Positions 1-64,000 of a stretch of DNA of 64,000 nucleotides are shown piece by piece. The translations under genes and the position numbers were made by a program. The notes below the pieces were generated by a model, which was given only the letters and a program-made list of their open reading frames with translations, had not been told where the DNA came from and did no database searches. Numbering within the stretch: the first letter of the stretch is position 1; every line of letters begins with the position of its first letter. The stretch spans positions 124,001 to 188,000 of the forward strand of contig NZ_FOFD01000005.1 in NCBI RefSeq assembly GCF_900110865.1, written 5' to 3'. The DNA comes from Natrinema salaciae (GTDB lineage: Archaea; Halobacteriota; Halobacteria; Halobacteriales; Natrialbaceae).

Positions 1-842
1 TGCCGTCCCGCTTCGACGTGTCTCTCGGCGACGGCCGTCGTCTCCGCTTCCTCCCGAGCGAGATCGCCGGCTTTCATGAGCAGATCGATCGACTGTCGGG
101 CGTCGCCGGCGTCTTTCGCGCCGTAGGCCGAACACAGCGGAATCACGGCGTCGTCGAGGACATCGTCGTGAAACGCGACATCGGCCCGTTGCTCGAGAAT
201 CTTCTGGAGATCACCCGCGTCGTATGCGGGGAAGTGAATCTCCTGCTCGCAGAGCGAACTCTTGACCTTCGGCGAGAGATCGTCACGGAACGAAAAGTCG
301 TTCGAAATACCGATAATCCCGATTTTCGCCGCGGAGAGGTTGTTGTTCGCGCGGGCTCGCGGAAGCTGATACAGAATCGAATCGTCTTCGACGTGATCCA
401 CTTCGTCGAGGACGATCAGATTGGTCCCGCCGAGTTTCTCGAGTTCGTCCCACAACATTCCGTACACTGTCGCTCGCGGATAGCCCGTCGTACTGATCTG
501 GTTCGTCTCGTCTCGGAGTTCGTTGACCAGACGCGTCGCGATTTGGTAGGAGGACGTGAGTCCATCGCAGTTGAGGAACGTCAGCTGGAGATCGATGTCG
601 TCGTACTTCGCGGCGTCCTCCTCGAGGTGAGAGAGGAGATACCTGGTGGCAGCCGTCTTTCCGACGCCGGTTTTTCCGTAGAGGAAGACGTTATTCGGCT
701 GTTCGCCGTTGATTACGGGCTGGAGCGCCGCCTGGTACATCTGGATTTCGTCGTCACGACCGACGAGTTGTTCCGGTTGATAATCCTCTCGCAACGCGTC
801 GCGGTTCCTATAGATTTCAGTGTCGCGTTCGAACAAACTCAT
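1..842 (-). CDS. cdc6: Orc1/Cdc6 replication initiator, first copy (3' end beyond window)
   Basis: AAA+ initiator that binds origin repeats and loads the MCM helicase. The 280 visible codons start MSLFERDTEIYRN and contain a Walker A GKTGVGKT (about residues 56-63), a Walker B with LDEVD (about 145-149) and a sensor-1 stretch GISNDFSF. The C-terminal winged helix lies outside the window. ATG at 840-842 is preceded by a TATA-like TTTATAAAA at 872-880, so the mRNA is probably leaderless. The gene reads away from a repeat-rich region (881-1667), which is probably its cognate origin. It differs clearly from the second initiator at 2645-4084, so this is not a recent duplication. The family assignment is secure. 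Confidence 0.95.
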   Translation of the reverse strand, partial: MSLFERDTEIYRNRDALREDYQPEQLVGRDDEIQMYQAALQPVINGEQPNNVFLYGKTGVGKTAATRYLLSHLEEDAAKYDDIDLQLTFLNCDGLTSSYQIATRLVNELRDETNQISTTGYPRATVYGMLWDELEKLGGTNLIVLDEVDHVEDDSILYQLPRARANNNLSAAKIGIIGISNDFSFRDDLSPKVKSSLCEQEIHFPAYDAGDLQKILEQRADVAFHDDVLDDAVIPLCSAYGAKDAGDARQSIDLLMKAGDLAREEAETTAVAERHVEAGR

Positions 843-871
843 TCGAGCTACTCACCTCTCTTTCACCATAG

Positions 872-880
872 TTTATAAAA
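872..880 (-). promoter_or_regulatory. TATA box of the first orc1/cdc6 gene
   Basis: TTTATAAAA lies 30-38 nt upstream of the ATG on the minus strand, the spacing expected for a leaderless haloarchaeal transcript. A partial family-A repeat begins next to it at 881, so initiator binding there could repress its own gene. The repression is inference. Confidence 0.6.
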
Positions 881-1700
881 CCACACTGTCCGGAGTGTCC
901 GCAGTTCTGCGCACTTATAAAGAATCACGGACCACACCCACCCCACCATGTCCGCAGTAATCTACACGAAACGGGAACGGTGTTAGAATGGGTTTCTAGA
1001 TAGCGGAATATTTAATACGATGACGTGTGAGCTAGTCCGAATGACGGCATGAACCATATCTGCAATAAGGGGTATGTAAAATTAATAAGCTAGATGGAAT
1101 TAATGCAACTCTGATCGGCACTCAGTAGACGACCCGGTTTCTGGCGGAGAACAGCGGACATGGTGGGGTGAGTGTGTCCCCGTCTACTCCACGAATTAAT
1201 CCCAAAGACAAACTTTCGTTCCGTTCCTCTTTCCCTTCCCCACCACTTGGATAATCTGTACGATTTCCGGAGTAGACACCTCCTACACCGGCGCAGTGTG
1301 AAAGCCCACGCCTGAAGTCGTGGGAACAGTCCGTCCCGGAAAACGGTTCCTGGAAATAGTGCCACACCACGATGTCCGCTGTTCTCGACGCAACACTTCT
1401 CGAGTGTGAACGGCGGATGCACTTGTGAGAGAGACGGTGACTCGTGGTGAAAGAAACGGTGACTTATGGTGGAAGAGACGGTGGACACGTTCGCGGAACA
1501 ACGGACGTACTGGTGTGTCGAATCGCGATCTCGTCCAATTCGAGCGCTGTGAACCGGACGCATTCAATGCTGCCGCACCTGTAACCGGCTGATTCTACGA
1601 ACTGCCACACCACTATGTCCGCTGTTACTGCCAAATATATCAAAATAACAACGGACACGGTGGTGTGAATTTGGTGACGCTACCCGGTGATTCAGTGAAG
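880..1700. other. Putative replication origin A
   Basis: Non-coding stretch with repeats in both orientations. A clearly AT-rich segment at about 985-1110 (runs such as gaatatttaatac and aaaattaataag) is flanked by a plus-oriented repeat at 939-958 and a minus-oriented one at 1150-1170. That layout, a duplex-unwinding element between inverted initiator boxes, is typical of haloarchaeal origins. No convincing coding frame is present. Confidence 0.7.
881..1667. repeat. Family A origin repeats (ORB-like)
   Basis: Six good copies and one partial copy of a motif with core CACCACTATGTCCGCTGTT. Plus-orientation copies are at 939-958, 1361-1383 and 1604-1626, with a partial one at 881-906. Minus-orientation copies are at 1150-1170, 1497-1517 and 1647-1667. 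The pair 1604-1626/1647-1667 is inverted around an AT-rich spacer. The copies lie only between the first initiator and about 1.67 kb, so they are probably the recognition boxes of that initiator. Haloarchaeal initiators are known to pair with origin-specific boxes located beside their genes. Confidence 0.8.
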
Positions 1701-1727
1701 CTGGCGTCATCGTCGAGTCGCTCTTGG

Positions 1728-2640
1728 ACACGCTCCTCTATCGATGTCACACCCCTCTATCGATGTGTTCGTGCGGATTGATCACTTGCATTTCGAACGA
1801 AATCGCTCCGAGAGAAGCGTTTCGAGAGGTACGGAGCCTGCAGTGACGATCACTGCTCGAGCCCAGGGGAAGGAGACACCGCTATCGAAGTGTATCGCGA
1901 ACACGTTCCGCCTCGACGACCGATATACTGATGGGTGAGACGGCTGATCTACCGACGGCTGATCTACTGACGACTGATCTGACGAGTGATATACTGACGA
2001 ATTGTGACTTTCGAGACAGACACTGCTGGGAATCGTTGACCAGGATAGCGCCGATAATCGACGGTGCCGAGACGGAACGAGTACACACGAGAGAGACACC
2101 CCTCTATCGATGTGTTCGATCGCTCGAACGGGAGGGGGGTGCGCTCGCCGGGATCGAGCAGCGTGAGTCCCGAATCCGAAGGAATCGTTCCAGAGAGCCG
2201 ATTAGACTGATAATCGTCGGGTTTCTCTTCCTTCTCTTCTTCTAGCTTTCTAGAACGAACACTCACACACCCCTCTATCGATGTGTTCGATGTGTTCCGA
2301 AACGCAACTCCAACGGCACGACTCTTCCTCGAGAACAGACCTTCTCAAACCGGACTTACCATGGGCTCTATCCGGGATATTCTCGAATAATTCGTTTCTA
2401 CTCTCCTTCACCCACCTCCGTCTCTCTTCCCCTGGTCGAGTAGAACACATCGATAGAGGGGTGTCTGTCTCGACATCGCAACGATCTCTGTCTCGTAACT
2501 GCAGCGACTCTATAACACATCGTCATCCGTTCGTACCGTCTCAGTCGCTCTCCCCTTCGAAAGAGTGGAATTGTCGCGGATCGCCCGCTCAATCGAACAA
2601 ACACACATCGATAGAGGTGGGCAACACTTTTGGTACCGCC
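1728..2640. other. Putative replication origin B
   Basis: Non-coding region directly upstream of the second initiator with seven family-B repeats. The orientation switches between 2267-2288 (plus) and 2443-2464 (minus). The interval between them includes an AT-richer patch at about 2378-2402, a candidate unwinding element. A G-rich run lies at 2131-2139. Several open frames occur here, but the repeats run through all of them and none resembles a known protein. Confidence 0.7.
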
Positions 2641-2644
2641 CCGT

Positions 2645-4084
2645 ATGGATCATCGTATGGATGACTTCGAGGATCCTCGAGATGGGGCGGGGACATCGAA
2701 GGACGAACCGACGGATCAGCCTGCTCCGTCGTCCGATTCTTCTGCGTCCGAGACGACTCCATCTTCGACTGCGCCGGCGTCGGACGGCGAATCGCAATCG
2801 ATCGAGGATATGTTGCTGGAGTTCGACCAACAGGACGGACTCATTCGGGACCGGTCGCTTCTCGATCCGAATCACATCGTCGAGGAAGATCGCATCGTCG
2901 GTCGCGACGAGCAGCTTCAGGAGGTCACCAAGATGCTCCGCGTCGCTCTCGGCGACAACCGTCCCCCGAATCTCTTCCTCTACGGTCCGTCAGGAACCGG
3001 CAAATCCCTCATCACCAAGGCCGTCTGCAAGAACATCAGCAACATCTGTGAGACGCGCGATATCCAGTTCGGAACGATCGAGGTCAACTGCCAGGATCTC
3101 GATACCCTCGGCGTTGCAGTCTACGAACTGGCGAGCCGCGCTGCGGCGGAAGCGAACGTTGCGGTCGAGGTTCCGAAACACGGTGTCGCGACGAAGGAGA
3201 AGTGGGACGAGCTCTATCGAATCGTCAACGAAAACTTCGATTCGGCGGTGTTCGTTCTCGACGAACTCGACATGCTCGTCGGCCGCCGGGACAAACAGGA
3301 GCCGGCGTTCTCCCGACTGCTCTATCAGCTCTCCAGGGCCGGCGCGAACAACGACCTCGCTGCGCACGTCTCGGTCGTCGCGATCTCCAACGATACGAAA
3401 ATGATGGAGTCCGTGGGAAGTCGAGCCCTGAGCTCGTTCACCCCAGAAGACGTCCACTTCGACGACTACGACGCGAACCAGCTCCAGTCGATTCTCCGTC
3501 GCCGCCAGGACGCGTTCTTCGAGAACGTTCTCGACGACGATGTCATCCCGTTGGCGGCGGCCTTTGCGGCACAGACTCACGGCGATGCTCGGAAAGCGAT
3601 CGATCTCATGCGCGTCGCCGGCGAGCTCGCGGAACGCGAAGGCGACGAGTGCGTCCGTGAAGAACACGTTCGTGAGGCACAGGACAAAGTCGAGAAGAAT
3701 CGGGTTCTCGAGGTCGTTCGCGGAATCAGTACACAGAAGAAACTCTGTCTGTACGCGACGGCGGCCGTCGCATCCGAGACGAACGACGAATCGGCCCGGA
3801 GTACGACCGGGTACCGCGTCTACCAGTTCCTCACGGACGCGATCGACGCCGAACAGTACCACCAGGAGACCTACGTCAACAAGATGAAAGAGATGACGAC
3901 GTACTCGCTCGTCGACTTCGAGCGCCGGAGTCACGGGCCGAGTTCGGGAATGTTCCTCGAGTTCCAGTTCGGCGAGCGTCCCGAGACGATCCTCGAAACC
4001 CTTCGCGAAGATTCGCGAATCGACATGGTTTCCACGGACGAAGTGACCAGCGTCGTCAAAGCGCAGGTTCGAAACGAGACCTGA
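2645..4084 (+). CDS. cdc6: Orc1/Cdc6 replication initiator, second copy
   Basis: AAA+ origin-binding initiator of 479 aa. Walker A GPSGTGKS is at residues 114-121, Walker B LDELD at about 205-209, and a sensor-1 stretch AISNDTKM follows. The C-terminal part looks like the usual winged-helix region. Residues 1 to about 60 form an acidic, Ser/Thr/Pro-rich and probably disordered extension, so the protein is longer than a minimal archaeal Cdc6. ATG at 2645 is chosen; ATG at 2657 or an upstream TTG at 2630 are alternatives. Family-B repeats flank the gene on both sides, the nearest ending only 24 nt before the start, which suggests autoregulation. Confidence 0.93.
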   Translation: MDHRMDDFEDPRDGAGTSKDEPTDQPAPSSDSSASETTPSSTAPASDGESQSIEDMLLEFDQQDGLIRDRSLLDPNHIVEEDRIVGRDEQLQEVTKMLRVALGDNRPPNLFLYGPSGTGKSLITKAVCKNISNICETRDIQFGTIEVNCQDLDTLGVAVYELASRAAAEANVAVEVPKHGVATKEKWDELYRIVNENFDSAVFVLDELDMLVGRRDKQEPAFSRLLYQLSRAGANNDLAAHVSVVAISNDTKMMESVGSRALSSFTPEDVHFDDYDANQLQSILRRRQDAFFENVLDDDVIPLAAAFAAQTHGDARKAIDLMRVAGELAEREGDECVREEHVREAQDKVEKNRVLEVVRGISTQKKLCLYATAAVASETNDESARSTTGYRVYQFLTDAIDAEQYHQETYVNKMKEMTTYSLVDFERRSHGPSSGMFLEFQFGERPETILETLREDSRIDMVSTDEVTSVVKAQVRNET

Positions 4085-4367
4085 CGACCCCCGCTCGTCG
4101 GATCGCTTCGGCCGTCAGCCCCCTCTATCGATGTGTTTCTCTCGCGCGTTATTCTGGCAAAGTGATCGCTTCACGTTCTCACTCCATCACACACCTCTAT
4201 CGAAGTGTGATGCGGGCTTAAACCGACTATCACGTGGCAAACCGTGGACTTTCGATCGCGCGTGGCACAAAGAGCTGACCCCAATTTCTCCTCGAGAGGG
4301 AGGAATCGATCGTCTTTACTGTGTTTCTCAATTATTGAGGAAAGGAGACACCTCTATCGATGTGTTC

Positions 4368-4853
4368 GCGTGCTGCACTTACCCACCCTCTGAGATTGTC
4401 TATATAATTATCACTTCGATCCAATCGTGCTATAGTATTGCAATAATAAACAATACTGTGTTCGCTGATCGACTTTTCCACGAGATCCGACTGCCGTAGT
4501 CGAGCCGATACGCATTCCACTCGAGAGCGGGTGACAGACGCCGAGGACATCAACGAGGGGGTACAGACCGTTGAGTACCGAGGAGTACTGGCGATAGAGA
4601 TCGATAGGGACTATGCGGGCGTCCGCGAGAACCGGTCCCCGTGAAATCGACTTCGCGGGCGAAGGATGTCGGAAGACGGCTTCTGGGTCGGCGTGTGTCG
4701 CCAAACGACGTTGGCGGCGAGAGTACGCTCTGTCCACAAAATTTCATGAAATGGACAATACTGTCGACCTCCTTATAATGACATAAATTGCACCTCTGCC
4801 GTCCCGAGAGTACACAGCTACCTCCATCCGGCGTACGGAATTCGTACCAGTGA
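4368..4853. other. Non-coding AT-rich region right of origin B
   Basis: No supportable gene. An AT-rich stretch at about 4397-4460 follows the last family-B repeat. It contains a 7-bp inverted repeat, AGTATTG (4434-4440) and CAATACT (4451-4457), around an A/T spacer. It could be a second unwinding element or a transcript terminator for the initiator gene. Open frames across 4411-4747 show no recognisable protein features. Confidence 0.45.
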
Positions 4854-6800
4854 TCAGTTTAGCTCGTCCGCCGTTATCTCCATGTACCTGTCGGTGATTC
4901 CGGACGCGTCTTCGGGGAGCAAAGCGACGACCAGGTACGGCGCGTACTCCGAGAAATACTCGATGAGATCCGCGATACGCTCCGAATCGATCGCTTCCAA
5001 CGAGTCGGCCAGCATAAAGGGTACTTCCTCGTACACGTCGTGGACGAGATAGCCAGCGAGCGCGACGATTAGACCGATAACTTCTCGCTCGCTTTCGCTC
5101 AGGTTCTCCACCGTATCCTCGTACACCGATCCCGATTCCGATTCTCGAATAATGTGCAGGTCGAACGTGGAATTCGATTTTTGGTCGTCCCGCCGGTCCT
5201 CTTTTCGCTCGATCCAGACGCGCGAGACATTCCGGTAATCGAGTATGTCCAGCACTTTCTCCATGTGCTCGTTGAACTGTGATACCGATCGCGATTCGAG
5301 TTCGTCTACTCGTTTCCGCTCCTGTCGGAGCTCCTGTCGGATCTCTTCGATCTGCTCCTTCAGACGCGATTTGTCCGGGAGCGCCTCGATTTCGTCGATT
5401 TCGTCCTGGACCGTCCCCAACTGCTCCCGTTTCTGGCCTCGTTCGTACTGCAGGTCGCTGATTCGTTCGTAGGTCTTCAGGAGATCGTTGTTGCGAAGGT
5501 CTTCGGTGACTGCGACCTCCGATTCGAGCTCACTGACCGTCTCACGCAACGCTGCGATCCGCTCTTCGATCGCTTCGCGTCGCTCTCTCTTCGACTCGAG
5601 TTTCGCTTCGACGTCCTCTATCTCCCGGTCGAGACGTTCTCGCGTTTCGATCGCCTCCCGAACTGACTCCTCTTCCGCGGCTAACGCTTCGATCCGGTCG
5701 GTCAGCTCCCCGAGTTCGGTTTGCTTTTCCGAAACGACGCGACGGAGGTTCTCCAACTGCTCTTCGATCGTACCGCGCTCGGCTTGATTCCCACAGGTCC
5801 AGCACGTTATCTCCTGGTCGTCTTTCGGGGCGAGTTCTGCCACCGGATCCGTCGTGTCGGCTTCCGAACTGGGAACGGTCGACACGCTGTCCGAGAGGAC
5901 GTCTTCGTTGAACTCGACGATCGACGAGAGATCGGCGACCGTGTTTTCCACCGTCCGTTTCCGACCGCGGACCGTTCGTAACTCGTCTTGAACCCGTTCG
6001 AGGTCCGCTCTGGTGTGGGCTTCCAGTTCGTCTCGCTCGGCGCGGAGTTCTGCCGGTCGTTCGCGGAGGGCATCGAGTTCGGCTTCCACCAACTCGAGAT
6101 CGGTTTCCGCTTCGCTCAGTTCCTGCCGACGGTCGTCGAGCCGATCGACTAGCTCTTCGGCTTCTTCGGCCATTTCGGCGTCGGCTTCGAACTCGGCCGC
6201 ATCGGTTCGCAACGCGTCGATTTGCTCGTCGATCGATTCGAGTTCGCTTTCGAGGCTTTGTCGTCGTTCTTCGAGGGTCGGTAATCGTTTCGACTGCCGC
6301 TCGACGGACTCGAGCTCGGCGGAGAGTTCCTCCCGTTCGGTCTGCAGTGTCCGAATTCGCTGCTCGATGGCCTCCGTGTCCACCGGCCTCATGATGAGGT
6401 CGCGGAGCTCGTCTCCCCGTTCGACTGCTAATCGCGCGGGATTGTTTTCGAGCAGCGAGATGAAGAGATCGATGATCTCTTCGTTCGTCTCGTACGGATC
6501 GCCGCTCGAGTCGATTCCAGCGCCCGTTCGTTCGTACGTCCGAGTGTACGTCTCCTCGCCCAGCTCGAGGGTAATCTGGCCGCTGTCGGCATCGCTTTTC
6601 AGTGTCGCGGCAGTCCCACCGAGGACGCCAGTGATCGCCTGCAGCAGACTCGTGCGATTCGTCGCGTTGCGCCCTGTCAGAAGCGTCACGCCTTTCTTCA
6701 GCTCCACTGAACAGTCTTCGATACCACCGATATTCTCCACGTGGAGTCGAGCGACATCGGTGAACGTCGCCTCAGTTCGTTCCGTACCCGTCGTTGGCAT
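4854..6800 (-). CDS. Archaea-specific SMC-related (Rad50-like) coiled-coil ATPase
   Basis: A 648-aa protein with an N-terminal ATPase half, long Glu/Arg-rich coiled coils (about 140-290 and 340-500), a central ITCWTCGNQ hook with CxxC at 333-336, and a C-terminal half with the signature-like LSESEREVIGL and a Walker-B-like FMLADSLEAID. This is the architecture of SMC/Rad50 proteins and matches what is called archaea-specific SMC-related protein in haloarchaea. The P-loop reads GRNATNRTS, with Arg where Lys is normal, and Walker B has Ser after the Asp. ATG at 6798-6800 is preferred over an upstream frame extension because TTTAAAT lies 26-32 nt upstream. It is downstream of, and co-oriented with, the RdfA-like gene. 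Confidence 0.85.
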   Translation of the reverse strand: MPTTGTERTEATFTDVARLHVENIGGIEDCSVELKKGVTLLTGRNATNRTSLLQAITGVLGGTAATLKSDADSGQITLELGEETYTRTYERTGAGIDSSGDPYETNEEIIDLFISLLENNPARLAVERGDELRDLIMRPVDTEAIEQRIRTLQTEREELSAELESVERQSKRLPTLEERRQSLESELESIDEQIDALRTDAAEFEADAEMAEEAEELVDRLDDRRQELSEAETDLELVEAELDALRERPAELRAERDELEAHTRADLERVQDELRTVRGRKRTVENTVADLSSIVEFNEDVLSDSVSTVPSSEADTTDPVAELAPKDDQEITCWTCGNQAERGTIEEQLENLRRVVSEKQTELGELTDRIEALAAEEESVREAIETRERLDREIEDVEAKLESKRERREAIEERIAALRETVSELESEVAVTEDLRNNDLLKTYERISDLQYERGQKREQLGTVQDEIDEIEALPDKSRLKEQIEEIRQELRQERKRVDELESRSVSQFNEHMEKVLDILDYRNVSRVWIERKEDRRDDQKSNSTFDLHIIRESESGSVYEDTVENLSESEREVIGLIVALAGYLVHDVYEEVPFMLADSLEAIDSERIADLIEYFSEYAPYLVVALLPEDASGITDRYMEITADELN

Positions 6801-6825
6801 TACCGTCCACAATGGCGAGGGGGCA

Positions 6826-6832
6826 TTTAAAT
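6826..6832 (-). promoter_or_regulatory. TATA box of the SMC-related gene
   Basis: TTTAAAT is 26-32 nt before the ATG at 6800, and a second TTTAAATA lies at 6841-6848. The spacing supports a leaderless mRNA starting at the second Met of the longest open frame. The gene therefore has its own promoter in addition to any read-through from the upstream rdfA-like gene. Confidence 0.6.
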
Positions 6833-7003
6833 CCGGCGAGTTTAAATACAGCACACTTGACGTAAATAGAAGTAATCTATAGGCAATTCAAAATGTATAA
6901 AATATTTCAAACCTCTGATCATGAATGGACGGTTTACGAAAGTAGCTGTGGAATAGTGGCTTGAAATGTATGTCTCGTTCTGGCACTACCTGTACTATTT
7001 GTC

Positions 7004-7642
7004 TTACATATCTTTGGAATCACAAGAACACGATCGTTGCTCGAGTAATTCGGTCGGTCGGTGCGTGCGCCCACACTCGCCACACGTTATCTGAATCGTA
7101 ATCGTTACGTCAAAGTCGGCTATCGCGAGATGACCGGAAGTGACGAGCCGTGATACGGTCTGCTCCACGATTCGGGCGCACCGCGTTCGTGCCCACTCGA
7201 TCGTGTCTCTGGACTCGTCGGGCGTGATTCGAGCGGATCGGCTCGTATCGATTCCGAGACAGTCGTTGAGGTGCCCTCGAACGGTCGGGTGGGTGACCCA
7301 ATCCGATTCGATCGCCGCGATGTCGACCCCCTGTTGCTCGAGGCGCGTTCGGACGCGCACTTCTCGATCAGCAGCAACCGAATCGCTCGTGAGCGTTTCG
7401 TACACGGCCGAGAGCGCGTCGTCGGGACTGACAGCGCCGTACGCGATATCCGTGAGATCGAGGGGCGTCGACTCGATCGCCGCCGCGAGGATTTGCCGAT
7501 TGACGAAATCGGCGAGTTCCCGGAGACTCGCCTCCTCGTCGAACCGTTTGCGTCGCAGTTCGTCGTTCAATCCATCGAGCTCGTATCGTTCGACGCTTCG
7601 CCCTACTTTACACGAGCAGGGCTGATCCGTCGGTTCATCCAT
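7004..7642 (-). CDS. rdfA: RdfA-like protein (rod-determining factor family)
   Basis: A 212-aa protein starting MDEPTDQPCSCKVGRSVERY. The CKVGR...YELDGLNDELRRKR opening, the SLRELADFVNRQILAAAIE helix, the RLEQQGVDIAAIESDWV segment and the HPTVRGHLNDCLG segment fit the haloarchaeal RdfA family as I recall it. That family's chromosomal member affects rod shape in Haloferax volcanii. A CxxC pair near the C terminus (ITCGECGRTH) and another Cys pair (CSC) suggest metal binding. The gene is immediately upstream of the SMC-related ATPase, the pairing I associate with this family. A weak family-B origin repeat lies 5-20 nt before the ATG. The role of a plasmid-borne copy is unknown. Confidence 0.75.
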   Translation of the reverse strand: MDEPTDQPCSCKVGRSVERYELDGLNDELRRKRFDEEASLRELADFVNRQILAAAIESTPLDLTDIAYGAVSPDDALSAVYETLTSDSVAADREVRVRTRLEQQGVDIAAIESDWVTHPTVRGHLNDCLGIDTSRSARITPDESRDTIEWARTRCARIVEQTVSRLVTSGHLAIADFDVTITIQITCGECGRTHRPTELLEQRSCSCDSKDM

Positions 7643-8122
7643 CGTGGAGACACCTCGATAGCGTTCGTTTCGGATCGACCGAGATTTGCTTCGGCATCAC
7701 TACGTGAGTCATGACGGATCACGTTCAAATACCTTGCTTTCCACTGGTCCGCTTGGAAAGGGACTCGCGTCAGTGCGTTCCATGCAGTTCGATCGCTCGA
7801 CCGCTCGTTGTGGGGACTCCTTACCAACAGCACTACTGGAAAGAAGGGCGAAAACGGAAGCGGACTCTCGCCGAAGCGGACTCTCGCCGAACCGGTGCCG
7901 TTCCCGCTCTGCAAACCGATGTATCGTCAGCAGGCAAAAATCCTGAACCACTCCGAGAGCGTTCGCTGACAGCGAACCACCGGTTCGGGTGGCTCTGCGG
8001 CTGCGTTGATCGAAGCCGGCAGAGCGGTTCGACGGTGCCAGCGCGGCTCGAGACCATCCGAGTGACCGAGCGTGGCGAACGGCTCGAGACCGTCCGAGTG
8101 TTTCGAGACAGCCCGAGACGAA
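7643..8122. other. Intergenic region with short tandem duplications
   Basis: No credible gene. A perfect 16-bp tandem duplication, GAAGCGGACTCTCGCC, lies at 7857-7872 and 7873-7888. A 20-bp direct repeat with one mismatch (starting GGCTCGAGACC) lies at 8045-8064 and about 8081-8100, with a 36-bp period. A TATA-like TATTTGA on the minus strand near 7726-7732 may serve the rdfA-like gene with a leader of about 60 nt. Confidence 0.5.
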
Positions 8123-8899
8123 TTAATCGAGTGCGTACCGCATCCGGAGCTCGAGTTCGTTCGTCGCTTCCATTACCATTTCGGCGTACGTGGTGTGGAC
8201 TCGGTCCTGCGTGAAGTGGTCGGCCGGGCCGGTGATACTGATGGCGCCGATCTGGTCCGTTTCCGGACTTTCGATGGCGGCGGCGACCGATTGAATGGCG
8301 TCGATCCGCTCCCCGACACTCGTCGCGTACCCCTGTTCGCGCACCGTTTCGATGTCCTCCCAGAGTTCGTCGGGCTCCGTGATCGTGTTGTTCGTTTCGC
8401 TCGGGAGTCCCGTTTCCGCGATGATCCCGTCGATCGTTTCGTCCGGGAGGGTCGCCAAGATGGCCTTTCCCGCCGCGTTCTGGTGGATCACGTATCGATT
8501 CCCGAGCGGCACCGGTTTCCGCAGTCCGTACCGGTCGTTTTCGATGAATACGAAGACGCCGTGGGTCCCGTCCCGAAGAATGAACGAGACCATCTGATCG
8601 CTCTCTTCGGCCAGTTCGTCGATCGCCGAGCGGACGGATCGACAGAACTTATCGCGGTCGCGGATGTGGCCCCCGAGGGTCAGTAGCTTGAGCCCGAGCC
8701 CGTACCGTCCGTCGTTGTTGACGACGTAGCCGTGTTTCTCGAGGGTTTTCAGGTGCTTGTGGATCGCGCTCTTGGACATGTCGAGCGTCGTCGCCAGTTC
8801 CGTGACGCCGACTTCCTCCGACCGGTGTATCTCTTCGATGATAGCGAACACCGTCTGGTCCGATTTCACATACCCCGTCGACTCGGATTCGGACTCCAT
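8123..8899 (-). CDS. IclR-family transcriptional regulator (first)
   Basis: A 258-aa regulator. The N-terminal winged helix-turn-helix (about residues 10-70: VTELATTLDMSKSAIHKHL, then KHGYVVNNDGRYGLG) is followed by the IclR effector domain with the typical HQNAAGKAILATLP segment. IclR proteins bind operators as dimers or tetramers and sense small organic acids. ATG at 8897-8899 is chosen because a TATA-like GATTAAT lies about 25-31 nt upstream. The Met 18 nt further up would be too close to that box. It is the nearest regulator to the left part of the catabolic region, but its targets are unknown. Confidence 0.9.
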   Translation of the reverse strand: MESESESTGYVKSDQTVFAIIEEIHRSEEVGVTELATTLDMSKSAIHKHLKTLEKHGYVVNNDGRYGLGLKLLTLGGHIRDRDKFCRSVRSAIDELAEESDQMVSFILRDGTHGVFVFIENDRYGLRKPVPLGNRYVIHQNAAGKAILATLPDETIDGIIAETGLPSETNNTITEPDELWEDIETVREQGYATSVGERIDAIQSVAAAIESPETDQIGAISITGPADHFTQDRVHTTYAEMVMEATNELELRMRYALD

Positions 8900-9213
8900 A
8901 CAACGTGGTAACGTCATCCCTGGTGATTAATCATTTGCACCGTTGAACGACGTTTTCGAGTGACAGCAGTTCCGTCGGTCGAATTCGAGTGCGTTCTCTC
9001 TGGGAGAACAGCCCCTCCAACGTTTCCCGAGAGAGAACGCCTGCTGAGGTGACGATGGTGGTTCGACGGCCTTCAGGGTGGCTCTTGCGTCGCCCTATCG
9101 ATCAGCCGCTCGAGTACGGTTTCCGCGTGATCAGTCGCTCGAGTACGGTCTTCGAGCGCGGGTCGGAAATCGATGGCCCCCCGATGGACCCAGAACGATG
9201 GCCCCCGATGGAC
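8900..9213. other. Intergenic region with hairpin and direct repeats
   Basis: GCGTTCTCTC (8991-9000) and GAGAGAACGC (9031-9040) form a perfect 10-bp stem that extends to about 15 bp with one bulge. It lies downstream of the SDR gene and may end its transcript. A roughly 25-bp imperfect tandem repeat starting CGATGGCCCC is at about 9171-9219 and reaches into the SDR stop codon. CGCTCGAGTACGGT occurs twice at about 9107-9150. No gene is seen. Confidence 0.5.
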
Positions 9214-9969
9214 TCAGAAGGTCGAGAACTTGTCGCGTCGGTACAGATCCAGTTCGGAAACGACGTTCGGTGGCTCCTGTTGGGCGGCGAAAGCGACCGC
9301 GTCCGCGATCGCGTCCGGTTCGGTCACTTCGTTCGGCTCGTACCGCTCTTCGGAGATCCGGTCCCGGTATTCCTTCCCAAACTCCGTTCGAACTTCGGAC
9401 GGGTTGATCACGGTCACCCCGATCTCGTCCGTCCCGAGCGAGCCGGCAAGGCTGTGCGCGAAGCCCCGCGTCCACCACTTCGTCGCCGCGTAGATCGGCG
9501 CTCCGGGTCGGGGATACTGGCCAGCGAAACTCGCGACGAAGACGGCGATGCCCGACGTTTCGCGGAGGTGGGGGATCGCCGCCTGCGTGACGAAGAACAT
9601 CCCGTCTACGTTCGCCCCCATGACCGTCCGATACTGTTCGGCAGGCATCGTCTCGACGGTCGTGTCGCTCCCGGTTGCGATCCCGGCGTTGTTGACCAGC
9701 ACGTCCAGTTGGCCGAACGCGTCGACGGTACGTTCGACAGCGTCTCGAACCGCGTCCCTGTCACTGACGTCCGCGGAGCGGACGAGCACGGTACTGTCCG
9801 TCTCCGCTTCGATCCGTTCCGCGACCGACTCGAGTTTCGACTCCCGCCGGGCGACGATCGCGACGTCTGCGCCCCGTGCTGCGAGGGCTTCGGCCGTCGC
9901 TTCTCCGATTCCAGCGCTCGCACCGGTGACGAACGCGGTTTTCTCCGCTAACGGTCGGTCTATGCTCAT
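9214..9969 (-). CDS. Short-chain dehydrogenase/reductase (SDR)
   Basis: A 251-aa classical SDR. The NAD(P)-binding TGASAGIGEA is at about residues 16-25, NNAG marks the central fold, and VASFAG with YAATK supplies the catalytic Ser, Tyr and Lys. VARRESKLE after beta-strand 2 suggests a preference for NADP. ATG at 9967-9969 is preferred to the upstream GTG because TACTTATGA on the minus strand lies about 22-32 nt before it. The start codon sits inside a 14-bp palindrome, TCTATGCTCATAGA (9959-9972). The substrate cannot be predicted. Confidence 0.9.
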   Translation of the reverse strand: MSIDRPLAEKTAFVTGASAGIGEATAEALAARGADVAIVARRESKLESVAERIEAETDSTVLVRSADVSDRDAVRDAVERTVDAFGQLDVLVNNAGIATGSDTTVETMPAEQYRTVMGANVDGMFFVTQAAIPHLRETSGIAVFVASFAGQYPRPGAPIYAATKWWTRGFAHSLAGSLGTDEIGVTVINPSEVRTEFGKEYRDRISEERYEPNEVTEPDAIADAVAFAAQQEPPNVVSELDLYRRDKFSTF

Positions 9970-10119
9970 AGATACCACTGACCACGTGTCTTCATAAGTA
10001 TTCCCCGATATCGGCGGGGTGTTCCGTACTATCCGTCCGATGCGGTCCGAATCGAGGGCTCCTGTCGTTCCGTACGAGTTCGTCCGGCGCAGTCGGTCAG
10101 AGATCTCGCTCCCGCTGGC

Positions 10120-11394
10120 TCAGTCTCCCGATTTCGTTCCCGCTGGCGTCGTTTGCCACCAGCCGGCCCGATCGAGGGTGACCAGCAGGCCCGCCGAGAG
10201 GGCCATTCCGGTCAGCGCGAACGTCGCGAGAACGGCGAAGAACACTGCCGTCGAGAATCCGTCGAGCACGAATCCGCCGATCGCGATGCTCGCTGCGCCG
10301 AGCCCGAATTCGCCGAGATAGGTGTAGCCGTAGGAGAGACCTCGCGTGTCGGCTGGCGTGTGGACCGCGACCGCCTCCTGATAGAACGGCTGGATCGCGA
10401 AGAGGAAGAATCCGAGGACGGCACAGAGACCGATGATCGGTAGCAGTCCCATCGACGTCACCGGAATGAACGCGATCGCGAGGACACAGAGCACGCCGAA
10501 GATCGCCGCCAGGCCTCGTTCGGCCGGCACGCGATCCGTGAGCTTTCCGCCGGCGTACTGGCCAGCCATTCCGACGACGAGGAGTCCGACGTAGATGTAA
10601 TCGCCGGGTTCGATTCCCTCGAGTCCTGCCGAGAGTGTCACGTCGCCCATGGCGGGGAGCCCGTGGAGGATTTCCGGAAGGTAGGTGAGCATCCCGCGGT
10701 AGAAGAGACCCTCGAAGGTGACGATGACGAAGACGGCGGCGAACGCGCTCGCGAACAGCACCCGCGAGTTAGCGACGAACTCGGAGAGCGAGAGGGCGTC
10801 GTCCGAGGCCACCTCGGCGTCGTCCGAGGCCGCGGTCGGGTCGAAGTCGGCCTGGAGGCCGTAGAGTGCCGCGACGAGGCCAGGAATCGCGAGGAGCCCG
10901 GCCACGAGCTGCCACTGGTCGAGAACGAACAGGAGCGTCGCCGCGGCGAACGGGCCGAGGGCGATCCCGGCGTTGCCGGCGATGCCGTGCCAGGCGAAGA
11001 CGGTGCCTCGCTCGTCGACGCCGGTGCTGATCAAGGCGAGTCCGGCGGGGTGGTAGACGCTCGCGGCGATTCCCCAGCAGATGAGTCCGGCCGCGATGGT
11101 GTAAATCGACGTCGCGAGCGCGAGCAGGAGGAACGCGCCGCTCATACCGGTGAGACAGAGCAAGATGAGTCGTTTCGGACCGAATCGGTCGGCGAGGATG
11201 CCGCCGGGGAGCGCGCCGAGCCCGAACGGGGCGTATCCCAGCGCGACGATGACCCCGACCAGTGCGACCGAGACGTCGAACTCCGCGAGCCAGACGACGA
11301 GGAATATCGGAATCGATGTTTCGAACCAGTGGACGAGCGAGTGGCCGGCCATCGTGAAACCGGCGATCGCCTGATCGTTTGTATCTAGTCCCAT
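10120..11394 (-). CDS. MFS transporter
   Basis: A 424-aa membrane protein with about 12 hydrophobic segments. The MFS loop 2-3 motif is GGILADRFGPKR, and a cytosolic loop sits between helices 6 and 7 (about residues 195-215, DPTAASDDAEVASDD). It is probably a proton- or sodium-coupled permease of an organic solute. The start at 11392-11394 (MGLDTNDQ) gives a short N terminus before the first helix; an upstream Met at 11439 would add 15 residues. It diverges from the thiolase-like gene at 11645. It differs from the related pair at 42211 and 51337. Confidence 0.88.
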   Translation of the reverse strand: MGLDTNDQAIAGFTMAGHSLVHWFETSIPIFLVVWLAEFDVSVALVGVIVALGYAPFGLGALPGGILADRFGPKRLILLCLTGMSGAFLLLALATSIYTIAAGLICWGIAASVYHPAGLALISTGVDERGTVFAWHGIAGNAGIALGPFAAATLLFVLDQWQLVAGLLAIPGLVAALYGLQADFDPTAASDDAEVASDDALSLSEFVANSRVLFASAFAAVFVIVTFEGLFYRGMLTYLPEILHGLPAMGDVTLSAGLEGIEPGDYIYVGLLVVGMAGQYAGGKLTDRVPAERGLAAIFGVLCVLAIAFIPVTSMGLLPIIGLCAVLGFFLFAIQPFYQEAVAVHTPADTRGLSYGYTYLGEFGLGAASIAIGGFVLDGFSTAVFFAVLATFALTGMALSAGLLVTLDRAGWWQTTPAGTKSGD

Positions 11395-11611
11395 AGTGTT
11401 CAGATTGATTGCTCGTGGGATTGAACCACTCCGGGTCACTTATCAATTGTGAACTGCTCGGCAGGCGCTGGGAGAATACCAGTCACCGATACAACAGAAA
11501 TCCCAATAGTTCGAACCATGTCCAACAAACTCGACTCAATTGGAACAGTATTCCACCAACTACCCGTCGCGGCACCTCCTGTAACGGAAACAGCCGTGCA
11601 GACTGTAAACG

Positions 11612-11618
11612 TTTATGG
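11612..11618 (+). promoter_or_regulatory. TATA box of the thiolase-like gene
   Basis: TTTATGG is 27-33 nt upstream of ATG 11645. This supports that start over the upstream in-frame ATG at 11615 and predicts a leaderless mRNA. Confidence 0.6.
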
Positions 11619-11632
11619 CCTGTTATCGCATG

Positions 11633-11648
11633 CCATGCTACATCATGG
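11633..11648. promoter_or_regulatory. 16-bp palindrome over the thiolase start codon
   Basis: CCATGCTACATCATGG has 5-bp arms (CCATG/CATGG) and contains the ATG of the thiolase-like gene. A near-identical palindrome with the same spacing (24202-24217) covers the start codon of the FAD-linked oxidase gene. Both lie just downstream of a TTTATG TATA box, a position suited to repression. Confidence 0.5.
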
Positions 11649-12814
11649 CTAAAGCCATCGCACCGACCGTCGCAGGTATCGGTACCGTTCCGAACGGGAC
11701 GCACTCGGCACCGGAACGAGATCTCGCACTGACAGTCGTTCGAGACGCCCTCGCGGACGCGGCGTTCGAGCTGTCCGCCGTCGACGGGCTCTACATGCCC
11801 GCCCCCCGCCCGTGGACGCCGCAGGGGTTCTTTTCGACCTATCTGCTGCACTTGCTCGGGCTCGACGTGAACCGCTCGCTCGAGGTCTCGACCGGGGGGA
11901 CGAGCGGCGGACACGCGTTTCACGCCGCCGTCTCGGACGTCCGGGACGGAACGGTCGAGACGGCGCTCGTCCTGGCGGTGGAGCGAAACTCGATCGTCGA
12001 CACGACGGGGCCGTACTTCGACTACATTCTCAAGTCGTTCGACGCGGAGTTCGAGTCGCCGATCGGAATGACCGTTCCGGCGGCGTACGCGCAGAGCATG
12101 CAGCGGTACGTCCACGAGTACGCCGTCGATCGCGAGGACCTCGCCGAAGTCGTCGTCAAAAACCGCGAAAACGGCGCCGCGAATCCGGACGGACTCTTCG
12201 ACGAGAGCCCGACCCGGGAAGACGTACTCGACGCTCGCCCGATCGCCGACCCGATCCGCCTGTTCGACTGTCCGGCTCCGTGTGACGGCGCGGCCGCGAT
12301 ACTCCTCACTCGAGACGACCCCGCGTCATCGGCGTCGTCACGGCCGATATCGGTCGGTGGAACCGGATACCACCACGCACCGAGTCACTTCCTGATGAGC
12401 CGGGAGACGCCGATCACGGAACTCCCGGCCGTCGGCTGCGCCGTGAACGTGGCGACCGATCTCGCCGACGTCTCGGTCGCCGATATCGACGTCTTCGAAC
12501 CGTACGCGCCGTTTCCCCACATCGAGGCGATCGTCACGGAGGAGCTGGGCCTCGCCGAGCGCGGTGGCGGCGTCGACGCCTGCCTCGAGGGTCGAACGGC
12601 GCCGGATGGCCCGGTTCCGGTCAGTCCATCCGGCGGCTGTCTCGGACGGGGACATCCGCCGATGGTGACGCCGCTTCTCAACTACGTCGAGGCGGTGAAA
12701 CAGCTTCGCGGGACGGCCTCGACCCAGATTCCGGACGCGGAGCGTGTCCTCACGACCGCGGAACATGGCCACGTCAACGGTGTAACCGCGACCGTGTTCA
12801 CGACGGAGGTGTGA
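11645..12814 (+). CDS. Thiolase-like acyltransferase (lipid-transfer-protein type)
   Basis: A 389-aa thiolase-fold protein. The region where thiolases carry the nucleophilic Cys reads LEVSTGGTSGGHAFHAAV and has no Cys. The later active-site loop is kept as SGGCLGRGHPPMVTP, with the GHP His. This pattern is known in SCP-x/lipid-transfer-like thiolase homologues that work with a DUF35 partner, some of which are retro-aldolases on acyl-CoA (for example Ltp2 with a DUF35 subunit). The DUF35 gene follows after 3 nt, so a two-subunit enzyme is likely. The chemistry could be thiolysis or retro-aldol cleavage; the substrate is unknown. Confidence 0.85.
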   Translation: MAKAIAPTVAGIGTVPNGTHSAPERDLALTVVRDALADAAFELSAVDGLYMPAPRPWTPQGFFSTYLLHLLGLDVNRSLEVSTGGTSGGHAFHAAVSDVRDGTVETALVLAVERNSIVDTTGPYFDYILKSFDAEFESPIGMTVPAAYAQSMQRYVHEYAVDREDLAEVVVKNRENGAANPDGLFDESPTREDVLDARPIADPIRLFDCPAPCDGAAAILLTRDDPASSASSRPISVGGTGYHHAPSHFLMSRETPITELPAVGCAVNVATDLADVSVADIDVFEPYAPFPHIEAIVTEELGLAERGGGVDACLEGRTAPDGPVPVSPSGGCLGRGHPPMVTPLLNYVEAVKQLRGTASTQIPDAERVLTTAEHGHVNGVTATVFTTEV

Positions 12815-12817
12815 TCG

Positions 12818-13213
12818 ATGGAGCCCTACACGCAACCGTTCTGGGAGTCCCTCCGGGACGGCACGGTCCTGGTTCACGCCTGCGAGAGCTGCGACGAGCG
12901 GTTTTTCCCGCCGAGTCCGATCTGTCCGCACTGTCACTCGACCGCCGTCGACTGGTCGGAGACGACGGGGCGCGGGACGCTCTTCTCGTTTACGCGGACC
13001 CACGCAACGGCGGCGGCGTTCGACGACGACCTCGTCGTGGGCACCGTCGAACTGGACGCCGGGCCGAAACTGCTCGCGCCGATCGACGAACCGTACGCGG
13101 CCCTCGAGATCGGCGACCGCGTCGTCATCGACGCCGTCGAGTACGACGCCGACTACGATCGCGGCTGGCTCGAGGGGTACCCGTTCTTCGCGGCGCGGAC
13201 GCTCGAGGACTGA
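12818..13213 (+). CDS. DUF35 zinc-ribbon/OB-fold partner protein
   Basis: A 131-aa protein with an N-terminal rubredoxin-like zinc ribbon, CESC then CPHC (about residues 22-25 and 36-39), and a C-terminal OB fold (GTLFSFTRTH ... LEIGDRVVIDAVEYD). DUF35 proteins bind acyl-CoA and form complexes with thiolase-like partners. It starts 3 nt after the thiolase stop codon and is probably translated from the same mRNA. Confidence 0.9.
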   Translation: MEPYTQPFWESLRDGTVLVHACESCDERFFPPSPICPHCHSTAVDWSETTGRGTLFSFTRTHATAAAFDDDLVVGTVELDAGPKLLAPIDEPYAALEIGDRVVIDAVEYDADYDRGWLEGYPFFAARTLED

Positions 13214-13359
13214 TCGCGCGGGTCCCGTCTCGAGATCGGTGCGCGTCGACCGAACTGACGGTGGTGGCGGTCGTTGCGAGGAGAGGCCGGGGACGGTGCG
13301 CTCGACGAAGACTGCGGTGGCTCTCGGTCGGCGAAACCCGCTGAAAAAGACGATCGTCG

Positions 13360-15366
13360 CTAGTCTTCGACGGCGTTGATGGAGTCCGTCGCCGATCGCT
13401 GGCTCACCCGTTCGCGGATCGGTTTCTGGAGTTGGACCCCCATCAGAACGAAGATGACTGCGACGCAGCCGAGACGGATCGTCGTGTCCGGATAGACCAT
13501 CGCGAGGACGCCGAGGACGAAGAAGACGGCCCTGATTGGGTATTCGACGAACAGACTCTCGTGGTAGAACGACCCGTAGTAGTTGAGGCCGTGAGAGATT
13601 CCCAGTGCGCCGGCCAGTGCGATCAGGCCGGAGAAGAACGTCTCGACGCCGAAGCCACCGACCACGAGCTCGGGATTGTAGATGAACGCGAACGGCAGGA
13701 CGTAGATCGGTGCGGAGATCTTCAGCGCCTCGTGGGCCGTCCGCCAGAAGTTGCTCTCGGCGATCCCCGTCGCGACGACGACGGCGATCGCGATCGGGGG
13801 CGTCAGTCCGGAGAGAATCGCGGCGTACAGCACGAAGAAGTGCGCCGCGAGGTCGGGGACGAAGAACTGCTGGATCAGCGCCGGCGCGATCAGCGCGGCG
13901 ACGATGACGTACGCGGCGACCGTCGGCATTCCCATGCCCAGGACGATCGAGATGACCATCGCCAGGATGACCGCAGTCAACATGACCCCGCCGGAGAGGT
14001 CGAGCAGGGCCAGCGAGAGAATTCCCGGAATGCCCGACGCGGTGAAGACGTCGACGACGCCGTTGATGGCGGCGATGATGATCGCGATCGGTGCGAGGAT
14101 CATCGCGCCTTCTCTGAAGCCAGTCGCCGCATCGCCGAGGAGACTGACGAACTCGGCCGGGAGATCGCCGCCTTCCGTCGCCGTCTGGACCAGCGGGAAC
14201 CCGAAACCGGTGACGAACATCGCGACGATGGTGTACAGCGCGGCCGTGAGCACCGTGTACTGGAGGATGCCGAGGACGTAGATCAGGAGGGCGAACGGAA
14301 TGCCGAACCGGAGACACTGGATAACGAACTCCTTCTGGGACATCTGCTCCTCGAACTGGCTCTCGACGTCGATCTTGGTCGTCTGATCGCGGAGCTGTCC
14401 GATGCCCTTGTAGTGGACGGCGAAGGTGACGGACCCGTAGAAGATCATGGCGGGAATGATACCCGCGATGATCACGTCGACGTACGTGATCCCGAGCAGC
14501 GACGCCATGACGAACGCAGCCGCGCCCATGATCGGAGGCATGATCTGCCCGCCGGTCGAGGCGACGGATTCGATCCCGCCCGCGGTCTCGCCTTTCATCC
14601 CCGTCTCCTTCATCAACGGGATCGTGAACGAACCGGTGATCGCCGTATTCGCCGCCTGGCTGCCGGTGATCGAGCCGATGATGATGCTCGAGGTCACCGC
14701 GGAGAGGGCGACGCCCGACCGGACGTAGTTGGCCGACCGGAGTCCGATCCGCATGATGAGGTCGAACGCTCCAAAGCCGCGCATGAGCCCCGCGTACAGC
14801 AGGAACAGGGCGACCCACGTTGCGATAATTCTGGATATCGAACCGTAGACCCCCTGGAAGTCGAGCACCATGATGCTCATCATGCGGTTGACGCTGAACC
14901 CGGCGTGGCGCAGGATACCCGGGACGTAGTTCCCGTAGAGCCCGTACAGTATCACGCCGACGATCACGGCCAGGAACGACAGCCCGTAGGCCCGGTACGA
15001 CAGGTACAGGATCACCAGGAAGAACGCGGCGGCTATCACGTACTCGCGCGGCAGCGCCGTTCCGACGCGGACCCGCAACAGCTCGTTGTAGAACGTGATC
15101 ATGTACGCCGTCGTGACGGCGGTGATAATTGCCGAGAGGGAGAGCCCGACTAACCCCAGTTTATCCCCGTCCTCGTACGCTTCGATGAGTTCGTTTCCGA
15201 GATAGACGAGCATAATCGACCCGAGAAACGTGATCGTGAAGAGAATCCGCTGAATCCCCTGGGTGAACGCGTAGTACAGAATCCAGGTCCAGGCGAGGAT
15301 CGCTGCTGCCGTAACTGCGTCGTTGGCGATCTCTAATCTGTTTTTATCGGCTGTTGAATAAACCAT
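13360..15366 (-). CDS. TRAP transporter fused permease (4TM/12TM, TAXI type)
   Basis: A 668-aa polytopic protein that combines the small (DctQ-like) and large (DctM-like) TRAP subunits, as usual for TAXI-type systems. The DctM part contains SITGSQAANTAITGSFTIP, a VASTGGQIMPPIMGAAAF stretch and GMGMPTVAAYVI. Together with the binding protein encoded 27 nt upstream it imports an organic anion or amino-acid-like solute using an ion gradient. The start codon lies in a CCATATATGG palindrome (15363-15372). It shares an operon with the solute-binding subunit. Confidence 0.93.
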   Translation of the reverse strand: MVYSTADKNRLEIANDAVTAAAILAWTWILYYAFTQGIQRILFTITFLGSIMLVYLGNELIEAYEDGDKLGLVGLSLSAIITAVTTAYMITFYNELLRVRVGTALPREYVIAAAFFLVILYLSYRAYGLSFLAVIVGVILYGLYGNYVPGILRHAGFSVNRMMSIMVLDFQGVYGSISRIIATWVALFLLYAGLMRGFGAFDLIMRIGLRSANYVRSGVALSAVTSSIIIGSITGSQAANTAITGSFTIPLMKETGMKGETAGGIESVASTGGQIMPPIMGAAAFVMASLLGITYVDVIIAGIIPAMIFYGSVTFAVHYKGIGQLRDQTTKIDVESQFEEQMSQKEFVIQCLRFGIPFALLIYVLGILQYTVLTAALYTIVAMFVTGFGFPLVQTATEGGDLPAEFVSLLGDAATGFREGAMILAPIAIIIAAINGVVDVFTASGIPGILSLALLDLSGGVMLTAVILAMVISIVLGMGMPTVAAYVIVAALIAPALIQQFFVPDLAAHFFVLYAAILSGLTPPIAIAVVVATGIAESNFWRTAHEALKISAPIYVLPFAFIYNPELVVGGFGVETFFSGLIALAGALGISHGLNYYGSFYHESLFVEYPIRAVFFVLGVLAMVYPDTTIRLGCVAVIFVLMGVQLQKPIRERVSQRSATDSINAVED

Positions 15367-15393
15367 ATATGGCGGTGACGGGTTGAACGAGTG

Positions 15394-16446
15394 TTATTCG
15401 TCGCCGCGAGTCCAGCTGTCGTCCCAGACGTCGTTCTCTTCGTACCAGTCCGCGGCACCCGGGTGAATCGGGATCTCGTCCGTGTGCGTCAACGCGAACG
15501 TGAAGTTCGACGGATCGGACCAGTCGAGGATGGTCGGATTCGCTTCCTGCATCGACTCGTAGTTGTTGTGGCAGATCTCCATCAGGTCGTAGATGGCGTC
15601 CGCCGGGACGTCCGGGCTGAAGTAGTACGGATAGGTCTCCGTCCACGTGTGCTTCGGGAAGTTACCGCCCTGCACGTCCTGCTCCCAGCCGCCGATCTCG
15701 TCGACCTCTTCGTACCCCGCGCCGGCGAAGTCCTGTGCCGCTTGCACGTAGTCGTCGGTCATCTCGATCGCCCTGACGGAAACCCGCGAGTCGATCTCCG
15801 CCGCCCACGAGGGGAGCTGGGTGTAGTTCGAAGTGTACACGATGAACGCCTCGACCCGCCCTTCCTCGAGTGCGCTGGCGGCTTGGGTCGTCTCGACGTT
15901 GACGACGTTCTCCGAGAGCCCTTGCCAGAGGCCGGCGTTACCGTACATCTCCTCCGTCATCGCGCGCAGTCCCCAGCTGGCGGGGAGCGCGTAGACGTCC
16001 CTGCCCGCGAGGTCGTCGGTCGTCTGGATGTCGCTGTCCTCGAGGGCCATCCAGTAGAGGTTGAGCGAGAGGTGACCGAACCCTAACTGCGGGAAATCGG
16101 AGACGGGATCGTCTTCGAACGGCCCCGTCTCGGTCAGCGCCTGATTCATGATGTAGTTCCCCGCAGAGTACGAGTTGATCTCACCGTCCGCGTACAGGCG
16201 GATCGACTGCGGGTCACCGCCCGCGTCCTGCGTAATGAAATTGAGGTAATCGGACTGCTGACTGACTACCCGTTGAATCGCCTGCGAGTTCCCGTACGTG
16301 GACGATCCCGAGGAGGACGAGCCGACAGTCAGGTCGACCTGGTCCCCACCGCCCCCACCGCCGAGACAACCCGCGAGCGATAATGCCCCGATTCCAGCCG
16401 TACCCTTTAGTACGCCCCTGCGTGTCTGCCTACCATTCTCAAACAT
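15394..16446 (-). CDS. TAXI-family TRAP solute-binding lipoprotein
   Basis: A 350-aa secreted binding protein. The N terminus has a twin-arginine motif (QTRRGVLKG) followed by GALSLAGC, a lipobox whose Cys would anchor the protein after Tat export. A Gly-rich linker and the TAXI domain follow (VGSSSSGSSTYGNSQAIQRVV, then ADGEINSYSAGNY). It delivers substrate to the fused permease encoded just downstream. TTTAAA at 16473-16478 is 27-32 nt upstream of the ATG and marks the operon promoter. Confidence 0.93.
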   Translation of the reverse strand: MFENGRQTRRGVLKGTAGIGALSLAGCLGGGGGGDQVDLTVGSSSSGSSTYGNSQAIQRVVSQQSDYLNFITQDAGGDPQSIRLYADGEINSYSAGNYIMNQALTETGPFEDDPVSDFPQLGFGHLSLNLYWMALEDSDIQTTDDLAGRDVYALPASWGLRAMTEEMYGNAGLWQGLSENVVNVETTQAASALEEGRVEAFIVYTSNYTQLPSWAAEIDSRVSVRAIEMTDDYVQAAQDFAGAGYEEVDEIGGWEQDVQGGNFPKHTWTETYPYYFSPDVPADAIYDLMEICHNNYESMQEANPTILDWSDPSNFTFALTHTDEIPIHPGAADWYEENDVWDDSWTRGDE

Positions 16447-16764
16447 CGTTATACATGATACGGGGATCTCTATTTAAATCTTTTGTAGGTTTTCACTGCC
16501 ATTCCGGCTATCGCCGGACTTGAGGCGGAAATGTGACTACAACTGATGTAATTTGTTGAACGCTGTTGCGAGTATTTCTCGATCATATGTATGATAGACA
16601 AGAGACGACCGAATCCGATAGCTGCGTGCATATAAACGATGGCGCTTCGGACCGATGTGTCGACGGTAGCTCTTTTGTGTTCCAGGCAATACTTATCACT
16701 ATCACATGAACCGCACCTCGAGCGTGACAGTCACGCGGCGACACCCACGGAGCGCCCCGGACCG
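16447..16764. other. Divergent promoter region between TRAP operon and M20 peptidase
   Basis: It holds the TATA box of the TRAP operon at 16473-16478 (minus strand) and a TATA-like ATACTTATC at about 16689-16697 for the peptidase gene, whose leader would be about 50 nt. The middle (about 16490-16640) is AT-richer than the flanks and shows no gene. Confidence 0.5.
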
Positions 16765-18159
16765 ATGACGACGATAGAGCCGACCGCGTACCTCGAGCGC
16801 CGAGACGGGACGTTCCTCGACGACCTCCGATCGCTGCTCGCCCAGCCGTCGATCAGCGCGACCGGCGAGGGGATCGACGACTGCGCGACGATGGTCCGGC
16901 AGTCGTGTCTCGAGTACGGGTTCGACGAGGCGGAGCTCGTCGAGACGCCGGGCCGTCCGGCCGTCGTCGCTCGCGCGTCCGCCGACGGCGAGTCGACCGA
17001 GACCGGACCGACGGTACTGCTCTACGGCCACTACGACGTCCAGCCGGCGACGGCTTCGGAGTGGCAGTCACCGCCGTTCGACCCGACCGTCCGCGAGGGG
17101 CCCGACGGCGAACAGCGTCTCTACGCGCGCGGGGCCGGCGACAACAAGGGGCAGTGGTTCGCCCACCTCTGTGCGGTTTGCGCGCTGCGCGAGACGACGG
17201 GGCTCCCGACCGACGTGACCCTGGTGATCGAAGGCGAGGAGGAGAGCGGCAGCGAACACCTCGAGTGGCTCGTCCGCGAGCATCGCGAGGACCTCGGCGC
17301 GGACGTCGCGATCGTGGCCGACGGGTCGATCGACGCGTCGGGCAGACCGCACGTGCTGCTCGGTTCGCGGGGGTTGCTCTACGTCGACATCGAGGCGACG
17401 GGAGCGAACCGCGACCTCCATTCGGGGAACTTCGGCGGCCCGGTTCCCAATCCGGCCACCGCGATCGTCGACCTCGTCGCCTCGCTCCGGGACGAGGACG
17501 GCCGGATCGCGCTCGAGGGCTTTCACGACGACGTCCGTCCGCTGACCGATCGCGACCGCGAGGTACTCGAGGCGATCCCGCTCGACGAGGAGGCGGTGAA
17601 AGCCGACCTCGGCCTGTCGGCGCTCGCGACGGACGCGGACGAGGGATACACCGAGCGGCTGCTCTGTCGGCCGAACCTGAACGTCGCCGGACTCGACGCG
17701 GGCTACGACGGAGACGGGATGAAAACGGTGTTGCCGTCACGCGCTCGAGCGAAGATCGACTTCAGGCTGGTCGCCGATCAGGATCCCGACGACGTCTTCG
17801 ACTCGCTGTCCCGCCACGTCGAGGAGCGGATACCGGCCGGAATCGAGGTCGACCTCTCGCGGGTGGCGGCGATGGCTCCCCAGCGGACGCCGGCGGACAG
17901 TCCAGTCGTCGAGCCGGTACTGCGAGCCGTCGGCGAGGGCTGGAACCGTGAGCCGATTCTCAAACTCTCGCTCGGCGGTTCGGTCCCGACGTACGTCTTC
18001 GCCGACACCCTCGACGTCCCCTGCCTGGTCGTCCCCTACGCCAACGCCGACGAGAACAATCACGCACCCGACGAGAACATTTCCCTCTCCTGTTTCCGGG
18101 CGGGTGCCCGGACCACCGTCGCGATTCTCGAGGCCCTGTCCGAATCGATCCTCGACTGA
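16765..18159 (+). CDS. M20-family dipeptidase/deacylase (ArgE/DapE type)
   Basis: A 464-aa metallopeptidase of the ArgE/DapE/carboxypeptidase G2 superfamily. LLYGHYDVQP carries the first metal His and Asp, RGAGDNKGQ the bridging Asp, and IEGEEESGSEHLEW the catalytic and metal Glu. The central lid domain begins near DLHSGNFGGPVPNPA. It likely removes an amino acid or acyl group from a short peptide or N-acyl amino acid. ATG 16765 is used because the longer frame adds a low-complexity, TATA-containing leader. It is co-oriented with the gamma-glutamyltransferase-like gene 252 nt downstream. Confidence 0.92.
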   Translation: MTTIEPTAYLERRDGTFLDDLRSLLAQPSISATGEGIDDCATMVRQSCLEYGFDEAELVETPGRPAVVARASADGESTETGPTVLLYGHYDVQPATASEWQSPPFDPTVREGPDGEQRLYARGAGDNKGQWFAHLCAVCALRETTGLPTDVTLVIEGEEESGSEHLEWLVREHREDLGADVAIVADGSIDASGRPHVLLGSRGLLYVDIEATGANRDLHSGNFGGPVPNPATAIVDLVASLRDEDGRIALEGFHDDVRPLTDRDREVLEAIPLDEEAVKADLGLSALATDADEGYTERLLCRPNLNVAGLDAGYDGDGMKTVLPSRARAKIDFRLVADQDPDDVFDSLSRHVEERIPAGIEVDLSRVAAMAPQRTPADSPVVEPVLRAVGEGWNREPILKLSLGGSVPTYVFADTLDVPCLVVPYANADENNHAPDENISLSCFRAGARTTVAILEALSESILD

Positions 18160-18410
18160 GTCGAACGGCGGGGTCTCTCCGCTCGAGCGATCGTCGACGA
18201 CGGTCGCTCCCTCCTGCGCGAGCGTTGGACGCGGACGCCGTTCCGAGTCCGCTGCTCGATACCGCGAGGAGGGTTCCGTCACCGTCCAGCAGCGTCCCCG
18301 CCGAGATTCGGTATCGTACCACGCGGCCATTCCTGCCGCGGCCAGGCCTCCGAGTCGACGGTTTGGGTGGGTATACCAATCCTTTAGTCGAGACCCGACA
18401 ATCGGTACCT

Positions 18411-20036
18411 ATGCAGGGGACGCCAGACCTAGATACGTTCACGTCACGCCGATCGACCGTATACGCCACGCGCGGCGTCGTCTCGACGAGCCAGCCGCTC
18501 GCCGCGGAGGCGGGAGTCGCAGCGCTCCGGGACGGCGGTAACGCGTTCGACGCGGCCGTCGCGACCGCCGCGGCACTGAACGTGGTCGAGCCGACGTCGA
18601 CCGGCCTCGGCGGCGACGTCTTCGCGCTCTACAAGACCGCCGACGGCGAGGTCGGCGCGCTTCGGAGCTGCGGTGGCGCGCCGGCGGACGCGTCGCTCGA
18701 GGCCGTCCGCGATCGAGTCGCCGAGGAGGAGGACGTCGATCCCGACGACGCGGCGATGCCCGAGTACGGCCCCCTCACGGTGACCGTCCCCGGAACCGCC
18801 CGCGGCTGGGAGCGCACCGTCGAGGAACTGGGCGAACTGAGTCTCGCCCGAGCGCTCGAGCCGGCGATCGAGTACGCGACGGAGGGCTTTCCCGTCTCGG
18901 AGATCATCGCCGACCAGTGGGCACAGGCGGCCGCCGTCCTCCGCGGGGACAACGCTCGATCGGCGTACCTCCCCGGCGGGCGCGCGCCGGCCGTCGGCGA
19001 GCGCGTGCGACTCTCCTCGCTGGGCGAAACCATGCAACGCATCGCCGACGAGGGCGCTGACGTCGTCTACGAGGGCGATATCGCGGACGAAATCGTCGAG
19101 GAGGTCCGGTCGCGCGGGGGCTTCCTCTCGCACGACGACCTCGCCGGCTTCGAGCCCGAGTTCGTCGACCCCGTCAGCACGACCTACAGCGGTGCCGAGA
19201 TCTACGAACTCCCGCCGAACAATCAGGGCCCCGTCGCGCTCGAGGCGCTCAACATCGCCGAAGCGCTCGAGGCGGGCGAGCACCCGCCCGATTCGCCCGA
19301 ACGGCTCCACCTCGCCGCCGAGGCGGCGAAGCGAGCCCTGACCGACGGCCTCCACCACGTCACCGATCCCGCGTTCGAGGACGTCCCCGAGATCGCGTCG
19401 AAACCGTACGCGGCCGACCGCGCCGCCGAGATCGGCTCGGAAGCGACGAGCGACGTCGACGTCGGCTTCCCGAACGACCGCGCGGAGGATGCCGATACCG
19501 TGTTGCTGTCGGTCGCCGACGAGGCGGGGAACGTCGTCTCGTACATCAACTCCCGGTTCAAGGACTTCGGCAGCGGCGTCGTCGCCGGCGACACCGGGAT
19601 CGCCCTCCAGAACCGGGGGAGTTCGTTCTCGCTCGACCCCGAGCATCCGAACCGCTTCGAGCCCGGGAAGCGGCCGTTCCACACGCTGATTCCCGGTATC
19701 GTGCGCTTCGACGAGGACGATTGGGCCGCCTTCGGCGTCATGGGCGGCTACATGCAGCCCCAGGGGCACCTCCAGGTGCTGCTGAACCTCCTCGACGACG
19801 GGATGTCGATCCAGGAGGCCCTGGATTTCCCGCGCTGGCGCTACCAGGTGGACGGACAGCTGGCCGTCGAGGGGCGGTTCGACGGTGAGGTGCTGACGAA
19901 ACTCGCCCGGCGCGGCCACGAGGTCCGCGTGATGCCACCGCTGCACTTCGGCGGCGGCCAGATCGCCCGCAACGCGGACGGCGTCCTCTCGGGGGGGACG
20001 GACCCGCGAAAGGACGGCGCGGCGATCGGATTCTAA
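18411..20036 (+). CDS. Gamma-glutamyltransferase-family Ntn-hydrolase
   Basis: A 541-aa protein that would self-cleave into large and small subunits. The nucleophile is probably the Thr in EDADTVLLSVADEAGNVVS (about residue 361), followed by the usual INSRFKDFGSGVV and MGGYMQPQGHLQVLLN. The N-terminal half has the GGNAFDAAVATAAALNVVEP stretch of the family. There is no export signal, so it probably acts in the cytoplasm on gamma-glutamyl compounds or related amides; cephalosporin-acylase-like activity is an alternative. A TATA-like CCTTTAGT lies about 30 nt before the ATG. It may act with the preceding peptidase. Confidence 0.88.
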   Translation: MQGTPDLDTFTSRRSTVYATRGVVSTSQPLAAEAGVAALRDGGNAFDAAVATAAALNVVEPTSTGLGGDVFALYKTADGEVGALRSCGGAPADASLEAVRDRVAEEEDVDPDDAAMPEYGPLTVTVPGTARGWERTVEELGELSLARALEPAIEYATEGFPVSEIIADQWAQAAAVLRGDNARSAYLPGGRAPAVGERVRLSSLGETMQRIADEGADVVYEGDIADEIVEEVRSRGGFLSHDDLAGFEPEFVDPVSTTYSGAEIYELPPNNQGPVALEALNIAEALEAGEHPPDSPERLHLAAEAAKRALTDGLHHVTDPAFEDVPEIASKPYAADRAAEIGSEATSDVDVGFPNDRAEDADTVLLSVADEAGNVVSYINSRFKDFGSGVVAGDTGIALQNRGSSFSLDPEHPNRFEPGKRPFHTLIPGIVRFDEDDWAAFGVMGGYMQPQGHLQVLLNLLDDGMSIQEALDFPRWRYQVDGQLAVEGRFDGEVLTKLARRGHEVRVMPPLHFGGGQIARNADGVLSGGTDPRKDGAAIGF

Positions 20037-20136
20037 CCTCCGCGAGCCCTGCGTTCCCTCGGCCGGTAGCCGCGACGCCCTCGGATACCCGCGCGGCGTA
20101 AACTATATCCGCCCCGCCGGGACACGTTTCGTGAGC

Positions 20137-21318
20137 ATGCAACCATTAGCGGGCATTACCGTGATCGATGCGACCCAGGCGCTCGTCGGCCCGTTCGCGG
20201 GCCAGACGCTCGGCGACCTCGGGGCGGACGTGATCAAGATCGAACGCCCGGGCCACGGCGACCTCACGCGGACGTACTCGCCGCAGTACGGCGAGGAGCT
20301 CTCCGCGTACTTCGTCAGCACGAACCGGAACAAGCGCAGCGTCAGTCTGGACCTCACGACGGCGGCGGGGCAAGCGATCCTCCGCGACCTGGTCGAAGCG
20401 GCCGACGTCTTCATCCAGAACTTCTCGCCCGGTAACGAGGAGGTCTTCGGTGCGGAGTACGAGACCTTCTCGGAGATCAACGACGAACTGGTCTACTGCG
20501 ACATCTCCGGCTACGGGCCGGACAGCCCCTACGCCGACCGGAAGTCGTTCGATATCATCCTCCAGGGCGAATCGGGGATGATGAGCGTCACCGGAACCGA
20601 GGACCAGCCCGCCCGGATCGGCGTCTCGATCTGTGACCTGGCGGGTGCGATGACGGCCATCTACTCGATCGTCACGGCGCTGTACCACCGCGAGCGAACC
20701 GGCGAGGGCGAGTACATCGACGTCTCGCTGCTGGACGCCAGCTTCCAGTTCCTCGGCTACCACGTCTCGAACTACTTCGCGACCGGCGAGAACCCGACGC
20801 GAATGGGGACCCGCCATCCGAGCCTCATGCCCTATCAGGCGTTCGAGACGGCCGACTCCCACATCGTCGTCGGCGTCGTGAGCGAACACATCTGGCCGAA
20901 GCTCTGTCGCGCGCTCGACCGCGAGGAGTGGATCGACGACGAGCGGTACGCGACGTTCTCCGACCGCGTCGAGAACAGGGACGAACTCGATCCCGTCCTC
21001 GACGAGATGTTCGCCGAGCGGACGACCGACGAGTGGATGGATATCCTGCAGGCCGAGGACGTTCCCTGTACGCCCGTTCAGGACGTCGAAACGCTGGTCG
21101 ACGACCCGCACATCGAAACGCGCGGGATGATCGCCGAGATGGAACACCCGGAGCTCGGGACGTTCAAGTCTCCGGCCAACCCGGTCAATTTCGCCTCGCT
21201 CGAGACCGACGCCGAGGGCCCGCCGCCTCGCCTCGGCGAACACACCGACGAGGTGCTGTCGGAACTCGGGTACGACGACGACGAGCGCGAACGGCTCCGG
21301 TCGAACGACGTCATCTAA
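20137..21318 (+). CDS. CaiB/BaiF (class III) CoA-transferase, first
   Basis: A 393-aa class III CoA-transferase that moves CoA between carboxylic acids. The N-terminal ALVGPFAGQTLGDLGADVIKIE is typical. The catalytic Asp is in the KSFDIILQGESGMM segment (about residue 140). A GTG at 20131 is an alternative start; a TATA-like ACTATATCC at 20101-20109 fits a leaderless mRNA from either codon. It follows the peptidase and GGT-like genes and precedes the hydroxyacyl-CoA dehydrogenase/BKACE pair, so it may activate a substrate for that pathway. Confidence 0.92.
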   Translation: MQPLAGITVIDATQALVGPFAGQTLGDLGADVIKIERPGHGDLTRTYSPQYGEELSAYFVSTNRNKRSVSLDLTTAAGQAILRDLVEAADVFIQNFSPGNEEVFGAEYETFSEINDELVYCDISGYGPDSPYADRKSFDIILQGESGMMSVTGTEDQPARIGVSICDLAGAMTAIYSIVTALYHRERTGEGEYIDVSLLDASFQFLGYHVSNYFATGENPTRMGTRHPSLMPYQAFETADSHIVVGVVSEHIWPKLCRALDREEWIDDERYATFSDRVENRDELDPVLDEMFAERTTDEWMDILQAEDVPCTPVQDVETLVDDPHIETRGMIAEMEHPELGTFKSPANPVNFASLETDAEGPPPRLGEHTDEVLSELGYDDDERERLRSNDVI

Positions 21319-21366
21319 CGTCGGTCCGCGACCGCCCGCGGTGAGCAGGACTCACCACTCGAGCGG

Positions 21367-21804
21367 TTAGACGATCGTGACGGGCTGTGTGGCGTTGAGA
21401 ATTACGTCCTGGGTGACGCTTCCGAACACCGCCTTTCCGACCGGCGAGCGCTTCCGGCCGGGAATGACGATGGTGTCGGCGCCGATCGACCCGGCGTGTT
21501 CGACGATCTCTTCGCCGGGGTCGCCGTGGCGGCGTTCGACGTCGACCGCCACGCCGGCCGCGGCGAGCCGATCGCGAGCGGCCGCGACCGAGTCGGGGAT
21601 CTCGTCTTCGTCGTAGAGGTCCTCGGACTGGACGTTTCCTCCGTCGTCGATCGCCTGGAACTCCTTGAATACGTTCACTATCGACACCGCGATGTCGTCG
21701 AGATCGGCGTCGAGACCGGCCTCGTCGCCGAGACCCGTCACGAAATCCGCCGCATTCGTCGCTCGCGTCTCGTCCTCGTCGATCGGAACAACGATCTGGT
21801 ACAT
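21367..21804 (-). CDS. Universal stress protein (UspA family)
   Basis: A 145-aa single-domain Usp protein. It starts MYQIVVPIDEDE. The ATP-binding signature is ADTIVIPGRKRSPVGKAVFGSVTQ (the G-2x-G-9x-G-S/T pattern is recognisable), and it ends with the typical QPVTIV strand. Usp proteins bind ATP or other adenine nucleotides as dimers; the exact role here is unknown. It lies convergently between a CoA-transferase and the hydroxyacyl-CoA dehydrogenase. Confidence 0.92.
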   Translation of the reverse strand: MYQIVVPIDEDETRATNAADFVTGLGDEAGLDADLDDIAVSIVNVFKEFQAIDDGGNVQSEDLYDEDEIPDSVAAARDRLAAAGVAVDVERRHGDPGEEIVEHAGSIGADTIVIPGRKRSPVGKAVFGSVTQDVILNATQPVTIV

Positions 21805-21911
21805 GGACTCCTGCTAGGGTTCGCAGTCCAGCTACATAGTCGTATTCGAGAGCGTGGCGAGTTCTGACGATCGGCCGCTTCCGTTACGGCCCCTTTATGT
21901 CAGATGTGAGA

Positions 21912-22940
21912 CTACGATTCCGGTTCGTCGGACGAGTCGCGCGAGTCGGGGTTGTCGGGCGCGTCGGGCGGACCGCGCGCGGCTCGATACACCTCGAGCT
22001 GGTCGAGGAGCCGCTGATCGCGTTCGGCCGTCAGCCGTTCGCTATCGGTCTCCGACCAGTCGTAGACGCCCCGTTCGGCTTTCACCCCGTGGCGGCCCTC
22101 GTCGACGAGTTCGGTCAGCACCGCCGCCGGCGACGTCCCCCGGTCGATCTCGCCCAGCAACTCGGAGAGCACCTTGTGGTGCACGTCGAGCCCGGAGTGA
22201 TCGCCCTTCTCGAGCACGCCGAGGGTCGGCAGCCGAAAGCCGAACGTCCCCTTCACCGCGCGATCGATGTCCTCGGCGCTCGCGACGCCCGACTCGAGCA
22301 GTGCCCACGCCTCGTGAGCCATCGCCGACTGGATTCGATTGGCGATGAACCCCGGGATGTCCCGCTCGACGACGACGGGGTCCTTGCCGATGGACTCGAG
22401 GAACGCCGCGGCGGTGTCGACCGTCTCGTCCGCAGTTCGGTCGCCGTAGACGACCTCCACGACGGGGACGATGTGCGCCGGGTGGAACCAGTGCGTGCCG
22501 CAGAAACGCTCGGGTCGAGAGAGCGACGACGCAAGTTCGGTGATCGACAGCGAGGAGGTGTTCGTCGCCAGCGTCGCGGACGCCGACGCGTGGCGTTCGA
22601 TCTCCTCGTAGACGGCCGCCTTCGTCTCGCGGTCCTCGGTCACCGCCTCGATGATCAGCGGCGCGTCCCCGACGGCCGCCGCCAGATCGGTCGTGTACGC
22701 GACGCGGTCGCGAACGTCGTCGGCGTCGGTCACGTCCGCGACGCCGCGGTCGGTGAGCGTTCCGACGGTCGATCCGATCTCCGATTCCGCGTCCCGTACC
22801 GCGTCCTCGTCGATGTCGAACAGGGTGACGGGCTGGCCGCCGACCGCGCTGGCGACGGCGATGTTGCGTCCCATCGTCCCGGCACCGACGATCGCGGGGC
22901 GAGGCGCTGCCTCCCGAGTATCCGACGGCTGGTCGGCCAT
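21912..22940 (-). CDS. 3-hydroxyacyl-CoA dehydrogenase-family oxidoreductase
   Basis: A 342-aa NAD-dependent beta-hydroxy-acid dehydrogenase. The Rossmann motif is AIVGAGTMGRNIA (about residues 16-28). The NAD-domain end carries NTSSLSITELA, then GTHWFHPAHIVPVVEVV with the catalytic His (HWFHP). The C-terminal domain starts near DIPGFIANRIQ. The family also holds carnitine 3-dehydrogenase and L-gulonate dehydrogenase, and HWFHPAHIVP departs from the usual HFFNP of fatty-acid enzymes. It diverges from the BKACE gene across 61 nt, which suggests oxidation of a 3-hydroxy acid to a beta-keto acid for that enzyme. Confidence 0.88.
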   Translation of the reverse strand: MADQPSDTREAAPRPAIVGAGTMGRNIAVASAVGGQPVTLFDIDEDAVRDAESEIGSTVGTLTDRGVADVTDADDVRDRVAYTTDLAAAVGDAPLIIEAVTEDRETKAAVYEEIERHASASATLATNTSSLSITELASSLSRPERFCGTHWFHPAHIVPVVEVVYGDRTADETVDTAAAFLESIGKDPVVVERDIPGFIANRIQSAMAHEAWALLESGVASAEDIDRAVKGTFGFRLPTLGVLEKGDHSGLDVHHKVLSELLGEIDRGTSPAAVLTELVDEGRHGVKAERGVYDWSETDSERLTAERDQRLLDQLEVYRAARGPPDAPDNPDSRDSSDEPES

Positions 22941-23001
22941 GGTCGACCCTCTCGGGGACGTCCAATAACACTTTCGTGGTGGCCGGTCTGGAATGCGGTA
23001 G

Positions 23002-23847
23002 ATGAGCTACCAGAACTACCTCGAGGGCGGGAAGCTGATCCTGACCGTCCCGACGACGGGGGGCGTACAGGGGAAGGAGGCGAACCCGAACCTGCCCGAA
23101 CAGCCAGACGAAATCGCCGAGGCGGCCCGCGAGTGCGAGAAGCTCGGCGCGGCCATCGTCCACCTTCACGGACGGAACGAACGCGGCGAGCGCGACGCGG
23201 ATCGCTTACAGGAGATCAACGACGCCGTCCGTGACCGCTGCGACGACGTCATCGTCCAGAACACGACCGGTGGGACGGGGATTCCGCTCGAGCAGCGGGC
23301 GACGGGCATCCGGACCGATCCGCTCCCCGACATGGCGTCGCTCGACATGGGGCCGATGAACCGGTACCAGCACATCACGTCGGAGAACACCCGCCACATG
23401 ATCGACACGCTGGCGGCGGAGATGCAGGAGAAGGGAATCAAACCGGAGATGGAGGTGTTCAACAACGGCCACCTGAACGAGGTCTACCGCCTCATCGACG
23501 AGGGCCTGCTCGACGAGCCGTACTACATCAACCTCATCTTCGGCCCGGGGACGCTCACACCGCCGACGCCGGAGAACATGGTCAACATGGTGAACAACCT
23601 CCCGGAGAACTCGATCTTCAACGTGCTCGCGATCGGACCGCACCAGCTCCCGCTGACGACGATGGGAATCGTGATGGGCGGCCACGTCCGGATCGGCATG
23701 GAGGACAACCTCTACTACCGCCGCGGCGAACCCGCCGAGAGCAACGCGCAACTCGTCGAGCGAACGGTGCGCATCGCCGACGAACTCGACCGCGATCTCG
23801 CGACGCCCGCGGATGCCCGGGAACTGCTCGGAATTCCGACTCGCTAA
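23002..23847 (+). CDS. BKACE-family beta-keto acid cleavage enzyme (DUF849)
   Basis: A 281-aa TIM-barrel enzyme. LTVPTTGG starts the barrel, IVHLHGRNERGE carries the zinc ligands His-x-His and the substrate-side Arg, EVFNNGH contributes the Glu, and GHVRIGMEDNLYY is the C-terminal signature. BKACE enzymes condense a beta-keto acid with acetyl-CoA and release acetoacetate plus a new acyl-CoA; known substrates include 3-keto-5-aminohexanoate and dehydrocarnitine. The divergent hydroxyacid dehydrogenase could supply the keto acid. The family is certain, the substrate is not. Confidence 0.93.
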   Translation: MSYQNYLEGGKLILTVPTTGGVQGKEANPNLPEQPDEIAEAARECEKLGAAIVHLHGRNERGERDADRLQEINDAVRDRCDDVIVQNTTGGTGIPLEQRATGIRTDPLPDMASLDMGPMNRYQHITSENTRHMIDTLAAEMQEKGIKPEMEVFNNGHLNEVYRLIDEGLLDEPYYINLIFGPGTLTPPTPENMVNMVNNLPENSIFNVLAIGPHQLPLTTMGIVMGGHVRIGMEDNLYYRRGEPAESNAQLVERTVRIADELDRDLATPADARELLGIPTR

Positions 23848-23941
23848 TCGGGGACTTCCGTTCGGTAATCGCGGATTCCGGCTCGACGACCGGCGTACCC
23901 GCGCGGCCTCGCGGATCGGGACCGCCGATCGGCGTACCCGC

Positions 23942-24124
23942 TCACTCCGATTCTGCCTCGCGGTAGAACTCGCAGTCGCGTTCGTGGGTCAACTCGTGGC
24001 GGTCGTTGCAGACGTCCGCGCGCATCGGCGAGACGAACGCCTCGACGACGCCGCAGTAGGCGCGCTCGGTATCGAACTCGAGGTCTCCGTCTGACCGACG
24101 GTACGAGAGGTACGGACAGGTCAT
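23942..24124 (-). CDS. Small Cys-rich conserved haloarchaeal protein
   Basis: A 60-aa protein, MTCPYLSYRRSDGDLEFD..., with cysteines near residues 3, 24, 39 and 51 and a C-terminal acidic tail. The pattern CPYL.YR....E.....YC.VVEAFVSPMRADVCNDR looks familiar as a widespread haloarchaeal small protein of unknown function. The four Cys could bind zinc or an iron-sulfur cluster. It is divergent from the FAD-linked oxidase gene. Confidence 0.75.
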   Translation of the reverse strand: MTCPYLSYRRSDGDLEFDTERAYCGVVEAFVSPMRADVCNDRHELTHERDCEFYREAESE

Positions 24125-24201
24125 GTCTCCTTCCAGACGCCCGATCTACGAATAGCTACTGGTGGAATGCGGACCGGAGAGTGTTTATGCCGGGTCGCGT
24201 A

Positions 24202-24217
24202 CCATGCGATATCATGG
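24202..24217. promoter_or_regulatory. 16-bp palindrome over the FAD-oxidase start codon
   Basis: CCATGCGATATCATGG has the same arms and spacing as the palindrome at 11633-11648 (14 of 16 bases identical). It contains the ATG of the oxidase gene and follows the TATA box TTTATG at 24184-24189. It is a candidate common operator. Confidence 0.5.
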
Positions 24218-25614
24218 AACGGTGCCCCGGCTCGAGTCACGAGTACGATTGCGCGTTTCTCGACGAGGCGATCACCGACGGACGCGTCGCACACGGAACG
24301 AGCGTCCGCGAACAGTACGCGTCCGACGAGAGCCCCCACGCCGGGCGACTGCCGGACGCCGTCGTCTGGCCGGCGTCGACCGACGAGGTCGCGGCGGTTC
24401 TCGCGGCGGCGAACGACCGCGGCGTGCCGGTCACGCCGCGGTCGGGCGGCTCGGGACTCGAGGGCAACGCCATCCCGACCGCCGGCGGCATCGTCCTCAG
24501 CACGGCCGAGATCGAACACGTCGAGGTGTCGCCGGACGACCTGCAGGCGACCGTCGGCGCAGGCGTCGTCTACGACGACCTGAACGAGCGGCTCGCGCCC
24601 TACGGGCTACGGTTCGCGCCCGGCATCTCGAGCGGCGACGTGGCGACGGTCGGCGGGATGGTGGCGACGAACGCGAGCGGCTTCAACGCGGTCCGCTACG
24701 GCGAGACGCGCGACCACGTCCGTCGTCTCGAGGTCGTCACCGCCGACGGGCGCGTGGTCGAGTGCGGCCGGGACGTCGTCAAGACGTCCGCGGGCTACAG
24801 CCTGAAAGACCTCTTCGTCGGGAGCGAGGGGACGCTGGGCGTCGTCACCGAGGTGACGCTGGGCCTGATCGGCATCCCCGAACACCGGCGGGCGGCGCTG
24901 GTGACGTTCCCCTCGCGCGTCGACGCCTCCGGGGCCGTTGCGGACGCGATCGGGTCGGCGCTGGTTCCCGGCGCGATCGAGTTCATCGACACGACGGCGG
25001 TGAAGATGTTGAACGCCTACCGCGACGACGTCTCGTTCGAGGAGCGGCCGACGCTGATCATCGAACTGCACGCGAACAACGGCGGAATCGAGGAGGACCT
25101 CGCGTTCGCGAAGGCGATCTGTGAGGACCACGGGATGCGCTCGTGGGAAGCGGCGGCCGAAGAGAACCTGGACGACATCTGGCAGGCGCGCCGCGACAAG
25201 TACCACGCGACGAAGGCGTACCGCGAGGACTGGGAGGTGGCGCTGGTCGGCGACGTCGTCGTGCCGATTTCGGCGTACCCCGAGATCGTCGACGAAGTCG
25301 CCCGGGCCAGCGAGGACCTCGACCTGATGACCTCCTGCGTCGGTCACGCCGGGGACGGGAACCTCCACTTCACGCCGCTCGTCGATCCCGACGACGAGGA
25401 GATGCTCGAGCGGGCCCACGAGCTGAACGAGCGCGTCGTCCGGACGGCGATCTCGCTCGGCGGGAGCGCGACCGGCGAACACGGCGTCGGCATCGGAAAG
25501 CGCCAGTTCATGGAGGGGGAACACGGGCCGGCGCTCGACCTCATGCGCTCGGTCAAGGAGACGTTCGACCCGAACGGGATTCTGAACCCCGGAAAGGTCC
25601 TCCCCGACTCCTGA
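24214..25614 (+). CDS. FAD-linked oxidase (GlcD/D-lactate dehydrogenase type)
   Basis: A 466-aa VAO-family flavoprotein. The FAD domain carries VVWPASTDEVAAVL, TPRSGGSGLEGNAIP (pyrophosphate loop) and VGGMVATNASGFNAVRYGETRD. The C-terminal domain has VGHAGDGNLHFTPL, with the metal-binding and active-site His, and GEHGVGIGKRQFM. This is typical of D-2-hydroxy-acid dehydrogenases such as glycolate oxidase GlcD and D-lactate dehydrogenase. ATG 24214 lies 25-30 nt after a TATA box, so the transcript is leaderless; GTG 24181 would lie before it. No FeS partner gene is adjacent. Confidence 0.93.
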   Translation: MERCPGSSHEYDCAFLDEAITDGRVAHGTSVREQYASDESPHAGRLPDAVVWPASTDEVAAVLAAANDRGVPVTPRSGGSGLEGNAIPTAGGIVLSTAEIEHVEVSPDDLQATVGAGVVYDDLNERLAPYGLRFAPGISSGDVATVGGMVATNASGFNAVRYGETRDHVRRLEVVTADGRVVECGRDVVKTSAGYSLKDLFVGSEGTLGVVTEVTLGLIGIPEHRRAALVTFPSRVDASGAVADAIGSALVPGAIEFIDTTAVKMLNAYRDDVSFEERPTLIIELHANNGGIEEDLAFAKAICEDHGMRSWEAAAEENLDDIWQARRDKYHATKAYREDWEVALVGDVVVPISAYPEIVDEVARASEDLDLMTSCVGHAGDGNLHFTPLVDPDDEEMLERAHELNERVVRTAISLGGSATGEHGVGIGKRQFMEGEHGPALDLMRSVKETFDPNGILNPGKVLPDS

Positions 25615-25772
25615 ACTGCGAATCGCTCCCGCTCGAGTCCGGGACCTCGAGCCACACTCTGTCGGCGTCTCGACCACCCACGGCCCGCGGTATCGCCGTC
25701 TCTCCGGGAACGGCCCGTCCCCGTTTCGCCAATACATTCATATAATGGCTTGGTAAAACGGGGCATGATAGC

Positions 25773-27005
25773 ATGTATTCGGACTTCGCAGCGCGGTTAG
25801 CCTCGAGTATCTGGCCCGACTTCGGTCGAACGCCGGCTCGCTCGACGGAGACGCCCGAGATCACCGGCCTGTCGACGGTCGTCGTCGACGGCAACTTCCC
25901 GTGGACGATCGTCCGCCTCGAGACGGACGCCGGCGTGACGGGAATCGGCGAATCGTACCCGTCGCCGGGCGTTCACGAGGTGATCACGGACTACTTCGAG
26001 CCCGTCCTCGTCGGCGAGAACCCGCTCGACGTCGAGCGGCTCTACCACCTCATGCGGGAGAGCCTCTCGGGCCGGGGCTCCCAGCAGGGGATCGGGACGA
26101 TCGCGATCAGCGGCATCGAACTCGCGCTCTGGGACGCCGCCGGCAAGATCCTGGAGCAGCCGGTCTACCAGCTTCTCGGCGGCAAGATGCGCGAGGCGGT
26201 GCGCATGTACGCGGACTGCCACGCCGGCGAGGGGATGGTCGAGTCGGCGCTCAACGAACAGCCCGAGGAGACCTACGAGGCGGCAGCTTACGCCCGCGCC
26301 GCCCGGGCGGCGGTCGACGACGGCTACGAGATCGTCAAGTTCGACCTCGACGTCCCCTCGGGTCGGGACGTCGACACGCTCGCGCGCCACTTCGACCGCC
26401 CGGAGATCGAGCACAAGCGCGGGTTGGTCGAGGCCGTGACCGACGAAGTCGGCGACGAGGCGGAGGTCGCCGTCGACCTCCACTGGAATTTCAGCGTCGA
26501 GGCGACCGAGAAGCTGTGTCGGGCGCTCGAGCCCTACGACCTCGCGTGGATCGAGGACCCGCTCCCGCCGGAGAACGCGGACGCGCTGGCCACGCTCAAC
26601 CGGAGCGTCGAGCAACCGCTGCTCACCGGGGAGAACCGTTACGGTCGCCACGGCTTTCGCGACCTCGTCGAGACGGAGGCCGTCTCCTTCGTCGCGCCCG
26701 ACGTGCCGAAGACCGGCGGCATCGCGGAGACGAAGAAGATCGCCGAACTGGCCGACACCTACTACCTGACGATGAGCCCCCACAACATCGGCAGCCCCGT
26801 CGCGACGATGGCCGGCGTCCACGTGGGGGCGACGGTCCCGAACTTTCTCGCGCTCGAGTTCCACGCCCGCGACGTGCCGTGGTGGGACGACCTCGTCGCC
26901 GACGACGACCCGCTCATTCAGGACGGGTACATCGAGGTCCCGGACCGGCCGGGTCTCGGTATCGAACTCGATTGGGACGTCGTCGAGGACCACCGGAAGG
27001 AGTAA
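25773..27005 (+). CDS. Enolase-superfamily (MR/MLE) dehydratase, first
   Basis: A 410-aa mandelate racemase/muconate-lactonizing-type enzyme. After the capping domain the barrel shows FDLDVPSGRD, metal ligands in VAVDLHWNF (Asp), WIEDPLPPEN (Glu) and LLTGENRYG (Glu), and a general-base His in TMSPHNIGSP. This fits sugar-acid dehydratases, for example galactonate-like, but the substrate is open. A TATA box CATATAATG at about 25739-25747 is 26-34 nt upstream of the ATG. It follows the FAD-linked oxidase gene and may belong to a hydroxy- or sugar-acid route. Confidence 0.9.
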   Translation: MYSDFAARLASSIWPDFGRTPARSTETPEITGLSTVVVDGNFPWTIVRLETDAGVTGIGESYPSPGVHEVITDYFEPVLVGENPLDVERLYHLMRESLSGRGSQQGIGTIAISGIELALWDAAGKILEQPVYQLLGGKMREAVRMYADCHAGEGMVESALNEQPEETYEAAAYARAARAAVDDGYEIVKFDLDVPSGRDVDTLARHFDRPEIEHKRGLVEAVTDEVGDEAEVAVDLHWNFSVEATEKLCRALEPYDLAWIEDPLPPENADALATLNRSVEQPLLTGENRYGRHGFRDLVETEAVSFVAPDVPKTGGIAETKKIAELADTYYLTMSPHNIGSPVATMAGVHVGATVPNFLALEFHARDVPWWDDLVADDDPLIQDGYIEVPDRPGLGIELDWDVVEDHRKE

Positions 27006-27096
27006 GCGGCCGTTCGACTCCCGTCACCGGTCGCCGGCTCCCGTTCGCGTTCGTGGTTACAGCGACCGAGTCCCGGCGCACTCGTCTCGAGGCGTG

Positions 27097-27270
27097 TCAC
27101 CAGCGTGCCGATTCGCGGTAGGATCGATCGACGTTCGGGCACGGAGACGCCCGGATGGCCGAGCGAACCCGGTCGGCCAGGGCTCGAGACTGCGGCGTCG
27201 CCCGCTCGTCCGCGTCGCGGACGCCGGCCGGGAGTATCGCGTCGTCCGCCGGCGCTTTCGAGTCGGTCAT
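27097..27270 (-). CDS. Possible small protein downstream of mmsA
   Basis: A 57-codon frame starting MTDSKAPADDAILPAG, with ATG 4 nt after the semialdehyde dehydrogenase stop and a TGA at 27097-27099. The acidic N terminus and tight coupling suggest translation from the same mRNA. I do not recognise the sequence, and chance open frames of this length are common at this base composition. Confidence 0.3.
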   Translation of the reverse strand: MTDSKAPADDAILPAGVRDADERATPQSRALADRVRSAIRASPCPNVDRSYRESARW

Positions 27271-27274
27271 CGGT

Positions 27275-28756
27275 TCAGGCGTCCGGCCAGCGCTCGATGT
27301 AGACGGCCTTGTCGGTGTAGAAGTGGATCATGTCCTCGCCCTGCGCGTGGAGGTCGCCGAAGAACGAGTCCTTCCAGCCGCCGAAGTGGAAGAACGCCAT
27401 CGGCGCGGCGGTCCCGACGTTGACGCCGAGATTCCCGATCTCGCCCTCGTGGCGGAATTTCCGGGCGTCCGCGCCGCGCCCCGTGAAGAGGCTCGCGGCG
27501 TTGCCGAACTGGCTCTCGTTCATCCGGTCGATCGCCTCGTCGACGTCAGCGACGGGGGCGAGACCGAGCACCGGTCCGAAGATCTCCTCCTGCGAGATGA
27601 CCATATCCGCGGTGACGTCGCCGAAGACGGTCGGCGCGAGGAAGTTTCCATCCTCGTAGCCGTCGACGGTGACGTCCCGTCCGTCGAGCAGGAGCTCTGC
27701 ACCCTCCTCGATGCCGGTCTGGATGTAGTTCCGGACCGTCTGCTCGTGTTCCGGGCTGATGAGCGCCCCGATGTCGGTCTCCTCGTCGAGGCCGTCCCCG
27801 ACGACCTGCGAGTCGGCTTCCTCGACAACCAGCTCGCTGAACTCGTCGTAGACTGCTTCCTCGACGAGGACGACGTCGTTGGCGAGACACCGCTCGCCGC
27901 CGCACGCGCAGGCCGACGAGACCGTCTTCTCGGCGGCGAACGCGAGGTCGGCGGTCTCCGTGACGATGATGTGATTCTTCGCGCCGCCCTGTGCCTGAAC
28001 GCGCTTGCCGTTCTTCGCCGCACGCTCGTAGACGAGCTTCGCGATGGGCGTACTCCCCACGAAGGACGCCCCCTCGACGCCCTCGTGGTCGAGGAGCGCG
28101 TTGACGGTGTCGGGACCGCCGTTGACGAGCTGGAGAACCCCGTCGGGGAAGCCCGCTTCGTCGACGAGTTCGAACAACCGCTGGGCGACGAGCGGATTCT
28201 GCTCGCTGGGCTTGAGAATGAAACTGTTCCCGGTCGCGACGGCGTACGGGAGGAACCACAGCGGAATCATCCCGGGGAAGTTGAACGGCGTGATCGCGGT
28301 GAAGACGCCGAGAGGCTTTCGAACCGCGCTCTCGTCGATCTCCGGCGCGGCGTTCAACAGCGATCCACTCTGCATCATCGACGGGATGCCGCAGGCGACC
28401 TCCACGTTCTCGATACCGCGACGGAGTTCGCCGCGGGCCTCCGCGAGGGTCTTGCCGTGATCCTCGACGAGGAGTTCCGCGAGCTCGTCCTGGTGGTCCT
28501 CGAGGAGCGTCTTCAGGCGGAACAGCGGCTGGATTCGTTCTTCGACGGGACGCGCCGACCAGTCTTCGAACGCCTCGTTTCCGGTGCGGACGAGCTCGTC
28601 GATGTCCTCGGCGGAACTGAACGGGACCGTCGCCAGCTCTTCGCCCGTCGCCGGGTTCACGCTCGTCAACTCCTCGTCGCCCGAGGCGTCTCGCCACTCG
28701 CCGTCGACGTAGTTCCGTACCGTCCGACTCTGCCCGATCGATTCTAATTCGACCAT
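27275..28756 (-). CDS. mmsA: CoA-acylating methylmalonate-semialdehyde dehydrogenase
   Basis: A 493-aa aldehyde dehydrogenase that converts malonate or methylmalonate semialdehyde to acetyl- or propionyl-CoA. The pattern is typical of MmsA: N-terminal NYVDGEW, ITPFNFPGMIPLWF, FVGSTPIAKLVYERAA, QGGAKNH in place of the usual Glu motif, the catalytic Cys in CGGERCLA, and C-terminal FGGWKDSFFGDLHAQG. ATG at 28754-28756 is followed by MVELESIGQ, and TTTTATTTC lies about 23-31 nt upstream on the minus strand. The adjacent divergent aminotransferase would provide the semialdehyde, fitting beta-alanine or valine/thymine breakdown. Confidence 0.93.
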   Translation of the reverse strand: MVELESIGQSRTVRNYVDGEWRDASGDEELTSVNPATGEELATVPFSSAEDIDELVRTGNEAFEDWSARPVEERIQPLFRLKTLLEDHQDELAELLVEDHGKTLAEARGELRRGIENVEVACGIPSMMQSGSLLNAAPEIDESAVRKPLGVFTAITPFNFPGMIPLWFLPYAVATGNSFILKPSEQNPLVAQRLFELVDEAGFPDGVLQLVNGGPDTVNALLDHEGVEGASFVGSTPIAKLVYERAAKNGKRVQAQGGAKNHIIVTETADLAFAAEKTVSSACACGGERCLANDVVLVEEAVYDEFSELVVEEADSQVVGDGLDEETDIGALISPEHEQTVRNYIQTGIEEGAELLLDGRDVTVDGYEDGNFLAPTVFGDVTADMVISQEEIFGPVLGLAPVADVDEAIDRMNESQFGNAASLFTGRGADARKFRHEGEIGNLGVNVGTAAPMAFFHFGGWKDSFFGDLHAQGEDMIHFYTDKAVYIERWPDA

Positions 28757-28933
28757 GGACCGACTACCGTGAGTGGCGAAATAAAATCTTCGGTCGTATG
28801 GGATTTTGTTCGAATATAATGGGGTACCACTCAACTAGATCCTAAATATTGGGATAAATACAGGATAATAATGGAGAAATATTCTCGCACCAGGAAAGAT
28901 TAATGAGTCGTGGTTCCGTAGCCTTGCGAAAGG

Positions 28934-30271
28934 ATGGCAGAGGAACCACCACTGTCGGAAGAGCGGAGTGAGGTAGAGCGTCTCGACAAGAAGTACGTCT
29001 TCGGAACCTGGTCGTTCCAGAGCGAGGTCGATCCGACCGAAGTCGTCGGCGGGGAGGGCGTCCGCTTCACGGACGGATCGGGCGACGAGTTCATCGACTT
29101 TTCGGGCCAGCTCATGTGTTCGAACCTCGGCCACTCGGCCGACGCCGTCGCCGACGCGATCGCGAAACAGGCCCAGGAGGGAGCGTACTTCGCACCCGGG
29201 TTCGCGACGGAAGCGCGCGCTCGACTCGGCGAGAAACTCGCCGAGGTAACGCCGGGGACCCTCTCGAAGACGTTCTTCTCCACCAGCGGCACCGAGGCGG
29301 TCGAGGCCGCGATCAAGATCGCTCGGATGTACACGGGCAAGCAGAAGATCGTCTCGCGGTACCGCTCCTACCACGGTGCGACCGCCGGCTCGATCAGCGT
29401 CACCGGCGACCCGCGTCGACTGAAGGCCGAACCCGGCATCCCGGGGGCGATCAAGGCACCCGACCCGTACGCCTACGGCTCGACGCTCGACCCGATGGAG
29501 AGTCTGGAGTACATCGACGAGATGCTGATGCTCGAGGGCGATACCGTCGCGGCGATCCTCGTCGAGCCGATCGTCGGCTCGAACGGCATCCTCGTCCCGC
29601 CCGAGGAGTATCTGCCGCGGCTGAAGGAAATCGCCCACGACCACGGTGCGCTCCTGATCTGTGACGAGGTGATGGCCGGCTTCGGTCGCACCGGCGAGTG
29701 GTTCGGCTGCGACGTCTTCGACGTCACGCCCGACATCATGACGATGGCGAAGGGACTCTCGGGCGCGTACGCCCCCCTCGGAGCGACGATCGTCACCCCC
29801 GAGATCGCCGACCACTTCGAGGACGAACTGTTCTGTCACGGACACACCTACGCGGGCCACCCCGTCGCCTGCGCGGCCGGCCTCGCGGCCGTCGAAACCT
29901 ACCAGGAGGAGAACCTCATCGACCACGCCAGCGAGGTCGGCGACTCCCTCGGCGACCGCCTCGAGGAACTGGCCGACGCCCACCCGAGCGTCGGCGACAC
30001 GCGGGGGGTCGGCCTCTTCCGCGGAATCGAACTGACGAGGGACCCTGACGAGCGCGTCCCCTTCGGAGAGCGCGAGGACAAGATCTCGACGGGGTCGACG
30101 GTCGTCGACGACGTCGCCGCGGCCGCCGCCGACGAAGGCGTCTACGTCGCGAACATGATCAACACGCTCATTATCGCACCGCCGCTGCCGATCACCGAAC
30201 CGGACATCGACGAGGCCGTCGCGGCCCTCGACACCGCGCTCGAGGTCTCCGACGCCGCGATGGACCGCTGA
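28934..30271 (+). CDS. Class III (omega) aminotransferase, first
   Basis: A 445-aa PLP enzyme. FFSTSGTEAVEAAIKIAR binds the phosphate, SYHGATAGS stacks on PLP, LICDEVMAGFGRTG holds the ring Asp, and MTMAKGLSGAYAPLGA contains the Schiff-base Lys (about residue 275). Such enzymes transaminate beta-alanine, GABA or diamines. The divergent position next to the CoA-acylating semialdehyde dehydrogenase supports a beta-alanine or 3-aminoisobutyrate role. It is followed by a second class III aminotransferase, then an Lrp regulator. Confidence 0.92.
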   Translation: MAEEPPLSEERSEVERLDKKYVFGTWSFQSEVDPTEVVGGEGVRFTDGSGDEFIDFSGQLMCSNLGHSADAVADAIAKQAQEGAYFAPGFATEARARLGEKLAEVTPGTLSKTFFSTSGTEAVEAAIKIARMYTGKQKIVSRYRSYHGATAGSISVTGDPRRLKAEPGIPGAIKAPDPYAYGSTLDPMESLEYIDEMLMLEGDTVAAILVEPIVGSNGILVPPEEYLPRLKEIAHDHGALLICDEVMAGFGRTGEWFGCDVFDVTPDIMTMAKGLSGAYAPLGATIVTPEIADHFEDELFCHGHTYAGHPVACAAGLAAVETYQEENLIDHASEVGDSLGDRLEELADAHPSVGDTRGVGLFRGIELTRDPDERVPFGEREDKISTGSTVVDDVAAAAADEGVYVANMINTLIIAPPLPITEPDIDEAVAALDTALEVSDAAMDR

Positions 30272-30352
30272 CGGGCCGGGGAGCCCGCCGCCCTCGGACG
30301 CACCACCGAACCCGATCCACACTTATGAACACTGCTACCGTATAACACAATT

Positions 30353-31678
30353 ATGCTCGACGATCCACCCGAATCCGATACCGACGCGCCCGCGAACATC
30401 ACCCACTGGTACGATCCGTCGTCGACGGCGACGACGATCACCGACGGCGACGGGACGCGTGTCGTCGACGACGACGGGACCGAATACCTCGACTTCGTCT
30501 CGCAGCTGTACTGCGTCAACGCCGGGCACGGAAACCGGGCGATCGTGGACGCGATGACCGACCAACTGCAGCGGATTCAGTACGTCTCGTCGGCCAAGCG
30601 GACGCCGGCGCGAACCGAGCTGAGCCGGGAGCTCGCCGCGGTCGCCCCCGACTCCCTGTCGAACGTGTTGTTCTCGGTCTCGGGGAGCGAGGCGAACGAA
30701 CTCGCGATGACGATCGCCCGCGACTACGCGGACGCGCCGAAGGTGCTGTCCCGCTGGCGGTCCTACCACGGCTCCACGTACGGTGCGGGGAGCACGACCG
30801 GCGACCCGGAAACGCGCGAGCCGCTCGAGGCCCACGCGTCGACGTCGGGCGCGGTGAAGTTCCTGCCCCCGATGTCCTACGACTCGCCGTTCGACGCGGA
30901 CACGCCGGCGGAACTCGCCGAGGCCGCGGCCGACCACCTCGAGTTCGTCATCAAAAACGAGGGGCCGGACACGATCGCGGCGATCCTGACCGAGCCCATC
31001 GCCGGCACGAGCGGCGCGTACACCGCACCGCCAGGCTACTTCGAGCGCGTGCGCGAACTCTGTGACGAGTACGACATCCTCCTGATCGTCGACGAAGTGA
31101 TCACCGGATTCGGCCGCTGCGGAGACTGGTTCGGAATCCAGACGGCGGGCGTCGAGCCGGACATGCTGACGTTCGCGAAGGGCGTGACGAGCGCGTACGC
31201 GCCGCTGGCGGGCACGATGATGCGACCGGAGATCGCCGAACAGGTGCGGTCCGGCGGATTCGACATCGGACAGACGTTCGGCGGTCACCCGGTCGGCTGC
31301 GCCGCCGGCGTCGCCGCCCTCGAGGAGTACGCGGACGGATTGATCGAGAACGTCCGCGCCGCGGACGACGCCTTCGCCGATCGCCTCTCGGCGCTCGAGC
31401 GGACCCACGACGTCGTCGCCGACGTCAGAGGGAGGGGCTTCCTCCGCGCCGTCGAGTTCGCCGATCCCGAGACCGGAGCCCCGTTCCACGACCCGCGAGT
31501 CGACGATGGCGACAACCCCGTCCGGGACGTGATCGACGCGGCGGGCGATCGTGGCGTGCTGTTCGGTGCCGGACGCCCGGCGACGCAGCTCATGCTCGCA
31601 CCGCCACTGTGTGCGACCACGGACGAGATCGATACGGCGGTCGAGACGCTCGGATCGGCGATCGATACCGTCTTCTGA
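30353..31678 (+). CDS. Class III aminotransferase, second
   Basis: A 441-aa PLP enzyme of the same fold as its neighbour but not a recent copy. VLFSVSGSEANELAMTIAR, RSYHGSTYGAGS, LLIVDEVITGFGRCGDWFG and LTFAKGVTSAYAPLAG (Schiff-base Lys, about residue 277) are all present. ATG 30353 lies 82 nt after the first aminotransferase, with a TATA-like GTATAACAC about 15 nt before, so a separate transcript or a leaderless start is possible. Two different amino donors may be handled by this pair. Confidence 0.92.
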   Translation: MLDDPPESDTDAPANITHWYDPSSTATTITDGDGTRVVDDDGTEYLDFVSQLYCVNAGHGNRAIVDAMTDQLQRIQYVSSAKRTPARTELSRELAAVAPDSLSNVLFSVSGSEANELAMTIARDYADAPKVLSRWRSYHGSTYGAGSTTGDPETREPLEAHASTSGAVKFLPPMSYDSPFDADTPAELAEAAADHLEFVIKNEGPDTIAAILTEPIAGTSGAYTAPPGYFERVRELCDEYDILLIVDEVITGFGRCGDWFGIQTAGVEPDMLTFAKGVTSAYAPLAGTMMRPEIAEQVRSGGFDIGQTFGGHPVGCAAGVAALEEYADGLIENVRAADDAFADRLSALERTHDVVADVRGRGFLRAVEFADPETGAPFHDPRVDDGDNPVRDVIDAAGDRGVLFGAGRPATQLMLAPPLCATTDEIDTAVETLGSAIDTVF

Positions 31679-31739
31679 CCGGTTCGATCCGCCGCCCGGA
31701 GTATTGAACCTTATAACCCCGAAGTCAGTAGGCATTGTC

Positions 31740-32255
31740 ATGAACCACACGAACGCCACGTCGGATCTCGACGAAAACGACCTGGACATCATCCGCGAGC
31801 TCGAGCGAAACGACGACAAGAACCTCGAGGAGCTCGCCGCCGAACTCGACCTCTCGAAGTCGACGGTCCACTACCGACTGAATCGCCTGAAGGAGAACGG
31901 CGTGATAACCGACATCTCCGCCGACATCGATCCCCGTGCGCTCGGCATGTCGATGGTCATCATCACGGAGGTGTACGTCTCCCACGAGAGCGGGTACGCC
32001 GACGAAATCGGCGACAAACTCGTCGACGTCGCCGGCGTCCAGGAGGTGTACTACACGATGGGTGACGTCGACTTCATGATCGTCTCCCGCGTCCAGAACC
32101 ACGAGCAGATGAACGAACTGATCGACGAAATCGTCGCGATCGAGGGCGTCAACGAGACGTCCTCCCGATTCGTGATGCGCGAACTCTCGCGGGGCAACCG
32201 ACTCCTGGACACCATGTCCGAGGAGATGATCGAGCGGGTCCTCGAGACCGAGTGA
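31740..32255 (+). CDS. Lrp/AsnC-family transcriptional regulator
   Basis: A 171-aa regulator with an N-terminal helix-turn-helix (LDENDLDIIRELERNDDKNLEELAAELDLSKSTVHYRLNRL, about residues 10-50) and a C-terminal RAM ligand domain (VQEVYYTMGDVDFMIVSRV). Lrp proteins sense amino acids. TTATAA at 31711-31716 is 24-29 nt before the ATG, so it has its own leaderless promoter. The position right after two aminotransferases suggests control of that cluster. Confidence 0.93.
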   Translation: MNHTNATSDLDENDLDIIRELERNDDKNLEELAAELDLSKSTVHYRLNRLKENGVITDISADIDPRALGMSMVIITEVYVSHESGYADEIGDKLVDVAGVQEVYYTMGDVDFMIVSRVQNHEQMNELIDEIVAIEGVNETSSRFVMRELSRGNRLLDTMSEEMIERVLETE

Positions 32256-32373
32256 TCGACGCGGTCGGCTTTCTCGCCGTTCGCGACCGAGGCGACGTCG
32301 ACGGTCGAGCCTCGCCGCGCGAACCGCGATCGGATCGACTGCTTTTTTCTATCTCCCGTGTATTACTCGAGGT

Positions 32374-33378
32374 ATGACGGACACACTGTTCCTCACGAGC
32401 GACGAAGTAGATGGCCTCGCAACGCCCGCCGAATACGTCGACGTCGTCCGCGACGGCTATCGACAGCGCGGCGAGGGCGCACCGGCCCTCCCGCGACAGA
32501 CATTTCGGCGAGAGAACCCCGACGGAAAGCTGACGAACTACTCGGCCATTCTCCCCGAAACGGGTGCGATGGGTGGCTACATGTACACGGCCGGCTTTTC
32601 GGGGCCGAACGCGTGGTTCGTGACGCCGCTGTTCGACGCCGAGAGCGGCGAACCCCTCGCGCTCATCGACGGCGCGAGCATGAACCCGTTCAAGACCGGG
32701 GCGGCCGGTGCCGTCGCCGTCGACGCGCTAGCGCGAGACGACGCGAGCACGCTCTCCGTCATCGGCAGCGGCGCGCAGGCGCGCGGACAGCTCCACGCGA
32801 CGGCGACCGTCCGCGATTTCGACCGCGTCCGCGTCTTCTCGCCCACTCCCGAGAACCGCGAGACGTTCGCCGCGGAGTTCGACGACCACCTCGACGCCGC
32901 CGTCGACGCCGTCGACTCGAGCGCGGCCGCCGTCTCGGGCGCGGACGTCGTGATCACGGCGACGAAGGCGACCGATCCGGTCTTCGACGGCGACGACCTC
33001 GAGCCCGGGACGCACGTGACGGCGATGGGCCAGTACACCCCCGGCCGGCGCGAACTCGATACGACGACGATCGAACGAGCGACGTACGTCCCCGACCTCC
33101 GCGACCGCGTGACCCAGGACGCGGGCTCGTTCCTCGCGGCGCTCGAGGCGGGCGTCGTCGACGAGGATCACGTCCACGCCGAACTCGGCGAGGTCGTGGC
33201 GGGAACCGAGCCGGGTCGGACGAGCGACGACGAGGTCACGGTCTTCGACAGCGGCGGAACCGGTATCGAGACCGTCGCGGCCGCACACATGCTCTACGAG
33301 AAGGCGCGCGCGGAGGGGCTCGGGACGGAGCTCCCCATCGCGCCCGCGAGCGACGCGCTGACCGGCCGGCTCCCGTAG
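32374..33378 (+). CDS. Ornithine cyclodeaminase/mu-crystallin family enzyme
   Basis: A 334-aa NAD(P)-dependent enzyme. LPRQTFRREN and GYMYTAGF belong to the substrate half, then the Rossmann motif LSVIGSGAQARGQL (about residues 130-143), VFSPTPENRE, and FDSGGTGIETVAA at the C terminus. The family includes ornithine cyclodeaminase, alanine dehydrogenase of archaea, ketimine reductase and pyrroline-2-carboxylate reductase. Context with aminotransferases fits an amino-acid or cyclic-imine role, but the activity cannot be chosen. Confidence 0.88.
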   Translation: MTDTLFLTSDEVDGLATPAEYVDVVRDGYRQRGEGAPALPRQTFRRENPDGKLTNYSAILPETGAMGGYMYTAGFSGPNAWFVTPLFDAESGEPLALIDGASMNPFKTGAAGAVAVDALARDDASTLSVIGSGAQARGQLHATATVRDFDRVRVFSPTPENRETFAAEFDDHLDAAVDAVDSSAAAVSGADVVITATKATDPVFDGDDLEPGTHVTAMGQYTPGRRELDTTTIERATYVPDLRDRVTQDAGSFLAALEAGVVDEDHVHAELGEVVAGTEPGRTSDDEVTVFDSGGTGIETVAAAHMLYEKARAEGLGTELPIAPASDALTGRLP

Positions 33379-33424
33379 GCGCGTACGCGAACCGATTTCG
33401 CCTCGAGTCGCGTCGAGCGGTCGA

Positions 33425-33640
33425 TCAGTCGCCTTCGGGGACGAACACCGGAACCGCGATCTCCGCGCCGTCGACATCGCGGAACTCGACCGCGACGCGC
33501 GTCCCGATCTCGACGGATCGGCGTCGGTGGCGTCGCCGTTCTCGACGGCCTTCCCGGGGGACCACTCGACCCGGTCGGCCGGGAACCGCGCACGACGAGC
33601 GACCCGCCGAGACGCCGTCCGACCCGCGGTTTGATTAGTC
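33425..33640 (-). pseudogene. Frameshifted C-terminal remnant of a small OB-fold-like protein
   Basis: On the minus strand a frame reads ARFPADRVEWSPGKAVENGD, then DATDADP. One base is missing, and the next frame continues VEIGTRVAVEFRDVDGAEI to VFVPEGD and a TGA at 33425-33427. The joined sequence resembles the OB-fold tail of DUF35-type proteins. The N-terminal half is absent because the acetyltransferase gene starts at 33661. I infer a truncated, frameshifted relic; a sequencing error could explain only the frameshift. Confidence 0.4.
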
Positions 33641-33660
33641 GTCGTTCCCGATACCGGCGT

Positions 33661-34095
33661 ATGCCACCCACCGATATACGAGAACTGACCACCGAGAGCG
33701 AGGGGCAGGCGGCGTTTCCGATCCTCGTCCAGCTCCGGGACCACTTGGACCGCGAATCGTACGCCGATCTGCTCGAGGAGATGCGGGCGGAGGGGTACCG
33801 GCTGTTCGCGCGCTACGTCGACGACGACCCGGTCGCGGTCGCCGGCGTGAAAATCGCGACCAACTTCTACCTCGGCCGGCACGCGTACGTCTACGACCTC
33901 GTGACCGACGAGGCCGAGCGGTCGACTGGCCACGGCGAACGGCTCCTCGAGTTCGTCCACGAGTGGGCCGCCGAAAACGGGTGCGAGGCGGTCGAGCTCG
34001 AGTCGGGACTGTGGCGGGAGGACGCCCACCGGTTCTACACCGAGCGGATGGGCTACGAGAAGTACTGTTACTCGTTCGTGTACGACCTCTCCTGA
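33661..34095 (+). CDS. GNAT-family N-acetyltransferase
   Basis: A 144-aa acyltransferase. The acetyl-CoA-binding region is VYDLVTDEAERSTGHGERLLEFVHEWA (a variant of the R/Q-x-x-G-x-G/A loop), followed by VELESGLWREDAHRFYTERMGYE, the classic C-terminal GNAT segment. ATG 33661 has a TATA-like GATTAG about 27-32 nt upstream. The acceptor substrate is unknown. Confidence 0.9.
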   Translation: MPPTDIRELTTESEGQAAFPILVQLRDHLDRESYADLLEEMRAEGYRLFARYVDDDPVAVAGVKIATNFYLGRHAYVYDLVTDEAERSTGHGERLLEFVHEWAAENGCEAVELESGLWREDAHRFYTERMGYEKYCYSFVYDLS

Positions 34096-34131
34096 CGGGC
34101 GTTCGCGCCGGCCGGCGGCGAACCGGGCCCG

Positions 34132-35100
34132 TCAGCCGACGATGTCGGCGAACCGGCGCAACTGCTCGCGCTGGTCGGTCGCCGCGAACCGGGTGACGAA
34201 CGTCTCCACGCCGGCGTCGGCGTAGCGCTCGAGGTGGTTCGCGACGACCGACGGCGGCCCGAACGCGCCGCGCCGCCGGATGTCGTCGTCGCTCAACTCC
34301 CCCCAGGAGGGGTAGTAGCGATCGAGGAAGTCCCGAGCCTGCTCGATCGCCGCCGCTTCGGTCTCCGCGATCACGACGTCCTGGTAGTAGGCGGCGTCGA
34401 AGCCCGCGGCGTCGCGGCCGGCGTCGGCGACGAGCTCGCGCGCCCGGTCGAGGCCGCCCGCGTACATCTCGGGGGACATGCCGATCGGGAGCCAGCCGTC
34501 CCCGCGGTCGGCGATGCGCTCCCGTATCCGCCGCGGGAAGCCGTCTCTGGGATCGAACGTCGCCGACGCGACGTAGATCGGCGGGACCCGCCCGGACGGG
34601 CGAATCCCGATGTCGGCGTCGCGCAGTTCGAAGAACTCGCCGTTCGCGAAGACCGGCTCGTCGCCCCAGAGCCCCTCGAGGATCTCGAGCCCCTCGTCGA
34701 GCAGCGTGCCCCGTCGCTCGTAGGGAACGTCGAGCTGGCCGTGTTCGGCCTCGACGCCCACGCCGACGCCGACGCCGAGTGCGAGGCGGCCGCCGCTGAC
34801 CTGATCGATCGTCGCCGTCTGGTGTGCGACGTGGACCGGATGCCGAAGCTGTGGCAGGTAGACGGCCGTGCCGAGGGTGACCGATTCCGTCGCGCCAGCC
34901 ACCGCGGCCAGCGTCGAGAGCGGCTCGAGGCGGGGTTTCGCCAGCACGCTGTCGCCGGCCCAGACGCCGTCGAACCCGAGCGCTTCGGCCCGTCGAGCGA
35001 GCCCGAGCACCTCGGACTGGACGCGGGCGGTCTGCTCGAGCGAGTCGTCGGCGGACAGGACGACGCCGCGGGTCGGGAGGACGAAGCCGTGTGACACCAT
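34132..35100 (-). CDS. LLM-class (F420/FMN-dependent) oxidoreductase
   Basis: A 322-aa luciferase-like TIM-barrel protein. GFDGVWAGDSVL, SVTLGTAVYLPQLRHPVHVAHQTATIDQVSGGRLALGVGVG, and the late GAFGPPSVVANHLERYADAGVETFV are typical. In haloarchaea such enzymes usually use coenzyme F420 or FMN. ATG at 35098-35100 is preferred to the GTG 9 nt upstream. It is convergent with the acetyltransferase and divergent from the second enolase-superfamily gene. The substrate is unknown. Confidence 0.9.
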   Translation of the reverse strand: MVSHGFVLPTRGVVLSADDSLEQTARVQSEVLGLARRAEALGFDGVWAGDSVLAKPRLEPLSTLAAVAGATESVTLGTAVYLPQLRHPVHVAHQTATIDQVSGGRLALGVGVGVGVEAEHGQLDVPYERRGTLLDEGLEILEGLWGDEPVFANGEFFELRDADIGIRPSGRVPPIYVASATFDPRDGFPRRIRERIADRGDGWLPIGMSPEMYAGGLDRARELVADAGRDAAGFDAAYYQDVVIAETEAAAIEQARDFLDRYYPSWGELSDDDIRRRGAFGPPSVVANHLERYADAGVETFVTRFAATDQREQLRRFADIVG

Positions 35101-35392
35101 GACCCACACTTTCGGCGGGAGGACCTAACCGTTTCCGCTCCGCGCCACCGATCGAGTCCCTCCGCAAGTGGGTCGACGGATTCCAGTTCGGCCTCGAGAA
35201 CCCGCCGGAGCCCGCGGACGGAACGATCTCGCTCGACGACCGACCCGGACTCGGTGTCGTCGACGATTCGGTCGTGGAAGACCGAACCGTGATCGGCTCG
35301 AGCGGCACCCGAGATCGCGTCGCGCCGAAGCTGGCCCGTTTCCCCGCGATGCAAACGCATTTGGAACTCGTTCGATATGTGATAGCGTACCG

Positions 35393-36559
35393 ATGGCACC
35401 AACGATCACGCGCATCGAATCGATCGAGTTCGGCTACGACCTGCCGGACGTCGGGTACGCGCCGAACGGGTTCAGCATCGTCTACGAACCCGGCACGACG
35501 ACCGAACGGAAACTGTTCGCCCTCCGAGTCCACACCGACGAGGGGACCACCGGCGAGTACGTCGGCGGCAACTCGCCAGGGGCCGCGCAACTCAACATGA
35601 TCGCGGATTACCTCGTCGGGACGAACCCGCTCGAGCGCGAGCGCCACTGGAGCGCCTTCAAGCGCGCCCTCCGGAAGTACGACTGGATGGGGATGGGCCC
35701 GATCGACATCGCGCTCTGGGACTTCGCCGGCAAGTACCGCGGCGCGCCGATCCACGAGCTGCTCGGGAGCTATCGCGACTCCTTCCCCGCCTACGCCTCG
35801 ACGTACCAGGGCGACAGGAACGGCGGCCTCGACTCTCCCGAGGCGTACGCCGACTTCGCCGAGGAGTGTCTCGAGCTGGGGTATCAGGGGTTCAAGATCC
35901 ACGACTGGGGCGGCGACTGGACGGACCCCGACGAGACGGCAGCCGTCGTCCGCGAAGTCGGCCGCCGGGTCGGCGACGAGATGGACCTCATGCTCGACCC
36001 GGCCTGCAACCCGGCCACGTTCGCCGACGCACTGCGGATCGGGAAGGCCTGCGACGATGCCGACTTCCTCTGGTACGAGGACCCCTACCGCGACGGCGGC
36101 GTCTCGCAGCACTCCCACCGGAAGCTCCGGGAGATGCTCGACACGCCGATCCTCCAGACCGAGCACGTCCGCGGGCTCGAGCCCCACACGGACTTCGTGG
36201 CGACGGAGTCGACCGACTTCGTCCGGGCCGATCCCGAGTACGACGGCGGCATCACGGGCTCGATGAAGATCGCCCACATGGCGGAAGGGTTCGGCCTCGA
36301 CGTGGAGTACCACGCCCCGGGACCGGCCCAGCGCCACTGCCTCGCCGCGACGCGCAACAGCAACTACTACGAAGTGGCGCTGGTCCACCCCCTCTGTCCG
36401 AACACCCAGCCGCCGGTGTACGCCGACGACTACTCGGACATGCTCGAGACCGTCGACGCTGACGGCCACGTGCAGGTGCCGGACGGACCGGGGCTCGGCG
36501 TGGCGTACGACTGGGACGAGATCGAAGCCCGGGAGATCGGGCGGCGGACCTACGAGTGA
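35393..36559 (+). CDS. Enolase-superfamily (MR/MLE) enzyme, second
   Basis: A 388-aa enolase-superfamily member with visible metal ligands in MLDPACNP (Asp), WYEDPYRD (Glu) and ILQTEHVRG (Glu). FKIHDWGGD has Lys in the place of the usual K-x-K base pair, and EYHAPGPAQRH supplies His residues. It is clearly different from the first enolase-superfamily gene (25773). Only 6 nt separate it from the enoyl-CoA hydratase gene, so the two are co-transcribed. Possible roles include sugar-acid or hydroxyproline-type dehydration; I cannot decide. Confidence 0.87.
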   Translation: MAPTITRIESIEFGYDLPDVGYAPNGFSIVYEPGTTTERKLFALRVHTDEGTTGEYVGGNSPGAAQLNMIADYLVGTNPLERERHWSAFKRALRKYDWMGMGPIDIALWDFAGKYRGAPIHELLGSYRDSFPAYASTYQGDRNGGLDSPEAYADFAEECLELGYQGFKIHDWGGDWTDPDETAAVVREVGRRVGDEMDLMLDPACNPATFADALRIGKACDDADFLWYEDPYRDGGVSQHSHRKLREMLDTPILQTEHVRGLEPHTDFVATESTDFVRADPEYDGGITGSMKIAHMAEGFGLDVEYHAPGPAQRHCLAATRNSNYYEVALVHPLCPNTQPPVYADDYSDMLETVDADGHVQVPDGPGLGVAYDWDEIEAREIGRRTYE

Positions 36560-36565
36560 TCGAAC

Positions 36566-37348
36566 ATGAGAGACGACGTTCGATACGAGACGGCCGACGG
36601 CATCGCTACGATAACGATCGATCGCCCCGAGGTATACAACGCCTTTCGGCGGGAAACGATCCTCGAACTCAACGAGGCGCTGCGAGAGGCGGCTGCGGAC
36701 GACGGCGTCTACGTCGTCGTCCTGACGGGTGCGGAAGGCGGGTTCTGTGCGGGGGCGGACGTCACGGAGATGCCCGACTGGAGCGAGGAACTGACCGAGG
36801 AGGAGTACGCGGGCTACCTCTGGGCGGTCCAGAACGTCGTTCGACAGCTTCGCGGGATGGAGAAGCCGTCGATCGCCGCGGTCGGCGGCCCGGCGGTCGG
36901 CGCGGGCTGTGACTTCGCCCTGGCGTGCGATCTGCGCGTCGTCGGGCCGGACGCGTTCCTCCGCGAGGGGTTCGTCCGCGTCGGCCTCGTCCCCGGCGAC
37001 GGCGGCGCGTGGCTGCTGCCGCGGCTCATCGGCGAGGCGAAAGCCACGGAGTACCTCCTCACCGGGACGGACATCACGCCCGCGGACGCCGTCGATCTCG
37101 GGCTCGCCGTCGCGATCGCCGACGATCCCGTCGAACGAGCACGCGAATTGGCCGACGAACTGCTCGAGCTCCCCGCGCTGGCAGTTCGACGGACGAACGC
37201 GCTGATCGACCCCGAGCAGTCGTTCGAGGAGTACTGCGAGCGGGCGATCGCGTACCAGTGGGAGTGCGTCACCGACGCCGAGCACGCGGAAGCGATCGCG
37301 GCGTTCGGCGAGGACCGCGAGCCGAACTTCGATCGGGACGACGCCTGA
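36566..37348 (+). CDS. Enoyl-CoA hydratase/isomerase family protein
   Basis: A 260-aa crotonase-fold enzyme. ITIDRPEVYNAFR is the N-terminal family motif, GGFCAGADVTEM forms the first oxyanion-hole strand, and AVGGPAVGAGCDFALACDLRV the second. REGFVRVGLVPGDGGAWLLPRLIG has Glu and Asp at the positions that matter for hydratase or lyase chemistry. It follows the enolase-superfamily gene by 6 nt and ends 8 nt from the convergent acyl-CoA dehydrogenase. Confidence 0.92.
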   Translation: MRDDVRYETADGIATITIDRPEVYNAFRRETILELNEALREAAADDGVYVVVLTGAEGGFCAGADVTEMPDWSEELTEEEYAGYLWAVQNVVRQLRGMEKPSIAAVGGPAVGAGCDFALACDLRVVGPDAFLREGFVRVGLVPGDGGAWLLPRLIGEAKATEYLLTGTDITPADAVDLGLAVAIADDPVERARELADELLELPALAVRRTNALIDPEQSFEEYCERAIAYQWECVTDAEHAEAIAAFGEDREPNFDRDDA

Positions 37349-37356
37349 GCGCGCTC

Positions 37357-38493
37357 TCAGACGAGATCCCGAAGGCCGTCCGCTTTCAGGCTGGCCGCGA
37401 TCTGATTCTTCTGTATCTCGTCGGTGCCGGCGGCGAGCCGGCGGCCCCGCGCGAGCCGGTAGAGGTACTCGAGGGGGTGGCCCTGCTGATACCCGTTCGC
37501 GCCGTGGATCTGGAGCGCCTCGCTGACGACGCGTTCGACCATCTCGCTGGCGTGCAGCTTGGCCATCGACGCGTCGCGCCGGTCCGGAACGCGGCCCCGC
37601 TCGTGGGCCCGCGCCGCCGCGCGGTGGGTCAGCGCTCGCGAGGCCTCCAGGTCCGTCGCGGCGTCCGCGAGTTTCCACTCGATCCCCTGGAACTCGCCGA
37701 TCGGCCGGTCGAACTGGGTCCGCTGATCGGCGTAGTCGAGCGCCTTCTCGAGCGCGCAGCGCGCGAGCGCGTTCGCGAGCGTCGCGCTCCCCAGCCGCTC
37801 CCAGTTGAGCGCCCGGAGCTGGTTCTTGAACCCGTCCGGGCCGCGCGTGACGACGTTCTCCTCGGGAACGGTCACGTCCTCCATGACGAAGTGGGTCTGG
37901 TGGTGGTCCGCCATGTTCGCGTAGTGCTGTTCGACCTCGACGCCGTCCCAGTCAAACTCGACGACGACCGACCCGAGCCCCTCGGGGAACTTCGTCCACA
38001 CCAGCACCGCGCTCGAGTGTTCGACGTTGCTCACCCACGTCTTTTCGCCGTCGAGCACCAGCTCGGTGCCGTCTTCCTCGACTCGCGTCCGCATCGCGCC
38101 GACGTCGGAGCCGGCCTCCGGCTCGGAGATGCCGATGGCGATGCTGTCCTCGCCGTCGAGCACCGGCGGCAGGTACCGTTCCGTGGCCGCGTCGGTCCCG
38201 AACAGCTCGATCGCCCGCGGTGCGACCAGCTGCTGATTGTAGAGGAACTCCGCGGTATCGGGACAGACGCGCCCCACTGCCTCGATGGTGAGGATCGCGT
38301 CGAGTTCGGTCATCCCGCCGCCGCCGTACTCTTCCGGGAAGTTGACGCCGAGAAACCCCCTGTCGGCGAGGAGTTGCGCGTTCTCCCACGGCGGCTCGCC
38401 GTCCCACTCGAACGCCCGGTCGGCGAACTCCCGCTCCGCGATGGCTTCCACCGACGAGACGAGGAGCTCCTGCTCGGGGCTGAGGTCGATCAT
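37357..38493 (-). CDS. Acyl-CoA dehydrogenase, first
   Basis: A 378-aa flavoprotein that oxidises acyl-CoA to enoyl-CoA. N-terminal LSPEQELLVSSVEAIAEREF, GVNFPEEYGGGGM, AIGISEPEAGSDVGAMRT (FAD/CoA loop), KTWVSNVEH, and the C-terminal QIHGANGYQQGHPLEYLYR with RRLAAGTDEIQKNQIA follow the family. The Glu of GTDEIQ is near the usual catalytic position of short-chain enzymes. ATG at 38491-38493 is used, leaving out ten upstream codons. Its product could feed the adjacent hydratase. Confidence 0.92.
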   Translation of the reverse strand: MIDLSPEQELLVSSVEAIAEREFADRAFEWDGEPPWENAQLLADRGFLGVNFPEEYGGGGMTELDAILTIEAVGRVCPDTAEFLYNQQLVAPRAIELFGTDAATERYLPPVLDGEDSIAIGISEPEAGSDVGAMRTRVEEDGTELVLDGEKTWVSNVEHSSAVLVWTKFPEGLGSVVVEFDWDGVEVEQHYANMADHHQTHFVMEDVTVPEENVVTRGPDGFKNQLRALNWERLGSATLANALARCALEKALDYADQRTQFDRPIGEFQGIEWKLADAATDLEASRALTHRAAARAHERGRVPDRRDASMAKLHASEMVERVVSEALQIHGANGYQQGHPLEYLYRLARGRRLAAGTDEIQKNQIAASLKADGLRDLV

Positions 38494-38666
38494 GCCGTTC
38501 AGTATCGTGGGTGTCGATATCAATGTACGGGCCGCGGACCGCCGGTAGCGGTGCGCGGACTACCGGTATCGGTGGCGGGAACCGTCGATCCGTCCCGCGC
38601 CGTCCCGCACCCTACGGGTACGCTTATGTGGGTGCTCCGCAATTCGTTCCCTAGTTCAGCACAGCT

Positions 38667-39581
38667 ATGAGCAACGTCACGTCCATGCAGGACGCCGTTA
38701 GCAACGGCGTCTCCGACGGCGATAGCGTCTATCTCGCGGGGTTCACGCACCTCATCCCGTTCGCGGCGGGACACGAGATCATCAGACAGGAGAAACGCGA
38801 CCTCGAGCTGATCAGGGCCACGCCGGACCTGATCTACGATCAGCTGATCGCCGCCGGCTGTGCGCGAAAGGCGACGTTCTCGTGGGCCGGAAACCCCGGC
38901 GTCGGGAGCTTGCCGGCGTTTCGCAGGGCCGCCGAGGAGGGGATTCCGACCGAACTCGAGCTCGAGGAGTACACCCACTTCGGGTTGGTCGCTGCACTCG
39001 ACGCGGGCGCGTCAAACCTGCCCTTCGCCCCGCTGCGCGGCTTCATCGGGTCGGATCTGCCCGCCCACAACGACAACATCGCGCGAATCGAGAGCCCGTT
39101 CGACGACGACTACGTGTACGCCGTCGCGCCGATCGAGCCGGACGTGGCGGTCATCCGGGCCCAGCGGGCCGACGAGGCGGGCAACGCCCACCTCTGGGGG
39201 ATTCAGGGCGAAGTGAAGGTCGCCGGCCTGGCCGCCGACACCGTGATCCTCTCGGTGGAGGAACTCTGCGCCGAGGAGACGATCCGAAGCGACCCGAACC
39301 GAACGGTCATCACGAGCGACGACGTCGACCACGTCGTCCACGACCCCTACGGCTCGCACCCGTCGTACGCTCAGGGCTACTACGGGCGGGACAACGAGGC
39401 GTACATCGAGTGGGCCGAGATCGCGAGCGACGTCGACCGGGTCGAGGCGTGGCTCGACGAGTGGGTCTACGGCGTCGAGAACCGCCGGGAGTACGTCGAG
39501 AAACTCGGCGTCGACAGGCTGCTCGAGCTCGACCCGGACCGATCGTACGCGACGCCCGTCGACATGGGGGCGTACAGATGA
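38667..39581 (+). CDS. Class I CoA-transferase, subunit A (glutaconate CoA-transferase type)
   Basis: A 304-aa alpha subunit. DAVSNGVSDGDSVYLAGFTHLIPFAAGHEIIR and FSWAGNPGVGSLPAFRRA match GctA-like subunits, including SFGVGSL-type CoA-binding glycine loops; IEPDVAVIRAQRADEAGNAHLWG follows. It pairs with the beta subunit 70 nt downstream to transfer CoA between acids. ATG 38667 has no clear TATA box in the expected window, so a short leader is possible. Confidence 0.92.
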   Translation: MSNVTSMQDAVSNGVSDGDSVYLAGFTHLIPFAAGHEIIRQEKRDLELIRATPDLIYDQLIAAGCARKATFSWAGNPGVGSLPAFRRAAEEGIPTELELEEYTHFGLVAALDAGASNLPFAPLRGFIGSDLPAHNDNIARIESPFDDDYVYAVAPIEPDVAVIRAQRADEAGNAHLWGIQGEVKVAGLAADTVILSVEELCAEETIRSDPNRTVITSDDVDHVVHDPYGSHPSYAQGYYGRDNEAYIEWAEIASDVDRVEAWLDEWVYGVENRREYVEKLGVDRLLELDPDRSYATPVDMGAYR

Positions 39582-39638
39582 CCGCCGTCCGCTCGAGCGG
39601 TCGCCGAACCGGCTGTACAGCCCGGTCGACCGAACTCA

Positions 39639-39645
39639 CGGAGGA
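39639..39645 (+). promoter_or_regulatory. Shine-Dalgarno site of the CoA-transferase beta subunit
   Basis: GGAGGAA lies about 6-12 nt before ATG 39652. It is a good ribosome-binding site for an internal operon gene, in contrast to the leaderless first genes, and it decides the start. Confidence 0.6.
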
Positions 39646-39651
39646 ACTCCG

Positions 39652-40416
39652 ATGAACTACACGAAGAGCGAACTGATGGTGGTGGCGGCCGCGAGGGAAC
39701 TCGAGAACGACGACGCCGTGCTCGTCGGGATCGGCAAACCGAACCTGGCGTGTAACGTCGCCAAGCGCACGCACGCACCGGACCTGCGGATGGTCTACGA
39801 GTCGGGGACGATCGGATCGGACCCGTCGTCGCCGCCGCTGTCGATCGGCGACCCGGTGCTCGCGTCGGGCGCGCTCTCGATCGAACCGATGCGGAACAAC
39901 TTCAACTACTACTTGCAGGCTGGCCGCCTCGACGTGGGGTTCCTGGGCGGCGCGCAGATCGACAAGTTCGGCAACATCAACTCGACTGTCATCGGCGACT
40001 ACGACGATCCGGACGTCCGCCTGCCGGGAAGCGGCGGCGCTTGCGAGATCGCGGGCCACGTCGACCGAACGCTGATGGTTACGCCCCACTCGGCGCGCCG
40101 GTTCCCCGAGGCGGTCGATTTCATCACCAGCCCCGGCTACGTCGACGGCCGCACGGGACGCGAGAAGCTCGGCCTCGACGGCGGCCCGGAGGCGGTCATC
40201 ACCGATCTCGCCGTCTGCCGGTTCGACGAGCGCGGAGTGATGTACGTCGACGCATTGCATCCGAACGCGACGCGCGAGGACGTCCGCGCCGAGACGGGCT
40301 GGGAGATCGAGTTCGCCGACGACCTGCGGACGACGCCGGGGCCGAACGAGGAGGAGCTCCGACTGATCCGCGAGGTGCTCGATCCGGACGAGATGTACAC
40401 CGACCAGGCCGAGTGA
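39652..40416 (+). CDS. Class I CoA-transferase, subunit B
   Basis: A 254-aa beta subunit. The catalytic Glu is in MVYESGTIGSDP (about residue 46). GFLGGAQIDKFGNINSTVIGDYDDPDVRLPGSGGACEIA is the family signature in pieces, followed by VITDLAVCRF. With subunit A it forms an alpha/beta CoA-transferase of the glutaconate or 3-oxoadipate type. The last genes before it do not define the acid, so the substrate remains open. Confidence 0.92.
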   Translation: MNYTKSELMVVAAARELENDDAVLVGIGKPNLACNVAKRTHAPDLRMVYESGTIGSDPSSPPLSIGDPVLASGALSIEPMRNNFNYYLQAGRLDVGFLGGAQIDKFGNINSTVIGDYDDPDVRLPGSGGACEIAGHVDRTLMVTPHSARRFPEAVDFITSPGYVDGRTGREKLGLDGGPEAVITDLAVCRFDERGVMYVDALHPNATREDVRAETGWEIEFADDLRTTPGPNEEELRLIREVLDPDEMYTDQAE

Positions 40417-40455
40417 GGCTCCGTCGGCCGAGCGACCCACTCGACGAGCGTCTCG

Positions 40456-41478
40456 CTACGGGTGAAGCGTGATCTTGATGCCCTCGCGCCGCCGGGTCGC
40501 TTCGAAGGCGTCCGCGTAGTCGGCCAGGGGAAACGACGGGCCGAGCGCGGGCGAGAGGTCGGTGTCGGCCGCGATAGCGATCGCACGCCGCCAGCTCGAG
40601 TCCCGACGGCCGTAGACCGTCGTGATCGAGACGCCCCGTCGAACGAGTCGCGTCAGATCGACGGGCACCGTCTCCGCGCCGTGGAAGATACCGATCTGGA
40701 CGATCTCGCCGTCGCGACGCGTCGACGACGATGCGAGCGAGAACGCGTCGGGGTGTCCGGCGGCCTCGATGAACACGTCGACCGCCTCGTCGAGCCCGTC
40801 GGTGAGCTCCTCGGACGCGACCGCGCGGGTCGCGCCGAGCTCCCGGGCGAGCGGGAGCCGATCCTCGCGGTCGGCGTCCGCGCCGACGACCGTTATCGAA
40901 CTCGCGCCGCCGGCGACCGCCGCGACGAGCGCGCCGATGCCGACCGCTCCGGGGCCGGTGATCGCGACGCTGTCGCCGGGCTCGAAACCGGACCGCTCGA
41001 TCCCGTGGACGGCCAGTCCGAGCAGCTCGAGGAAGACGCCCTCGTCCGCGCTCAGCGAGCCGATCGGGTAGACCGTCTCCGCGGGAACGACGGCGTACTC
41101 CGCGAGCGCGCCGTCGAGGGCCGGATCGAGCCCGACGATACGCCGGTCCGGACAGATCGAGAACGAGCCCGAGCGGCAGCACCGACAGCGGCCGCAGCCG
41201 ACGACCGGTTCCACCGCGACGCGCTCGCCCGTCGCGATCCCGTCGACGTCGGGACCGGTCGCGTCGATCGTTCCCGCGAACTCGTGGCCAAACAGCTGGG
41301 GCAACTCGTCCGCGTAGTGGCGTTTGCTCTCGTGCCAGTCGTAAATCAGCGCCTCCGCGCCGCGGTCGATCCCGACCGATTCGACTCGAATCCTGACTTC
41401 TCCGGGCCCCGGCTCGGGGACTGGAATCGACTCGAGGCGCATCCCCGGTTCGGGCGTCGTCTTCAGGAGCGCGGTCAT
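40456..41478 (-). CDS. Zinc-type medium-chain alcohol/polyol dehydrogenase
   Basis: A 340-aa MDR-family dehydrogenase. The structural zinc Cys cluster is CGRCRCCRSGSFSIC, and GHEFAGTI holds the catalytic-zinc His and Glu. The usual first ligand Cys (GxCGTD) is replaced by GIDRGAE, so Asp may take its place, as in haloarchaeal glucose dehydrogenase. Rossmann motif: ITGPGAVGIGALVAA. ATG at 41476-41478 is chosen; ATG at 41529 would add 17 residues. It converges on the CoA-transferase operon. Confidence 0.9.
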   Translation of the reverse strand: MTALLKTTPEPGMRLESIPVPEPGPGEVRIRVESVGIDRGAEALIYDWHESKRHYADELPQLFGHEFAGTIDATGPDVDGIATGERVAVEPVVGCGRCRCCRSGSFSICPDRRIVGLDPALDGALAEYAVVPAETVYPIGSLSADEGVFLELLGLAVHGIERSGFEPGDSVAITGPGAVGIGALVAAVAGGASSITVVGADADREDRLPLARELGATRAVASEELTDGLDEAVDVFIEAAGHPDAFSLASSSTRRDGEIVQIGIFHGAETVPVDLTRLVRRGVSITTVYGRRDSSWRRAIAIAADTDLSPALGPSFPLADYADAFEATRRREGIKITLHP

Positions 41479-41591
41479 TCGATCCGTCGCGTTCTGCGTC
41501 ACGTCCGTAGTGACGCGGACGACGATCATATAGCTCGTGTCCGCTCGCGTCTCGCGTCGGCCGACCGGGAGAGACCGCTCACGAGCGGCGC

Positions 41592-41753
41592 TTACAGACT
41601 CGTTGCGATGGTGTACAGGGCGCTGAAGAGGGCGAACCACAGCAGCGTTCGGACGAACAGTTTGCTGTAGATCTCCTCGCCGGGCAGTCGCTCGTAGAAC
41701 CGCCGCTCGGCCTCGAGGAGCTGCGCGAAGAGCCCCGTTCGCTCGTCACTCAT
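41592..41753 (-). CDS. Small single-span membrane protein
   Basis: A 53-aa protein, MSDERTGLFAQLLEAERRF..., with an amphipathic, charged N-terminal half and one C-terminal transmembrane helix (about residues 34-52, LLWFALFSALYTIATS). It starts 17 nt after the VOC protein stop in the same direction. No known family is recognised, but the hydrophobic segment and tight spacing support a real gene. Confidence 0.55.
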   Translation of the reverse strand: MSDERTGLFAQLLEAERRFYERLPGEEIYSKLFVRTLLWFALFSALYTIATSL

Positions 41754-41770
41754 ACCGGCACTCGCGATCG

Positions 41771-42145
41771 TTATCCCTCGAGCGTCTCGATGAGCTCGAC
41801 GACGTACCCCTCCGGGTCGGCCACGAACGCGATGCGGAGCCCCTTCTCCTCGAGGGTTCGCGGCTCGTCGACCACGTCGCCGCCGTAGCGGTCGACGAGG
41901 TCGTCGACGGTTTCGTCCACGTCGGAGACGCCGACCGCGAGGTGATCGATTCCGGACGGCTCCGGGTTCCGTTCGGTGCCGTCGTGTTTGAACTGTATCT
42001 CCGCGTCGCTCGCGCCGCCGACGTACGTGTTGGTCACGCCGTCGAGGTCGAACTCGCGGGTGCGCTCGAGCCCGAGCCCGTCGCAGTAGAACTCGAGTTG
42101 CGTCTCGATGTCGTCGACCCAGATGGCCGTGTGCAGGACGTCCAT
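41771..42145 (-). CDS. VOC-superfamily protein (glyoxalase I-like)
   Basis: A 124-aa VOC protein. HTAIWVDDIETQLEFYCDGLGLE is the N-terminal beta-alpha-beta unit, GIDHLAVGVSDVDETV supplies the second metal His, and RIAFVADPEGYVVELIE the late Glu. These are the metal ligands expected for glyoxalase I or a methylmalonyl-CoA epimerase-like enzyme. ATG at 42143-42145 is preferred over a GTG four codons upstream because of a T-rich TATA-like element about 24-32 nt away. Confidence 0.88.
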   Translation of the reverse strand: MDVLHTAIWVDDIETQLEFYCDGLGLERTREFDLDGVTNTYVGGASDAEIQFKHDGTERNPEPSGIDHLAVGVSDVDETVDDLVDRYGGDVVDEPRTLEEKGLRIAFVADPEGYVVELIETLEG

Positions 42146-42210
42146 GCGGAGACTCACCGATGCGCAACGTAAAAACGTACCGTCGCCGGCCCGGTCCCGC
42201 CGGGGAGCGG

Positions 42211-43383
42211 TCAGAGGCCGAGACCGAGGAGCCGGTTGGTTGCGAGCGCGCTCAGGACGACGGCCATGATCGCCGCGAGGAGCCCGAACGAAACGTCCCA
42301 GCCGTAGAGGTCGGCGAGCGCGCCGACGACCACGCTGCCGGACGCGCCCGTCGTCATGTAGACCGTGCGGACGAGCCCGAAGCCCGCGCCGCGGTCGGCG
42401 GCCGTGAAGAGGTCCATGAACCGCGACTGGAGCGGCGCGCCCCAGCTCATCGCGAGGCCGACGAAGCAGACGCCGACGGCGTAGACGGCGATCTCGTCGC
42501 CGACGACCAGGACGGCGTAGCCGACGATCCCCGACGCCATCGAGAGGGCGGTCGTCGGTCCCCGCCCGGCGCGGTCCGAAAGCGTCCCCGTCAGCGGCTG
42601 GGTGATGCCGTGGACGAGGAAGTACAGGGAGAAGAGCCCGCTCGCGACCGCCGGTGACAGCCCCTGTCCCTGCGCGAAGAACGACGGCATGAACGACGCC
42701 GTCGCCTGCCAGGTGAACGCACAGAGGAACGCCAGCACCGTCGTGAACGCGACGGGCGGGCGGGAGAGGAGCGCGACGACCGTCGAGAGGGCGAACCGAT
42801 CCCGCATCGGTTCGTCGGGTCGATCCGGCTCGGTCGGTCGAACGAAGCGAGCGAAGAGCGCGAACGCCGGGACCGCCAGCGCGAGCCCGACCAGTACCCC
42901 CAGCCGCCAGCCGTACCGGACGGCGATCGCGGTCGCCGCGACCGGCGCGACGAGCCCCGCGGCCGGGCTCCCGGCGATGTGAATGCCGATGGCGCGGCCG
43001 ATGTCATCGTACTGCTTCGCGAGGTAGGTCGTCGCCGCCGTGTAGTGGAGGCCCGCACCCACGCCGAGGAGGCTCACGAAGAGGACGAAGAAGCCGTAGG
43101 TTGGCGCGAGGGCGATACAGAGACTCGAGAGGCCGGTGAGTCCGATCGCCGCGAGAATCACCGTTCGCTCGCCGAACCGGTCGCCGAGGATGCCGCTGGG
43201 AAACTGCAGCAGCGCGTACATCGCCCACATGAGCGAGAGTGCCAGTCCGACCGCGGCGTTCGAGACCGCGAACTCGTCGGTGATCGCCGGGACGAGCGGG
43301 CTGATCGCGAGCCGAGCGACCATCGTCGTCATGAACGCTAACGTACAGAGAAGCAGGGAGAGGTGTGCGTAACGCCAGTTCAC
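42211..43383 (-). CDS. MFS transporter (paralogue of 51337-52509)
   Basis: A 390-aa permease with about 12 transmembrane segments. The loop motif is SGILGDRFGER. N-terminal MNWRYAHLSLLLCTLAF and MVARLAISPLVPAITDEF are nearly repeated in the gene at 51337, as are the length and GAGFGLVRT near helix 10, so these two are paralogues. It diverges from the ThDP-enzyme gene at 43590, which hints at a shared substrate. Organic-acid transport is probable but not proven. Confidence 0.9.
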   Translation of the reverse strand: MNWRYAHLSLLLCTLAFMTTMVARLAISPLVPAITDEFAVSNAAVGLALSLMWAMYALLQFPSGILGDRFGERTVILAAIGLTGLSSLCIALAPTYGFFVLFVSLLGVGAGLHYTAATTYLAKQYDDIGRAIGIHIAGSPAAGLVAPVAATAIAVRYGWRLGVLVGLALAVPAFALFARFVRPTEPDRPDEPMRDRFALSTVVALLSRPPVAFTTVLAFLCAFTWQATASFMPSFFAQGQGLSPAVASGLFSLYFLVHGITQPLTGTLSDRAGRGPTTALSMASGIVGYAVLVVGDEIAVYAVGVCFVGLAMSWGAPLQSRFMDLFTAADRGAGFGLVRTVYMTTGASGSVVVGALADLYGWDVSFGLLAAIMAVVLSALATNRLLGLGL

Positions 43384-43589
43384 ACGCCAATTCTCATCTC
43401 GGATACCCTACGAGTTGCGATAGGGGAACGTTTGGCTCGTTTCGAAACCGTCTCCGGGCCGAGTCGACGGAGGGAGTCCCGACTCCGGAACGGCCGACCC
43501 GGCCCCACGATCCGAACCGGGCGAGTTGCGGTCGCGCCCTCGCGAGAGGCACCCTATACTTTTACACTGTCTTCTCTCTCACTACGCCT

Positions 43590-45233
43590 ATGAAGGTCAA
43601 CGAGGCAATCATCGATTGCCTGACCGAGAACGACGTCGATACCTTGTTCGGCATCCCGGGCAAGCAGTCGCTTCCACTGAACGAGTCCATCAGCGAGCGA
43701 GACGACATCCGATTCGTCATGGCTCGCCACGAGACCGCGGTCTCGCATCAGGCGTGGGGCTACGCGGAGACCGGCGGCGGAATGGCCGCCACGGTGGTCA
43801 TTCCGGGTCCGGGCGATATGAACGCGATGAACGGGCTGAAAAACGCGCTGAACGACTGTACGCCGCTCCTCCACATCGCGGTGGAGACCGAACCGGAGAT
43901 CCGCGGCGGCGACGGGATTCACGAGACGCCGCCCGACACCTACGACAACGTCGTCACGGAGAACATCACCGTCGAGACGCCCCAGAGCACCCTCGCCGAA
44001 CTCCAGCGGGCGATCGACGCCGCGCGGACGGCTCCGAAGGGCCCCGTTCGGATCGGCATTCCGAAGAACTTCCTCAAGATGGACGTCCCGCTCGCCGAGC
44101 GTGGGGCCGTCGAGCCGCAATCGTTCAGCGGCGTCCCCGACTCGAAGGTCGCGGCCGCGGCCGACCTCCTCGCGGACGCCTCGAAGCCGATCATCGTCGC
44201 CGGCGGCGGGATACGAGCGGCCGACGCGAGCGACGAACTGCGAGCGGTCGCGGAGCGACTCGAGGCCCCGGTCGTCGTCACGTACAAGGGGAAGGCCGTC
44301 TTCCCCGACGATCACGAACTCATGGGCGGCGTGCTCTGCGGCGGAACCGGAACGGCCGTGAAGGAACTCATCGCCGACGCGGACGCCGCGCTCGGGGTCG
44401 GCACCGACTTCGACGCCGTCTCCATGCACAACTGGTCGATCGAGATCCCGGACGACCTGGTCCACGTGACCCTCGGTGCCGACGATATCGGCACGGGCTA
44501 CGACCCCGCGGTCGGCATCGTCGCCGACGCCGCGCGGACGCTCGAGGCTCTCGACGGCGCGCTGGCAGACCGAACGATCGCCGGCGGGACCGGGATCGAA
44601 CGGGCTCGCGAAACGCGGGCGGCCGTCGACGACCGGCTCGAGGAGTTACGAGCGGTCACGGACGCCCCGTTGACGTCGGTCAAGGCGCTGGACGCGATCC
44701 GCGAGGGCACGCCGCGCGACGCGGCCGTCGCCGTCGACGCGGGCGGGTTCCGGCTGTGGGCGCTCCTGATGTTCCCGACGTACGAGCCCCGCGATTACGT
44801 CAACCCGGGGTCGTGGGCGACGATGGGGTCGGGACTCCCCTCCGCGATCGGCGCGAAGCTGGCGAATCCGGAACGGGACGTGATCGCGCTCACCGGCGAC
44901 GGGGGGCTGCTGATGTGCGTCCACGAACTGCACACGCTGGCCGACGAGGGGATCGACGTGACGGTCGTCGTGCTCAACAACAGCGACTACGCGATCATCA
45001 GCGAGGAGGCCGGCCGGAGCTACCGGATGGCCGACGGCGAGTACGGCTGGGAGGAGACCCCGGTGTCGTACACGACCGTCGCCGAGGGGCTCGGCCTCGA
45101 CGTCGAACGGGCGGAAACGCCGGACGAGGTCGCAGCGACCGTCGCCGACGCGATCGCGAGCGACGGCCCGACGCTCGTCGAAGTTCCCACCGACCCCTAC
45201 GAGCCGCAGTCCGGCGTCTGGATGAACGAATAG
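43590..45233 (+). CDS. Thiamine-diphosphate-dependent enzyme (acetolactate synthase-like), first
   Basis: A 547-aa three-domain ThDP enzyme. The cofactor-activating Glu is in ARHETAVSHQAWGYAE (residue 48). The central domain has KPIIVAGGGIRAADAS, and the C-terminal domain has the PGSWATMGSGLPSAIGAKLANP segment and GDGGLLMCVHELHTLADEG ... LNNSDYAII (ThDP motif GDG..N). Possible reactions are decarboxylation of a 2-oxo acid or carboligation. A TATA-like TATAC at 43555-43559 is 31-35 nt before the ATG. A close paralogue is at 56765-58411. Confidence 0.9.
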   Translation: MKVNEAIIDCLTENDVDTLFGIPGKQSLPLNESISERDDIRFVMARHETAVSHQAWGYAETGGGMAATVVIPGPGDMNAMNGLKNALNDCTPLLHIAVETEPEIRGGDGIHETPPDTYDNVVTENITVETPQSTLAELQRAIDAARTAPKGPVRIGIPKNFLKMDVPLAERGAVEPQSFSGVPDSKVAAAADLLADASKPIIVAGGGIRAADASDELRAVAERLEAPVVVTYKGKAVFPDDHELMGGVLCGGTGTAVKELIADADAALGVGTDFDAVSMHNWSIEIPDDLVHVTLGADDIGTGYDPAVGIVADAARTLEALDGALADRTIAGGTGIERARETRAAVDDRLEELRAVTDAPLTSVKALDAIREGTPRDAAVAVDAGGFRLWALLMFPTYEPRDYVNPGSWATMGSGLPSAIGAKLANPERDVIALTGDGGLLMCVHELHTLADEGIDVTVVVLNNSDYAIISEEAGRSYRMADGEYGWEETPVSYTTVAEGLGLDVERAETPDEVAATVADAIASDGPTLVEVPTDPYEPQSGVWMNE

Positions 45234-45290
45234 CGGAGTCGTCGCGTCGGCCTCGAGCCGTTGGCTCGATCACCGCCGCGTCGATCACTC

Positions 45291-46085
45291 TCACTCGCGT
45301 TCGGAACGGCTCTTCTCGTAGGTCTCGCGTATCCGCTCGCCGGTTTCGATGAGCGTCGTCATGTCCTTGCCCGCGATCTGGAAGTCGAATCCTCGCTCGA
45401 CGCGGTCCGCGACGTCTCCCTCGCGAACGGTGAGCGTTCCGACGGGCGCGTCCGCGTTCGCGCCGGCCTCGACGACGCGCGCCATCGCGCCGTCGAGTTT
45501 GGGCGCGTCCCACTCGGCGAAGACACCGAGCGACGCCGAGAGGTCGGCCGGCCCGACGAAGAGCGCGTCGATCCCGTCCACCACGGCGATATCCTCGGCG
45601 TGGTCGACGCCGGCCGGCGTTTCGATCTGTGCGATCGTGAGCAGCGACCGGTGTCCTGACTCCACGTACTGAACGAAGCGCTGGCCGTAGCCGGCCGCAC
45701 GTCCCGATGCCACCCCCCGATCGCCGTCTGGCGGGTACCGCGTGGCCCGTACTAACTCCTCGGCCGCCTCCGGCGTGTCTATCATCGGGACCATGATTCC
45801 GTCGACGCCGATATCGAGGATTCGCTTGATGCGGACTGGGTCGTTCCACGCGGGCCGGACGACCACGCCGAGTTCGCCGGGCGCTGCGGCAGCCGCGCGG
45901 GCGAGGTCGGCAACGGTCTCGAGGCTCAGCTCGGTGTGTTCGGTGTCGACGAGGACGAAGTCGAATCCGGCTCTCGCCGCCGCCTCCACGACGGCCGGGT
46001 GGCCGATCGACACCCACGTCCCGAGTGCGTCGCCGGCGAGGAACCGTGCCTCGAAGTCGCCGTCCGTCGCCGAGCGCTCGGTCAT
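45291..46085 (-). CDS. HpcH/HpaI-family aldolase
   Basis: A 264-aa class II pyruvate aldolase or citrate-lyase-like protein. GFDFVLVDTEHTELSLETV has the active-site His and Glu near the barrel start, GIMVPMIDTPEAAEELVRATRYPPDGDRGV is the signature region, and IAQIETPAGVDHAEDIAVVDGIDALFVGPADLSASLG carries the metal-binding Glu and Asp. It splits 4-hydroxy-2-oxo acids or acyl-CoAs. ATG at 46083-46085 follows a Shine-Dalgarno-like GAGGGG, 8-13 nt upstream. It converges with the ThDP enzyme gene. Confidence 0.92.
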   Translation of the reverse strand: MTERSATDGDFEARFLAGDALGTWVSIGHPAVVEAAARAGFDFVLVDTEHTELSLETVADLARAAAAAPGELGVVVRPAWNDPVRIKRILDIGVDGIMVPMIDTPEAAEELVRATRYPPDGDRGVASGRAAGYGQRFVQYVESGHRSLLTIAQIETPAGVDHAEDIAVVDGIDALFVGPADLSASLGVFAEWDAPKLDGAMARVVEAGANADAPVGTLTVREGDVADRVERGFDFQIAGKDMTTLIETGERIRETYEKSRSERE

Positions 46086-46408
46086 CGCAATCCCCTCGTC
46101 TCGAGCGGGTCGTCGACCGGTGGCGTCGCGGTCGGTCGTCGGGGCAGTGACCGTCGGCTGACGGTCCGATCGCTGGCATCGACAATTGCTTCCATCGGTT
46201 CGCCGTTCCGATGGGAGCGCTAAAAAGATGCAGGTCGGTCCGCCACGCGCTGCAAATCCGGAGGTGCCCGCGTCCACGTCGCGGATTCGTGGCCGCACCG
46301 CGAATCCGGCTCCCGGTTTCCGCTGCCGGTCCCCGTTCGCCGTGCTCACACGTCACGCATGTTAGTTGTTCCCGAAGACATTTCTCGGATGATGACATCG
46401 AGGCTGCT
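46086..46408. other. Divergent promoter region, aldolase and CoA-transferase
   Basis: No gene seen. On the minus strand a TTTTTAG element near 46222-46228 could start a long-leader aldolase transcript. Nothing else repetitive is visible. Confidence 0.35.
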
Positions 46409-47596
46409 ATGAAGCCGTTGGACGATCTGACCGTCGTCGACCTCACACAGTCGGTCGCCGGGCCCGTCTGTACGCAACTGCTCGCCGAAATGGGCGCGAC
46501 CGTGCTGAAGGTCGAACCGCCGTCGGGGGACACCTTCCGACACATCATGAACGGAAACATCTTTGCCCCGTTCAATCACGGGAAACAGAGCCTCTGTGTC
46601 GACATGAAGGCCGAGACGGGCCACTCGATCGTCACCGAACTCGCGGACGAGGCCGACGTGATCGTCGAGAGCTTCCGGCCTGGCGTCCTCGAGACGTACG
46701 ACCTCGACTACGAGTCGGTCTCGGAGCGGAACGCGGACGTCGTCTACTGTTCGCTGTCCGGATTCGGTCGGACCGGTCCGTACCGGTCCTATCCCGGCTA
46801 CGACCCCTGCATTCAGGCCGTCTCGGGGCTGATGGCGATCAACGGCTACGCCGACCGGCCGCCGGCCCGCATCCGCGCGAGCCTCATCGACTGCGGCACG
46901 GGTGCGAACGCCGCGTTCGCGATCCTCGCCGCCGTCCGTCAGCGTGACCGGGGCGGCGATGGAACCCACATCGACATCTCGCTGTTCGACGTGGCCGTCT
47001 CGTGGATGTCCTACTGGATCACGAACTACGACCAGACCGGCGACCTCCCCGAGCGCGCCGGCGGGCAGGGGATCGGTAGCGCGCCCAACGGCGTCTTTCC
47101 GACCGGAGACGGCAACATCTACGTCGCGACGCTCTCGGAGGCGATGTACGAGCGGCTCTGTACGGTCCTCGACCGACCCGACCTGCTCGAGGACGAGCGG
47201 TTCGAGACGATCGACGACCGCATCGACCACCGCGAGCCCCTTCGCGACGAACTGATCCCGGAGTTCGAGGCGTACACCGCGACGGAACTCGAGGAGACGC
47301 TGCTCGAGGCGGGGATTCCGGCGGGGGCGGTCCAGACCGTTCGGGACCTCGCGGAGACCGACGAGCACGTCGAGGCGCGCTCGATGCTCGTCGATTCCTA
47401 CAATCCGGAAGTCGACGAAGTCGTCGTCACGGCCGCGCTCCCGTTCCGGTTCAGCTCCGGCATTCACGACGGGCGGTTCTCTTCCCGACCGCCGGCGAAG
47501 GGCGAACACACCGACGATATCCTCGCGGCCCTGTCGTATTCGGCGAGCGAGATCGAACGCCTGCACGAGACCGGCGCGGTCATCTCGAGTTCGTAG
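46409..47596 (+). CDS. CaiB/BaiF (class III) CoA-transferase, second
   Basis: A 395-aa class III CoA-transferase. LDDLTVVDLTQSVAGPVCTQLLAEMGATVLKVEPPSGD is the opening signature, and the catalytic Asp is in SYPGYDPCIQAVSGLM (about residue 133). GSAPNGVFPTGDGNIYVATLSEAMYERL marks the second domain. It is distinct from the first copy at 20137. It sits beside a divergent aldolase and just before a convergent MFS permease and may activate the acid these import or cleave. Confidence 0.92.
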   Translation: MKPLDDLTVVDLTQSVAGPVCTQLLAEMGATVLKVEPPSGDTFRHIMNGNIFAPFNHGKQSLCVDMKAETGHSIVTELADEADVIVESFRPGVLETYDLDYESVSERNADVVYCSLSGFGRTGPYRSYPGYDPCIQAVSGLMAINGYADRPPARIRASLIDCGTGANAAFAILAAVRQRDRGGDGTHIDISLFDVAVSWMSYWITNYDQTGDLPERAGGQGIGSAPNGVFPTGDGNIYVATLSEAMYERLCTVLDRPDLLEDERFETIDDRIDHREPLRDELIPEFEAYTATELEETLLEAGIPAGAVQTVRDLAETDEHVEARSMLVDSYNPEVDEVVVTAALPFRFSSGIHDGRFSSRPPAKGEHTDDILAALSYSASEIERLHETGAVISSS

Positions 47597-47615
47597 TGTG
47601 TCGCCGGTTGGGGCA

Positions 47616-48836
47616 TCAGTTTTCGGGAATTCGGAACGCCAGCAGGACCATTCCGGCGGCGAACGCGGCTAGAACGGTGAACATCTCGTCGAAGAAGCCG
47701 CGATCGGCCGCCACGCCGAACAGGACGGGGCTCGTCGCCCCGACGGTAAAGGCGACGGACCGGAGAATGCCGAACCCCGTTCCGCGGACCTCCTCGGGGA
47801 GCGCGTTCAGCAGCGACGGTTCGACGACCGTCGCGAACCCGAGCAGCGTGCTCACGAGCGCCGTGACCGCGACGAGAATCCAGAGGGCGTCGGCGTGCGG
47901 GAGGACGACGAGGCCGATCGTCGGCCCGCTCGCGACGATCGCGAGCGAGCGACGAATGCCGAACCGGTCGTACGCGCCGCCGGCGAGGGGTTTGATGAGG
48001 ATGCCGAGGGCGAAGAAGGTCCCGAACAGGAAACTGGCGACGGTCGCCGAGAGCTCCTTTTCGTCGATCAGGTACGTCGGGTAGAAACTCGTGAACGCCT
48101 GCCAGACGAAGAGCCCCAGGATCAGTACCGCCGTCGCGTTGACGACCGACGGCTGGCGCAACAGCGAGCCGAGAGCGCGGAGATCGTCGCGGCTGAGCCC
48201 GGACTCGCCGTCGGACGCGTCCGCGGAACGGGTCGGAACGACGGCCCAGAGAACGACAGCAGAGAGCAGGAACAGCGGCACCGCGAAGCCGAACCCGAAC
48301 TGCCAGCCGAGGGTCGCGGCGATCACGCTGGCGATCGGGGGCAGGATCGACTGCCCGGCGTCCTGCGAGGCGGCCGTCACCCCGTTGGCTGCGCCGAGCC
48401 GATCGGCGTACAGCCGCGGGAGGACGGTGTACCGGCCGACCGCGTACAGCGCAGTTCCGAACCCGAAGAGCGCCGTCGCGGCGAAGAGCACGATCGACGA
48501 TCTGGCGGTGACCACGAGCGTCAGCGTCACCGCCGATATCACCGCGCTCGCCGTGAGCGTGACCCGCTCGCCGAACCGGTCCGCGAGGACCCCGCCCGGA
48601 AACTGCCCGAGCGCGTACGCGAGGAACAGCACCGTCAGCAGAAGGCCGGCCGTCGTCAGATCGAGTCCGTAGACCGACCGGAGGGAGGGGACCATCACCG
48701 GGTAGATCATCCGGACGCCGATCGAGAGGAACCAGCCGCCGGCGACTCCGGTCAGTATCTTCCCGCGTCCGCCGCTCCAGAGGTCGGCCGCGCCGGTTCT
48801 GGCCGCAGAGAGGGTCCCGAAGAGATTCGATTCCAC
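47616..48836 (-). CDS. MFS transporter
   Basis: A 406-aa permease with about 12 hydrophobic segments and the loop motif GGVLADRFGERV. A GTG start at 48834-48836 (VESNLFGTL) is proposed because CTTATCG on the minus strand lies about 25-32 nt upstream, giving a leaderless transcript; the much longer open frame further upstream has the composition of antisense sequence. It ends 19 nt from the convergent CoA-transferase gene and diverges from the 2-hydroxyacid dehydrogenase gene. Confidence 0.85.
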   Translation of the reverse strand: MESNLFGTLSAARTGAADLWSGGRGKILTGVAGGWFLSIGVRMIYPVMVPSLRSVYGLDLTTAGLLLTVLFLAYALGQFPGGVLADRFGERVTLTASAVISAVTLTLVVTARSSIVLFAATALFGFGTALYAVGRYTVLPRLYADRLGAANGVTAASQDAGQSILPPIASVIAATLGWQFGFGFAVPLFLLSAVVLWAVVPTRSADASDGESGLSRDDLRALGSLLRQPSVVNATAVLILGLFVWQAFTSFYPTYLIDEKELSATVASFLFGTFFALGILIKPLAGGAYDRFGIRRSLAIVASGPTIGLVVLPHADALWILVAVTALVSTLLGFATVVEPSLLNALPEEVRGTGFGILRSVAFTVGATSPVLFGVAADRGFFDEMFTVLAAFAAGMVLLAFRIPEN

Positions 48837-48987
48837 GAGGAATCGGTTCCCCGCTGGCCACGATAAGGATTCTGCTCTGGAGCGACGACGCGTCGATCGG
48901 ACCGCCGTCGGGCGTCGTTCGCGGCGACTCGAGGCCCGGTTCCCACCCCCGCAGAAGAGTAATGGGATCGCCGTCCCTGCAGTCGCC

Positions 48988-49917
48988 ATGGCAGTCGAAC
49001 TCGAACGACTCGGTATCCAGCAATCCGTCGACGCGATCTTCCCGCCGGCGGAACTCGCGACCGACCTCTCTGTCCTGCCGGTCGAGGTAACGGTCGTCGA
49101 CGAGGCGGAAATCGCGGGCTGCGACGCGGTCGTCACGCGCAACCACTTCGAGGCGCTGTTCGACGTCGAGTGGGTTCACTCGACGCAGGCCGGCGTCGAT
49201 CGCTTCCCGCTCGAGGCCTTCGCCGAGGCGGGCGTCGCGCTCACCAACAGCACCGGCATTCACGGACGAACGGTCGGCGAGACCGTCGCGGGGTACCTGC
49301 TCGCGTTCGCCCGTCGGCTGCACGACCAGCTCGCCAGCGCGACGGAACGGCGCTGGGAGCGCCCGGCGTGGGACGAGGCGTTCACGCTGCCCGGCACGAC
49401 GGCCTGCGTCGTCGGGACGGGGACGCTCGGCCGCGGCATCGCTGACGTGATCGGGTCGCTCGGCGTCGAGACGGTCGGCGTCCGGCGGTCCGACGAGCCG
49501 CTCCCCGAATTCGAGGCGATGTACGCGGTCGCCGATCTCGAGCGGGCGATCGCCGACGCGGACTTCGTTATCGCCGCCGTCCCGCTGACGGAGACGACCC
49601 GCGGACTCTTCGGCGCGGCGGCGTTCGAGCGCATGCGATCGGAGGCGTACTTCGTCAACGTCGCTCGCGGCGCGGTCGTCGACGAACCGGCGCTGATCGA
49701 CGCGCTCGAGGCCGGTCAGATCGCCGGTGCCGCGCTCGACGTCTTCGAGACCGAGCCGTTGCCCGAGGCGTCCCCGCTGTGGGAGATGGACGAGGTCGTC
49801 GTCACGCCGCACGCGGCGGCGTACACCCGCGACTACTATCGCGACGTGGGCGAGCTCGTCCGGGACAACGTCGGCCGACTCGAGCGCGGCGAGGCGCTGG
49901 CCAATCGGGTCGTCTGA
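48988..49917 (+). CDS. D-2-hydroxyacid dehydrogenase
   Basis: A 309-aa NAD-dependent dehydrogenase of the D-isomer family. The substrate loop is STQAGVDRFPLEA, the Rossmann motif CVVGTGTLGRGIADV (about residues 136-150), and the catalytic Arg, Glu and His are in VARGAVVDEPALIDAL, ALDVFETEPLP and VTPHAAAYT. Likely substrates are glyoxylate, hydroxypyruvate or another 2-oxo acid. It sits between the MFS gene and an acyl-CoA dehydrogenase. Confidence 0.92.
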   Translation: MAVELERLGIQQSVDAIFPPAELATDLSVLPVEVTVVDEAEIAGCDAVVTRNHFEALFDVEWVHSTQAGVDRFPLEAFAEAGVALTNSTGIHGRTVGETVAGYLLAFARRLHDQLASATERRWERPAWDEAFTLPGTTACVVGTGTLGRGIADVIGSLGVETVGVRRSDEPLPEFEAMYAVADLERAIADADFVIAAVPLTETTRGLFGAAAFERMRSEAYFVNVARGAVVDEPALIDALEAGQIAGAALDVFETEPLPEASPLWEMDEVVVTPHAAAYTRDYYRDVGELVRDNVGRLERGEALANRVV

Positions 49918-50058
49918 TGCCGATCGGTACCGCTCGACCGGCGTCGAACGGCGGTCGCGCCGCCGCGCGCTCGAGGGGGATGCTGCACGTTCGCTCCGAC
50001 TCACGGACTGGACCAGTCGCGGGGGAAACGTTTAGCTGGCAGACGAGAAACACCGGCT

Positions 50059-51228
50059 ATGGACTTCGAGCTGTCCGACGAACAGCGGCTGATTCGCTCG
50101 CAGGTGCGCGAGCTCTGCGACGAGTTCGGCGACGACTACTGGCGCGAGATGGACCTGAATCACGAGTATCCCGTCGAGTTCTTCGAGGCGTTCGCCGACG
50201 ACGGTTGGTGCGGAATCACGATCCCCGAGGAGTACGGCGGGCAGGGATACGGCGTCCAGGAAGCGTCGCTGGTCCAGCAGGAGATCGCCCGGTCGGGGGC
50301 CGGGATGGCGGGCACCTCGATCACCGCTCACCACACGTTCAGCACGGAACCGCTCGTCGCGTTCGCCGACGAGGAGCACAAGGAGCGGTACCTCCCGGAG
50401 ATTGCCGACGGCGCGGTCCAGGTCTGTACGGGCGTGACCGAACCCAACGCGGGGACGGACACCTCGCGAATCGAGACGACCGCCGAGCGACAGGGGGACG
50501 AATACGTCGTCAACGGGCAGAAGATCTGGACGTCGAAGGCCCAGGAGGCGGACGTCATCATGGTTCTCGTTCGGACCGAGCCGCGCGAATCGACCGATCG
50601 GTTCGGCGGCCTGACGCTCTTTTTCACCGACTTCGATCGCGATGCGGCCGGCGTCGACGTCGCCGAGATTCCGAAGGCGGGACGCGGGGCGTCGGACTCG
50701 AACGAGGTCTGGTTCGACGACTTCCGGGTCCCCGCCGACGACCGAATCGGGGAGGAAGGGGCGGGGTTCCGGTACCTCCTCCGATTCGCGAACACGGAGC
50801 GGATCGCGCTCGCGTCGAACGCCGTCGGCGTCGGACAGGCGGCAATCGAGAAAGCGGCCGCGTACGCCGACGATCGGGTCGTCTTCGGCAACCCGATCGG
50901 TTCCTATCAGGCGGTCCAGCACCCGCTGGCGGACTCGTGGGCCAAACTCGAGCAGGACGAACTGATGGTTCGGAAAGCGGCCTGGCTGTACGACGCCGAC
51001 CGCGACTGCGGTGCCGAGGCGAACGCGGTCAAGCTTCGGGCGAGCGAGGACGCGCTCGAAGCCTGCGAGCGCGCCGTCCGGGCACACGGCGGCATGGGGT
51101 ACGCGAGCGAGTACGACGTCGAGCGCTACTGGCGGGAGACGATGATCAACGTCATCGCGCCGATCTCCAACGAGATGGTGAAAAACTACATCGCGGAACA
51201 CGTCCTCGGCCTTCCGAAGTCGTACTGA
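50059..51228 (+). CDS. Acyl-CoA dehydrogenase, second
   Basis: A 389-aa flavoprotein. DFELSDEQRLIRSQVRELCDE starts the N domain, ITIPEEYGGQGYGVQEAS follows, the FAD loop is CTGVTEPNAGTDTSRIETTAERQ, and the C domain has VRAHGGMGYASEYDVERYWRE and IAPISNEMVKNYIAEHVLGLPKSY. The Glu of SNEM lies where the family has its catalytic base. ATG 50059 is right. It is related only by family to the first acyl-CoA dehydrogenase at 37357. Confidence 0.93.
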   Translation: MDFELSDEQRLIRSQVRELCDEFGDDYWREMDLNHEYPVEFFEAFADDGWCGITIPEEYGGQGYGVQEASLVQQEIARSGAGMAGTSITAHHTFSTEPLVAFADEEHKERYLPEIADGAVQVCTGVTEPNAGTDTSRIETTAERQGDEYVVNGQKIWTSKAQEADVIMVLVRTEPRESTDRFGGLTLFFTDFDRDAAGVDVAEIPKAGRGASDSNEVWFDDFRVPADDRIGEEGAGFRYLLRFANTERIALASNAVGVGQAAIEKAAAYADDRVVFGNPIGSYQAVQHPLADSWAKLEQDELMVRKAAWLYDADRDCGAEANAVKLRASEDALEACERAVRAHGGMGYASEYDVERYWRETMINVIAPISNEMVKNYIAEHVLGLPKSY

Positions 51229-51336
51229 CCCCGTTTCGGCTCCCCCGTCGCCGGCCGTCGGCTTTGCCGGAAAATCCACACTCATGGTGTCGACCCGAGT
51301 GGCCCCATCCATGTCCGGAGCGACGCGTGAGTGCCG

Positions 51337-52509
51337 ATGACGTGGCGATACAGACACACGGTACTCGCGCTCTGTACGTTCGCGTTTTTCGCGACGATGG
51401 TCGCTCGGCTCGCGATCAGCCCGCTCGTCCCCGCGATCACCGACGACTTCAGGATCGGCAACACCGTCATCGGCATCGCACTCACGGGTATGTGGCTGGC
51501 GTACGCGGTGATGCAGTTTCCCAGCGGGATCCTCGCCGATCGGTTCGGCGAGCGATCGATCGTTCTCCTATCCGTCGGCGGGACGACCGTGATGAGTCTC
51601 CTCCTCGCGGTGTCCCCGTTCTACGCCCTGTTCGTGCTCTTCGTGATCGGACTCGGCGGGGTCGCCGGCCTCCACTACAGCGCCGCGACGACGCTTCTCG
51701 ATCGGACCTACGAGAACCTCGGCTTCGCCATCGGCGTCCATACGATTGGCTCGTCCGCGGCGGGGTTGATCGCACCGGTCGCCGTCGCGTGGCTCAGCGT
51801 TCGGTACGGATGGCGTCCCGCCATCGCGTTCGGTGCCGCGATCGCGGCCCCGATCTTCCTGCTGTTCCTCTGGCGAATCCGTCCAGTCGATCCGCATCGG
51901 CCCGACCAACCCCTCCGGGAACGGCTGAAACTCCGGGAACTCACGACGATTCTGGGGAAACCGGAGATCGCGTTCACCGTCGTCATCGCGTCGGTCGGCG
52001 CGTTCGTCTGGCAGGGGACGGCCTCGTTCCTGCCGACGTTCCTCGTCGAACACCGCGGTCAATCGCCGACGACCGCCGGCGTCGTCTTCTCCGCGTACTT
52101 CGTCGTTCAGTCGCTCGTCAAGCCCGGAATCGGCTCGCTGTCGGATCGCTTCGGCCGGGACGTAACGACCTTCGGCTGTATGCTCACTAGCGTCGCGGGG
52201 CTGGCCCTGTTCGTCGCCGTTCCCGGATTCGTGGGCGTCGCCGGCGGCGTCGTGCTGATCGCGAACGGGTTGAGCTGGGCGGTCGCCGTGGAGCCTCGCT
52301 TCATGGACAACCTGACCGACCAGGAGCGCGGTGCCGGCTTCGGGCTCGTTCGGACGACGTACCTGTCGATCGCTTCGCTCGGCTCGGTCGCAGTCGGACT
52401 CTTCGCCGACCTCTTCGGCTGGGCCGTCTCGTTCGGCGTCCTCATGCTGCTCCTGACGTTCGTGGCCGTCGCGCTGGCCGTCAACTGGACGTTCGGTCTC
52501 GGCTACTGA
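51337..52509 (+). CDS. MFS transporter (paralogue of 42211-43383)
   Basis: A 390-aa permease with SGILADRFGER in the loop. MTWRYRHTVLALCTFAFFATM and MVARLAISPLVPAITDDF match the paralogue at 42211. Late segments FMDNLTDQERGAGFGLVRTTYLS and LFGWAVSFGVL are also shared in kind. ATG 51337 is preferred to GTG 51331. Co-oriented with the acyl-CoA dehydrogenase 108 nt upstream, it may import that enzyme's substrate acid. Confidence 0.9.
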   Translation: MTWRYRHTVLALCTFAFFATMVARLAISPLVPAITDDFRIGNTVIGIALTGMWLAYAVMQFPSGILADRFGERSIVLLSVGGTTVMSLLLAVSPFYALFVLFVIGLGGVAGLHYSAATTLLDRTYENLGFAIGVHTIGSSAAGLIAPVAVAWLSVRYGWRPAIAFGAAIAAPIFLLFLWRIRPVDPHRPDQPLRERLKLRELTTILGKPEIAFTVVIASVGAFVWQGTASFLPTFLVEHRGQSPTTAGVVFSAYFVVQSLVKPGIGSLSDRFGRDVTTFGCMLTSVAGLALFVAVPGFVGVAGGVVLIANGLSWAVAVEPRFMDNLTDQERGAGFGLVRTTYLSIASLGSVAVGLFADLFGWAVSFGVLMLLLTFVAVALAVNWTFGLGY

Positions 52510-52687
52510 TCGGCCGACTTCGTCCCGACTCTCGTCGATACCAACCGGGCACTCGAGCGCCCGTCGGCTCGAGCCGCCGTCCCACCGAACGGTCTCCCGC
52601 CGAGACGAGTTCCGATCGAGTCGAAGCTACTGCGATGGCCGATCGAGGGGTGTGCTTATGCCCATTGATCACAAGTACCAATCCACG

Positions 52688-53380
52688 ATGGCATCATCGA
52701 ACGCGAACCCCGAGCCCGAATTCGTTTCCGACAGCGAACGACTCCGGGAGTTCGTCGACACCGTGAAGGCGACCGCCAACGAGCACGAATCGATCCCGGC
52801 GCTTCTCGAGGCGTTGGAGGAACCGTTCGAGGCCCTTCTCGCCGCCGACGGCTGGCTCGACCAGCGATATCAGCAGCTGCCCTCGGAGGAGATGGACGAC
52901 AGCGGAAACATGGGCGACGATATCGCCCAGTGGCTGTTGTACCGGGAGGGAAACAAACTGTCGCTGTTCACCCTGGTCCTGCCGCCGGGTGCTTCGACGC
53001 CGGTACACGACCACCTAGCGTGGGGGCTCGTCGGAATCTACGGCGGCACCCAGCGGGAGGATTTCTACCGCCGCGTCGACGGGGCGACCGACGACGGCGA
53101 GGCGGAACTGGAACGGATTCGCACCGAGCAGATGGAACGCGGGGACTACTACGAACTGGTCCCGCCGAACAACGACATCCACTCGGTTCAGACTACGTCG
53201 GACGAACCCAGCGTGAGCGTTCACCTGCTTGGAGCCGACGTCGGCTGTATCGAACGGCACGCGTTCGACGCTGCGGAGGGAACGGTCGAACTCTTTCATT
53301 CGGGGTATACGAACGTCGAGTGCGAGGACGTCTTGGATACACCCACCCCAGAGCACGATCACGATCACGTCCACCTCTAG
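52688..53380 (+). CDS. Cysteine-dioxygenase-like cupin
   Basis: A 230-aa cupin of the cysteine dioxygenase type. STPVHDHLAWGLVGIYGGTQREDFY provides the His-x-His and later Glu region, and NDIHSVQT the third metal His. It ends in a His-rich tail, EHDHDHVHL. Such enzymes use Fe(II) to oxidise thiol compounds, for example 3-mercaptopropionate or cysteine. ATG 52688 lies about 27-34 nt after TATA-like GCTTATGC, so 12 upstream in-frame codons are not used. It stands just before the iteron region. Confidence 0.88.
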   Translation: MASSNANPEPEFVSDSERLREFVDTVKATANEHESIPALLEALEEPFEALLAADGWLDQRYQQLPSEEMDDSGNMGDDIAQWLLYREGNKLSLFTLVLPPGASTPVHDHLAWGLVGIYGGTQREDFYRRVDGATDDGEAELERIRTEQMERGDYYELVPPNNDIHSVQTTSDEPSVSVHLLGADVGCIERHAFDAAEGTVELFHSGYTNVECEDVLDTPTPEHDHDHVHL

Positions 53381-53455
53381 ATCACGACCGATCTCCTGAG
53401 GGGTGAGTTTCTTCGCTGGCTGATGGGGCTCTCACTCAGGTACCCGTTTCGAACG

Positions 53456-54290
53456 GCTGTAACAGATAGTTCTAACAGAGGTACATAACAGATGTATATA
53501 ACAGAACTGGGGTGGGCGAGTATCACCGCTAACAGTCTCGTTGCGGTGGACTCGGGTCTCTGTTATCGGGTTCCATACGACATGTCTGTGACGGACGACT
53601 GTAACAGATGTCTGTCACGATCCGTTGAGGCTGAAAACGCGGTCATCACGCACCACCGACCGGCAGTTCGTTGCGTTGTTCTGCCCATCTGTACCGGATT
53701 TCACTAACATACATCTGTTACATATATCTGTTACGGACAAATACAACAGACAAACGTAACAGATATTTATAACCGAGTGCTGTGCCGGGTCTCTGTCGGT
53801 AACGGCCGTCGATCCATACAGGTCCGAACGTCTGTGATAGATTCACTCAACAGATATCTGTAACAGACGTCTGTGACGGACAACCGTGGCGTATATTCGT
53901 ACCGGGGGACGCGGTCGAACGGTCCGCTAACGGCAGTCCGGTCGAACTGGGCTGGTTCTCTGTGGCACACCTTTCTGATCGATGTCTGTAATGAAGTCCT
54001 GTAATAGACATCTGTATAGAATACCTGTAATAGATCGCTGTAATAGAATACTGTCGCAGAACGCTCGCTAACGGAGATGCGCGATAGGAATGCGGCAGCC
54101 GGCTGTCATCGGCGAACGGTTCGATTCGGCCCAGTCTCGAGCACGGCCCGCGCTATGCAGCGTCCGATCTTCCGGCCCCTCATTCTGATCGCACGCGGTC
54201 TCATTACAGATGTCTGTTACAGATATCTGTACTGGACATCAATGCCGACTCTCTGAAACAGATTTATGTACATGCTGCCTGTACTGTCTC
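53456..54290. repeat. 13-bp-period iteron array (putative centromere/origin site)
   Basis: About 25 units of a motif like CTGTAACAGAT(A/G)T, whose core TCTGTTACAGA is palindromic, occur in clusters with an exact 13-bp period. Four units start at 53460, 53473, 53486 and 53499. Three lie at 53586-53624, then 53715-53740, about 53743-53775, and four at 53832-53883. Six lie head to tail at 53986-54063. More flank the parA promoter at 54214-54239 and 54252-54290. No gene fits here. The location directly upstream of the ParA-like gene suggests a partition site. Confidence 0.85.
54263..54270 (+). promoter_or_regulatory. TATA box of the parA-like gene
   Basis: TTTATGTA lies 24-31 nt before ATG 54294 and is embedded in 13-bp repeat units. 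Binding of the repeats would cover the promoter, so self-repression by the partition complex is plausible. The last point is inference. Confidence 0.6.
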
Positions 54291-54293
54291 TCT

Positions 54294-55289
54294 ATGATCA
54301 CAGTCGTCGTCTACTCCGAATCGGGCGGAACGTTCAAAACCACTACAACGGCGAACCTCGCGGTCAGCTTCGAGCGGATGGGGCTGGACGTCTGCGTGAT
54401 CGATCTCGACCCGCAGGAGGGCAACCTGACGAGCCTGTTCGACGTGGGCGAACACCGAAGCGATCCGGACGCCGACAATCTGGTCAAACACATCCTCGAG
54501 ATGCCCGACGGCGAGTTCGACGATCTCATCGAAACCTCGGACGAGGGCGTCGACGTGATCCCGAGTCACGACATGCTCGGCGATTTCACCTCGAACCTCG
54601 AGCAAAAGATCGCCTACGAAACGGGGATGAAGAACATGAGCAAAGCGGAGTTCCCGCGATACGAGCTCCTCTACGACCTGCTCTGGAACGAACAACAACT
54701 CAACGAGGAGTACGACGCCATCCTCATCGACCCCAACGCTCGAGCGGAGGACCTGTTGTACAACTCCATCTACGCCATGCGGACGCTGGTCGCCCCGGTG
54801 AAACCGGCCGGGAAAGGCAACCTGAGCCTCGAGGGACTCGACGAACTCGTCGGAAATATGGAGACCCGCCTGGACATCGAGGTCGGGCTGTCGTGCGTCG
54901 TTCCGTCCGGCGTCGGCCAGACGAACGCACACCAGCAGTACTCCGAGCAGTTCAAGAACACCGACGAGTTCGCGACGCCGGTCGCGATTCCGGATCGGGA
55001 GAGCCTGATGGATACGATGTGGGAAGCGCGCGGCTCCGCGTACAAAGTGATCGAGGAACGGTGGAAGACGCTCGAGCAAGACGGCGAAATGGTGAGCGAG
55101 CCCGGACAGCGTCGGATCCGCGACCGCGAACTCGAAACCGCTCGCGATATCTACGAACTGGCCGCGTTCGTCGCGACCGAGACGTTCGGCGTCGAGATCG
55201 AGCCGAAACTGACGCTCGACATCGCCGACCACGGCGCGCGATCGTTTGAGATCGGTGCGGGTGACGAACCCGAGGTGACTGTGCGATGA
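54294..55289 (+). CDS. parA: ParA/Soj-type partition ATPase
   Basis: A 331-aa P-loop ATPase of the ParA/MinD group. It starts MITVVVYSESGGTFKTTTTANLAVSFE. The second-strand motif VCVIDLDPQEGNLTSLF and the later YDAILIDPNARAEDLLYNSIYAMRTLVAPVKPAGKGNL region are those of ParA proteins. The deviant Walker A has SGGTFKTT where KGGxGKT is normal, so the signature Lys and one Gly are changed. It probably segregates the replicon with the overlapping downstream gene and the repeats upstream. ATG 54294 has a well-placed TATA box. The longer frame would run through the repeats. Confidence 0.9.
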   Translation: MITVVVYSESGGTFKTTTTANLAVSFERMGLDVCVIDLDPQEGNLTSLFDVGEHRSDPDADNLVKHILEMPDGEFDDLIETSDEGVDVIPSHDMLGDFTSNLEQKIAYETGMKNMSKAEFPRYELLYDLLWNEQQLNEEYDAILIDPNARAEDLLYNSIYAMRTLVAPVKPAGKGNLSLEGLDELVGNMETRLDIEVGLSCVVPSGVGQTNAHQQYSEQFKNTDEFATPVAIPDRESLMDTMWEARGSAYKVIEERWKTLEQDGEMVSEPGQRRIRDRELETARDIYELAAFVATETFGVEIEPKLTLDIADHGARSFEIGAGDEPEVTVR

Positions 55290-55738
55290 AGGACGGCGCT
55301 GGCAACCTCGATTTCGGCCAGAGCGACGACTCGACGGCGGCCACCGACTCCGAGCCGTCGGACGGCTCCTCGAGTGGCGACGGCCAGCAGGACAGCGACC
55401 GGTCGCCGTCCTCGGAATCGTCGCCGGCCCGGCCCGCCGACCGGGCGGAAGCACAGTCGACGGCTCCCGACGACTCGTCGGCGGACGAACACAAGTACCC
55501 GTATTTCGTCCGCCGGAGCAAGGTTCTCGACGAGCGGGACGAACGGATCGAGGCGCACCTCCGAACGGAAGTCACCGACCGGGAGTCGGACTTCCGGAGC
55601 GCGCTCGCCGACGAACTCGAGACGAACGACGATATTCCGAAATCCGACGCGCGGGAGTTCGCCCTGAAGTACGCCTTCGAGAACCCGGCGGGAGTCGCGG
55701 AACTGATGCGTGACGAAGGGTTCGGCGAACTCGACTAG
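55286..55738 (+). CDS. Small partner protein of ParA (candidate ParB-like)
   Basis: A 150-aa protein whose ATG overlaps the parA stop as ATGA. Residues 1 to about 68 are Ser/Asp/Gln-rich and likely disordered. The C-terminal half, YPYFVRRSKVLDERDERIE ... DAREFALKYAFENPAGVAEL, looks folded and helical and is of a kind found after ParA genes in haloarchaeal plasmids as I recall. By position it should bind the 13-bp repeats, but no classical ParB or ribbon-helix-helix motif is obvious. Treat the role as inference. Confidence 0.7.
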   Translation: MKDGAGNLDFGQSDDSTAATDSEPSDGSSSGDGQQDSDRSPSSESSPARPADRAEAQSTAPDDSSADEHKYPYFVRRSKVLDERDERIEAHLRTEVTDRESDFRSALADELETNDDIPKSDAREFALKYAFENPAGVAELMRDEGFGELD

Positions 55739-55785
55739 AAACGAACGCACTTTTCCACGTTGAGCTCGATTCAACGCGTACAACC

Positions 55786-56062
55786 GCACTTGCTGAGATG
55801 GTTCTGCGTGAACTGTGAGAGAAATATGATATTGACGGTGCCGTGTTTTTCGTCGATTCAGCACCGTTGCTCGAAGCTGCATTCCATCATCTTGGACTCA
55901 GATTTGAGACGAAAACATGGAAATTGGAATGTTATCGAACATGTATACAAAAATATGTCTCAGCGAACTTCCCAATTTGGAAATCATTCAAGAAACGCTG
56001 ATCCAGCAACTGCTGAGACATGGTTACAGAGCTACGTGTACTGTTGGAACCAGCTAATTTGA
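55786..56062 (+). pseudogene. IS6-type transposase remnant
   Basis: Two overlapping frames give the end of an IS6-like haloarchaeal transposase. The first reads ALAEMVLREL, then a stop codon, then KYDIDGAVFFVDSAPLLEAAFHHLGLRFE. After a +1 shift near 55912 the second continues KHGNWNVIEHVYKNM, QRTSQFGNHSRNADPATAETWLQSY and ends WNQLI. The DG.VF.VD motif, the HGN.N..E region and the TAE.WL ending are recognisable. The N-terminal part is missing and there is an in-frame stop and a frameshift, so it is a dead fragment. The surrounding sequence is AT-richer than its neighbours. Confidence 0.75.
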
Positions 56063-56764
56063 ACACTGCCAGCCGTCCGGGTCCAAACGTACAGGCCGAC
56101 CAGCCCCAATACCCACGGTTGCGATCCGCGACTCCCTTCGTGTGGAATACGTCTTTCCGCTGTCCCCCTTTGCGGTCGTGTCGCGGTAATCCTCGTCGGT
56201 GTCCTCGCCGACTCAGCGATCGCTGGGCCGCGGTCTATAGCCGGCTCCGCTGCTTGTCGGTCCGACTCACGGTTTCATCGAGTACACTGCGGTCAGACTG
56301 TTGCCATTAGGTGGCTGTCACGTCTCTCTCTGTAGCCGATCGTGTTCCGTCGTCCGTGCCTGTTCACTGCCGAAATCTATCCTACAGAAACAGTATTTGA
56401 AACCGATATGTTCGTATTCACACCCGACGCTCCGCTTGCCTCTCTTCTCCCCGTGTCTGCTCACGTGCCACACCATCGAGTTCGCTGTGAAGACCGGACC
56501 CGCTGACGCGGTCGAGTGCCGACTGGCCGGTACGAATTTCACCGCTTGCGCCGTCGAATGCCACTTCGACCAGTGCCAGTTCGACGTGCCCACTCGTATC
56601 CGTTCCCACGAGGTCGAGGGTCGACCTGGTATCGGTACCGATCCTGCCGACCCGCCGTCCTAACCGTTCGAGACGCGTTAGCCGGAGATGGGCCAGTGTC
56701 GAAATCGAACGGGAGCGGTAAGCCGGGGGACCGACGACGAACCCTCCGGGTCTCGTGTCGGTCG
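56063..56764. other. Gene-poor stretch after the IS remnant
   Basis: Short open frames on both strands (for example within 56318-56768) have no recognisable domains or promoter spacing. No repeat or structured RNA was noticed. It may be decayed sequence from the insertion. Confidence 0.4.
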
Positions 56765-58411
56765 TCACTCTGCACTCATCCAGTCGCTCGCCTGTGGCTC
56801 CGACGGATCGGTGGGGACCTGAACGAGAACCGGTTCGTCCGCCGCGATTGCGGACTCGACCGCCGACCGAATCTCGGTTGGGCCTTCGGCGTACTCACTC
56901 CGCATTCCCATACTCTCCGCGAGTGATATGAACGAAATCGGCGCGTCGCTCCAGTTGTACTCCCTGTCGGAGAGCTCGTAGTCCCGCCCTGCCTGATCGC
57001 TGATAATCGCGTAGTCCTCGTTCGTGAACACGACGACCGTAATCGGAACGTTCTCCGCGACGGCCGTGTGGAGTTCGTGGACGCACATCAGTAGCCCGCC
57101 ATCGCCGGTGAGTACGACGACATCTTCTTCGGGATTGGCGATCTGTGCACCGATCCCTGCCGGCAGACCGGTCCCCATCGTCGCCCACGACCCCGGGTTG
57201 ACATACGACCGTGGACCGGCGGCCGCAAAGACGTTGAGCGCCCAGACGCGAAACCCACCGGCATCGACGGAGACTACTGCGTCCCGCGGAACGGCTTCCC
57301 GGACGCTCTCGAGTGCGCTCACCGATGTCAGCGGTGGCGACGAGTCCCGGAGTGCTTCGAGACGGTCGCTCGTCGCTTCCCGGACTGCCGCTGCCCGTCC
57401 TGTCCCGTCGCGGGCGCGAACCTCTCGATCTGCGAGTGTCGCCTCGATCTTCGACAGCGCCATTCCGGCATCGGCGATGATGCCGACCGTCGGATCGTAG
57501 CCGTTCCCGAGATCGGCAGTGTCGAGCGTCACGTGGACGAGATCCTCGGGAAGTTCGACGCTCCAGGTCCGAGTCGCGACCGCGTCGAAGTCCGTCCCGA
57601 CCGCCAGTGCGGCGTCGGCAGTAGCGAGACAGTCGAGGAGTTCGGGGGACGCACTGCCGGAGAGCGTTCCGGCGACGTATCCGTCGGGATCGTCAGGTAG
57701 AACGCCTTTGCCCTTGTATGTCGTCACGATGGGTGCCTCGAGTCGGTCGGCTAGCCGTCGAAGCGAGTCGCTCGCGCTCGCGGCACGGACGCCGCCGCCG
57801 GCAACGATTACTGGCTGCGTCGCCTCGGCCAGCAGCGTCGCAGCCGCCTCGATGTCCGATTCGGCGACGCTCTCGACGTACTCTCGGTTGTACTCGCCGG
57901 GTGTCGCCAGCGGGACATCCATCGTCAAGAAGTTTTTCGGGATTCCGACCCGGACCGGCCCCTTCGGCGGCGTCTCGGCGATCGCGATAGCTTCCGCGAT
58001 GACCGCGGTCGTGCTTTCCGGCCGCTCGACGAGCAGGTTCTCCTTCACCACGGTATCGTAGGTCTCCGGTGGCGTCTCGTGGATTCCGCCGCCCCCGCGA
58101 ACCTCGGGATCGGTCTCGACGGCGATGTGGATGAGCGGCGTACAGTCGTTGAGCGCGTTTTTCAGCCCGTTCATCGCGTTCATATCGCCTGGCCCGGGGA
58201 CGACAGCCGTCGCCGCCGGCGTGCCGCTCGTTTCCGCGTATCCCCACGCTTGATGGGACACTGCGGTTTCGTGGCGTGCGACTACAAACCGGATGTCGTC
58301 ACGTGCACCGATCGCTTCGTTCAACGGGAGCGTCTGCTTGCCCGGAATACCGAACATCGTGACGATCCCATTGCTCGTCAATTGTTCTATCACTGCTCGG
58401 CTGACATCCAT
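56765..58411 (-). CDS. Thiamine-diphosphate-dependent enzyme (acetolactate synthase-like), second
   Basis: A 548-aa paralogue of the enzyme at 43590, similar over its whole length. VVARHETAVSHQAWGYAE has the cofactor Glu, MNAMNGLKNALNDCTPLIHIAVET is shared almost exactly, PGSWATMGTGLPAGIGAQIANP and GDGGLLMCVHELHTAV ... FTNEDYAII hold the ThDP site. Both could be decarboxylases or ligases of a 2-oxo acid. It stands next to an NhaC-family antiporter in the same direction. Dispersed duplication inside one replicon suggests diverged substrate range. Confidence 0.9.
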   Translation of the reverse strand: MDVSRAVIEQLTSNGIVTMFGIPGKQTLPLNEAIGARDDIRFVVARHETAVSHQAWGYAETSGTPAATAVVPGPGDMNAMNGLKNALNDCTPLIHIAVETDPEVRGGGGIHETPPETYDTVVKENLLVERPESTTAVIAEAIAIAETPPKGPVRVGIPKNFLTMDVPLATPGEYNREYVESVAESDIEAAATLLAEATQPVIVAGGGVRAASASDSLRRLADRLEAPIVTTYKGKGVLPDDPDGYVAGTLSGSASPELLDCLATADAALAVGTDFDAVATRTWSVELPEDLVHVTLDTADLGNGYDPTVGIIADAGMALSKIEATLADREVRARDGTGRAAAVREATSDRLEALRDSSPPLTSVSALESVREAVPRDAVVSVDAGGFRVWALNVFAAAGPRSYVNPGSWATMGTGLPAGIGAQIANPEEDVVVLTGDGGLLMCVHELHTAVAENVPITVVVFTNEDYAIISDQAGRDYELSDREYNWSDAPISFISLAESMGMRSEYAEGPTEIRSAVESAIAADEPVLVQVPTDPSEPQASDWMSAE

Positions 58412-58587
58412 ACTCTGTCATCGTAAACCAGGTACTTATGATCTCCCATTCCAGCTATACGCCTCGCCGGCTGAGATGGCTCTCACCCGCCAATTTCTAC
58501 GCATTGCGTTCCGGAAACCGGGCGAAGGGAGCGGCTGATTCGGCTTCCAAACCGAGTGGAACGATACCGGGCCGGTCGTCGCTGACG

Positions 58588-60264
58588 TCAGTTGGAACCC
58601 TCCGGCGACTTGCCGTGATCGGCGTCGGCATCCTTCTCGACCAGGTCAACGTCGCGTGCCCCGATGTCGATCCCTCTTCGATTCGCGTCGAATTCCGACA
58701 GGCCGTATACGAGGCCGACGAGCAGAACGACTCCGACCGGCAAGAACACCAGTGGCGGCACGCCGAAGAACCCGTACAGCAGGTAGCAGACGACGACCAC
58801 GGTCGCAACGGTCGTCGCGTAGTACGCTTGCGTCCGGACGTGGTCGACGAGGTCGGCGCCGGTAAAGGTCGACGAGAGAACGGTCGTATCGGAGATCGGT
58901 GACGTGTGGTCCCCGAAGATCGCGCCGGAAAACACCGCCCCCACGATGGCGGGAGCGAGCCCGAACCCGCCGGTAAGATCGAACGCGACGGAGAGCGCGA
59001 CGGGTGTCAGCAGGCTCATGGTCGCCCACGACGACCCCATCGTGAACGAGATGAACGTCGCGGTGATGAAGACGGCAACGGGGAATACCGTCACCGGAAT
59101 CGTGCCTTCGACCAGCGTCGCGACGTACGCCCCCGTCCCCAGCGCGTCGGCGACGGTACTGATCGACCACGCGAGGATCAGAATCGTCACCGCAGTCAGC
59201 ATGAGCTCGAACCCTTCGAGGACCGCATCGACGCCTTCGTCGGCGGTACACAGGTCGTATCCGATGCCGATCGTGAACGCCGTTGCAACCATTGCGAACG
59301 ATCCCCAGACCAGCGCAGTCGTCCAGGACCCGTTGCCGGCAATGGTCGTCGTCGTTTCGACGAACGTCGCGAACTCGCCTGCGAGCAGCGACTCGATCAC
59401 CGGTTGGCCATCGTAGCCGGTCCGGAGCGCGCTTCCGATCGTAACGGCGACCAGGATTACGATCGGGAGCAGGAACGTTCGGAGCATGGGTCGGTCAGTG
59501 ATCGGGTCACTGAGATTGCCTTCGACTTCCTGGAGCGGGTCCGCATCGTCGTCGTTGACCTTGCCCGTTTGCCAGGCACGGCGCTCTGCCGTGAGCATTT
59601 CTCCGTAATCCCGCTGTGTGACGACGATGACGCCGACCATGACGATCGCGAGAATCGCGTAGGCGTTGTACGGGATCGACTCGAGGTAGACGGTGAAGAC
59701 GTCCGGTGTCTGTACGCCCGCTTCGGTTTCGATGTTGCTGAAGGCTTCGTCGATCATCGACAACTGGAATGCGACCCATCCGGAAATCCCGATCGTCGCG
59801 ACGGGAGCGGCCGTCGAGTCGACGATGTAGGACAGTTTCTCCCGCGAGATGTTGACTCGGTCGGACGTTTCACGCATCGTGTTCCCGATGATCGCGGTGT
59901 TTGCATAGTCGTCGAAGAACAGTGCGATACCCAATAGCCAGGCTACGACCCCGACTTTCCGTCTGGTTTCGAGGCGCTTGCTCGCTACCTCCTGAATGGC
60001 GATAGCACCGCCCAGTCGCCAGATAAGTGCCACGCCCGACCCGAGGAGGAGCGTGAAAACCAGGATCTCCGCGTGAAACCCGCTATCGGCGATGATGGCT
60101 TCGATAATCCAGTCGAACGTCTGTCCAACGCCGAGCCCGCCGGTGTAGATGACGGCGCCGAACCAGATGCTAACGAACAGTGAGAGGATTATGCGCCTTG
60201 TGGTAACTGCTAACGTGATTGCTAAAAGTGGCGGTACGAGGGATAGTATCCCGAATTCACCCAT
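58588..60264 (-). CDS. NhaC-family Na+/H+ (or organic ion) antiporter
   Basis: A 558-aa polytopic membrane protein. GIALFFDDYANTAIIGNTMRE and DSTAAPVATIGISGWVAFQL are signature loops; TMGSSWATMSLLTPVALSVAFDL and GAIFGDHTSPISDTTVLSST mark the second half. Members exchange Na+ for H+ or for malate/lactate or amino-acid pairs. ATG at 60262-60264 is chosen because CTTATCAAG on the minus strand lies 22-30 nt upstream. It could handle a product of the adjacent ThDP enzyme or aldehyde dehydrogenase. Confidence 0.9.
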   Translation of the reverse strand: MGEFGILSLVPPLLAITLAVTTRRIILSLFVSIWFGAVIYTGGLGVGQTFDWIIEAIIADSGFHAEILVFTLLLGSGVALIWRLGGAIAIQEVASKRLETRRKVGVVAWLLGIALFFDDYANTAIIGNTMRETSDRVNISREKLSYIVDSTAAPVATIGISGWVAFQLSMIDEAFSNIETEAGVQTPDVFTVYLESIPYNAYAILAIVMVGVIVVTQRDYGEMLTAERRAWQTGKVNDDDADPLQEVEGNLSDPITDRPMLRTFLLPIVILVAVTIGSALRTGYDGQPVIESLLAGEFATFVETTTTIAGNGSWTTALVWGSFAMVATAFTIGIGYDLCTADEGVDAVLEGFELMLTAVTILILAWSISTVADALGTGAYVATLVEGTIPVTVFPVAVFITATFISFTMGSSWATMSLLTPVALSVAFDLTGGFGLAPAIVGAVFSGAIFGDHTSPISDTTVLSSTFTGADLVDHVRTQAYYATTVATVVVVCYLLYGFFGVPPLVFLPVGVVLLVGLVYGLSEFDANRRGIDIGARDVDLVEKDADADHGKSPEGSN

Positions 60265-60677
60265 GAGGCCTAATCTACCATGACACTTGATAAGTCTTTT
60301 CATGGATGGTGTACTATGACACAGATTCAATCGGTGACGGATAGGACGGGTTCGTTCAATTCCGCCGTGCGTGTTCGTGGCGTCGACGGCCCCGCAAATT
60401 CACATCACGATACCATTCTATTTCAGAATATCAAACCGTATGTATCGTTCTACGTTACAAGCATATGGCTGTAACTTCATTAGAGTCGTGTCACCGGTTA
60501 CCGTCTGAAGAGTGACCGCTTACCACGCTCTATCGGTTTCGTAAGTCATTCTTGCAGCCACCGTACTCTCACGAATGTGTGTTTGATATATACAACGTAC
60601 CGTCTCTCGGCGAGCCGCGCCACGGACCGTTCACTCAAAGATGAACAATTATATGGACCACAGGAGAAGGGTCAAGC
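60265..60677. promoter_or_regulatory. Divergent promoter region, antiporter and aldehyde dehydrogenase
   Basis: It contains the antiporter TATA element at 60286-60294 (minus strand) and the dehydrogenase TATA ATTATAT at 60648-60654. A candidate IclR operator lies at 60579-60598. The remainder (about 60400-60560) is AT-richer and shows no gene. Confidence 0.55.
60579..60598. promoter_or_regulatory. Candidate IclR operator, upstream of aldehyde dehydrogenase
   Basis: GTGTTTGATATATACAACGT closely resembles the inverted repeat before the second IclR gene (62306-62326), sharing TTTGATATAT and ACAA/CAAA halves. It is about 50 bp upstream of the TATA box, where an activator could bind. Confidence 0.45.
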
Positions 60678-62210
60678 GTGAGTCGATCAACAACAAGTGG
60701 AGCCAATCTCCACTATATCAATGGCGACTGGACGAGCGGAACCGGCTCCGAAACCTTCGAGAGCGAAAGCCCCGCCACGGGCGAGTCACTGGCGACGTTC
60801 CAGCGCGGAACGGAGGCAGATGTCGACGCGGCCCTCGAGGCGGCGGACGAGGCCTTCGACGAGTGGCGGGACCTGTCGGCGATCGATCGCGCGGAGTACC
60901 TGTGGGAGATCTACCACGAACTGCGGGATCGCCACGAGGAACTCGGCGAGATCGTCTCGAAGGAGTGCGGCAAGGAGATCTCGGAAGGGAAAGCGGACGT
61001 AACCGAGGCCTGGCATATGGTCGAGTGGGCGGCGGGGAACGCGCGCCATCCCCACGGCGATGTCGTGCCGTCGGAAATTCCGAGCAAGGACGCGTACATG
61101 CGGCGGAAACCGCGGGGCGTCATCGGCTGTATTACGCCGTGGAACTTCCCGGTCGCGATCCCGTTCTGGCACATGGCCATCGCGCTGGTCGAGGGGAACA
61201 CGGTCGTCTGGAAGCCCGCCGAACAGACGCCGTGGTGTGCCCAGATCATCGCCGAGATGTTCGAGGACGCTGGAATCCCCGATGGCGTCTTCAACATGGT
61301 CCAGGGGTTCGGCGACGCCGGCGCGGCGATCACAGACGACGAGCGCGTCGATACGGTGCTGTTTACGGGATCGGCCGAAGTCGGTCACGAGATCGCCGGT
61401 AAAGTCGGCGGCGAGCCCGGGAAACTCGCGGCCTGTGAGATGGGTGGCAAGAACGGCATCGTCGTGACCGAGGAAGCCGATCTCGACATCGCCGTCCACG
61501 CGGCTGTCATGAGTTCGTTCAAGACGACCGGCCAGCGCTGTGTCTCTTCCGAGCGGCTAATCATCCACGAGGCGGTCTACGACGAGTTCAAAGAGCGGTT
61601 CGTCGATGTCGCTCAGGACGTCGCCATTGGCGACCCCCTCGAGGAGGAGACGTTCATGGGGCCGGCGATCGAGGCCGACCACGTCGAGAAGATTCGCCGG
61701 CACAACGAACTCGCCCGCGAGGAGGGCGCGAACGTACTTGTCGATCGGTTCGAACCTGCGGCCGAGGAGATTCCGGACGGCCACACGGAGGGCCACTGGG
61801 TCGGGCCGTTCGTCTACGAGATCGACTACGAGCCCAACCTGCGCTGTCTCCGCGAGGAGTGTTTCGGCCCGCACGTCGCCCTCCTCGAGTACTCGGGTGA
61901 CATCGAGGACGCCGTCGAAATCCACAACGACACGCCCTACGGGCTCGCGGGGGCGGTCATCTCGGAGGATTACCGACAGATCAACTACTTCCGCGACCAC
62001 GCCGATATCGGGCTCGCGTACGCGAACCTGCCGTGTATCGGTGCAGAGGTCCAGCTGCCGTTCGGCGGCGTCAAGAAGTCCGGCAACGGCTACCCCAGCG
62101 CTCGCGAGGCCATCGAGGCCGTCACCGAGCGTACCGCCTGGACGATGAACAACTCCAAAGAGATCGAGATGGCCCAGGGGCTGTCGGCCGACATCAAGAC
62201 CGACGAATAA
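60678..62210 (+). CDS. NAD(P)-dependent aldehyde dehydrogenase
   Basis: A 510-aa aldehyde dehydrogenase that oxidises an aldehyde to its acid. N-terminal YINGDWTSGTGSE, ITPWNFPVAIPFWH, FTGSAEVGHEIAG, catalytic Glu in CEMGGKNGIVV and catalytic Cys in TTGQRCVSSER, then FGGVKKSGNGYPSAR. GTG 60678 is used as start because ATTATAT is 24-30 nt upstream (leaderless). It differs from the CoA-acylating enzyme at 27275, as it keeps the Glu motif. It may be controlled by the IclR gene downstream. Confidence 0.92.
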   Translation: MSRSTTSGANLHYINGDWTSGTGSETFESESPATGESLATFQRGTEADVDAALEAADEAFDEWRDLSAIDRAEYLWEIYHELRDRHEELGEIVSKECGKEISEGKADVTEAWHMVEWAAGNARHPHGDVVPSEIPSKDAYMRRKPRGVIGCITPWNFPVAIPFWHMAIALVEGNTVVWKPAEQTPWCAQIIAEMFEDAGIPDGVFNMVQGFGDAGAAITDDERVDTVLFTGSAEVGHEIAGKVGGEPGKLAACEMGGKNGIVVTEEADLDIAVHAAVMSSFKTTGQRCVSSERLIIHEAVYDEFKERFVDVAQDVAIGDPLEEETFMGPAIEADHVEKIRRHNELAREEGANVLVDRFEPAAEEIPDGHTEGHWVGPFVYEIDYEPNLRCLREECFGPHVALLEYSGDIEDAVEIHNDTPYGLAGAVISEDYRQINYFRDHADIGLAYANLPCIGAEVQLPFGGVKKSGNGYPSAREAIEAVTERTAWTMNNSKEIEMAQGLSADIKTDE

Positions 62211-62305
62211 CGTGGCTCGTGGGTCGAACCGGCTGCGAACCAGCGACGGTTTTCTCTTTCGTGGTCCTGTTTCGTGAGCGGTCCCGGCTCCGCGCTCGAA
62301 TAAAT

Positions 62306-62326
62306 ACGTTTGATATATGCAAACGT
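62306..62326. promoter_or_regulatory. 21-bp inverted repeat upstream of the second IclR gene
   Basis: ACGTTTG, seven bases ATATATG, then CAAACGT: perfect 7-bp arms. It overlaps the start of the TATA element (GTTTAAGA, 62325-62332), a position that would block its own promoter. A close relative lies at 60579-60598. Confidence 0.6.
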
Positions 62327-62355
62327 TTAAGAGATGCCGCTATAGACGAAGGACT

Positions 62356-63156
62356 ATGTTCGGAACCGCAAAGGAAACGAACGGTCGGCGGGAGATCAAA
62401 TCAGTCCGCAAGATCGATGAAATACTCGCTGTCATTAAACGACTCAACGAGGGGACGCTCACGGAGATCGCCGAGGAAGTCGATCTGACGAAGGGGACGG
62501 TCCACACGTATCTCCGGACGCTTCACAACTGTGGCTACCTCACGGAGGTGAACGGCGTCTACCGACTCAGCTTACAGTTCATCACGGTCGCGGAACACGT
62601 GCGAAACGAAACCAGCCTGTACATGGCGGGCCACGATGAGGTTGACGAACTCGCCGAACGCACCGGCGAATACGCACACCTCGTCGCTGAAGAACGCGGC
62701 CGAGAGGTTACCCTCTACGAGAGTCGCGGCGAATACGCGATCGCGCCCGACTACCACCTCCGTCTGCGCGAGACACCACAGTACCTCCACCACAACGCCG
62801 CCGGCAAAGCGATGCTTGCGAACTTCGATGCGGACCGTCGAGACAGAATACTCGAAGCGCAGGAACTCGAAGCACAGACGGAAAACACGATCACGGACGA
62901 AGCCGAACTGCGGGAAACGCTCGAGACGGTGCGAGAGAACGGATATGCGATCAACGACGAAGAAGAGATCCGTGGCATGCGTGCCGTCGGCGCACCGATC
63001 CGCGTTCCCGACGATTCCATTTTCGGTGCAGTGAGCGTGAGCGCACCGGCCAGTCGGCTGAAAGGCGAGCGGTTTCGGTCGGAAGTCCCCGAAATCGTCA
63101 TGGAGACCGCAAATCTCATCGAGGTTAACCTTGAGACGGCACAGCGTGACGGCTGA
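62356..63156 (+). CDS. IclR-family transcriptional regulator (second)
   Basis: A 266-aa regulator. Winged helix-turn-helix at about residues 20-75 (LTEIAEEVDLTKGTVHTYLRTL, then NGVYRLS), then the IclR effector domain (YLHHNAAGKAMLANFD). ATG 62356 is 24-31 nt after GTTTAAGA, so it is leaderless; the earlier in-frame ATG at 62317 lies in the operator and is not used. The inverted repeat at its promoter and the similar site before the dehydrogenase suggest a two-gene regulon. Confidence 0.92.
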   Translation: MFGTAKETNGRREIKSVRKIDEILAVIKRLNEGTLTEIAEEVDLTKGTVHTYLRTLHNCGYLTEVNGVYRLSLQFITVAEHVRNETSLYMAGHDEVDELAERTGEYAHLVAEERGREVTLYESRGEYAIAPDYHLRLRETPQYLHHNAAGKAMLANFDADRRDRILEAQELEAQTENTITDEAELRETLETVRENGYAINDEEEIRGMRAVGAPIRVPDDSIFGAVSVSAPASRLKGERFRSEVPEIVMETANLIEVNLETAQRDG

Positions 63157-63217
63157 CCCGTCTCGATGTCGGTCCGCGAGTTGCGAAGAGTATATATATT
63201 GCCGTAGAGTTATCACG

Positions 63218-63352
63218 ATGGTACACGAAACTATGCCTGCTACTACCCGGCGACGGTGTCCAGCGTGTGGTACTGCCATTGACACGTGTGAACCGGAACC
63301 GAGATGCGGAAACTGCTACTGGAGCAACGGCACGAAACAGCCGAGTGATTGA
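63218..63352 (+). CDS. Small two-CxxC zinc-finger protein
   Basis: A 44-aa protein, MVHETMPATTRRRCPACGTAI..., with CPAC (CPxCG type) and CGNC, two Cys pairs enough to bind one zinc. Haloarchaea carry many such short zinc proteins of mostly unknown role. A TATA run at 63191-63200 precedes it. ATG 63233 is an equally possible start that gives a better promoter spacing. Confidence 0.65.
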   Translation: MVHETMPATTRRRCPACGTAIDTCEPEPRCGNCYWSNGTKQPSD

Positions 63353-63453
63353 CACGTGTCTCCGGCAGCCTCACCGCTCGTAGCCGCCGATCGATTCGCT
63401 ACCCGTAAACGCCGGATGTCTCCCCCACGCCCGCGAACGCGGGCGGCGGGACA

Positions 63454-63654
63454 GTGAGCGACATCGAGTGGCCCCAGCAGCTCACCCGTTGGAGCCGATC
63501 GCTCGAGCGCGGCCGCGACGAATGCGAGGGCGTCCCGTTCGATCCCCGACGGACGATTCGGATGGCGATCGAAAACCGAGACGTCTCGTGGCGAACTGTG
63601 TACGTCTCACTAGATCGCTTCGACGTCGCAACGCGCAGGGCACGAGAGCTGTAG
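63454..63654 (+). CDS. Possible small protein
   Basis: A 66-aa frame from GTG 63454, MSDIEWPQQLTRWSRSLERG..., with mixed charge and no recognised domain. It has a plausible acidic start but no clear TATA box and an ordinary codon pattern. It may be a real short gene or chance. Confidence 0.3.
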   Translation: MSDIEWPQQLTRWSRSLERGRDECEGVPFDPRRTIRMAIENRDVSWRTVYVSLDRFDVATRRAREL

Positions 63655-63697
63655 CCCTGCTGACGAAACGGAACCGTTGACGAGTCTTCCCAACACC

Positions 63698-64000
63698 ATG
63701 ACTACACCGACCGACTCCAGGACCGACCACCCGAACCGATCGACGACTCGAACCGTTCGCCTGCTCGGCGCGCCGCTCGACCTCGGAGCGGATCGGCGCG
63801 GCGTCGATATCGGACCACGAGCCATCCGTTATGCGGACATCGCTGCCGAGCTCGAAGCAGCCGGCGTTAGTTGCACCGATTTCGGAGACCTGCGTGTCCC
63901 CCGACTCGAGCAGTGCGATGCCCCAGATACGGAGGACGATGCGAAGTATCTCGACGAGATCGCCGGTGTTACCGACGAACTCACGACCGAGGTTGCCGAC
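63698..64000 (+). CDS. Arginase/agmatinase-family hydrolase (5' part)
   Basis: The first 101 codons of a ureohydrolase. RTVRLLGAPLDLGADRRGVDIGPRAIRYADIAAELEAAGVSCTDFGD is the classic N-terminal arginase region with the GxxLGxxRxGxDxGP loop. The manganese-binding motifs would lie beyond the window. Arginase (ornithine plus urea) is the best guess; agmatinase or formiminoglutamase remain possible. ATG 63698 is the first good start. Confidence 0.85.
   Translation, partial: MTTPTDSRTDHPNRSTTRTVRLLGAPLDLGADRRGVDIGPRAIRYADIAAELEAAGVSCTDFGDLRVPRLEQCDAPDTEDDAKYLDEIAGVTDELTTEVAD

Follow-up and report, generated by a model that had tools for sequence, protein, structure and literature searches.

A candidate regulatory box at the probably near-leaderless promoters of a catabolic gene cluster in the haloarchaeon Natrinema salaciae

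Two genes of Natrinema salaciae, which encode a thiolase-like protein and an FAD-linked oxidase, have start codons that lie 12.6 kb apart under two closely similar copies of the palindrome CCATG-N6-CATGG. Does this sharing reflect the membership of the two genes in one regulon, and if so, what is the element that is shared and which protein would recognize it? In the present work, these questions are addressed for the stretch of 64,000 nucleotides that contains both genes (hereafter, the window), for related clusters in other genomes, and for the genome, genus and class to which the window belongs.

Two similar leaders and their rarity

Both 16-mers (Table 1) have exactly the letters and positions originally reported for them and are identical in 14 of 16 bases, and homologue alignments confirm that each contains a start codon, viz. 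the thiolase ATG at 11645 and the FAD-oxidase ATG at 24214. Homologues of the thiolase align from residue 9–11 of its long ORF, with ATGs coinciding at 11645 in several orthologues, and the FAD-oxidase start coincides across eight orthologues. A TTTATG box precedes both sites, as was also predicted, at a similar but not identical distance, and the TTTAT of the FAD-oxidase promoter is kept in all nine aligned leaders. The likeness between the two leaders runs past the palindrome itself (TCGCRTRCCATGCKAYATCATGG). At all four of the promoters discussed below, a TATA-like box (TTTATG, ATATAA, or TTTAAATA) is located about 25–33 nt before the start codon. In Haloferax, 72% of the coding transcripts are leaderless and TTWT has been proposed as the TATA motif (PMC4983044); on this basis, the thiolase and FAD-oxidase promoters are probably near-leaderless, with the 16-mers spanning roughly −12 to +4.

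Table 1. Coordinates of the genes and promoter features of the window that are considered in this work.
Feature	Coordinates	Strand	Remarks
IclR-family regulator (genuine IclR)	8123–8917	−	Originally proposed regulator; disfavoured
TTTATG, TATA-like box, thiolase promoter	11612–11617	+	33 nt before ATG
Site 1, CCATGCTACATCATGG	11633–11648	+	Over thiolase start codon
Thiolase-like protein (Thiolase_C_1, Thiolase_N)	11645–12814	+	Start backed by homologues
ChsH2-type Zn-ribbon/OB-fold partner	12818–13213		After thiolase
Fused TRAP permease	13360–15366		After TAXI-family solute-binding gene
TAXI-family TRAP solute-binding protein	15394–16446	−	
TAXI/TRAP leader box, CCGTATCATGTAT	16451–16463	−	17 to 5 nt before ATG; 17.3 bits
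TATA, TTTAAATA, TAXI/TRAP promoter	16471–16478		
TTTATG, TATA-like box, FAD-oxidase promoter	24184–24189	+	30 nt before ATG
Box 1 of FAD leader, GCGTACCATGCGA	24197–24209	+	Exactly 10 bp upstream of box 2; same offset from ATG as TAXI box
Site 2, CCATGCGATATCATGG	24202–24217	+	Over FAD-linked oxidase start codon
Box 2 of FAD leader, CGATATCATGGAA	24207–24219	+	−7 to +6; copy best kept in orthologues; 18.1 bits
FAD-linked oxidase (FAD_binding_4, FAD-oxidase_C)	24214–25614	+	GlcD-like, below equivalog cutoff
ATATAA, TATA-like, MR/MLE-dehydratase promoter	25740–25745		
MR/MLE leader box, TGATAGCATGTAT	25766–25778	+	Over start codon 25773; 18.2 bits
Mandelate racemase/muconate lactonizing (MR/MLE)-family sugar-acid dehydratase	25773–27005	+	
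Lrp/AsnC-family regulator	31740–32255	+	Long ORF 31551–32255; preferred candidate regulator

The pattern CCATG-N6-CATGG is found exactly twice in the 4.86-Mb genome, both times in the window and over start codons (0.01 matches expected in the window); the genome scan that was proposed for the motif thus revealed zero copies besides these two and no random scatter. The reversed control pattern has 3 copies in the same genome, and by our own count the motif is not enriched either across 29 Natrinema genomes (33 copies vs. 78 for the reversed control) or in 391 genomes of the class (22 vs. 20). The copies found in two further genomes (G092 and G203) are at unrelated loci, neither thiolase nor FAD oxidase, and were set aside. 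CATG-containing patterns in general are depleted in the window genome (29 vs. 124 for the reversed GTAC control, with one mismatch).

Palindromes with arms of at least 5 extend over the ATG at 16 of 506 candidate starts (~3%), and therefore a palindrome over an ATG is weak evidence alone; only the coincidence of two that are alike is unusual. Of 4,553 pairs of TATA-bearing leaders, drawn from 96 such candidate leaders in 464 kb of the window genome, the FAD-oxidase and thiolase leaders form the closest pair (27.8 bits, runner-up 22.3), and they share first place among 7,991 pairs when leaders are compared locally and free of offset. These observations bear on the alternative that survives best, viz. 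that the resemblance is a coincidence helped by start-codon context, given a shared TATA element and ATG, the self-complementarity of CATG, and post hoc selection. The ~3% frequency and the lack of enrichment in genome, genus, and class speak for coincidence, whereas the top rank of a pair whose members both fall within one cluster speaks against it.

A shorter box at several cluster promoters

Orthologues of the FAD oxidase (85–89% identity) are present in other Natrinema genomes, Natronorubrum, Halalkalicoccus, and Halomarina. All five pairs of the palindrome are held in only three of nine closely related FAD-oxidase leaders (the window genome, G391, and G392); the outer pair of the other six is C:C, three of them having CCATGCGGTATCATGC, in which this outer pair is broken, and three having CCATACGGTACCATGC, in which two of the five pairs are broken with no compensation. 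No palindrome was found in thiolase orthologues at 80–86% identity (G143, G308, and G028), nor in the more distant ones examined. Judging from these alignments, the 16-bp palindrome is not the conserved unit, since most FAD leaders and all of the thiolase orthologues examined are without it.

What is kept at the FAD-oxidase start is the sequence GRTAYCATG, which in the aligned leaders of other species is also found at the start of the next gene, encoding the MR/MLE dehydratase. A 13-nt box matrix was trained only on the FAD-oxidase and MR/MLE-dehydratase leaders of other species, with the window sites left out and the TAXI/TRAP leader likewise held out. Among 401 leaders of the window genome, this matrix places those of the MR/MLE dehydratase, the FAD oxidase, and the TAXI protein first, second, and third (scores in Table 1), with the next at 11.5 bits. 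On both strands of the background, which consists of 400 kb of sampled stretches of the window genome, one position reaches 14 bits, none reaches 16, and none equals the TAXI box. The FAD and MR/MLE boxes overlap the ATG and part of their match is forced; the TAXI box, at 17 to 5 nt ahead of its ATG, is hence not forced by the start codon. It is also above all background in G143, G308, and G391, where the matrix includes the three window-genome sites as well. A control in which 14 genes were compared all against all at every offset (3,276 tests) places 6 of the 7 strongest links among the MR/MLE, FAD, TAXI, and thiolase leaders. The shared element thus extends to promoters that the original prediction had left unnamed, viz. 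those of the TAXI/TRAP transporter and the MR/MLE dehydratase.

The reach of the box within the cluster is limited. A rank test of all cluster leaders against the background was not significant (P = 0.14), which means that some cluster promoters are without the box; the box-matrix scan found no match before the Lrp, SDR (9214), or BKACE genes. Matrices trained on the FAD or the MR leaders alone give weaker single links, with 11 and 1 background matches, respectively, equal to the TAXI box. When leaders of the window genome alone are compared pairwise, TAXI is not singled out with FAD or MR/MLE (ranks 187–376 of 7,991), and its link therefore needs the cross-species matrix. The pattern RTANCATGTAT has six copies across the window genome, two of them in the window and the other four without evident link.

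In G392, an extra strong match (TGATATCATGTATCA, 19.3 bits) is located just upstream of a cluster SDR gene, with a weaker version in G391. Where this SDR gene has its ATG start in G391, the G392 gene has ATA (L058 5940–5958, −), and for this reason the G392 gene may start elsewhere or no longer be intact. A reverse-oriented, box-like sequence is present at the start (35090–35109, −) of a luciferase-like monooxygenase gene (34132–35109), reading TGATACCATGCC in G392 and weaker elsewhere; it is good only in G392 (13.2 bits) and was not counted.

The arrangement of the boxes accounts for the palindrome. The FAD leader has the box at −17 and −7, 10 bp apart (GCGTA-CCATG-CGATA-TCATG-GAACG), the TAXI leader has it at −17, and the MR/MLE leader has it at −7. 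As CATG is self-complementary, two boxes separated by 10 bp take on the appearance of a CCATG-N6-CATGG palindrome. In Halalkalicoccus and G408, the direct repeat GTACCATGC/GTATCATGC stands out more clearly than the palindrome does, and a direct repeat GTAYCATGC is most evident in the FAD leaders of G408, G116, and Halalkalicoccus. Palindromes built on CATG at start codons thus call for caution, as they can be disguised direct repeats. The thiolase leader is phased alike (GCATG-CCATG-CTACA-TCATG-GCTAA); it scores 4.4 bits against the box matrix, with 355 background positions equally good, and what links it is its direct resemblance to the FAD leader.

In our assessment, which is held with about even confidence, the two 16-mers are the form that a regulatory box takes in the window genome, the box being a feature of near-leaderless promoters within a single large catabolic cluster. 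Coincidence draws additional support from the thiolase, whose orthologues are without the palindrome and whose leader fails the box matrix, but the held-out TAXI match, which is unequalled in the background, speaks against it, and we assign it an appreciable though clearly minor probability. It is also conceivable, but unlikely, that in this strain one of the two promoters, that of the thiolase or that of the FAD oxidase, arose from the other by copying or conversion, such that the likeness would stem from recent shared descent and not from selection for an operator. Copying would explain why the likeness spans the whole stretch from TATA to ATG, with one 3-nt spacing difference, and why it is missing from thiolase orthologues at 80–86% identity; however, the likeness ends sharply on both sides, and the positions that differ within the stretch vary in the FAD orthologues too. 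The occurrence of the box at the start site of near-leaderless promoters could further suggest a general core-promoter or initiator feature of the leaderless genes of this organism. This is quite improbable, as the background is devoid of matches of at least 16 bits and CATG lies 5–7 nt before the ATG in 2 of 381 background genes vs. 5 of 29 cluster genes (one of these five being probably not a real start).

The catabolic cluster and its candidate regulators

Besides the TAXI/TRAP transporter, FAD oxidase, and MR/MLE dehydratase, the cluster encodes an M20 peptidase, gamma-glutamyltranspeptidase, CoA-transferases, 3-hydroxyacyl-CoA dehydrogenase, BKACE, aldehyde dehydrogenase, two aminotransferases, OCD/mu-crystallin, and others, and its gene content is largely kept in related genomes. 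The cluster (9214–42300) has a patchy distribution, with the FAD oxidase detected at an E-value of 1e-130 or better in 7 of 29 Natrinema genomes, and it is ~85% or more identical in Halomarina (on a plasmid) and Halalkalicoccus. This patchy presence, together with the high identity in these two, suggests a horizontally moving catabolic island. A homologue of RdfA (rod-determining factor A; 7004–7642, −) is encoded beside the cluster. Upstream of the FAD-oxidase promoter, the stretch GATCTACGAATAGCTACTGGTGG (24124–24184) is conserved from Natrinema to Halalkalicoccus more strongly than the palindrome and may function as a promoter for a divergently oriented gene. An unlisted divergent ORF at 23942–24124 (−) encodes 60 aa (MTCPYLSYRRSDGDLEFDTERAYCGVV...) with four cysteines; most of the orthologous regions in the alignment keep its start ATG, and its product is probably a small haloarchaeal protein that cutoffs for ORFs have caused to be overlooked.

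IclR proteins bind palindromes, and the genuine IclR gene within 3 kb of the thiolase was the regulator first put forward. It is a poor candidate, for gene and motif fail to co-occur across genomes: a close orthologue (84%) is found in Natrinema only in G143 and G308, where the FAD and thiolase leaders are both without the palindrome; it is absent from G391 and G392, the two in which the FAD-oxidase leader has the palindrome; and the FAD and MR/MLE boxes are kept without the IclR gene in G391, G392, and G395. An operator of the IclR family was also rejected on the grounds that the symmetry of the palindrome is not kept in orthologous promoters (3 of 9 FAD leaders), and we consider it highly improbable that the 16-mer is the operator of this protein.

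The Lrp/AsnC-family protein of the cluster fits better and is the most likely regulator that we infer for it. Its long ORF has an HTH_AsnC-type and an AsnC_trans_reg domain, and its start is likely at 31740, with a TATA-like box ~30 nt upstream. Homologues of at least 77% identity are encoded near the FAD gene in G143, G308, G391, G392, G395, and G408. An orthologue at this level is present in all eight of the family genomes with the box in the FAD leader and in none of eight genomes, including Natrinema G118, that have a related FAD oxidase (79–85% identical) and no box; this co-occurrence is confounded by phylogeny and is only suggestive. More distant Lrp homologues (54–57%) lie within a few kb of the FAD gene in G032, G163, and G338.

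With the Lrp/AsnC protein rather than IclR as the regulator, the proposed explanation of a cluster-specific box would work as follows. With GRTAYCATG(T/C/G)A placed between the TATA element and the start codon, a protein bound to it would block initiation, and from this we infer a repressor operator. Such operators would be present at the FAD oxidase (in two copies, which may be helically phased), the MR/MLE dehydratase, and the TAXI/TRAP transporter; the thiolase leader would be a diverged two-copy version, seen only in the window genome. The claim of one regulon is thus upheld in part: a shared promoter element is found in the cluster, but it is not the 16-bp palindrome, and thiolase membership is, by the orthologue comparison, the weakest link because the orthologues are without the palindrome. 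In this changed form, the transporter, oxidase, and dehydratase would belong to the putative regulon more securely than the thiolase.

Few haloarchaeal operators have been defined. Most transcripts of these organisms are leaderless, and the site of a repressor can extend over the start codon. If the proposed explanation is true, the box common to the transporter, oxidase, and dehydratase would constitute a testable regulon and would mark a substrate-responsive regulator. We tentatively go one step further and suggest an undescribed type of haloarchaeal operator, in which RTAYCATG boxes are phased by 10 bp with the start codon within the site, and through which an Lrp/AsnC protein encoded in the cluster might control the uptake and breakdown of a compound by a mobile catabolic island. 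Our literature search found no paper on this cluster or motif.

Comparison with known systems

The core promoter of haloarchaeal leaderless genes (TTWT TATA, BRE, and −10 WW; PMC4983044) resembles all of the promoters described here in having a TATA-like box ~30 nt before the ATG; the extra box, however, is cluster-specific and outside this general promoter. XacR of Haloferax volcanii, an IclR-family protein that controls pentose catabolism (cited in PMC10448506), is similar in being a cluster-linked regulator of a catabolic pathway of sugar-acid type; XacR is needed for activation, whereas the IclR gene of the window does not co-occur with the motif. A likeness is also seen to LrpA1 of Halobacterium salinarum, a haloarchaeal Lrp-family regulator encoded beside an aminotransferase gene, which has its repeat around the TATA element (PMC2894021). 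LrpA1 binds an inverted repeat at −31/−25 and −12/−6 of a leaderless promoter, and mutation of this repeat abolished binding (PMC2894021). The candidate box differs from it in sequence and reach, being located at −17 to +6, and LrpA1 combines autoregulation with control of aspB3, in contrast to the several catabolic promoters here (PMC2894021). Because the LrpA1 site overlaps a leaderless promoter, the mechanism that we propose for the cluster has a precedent (PMC2894021).
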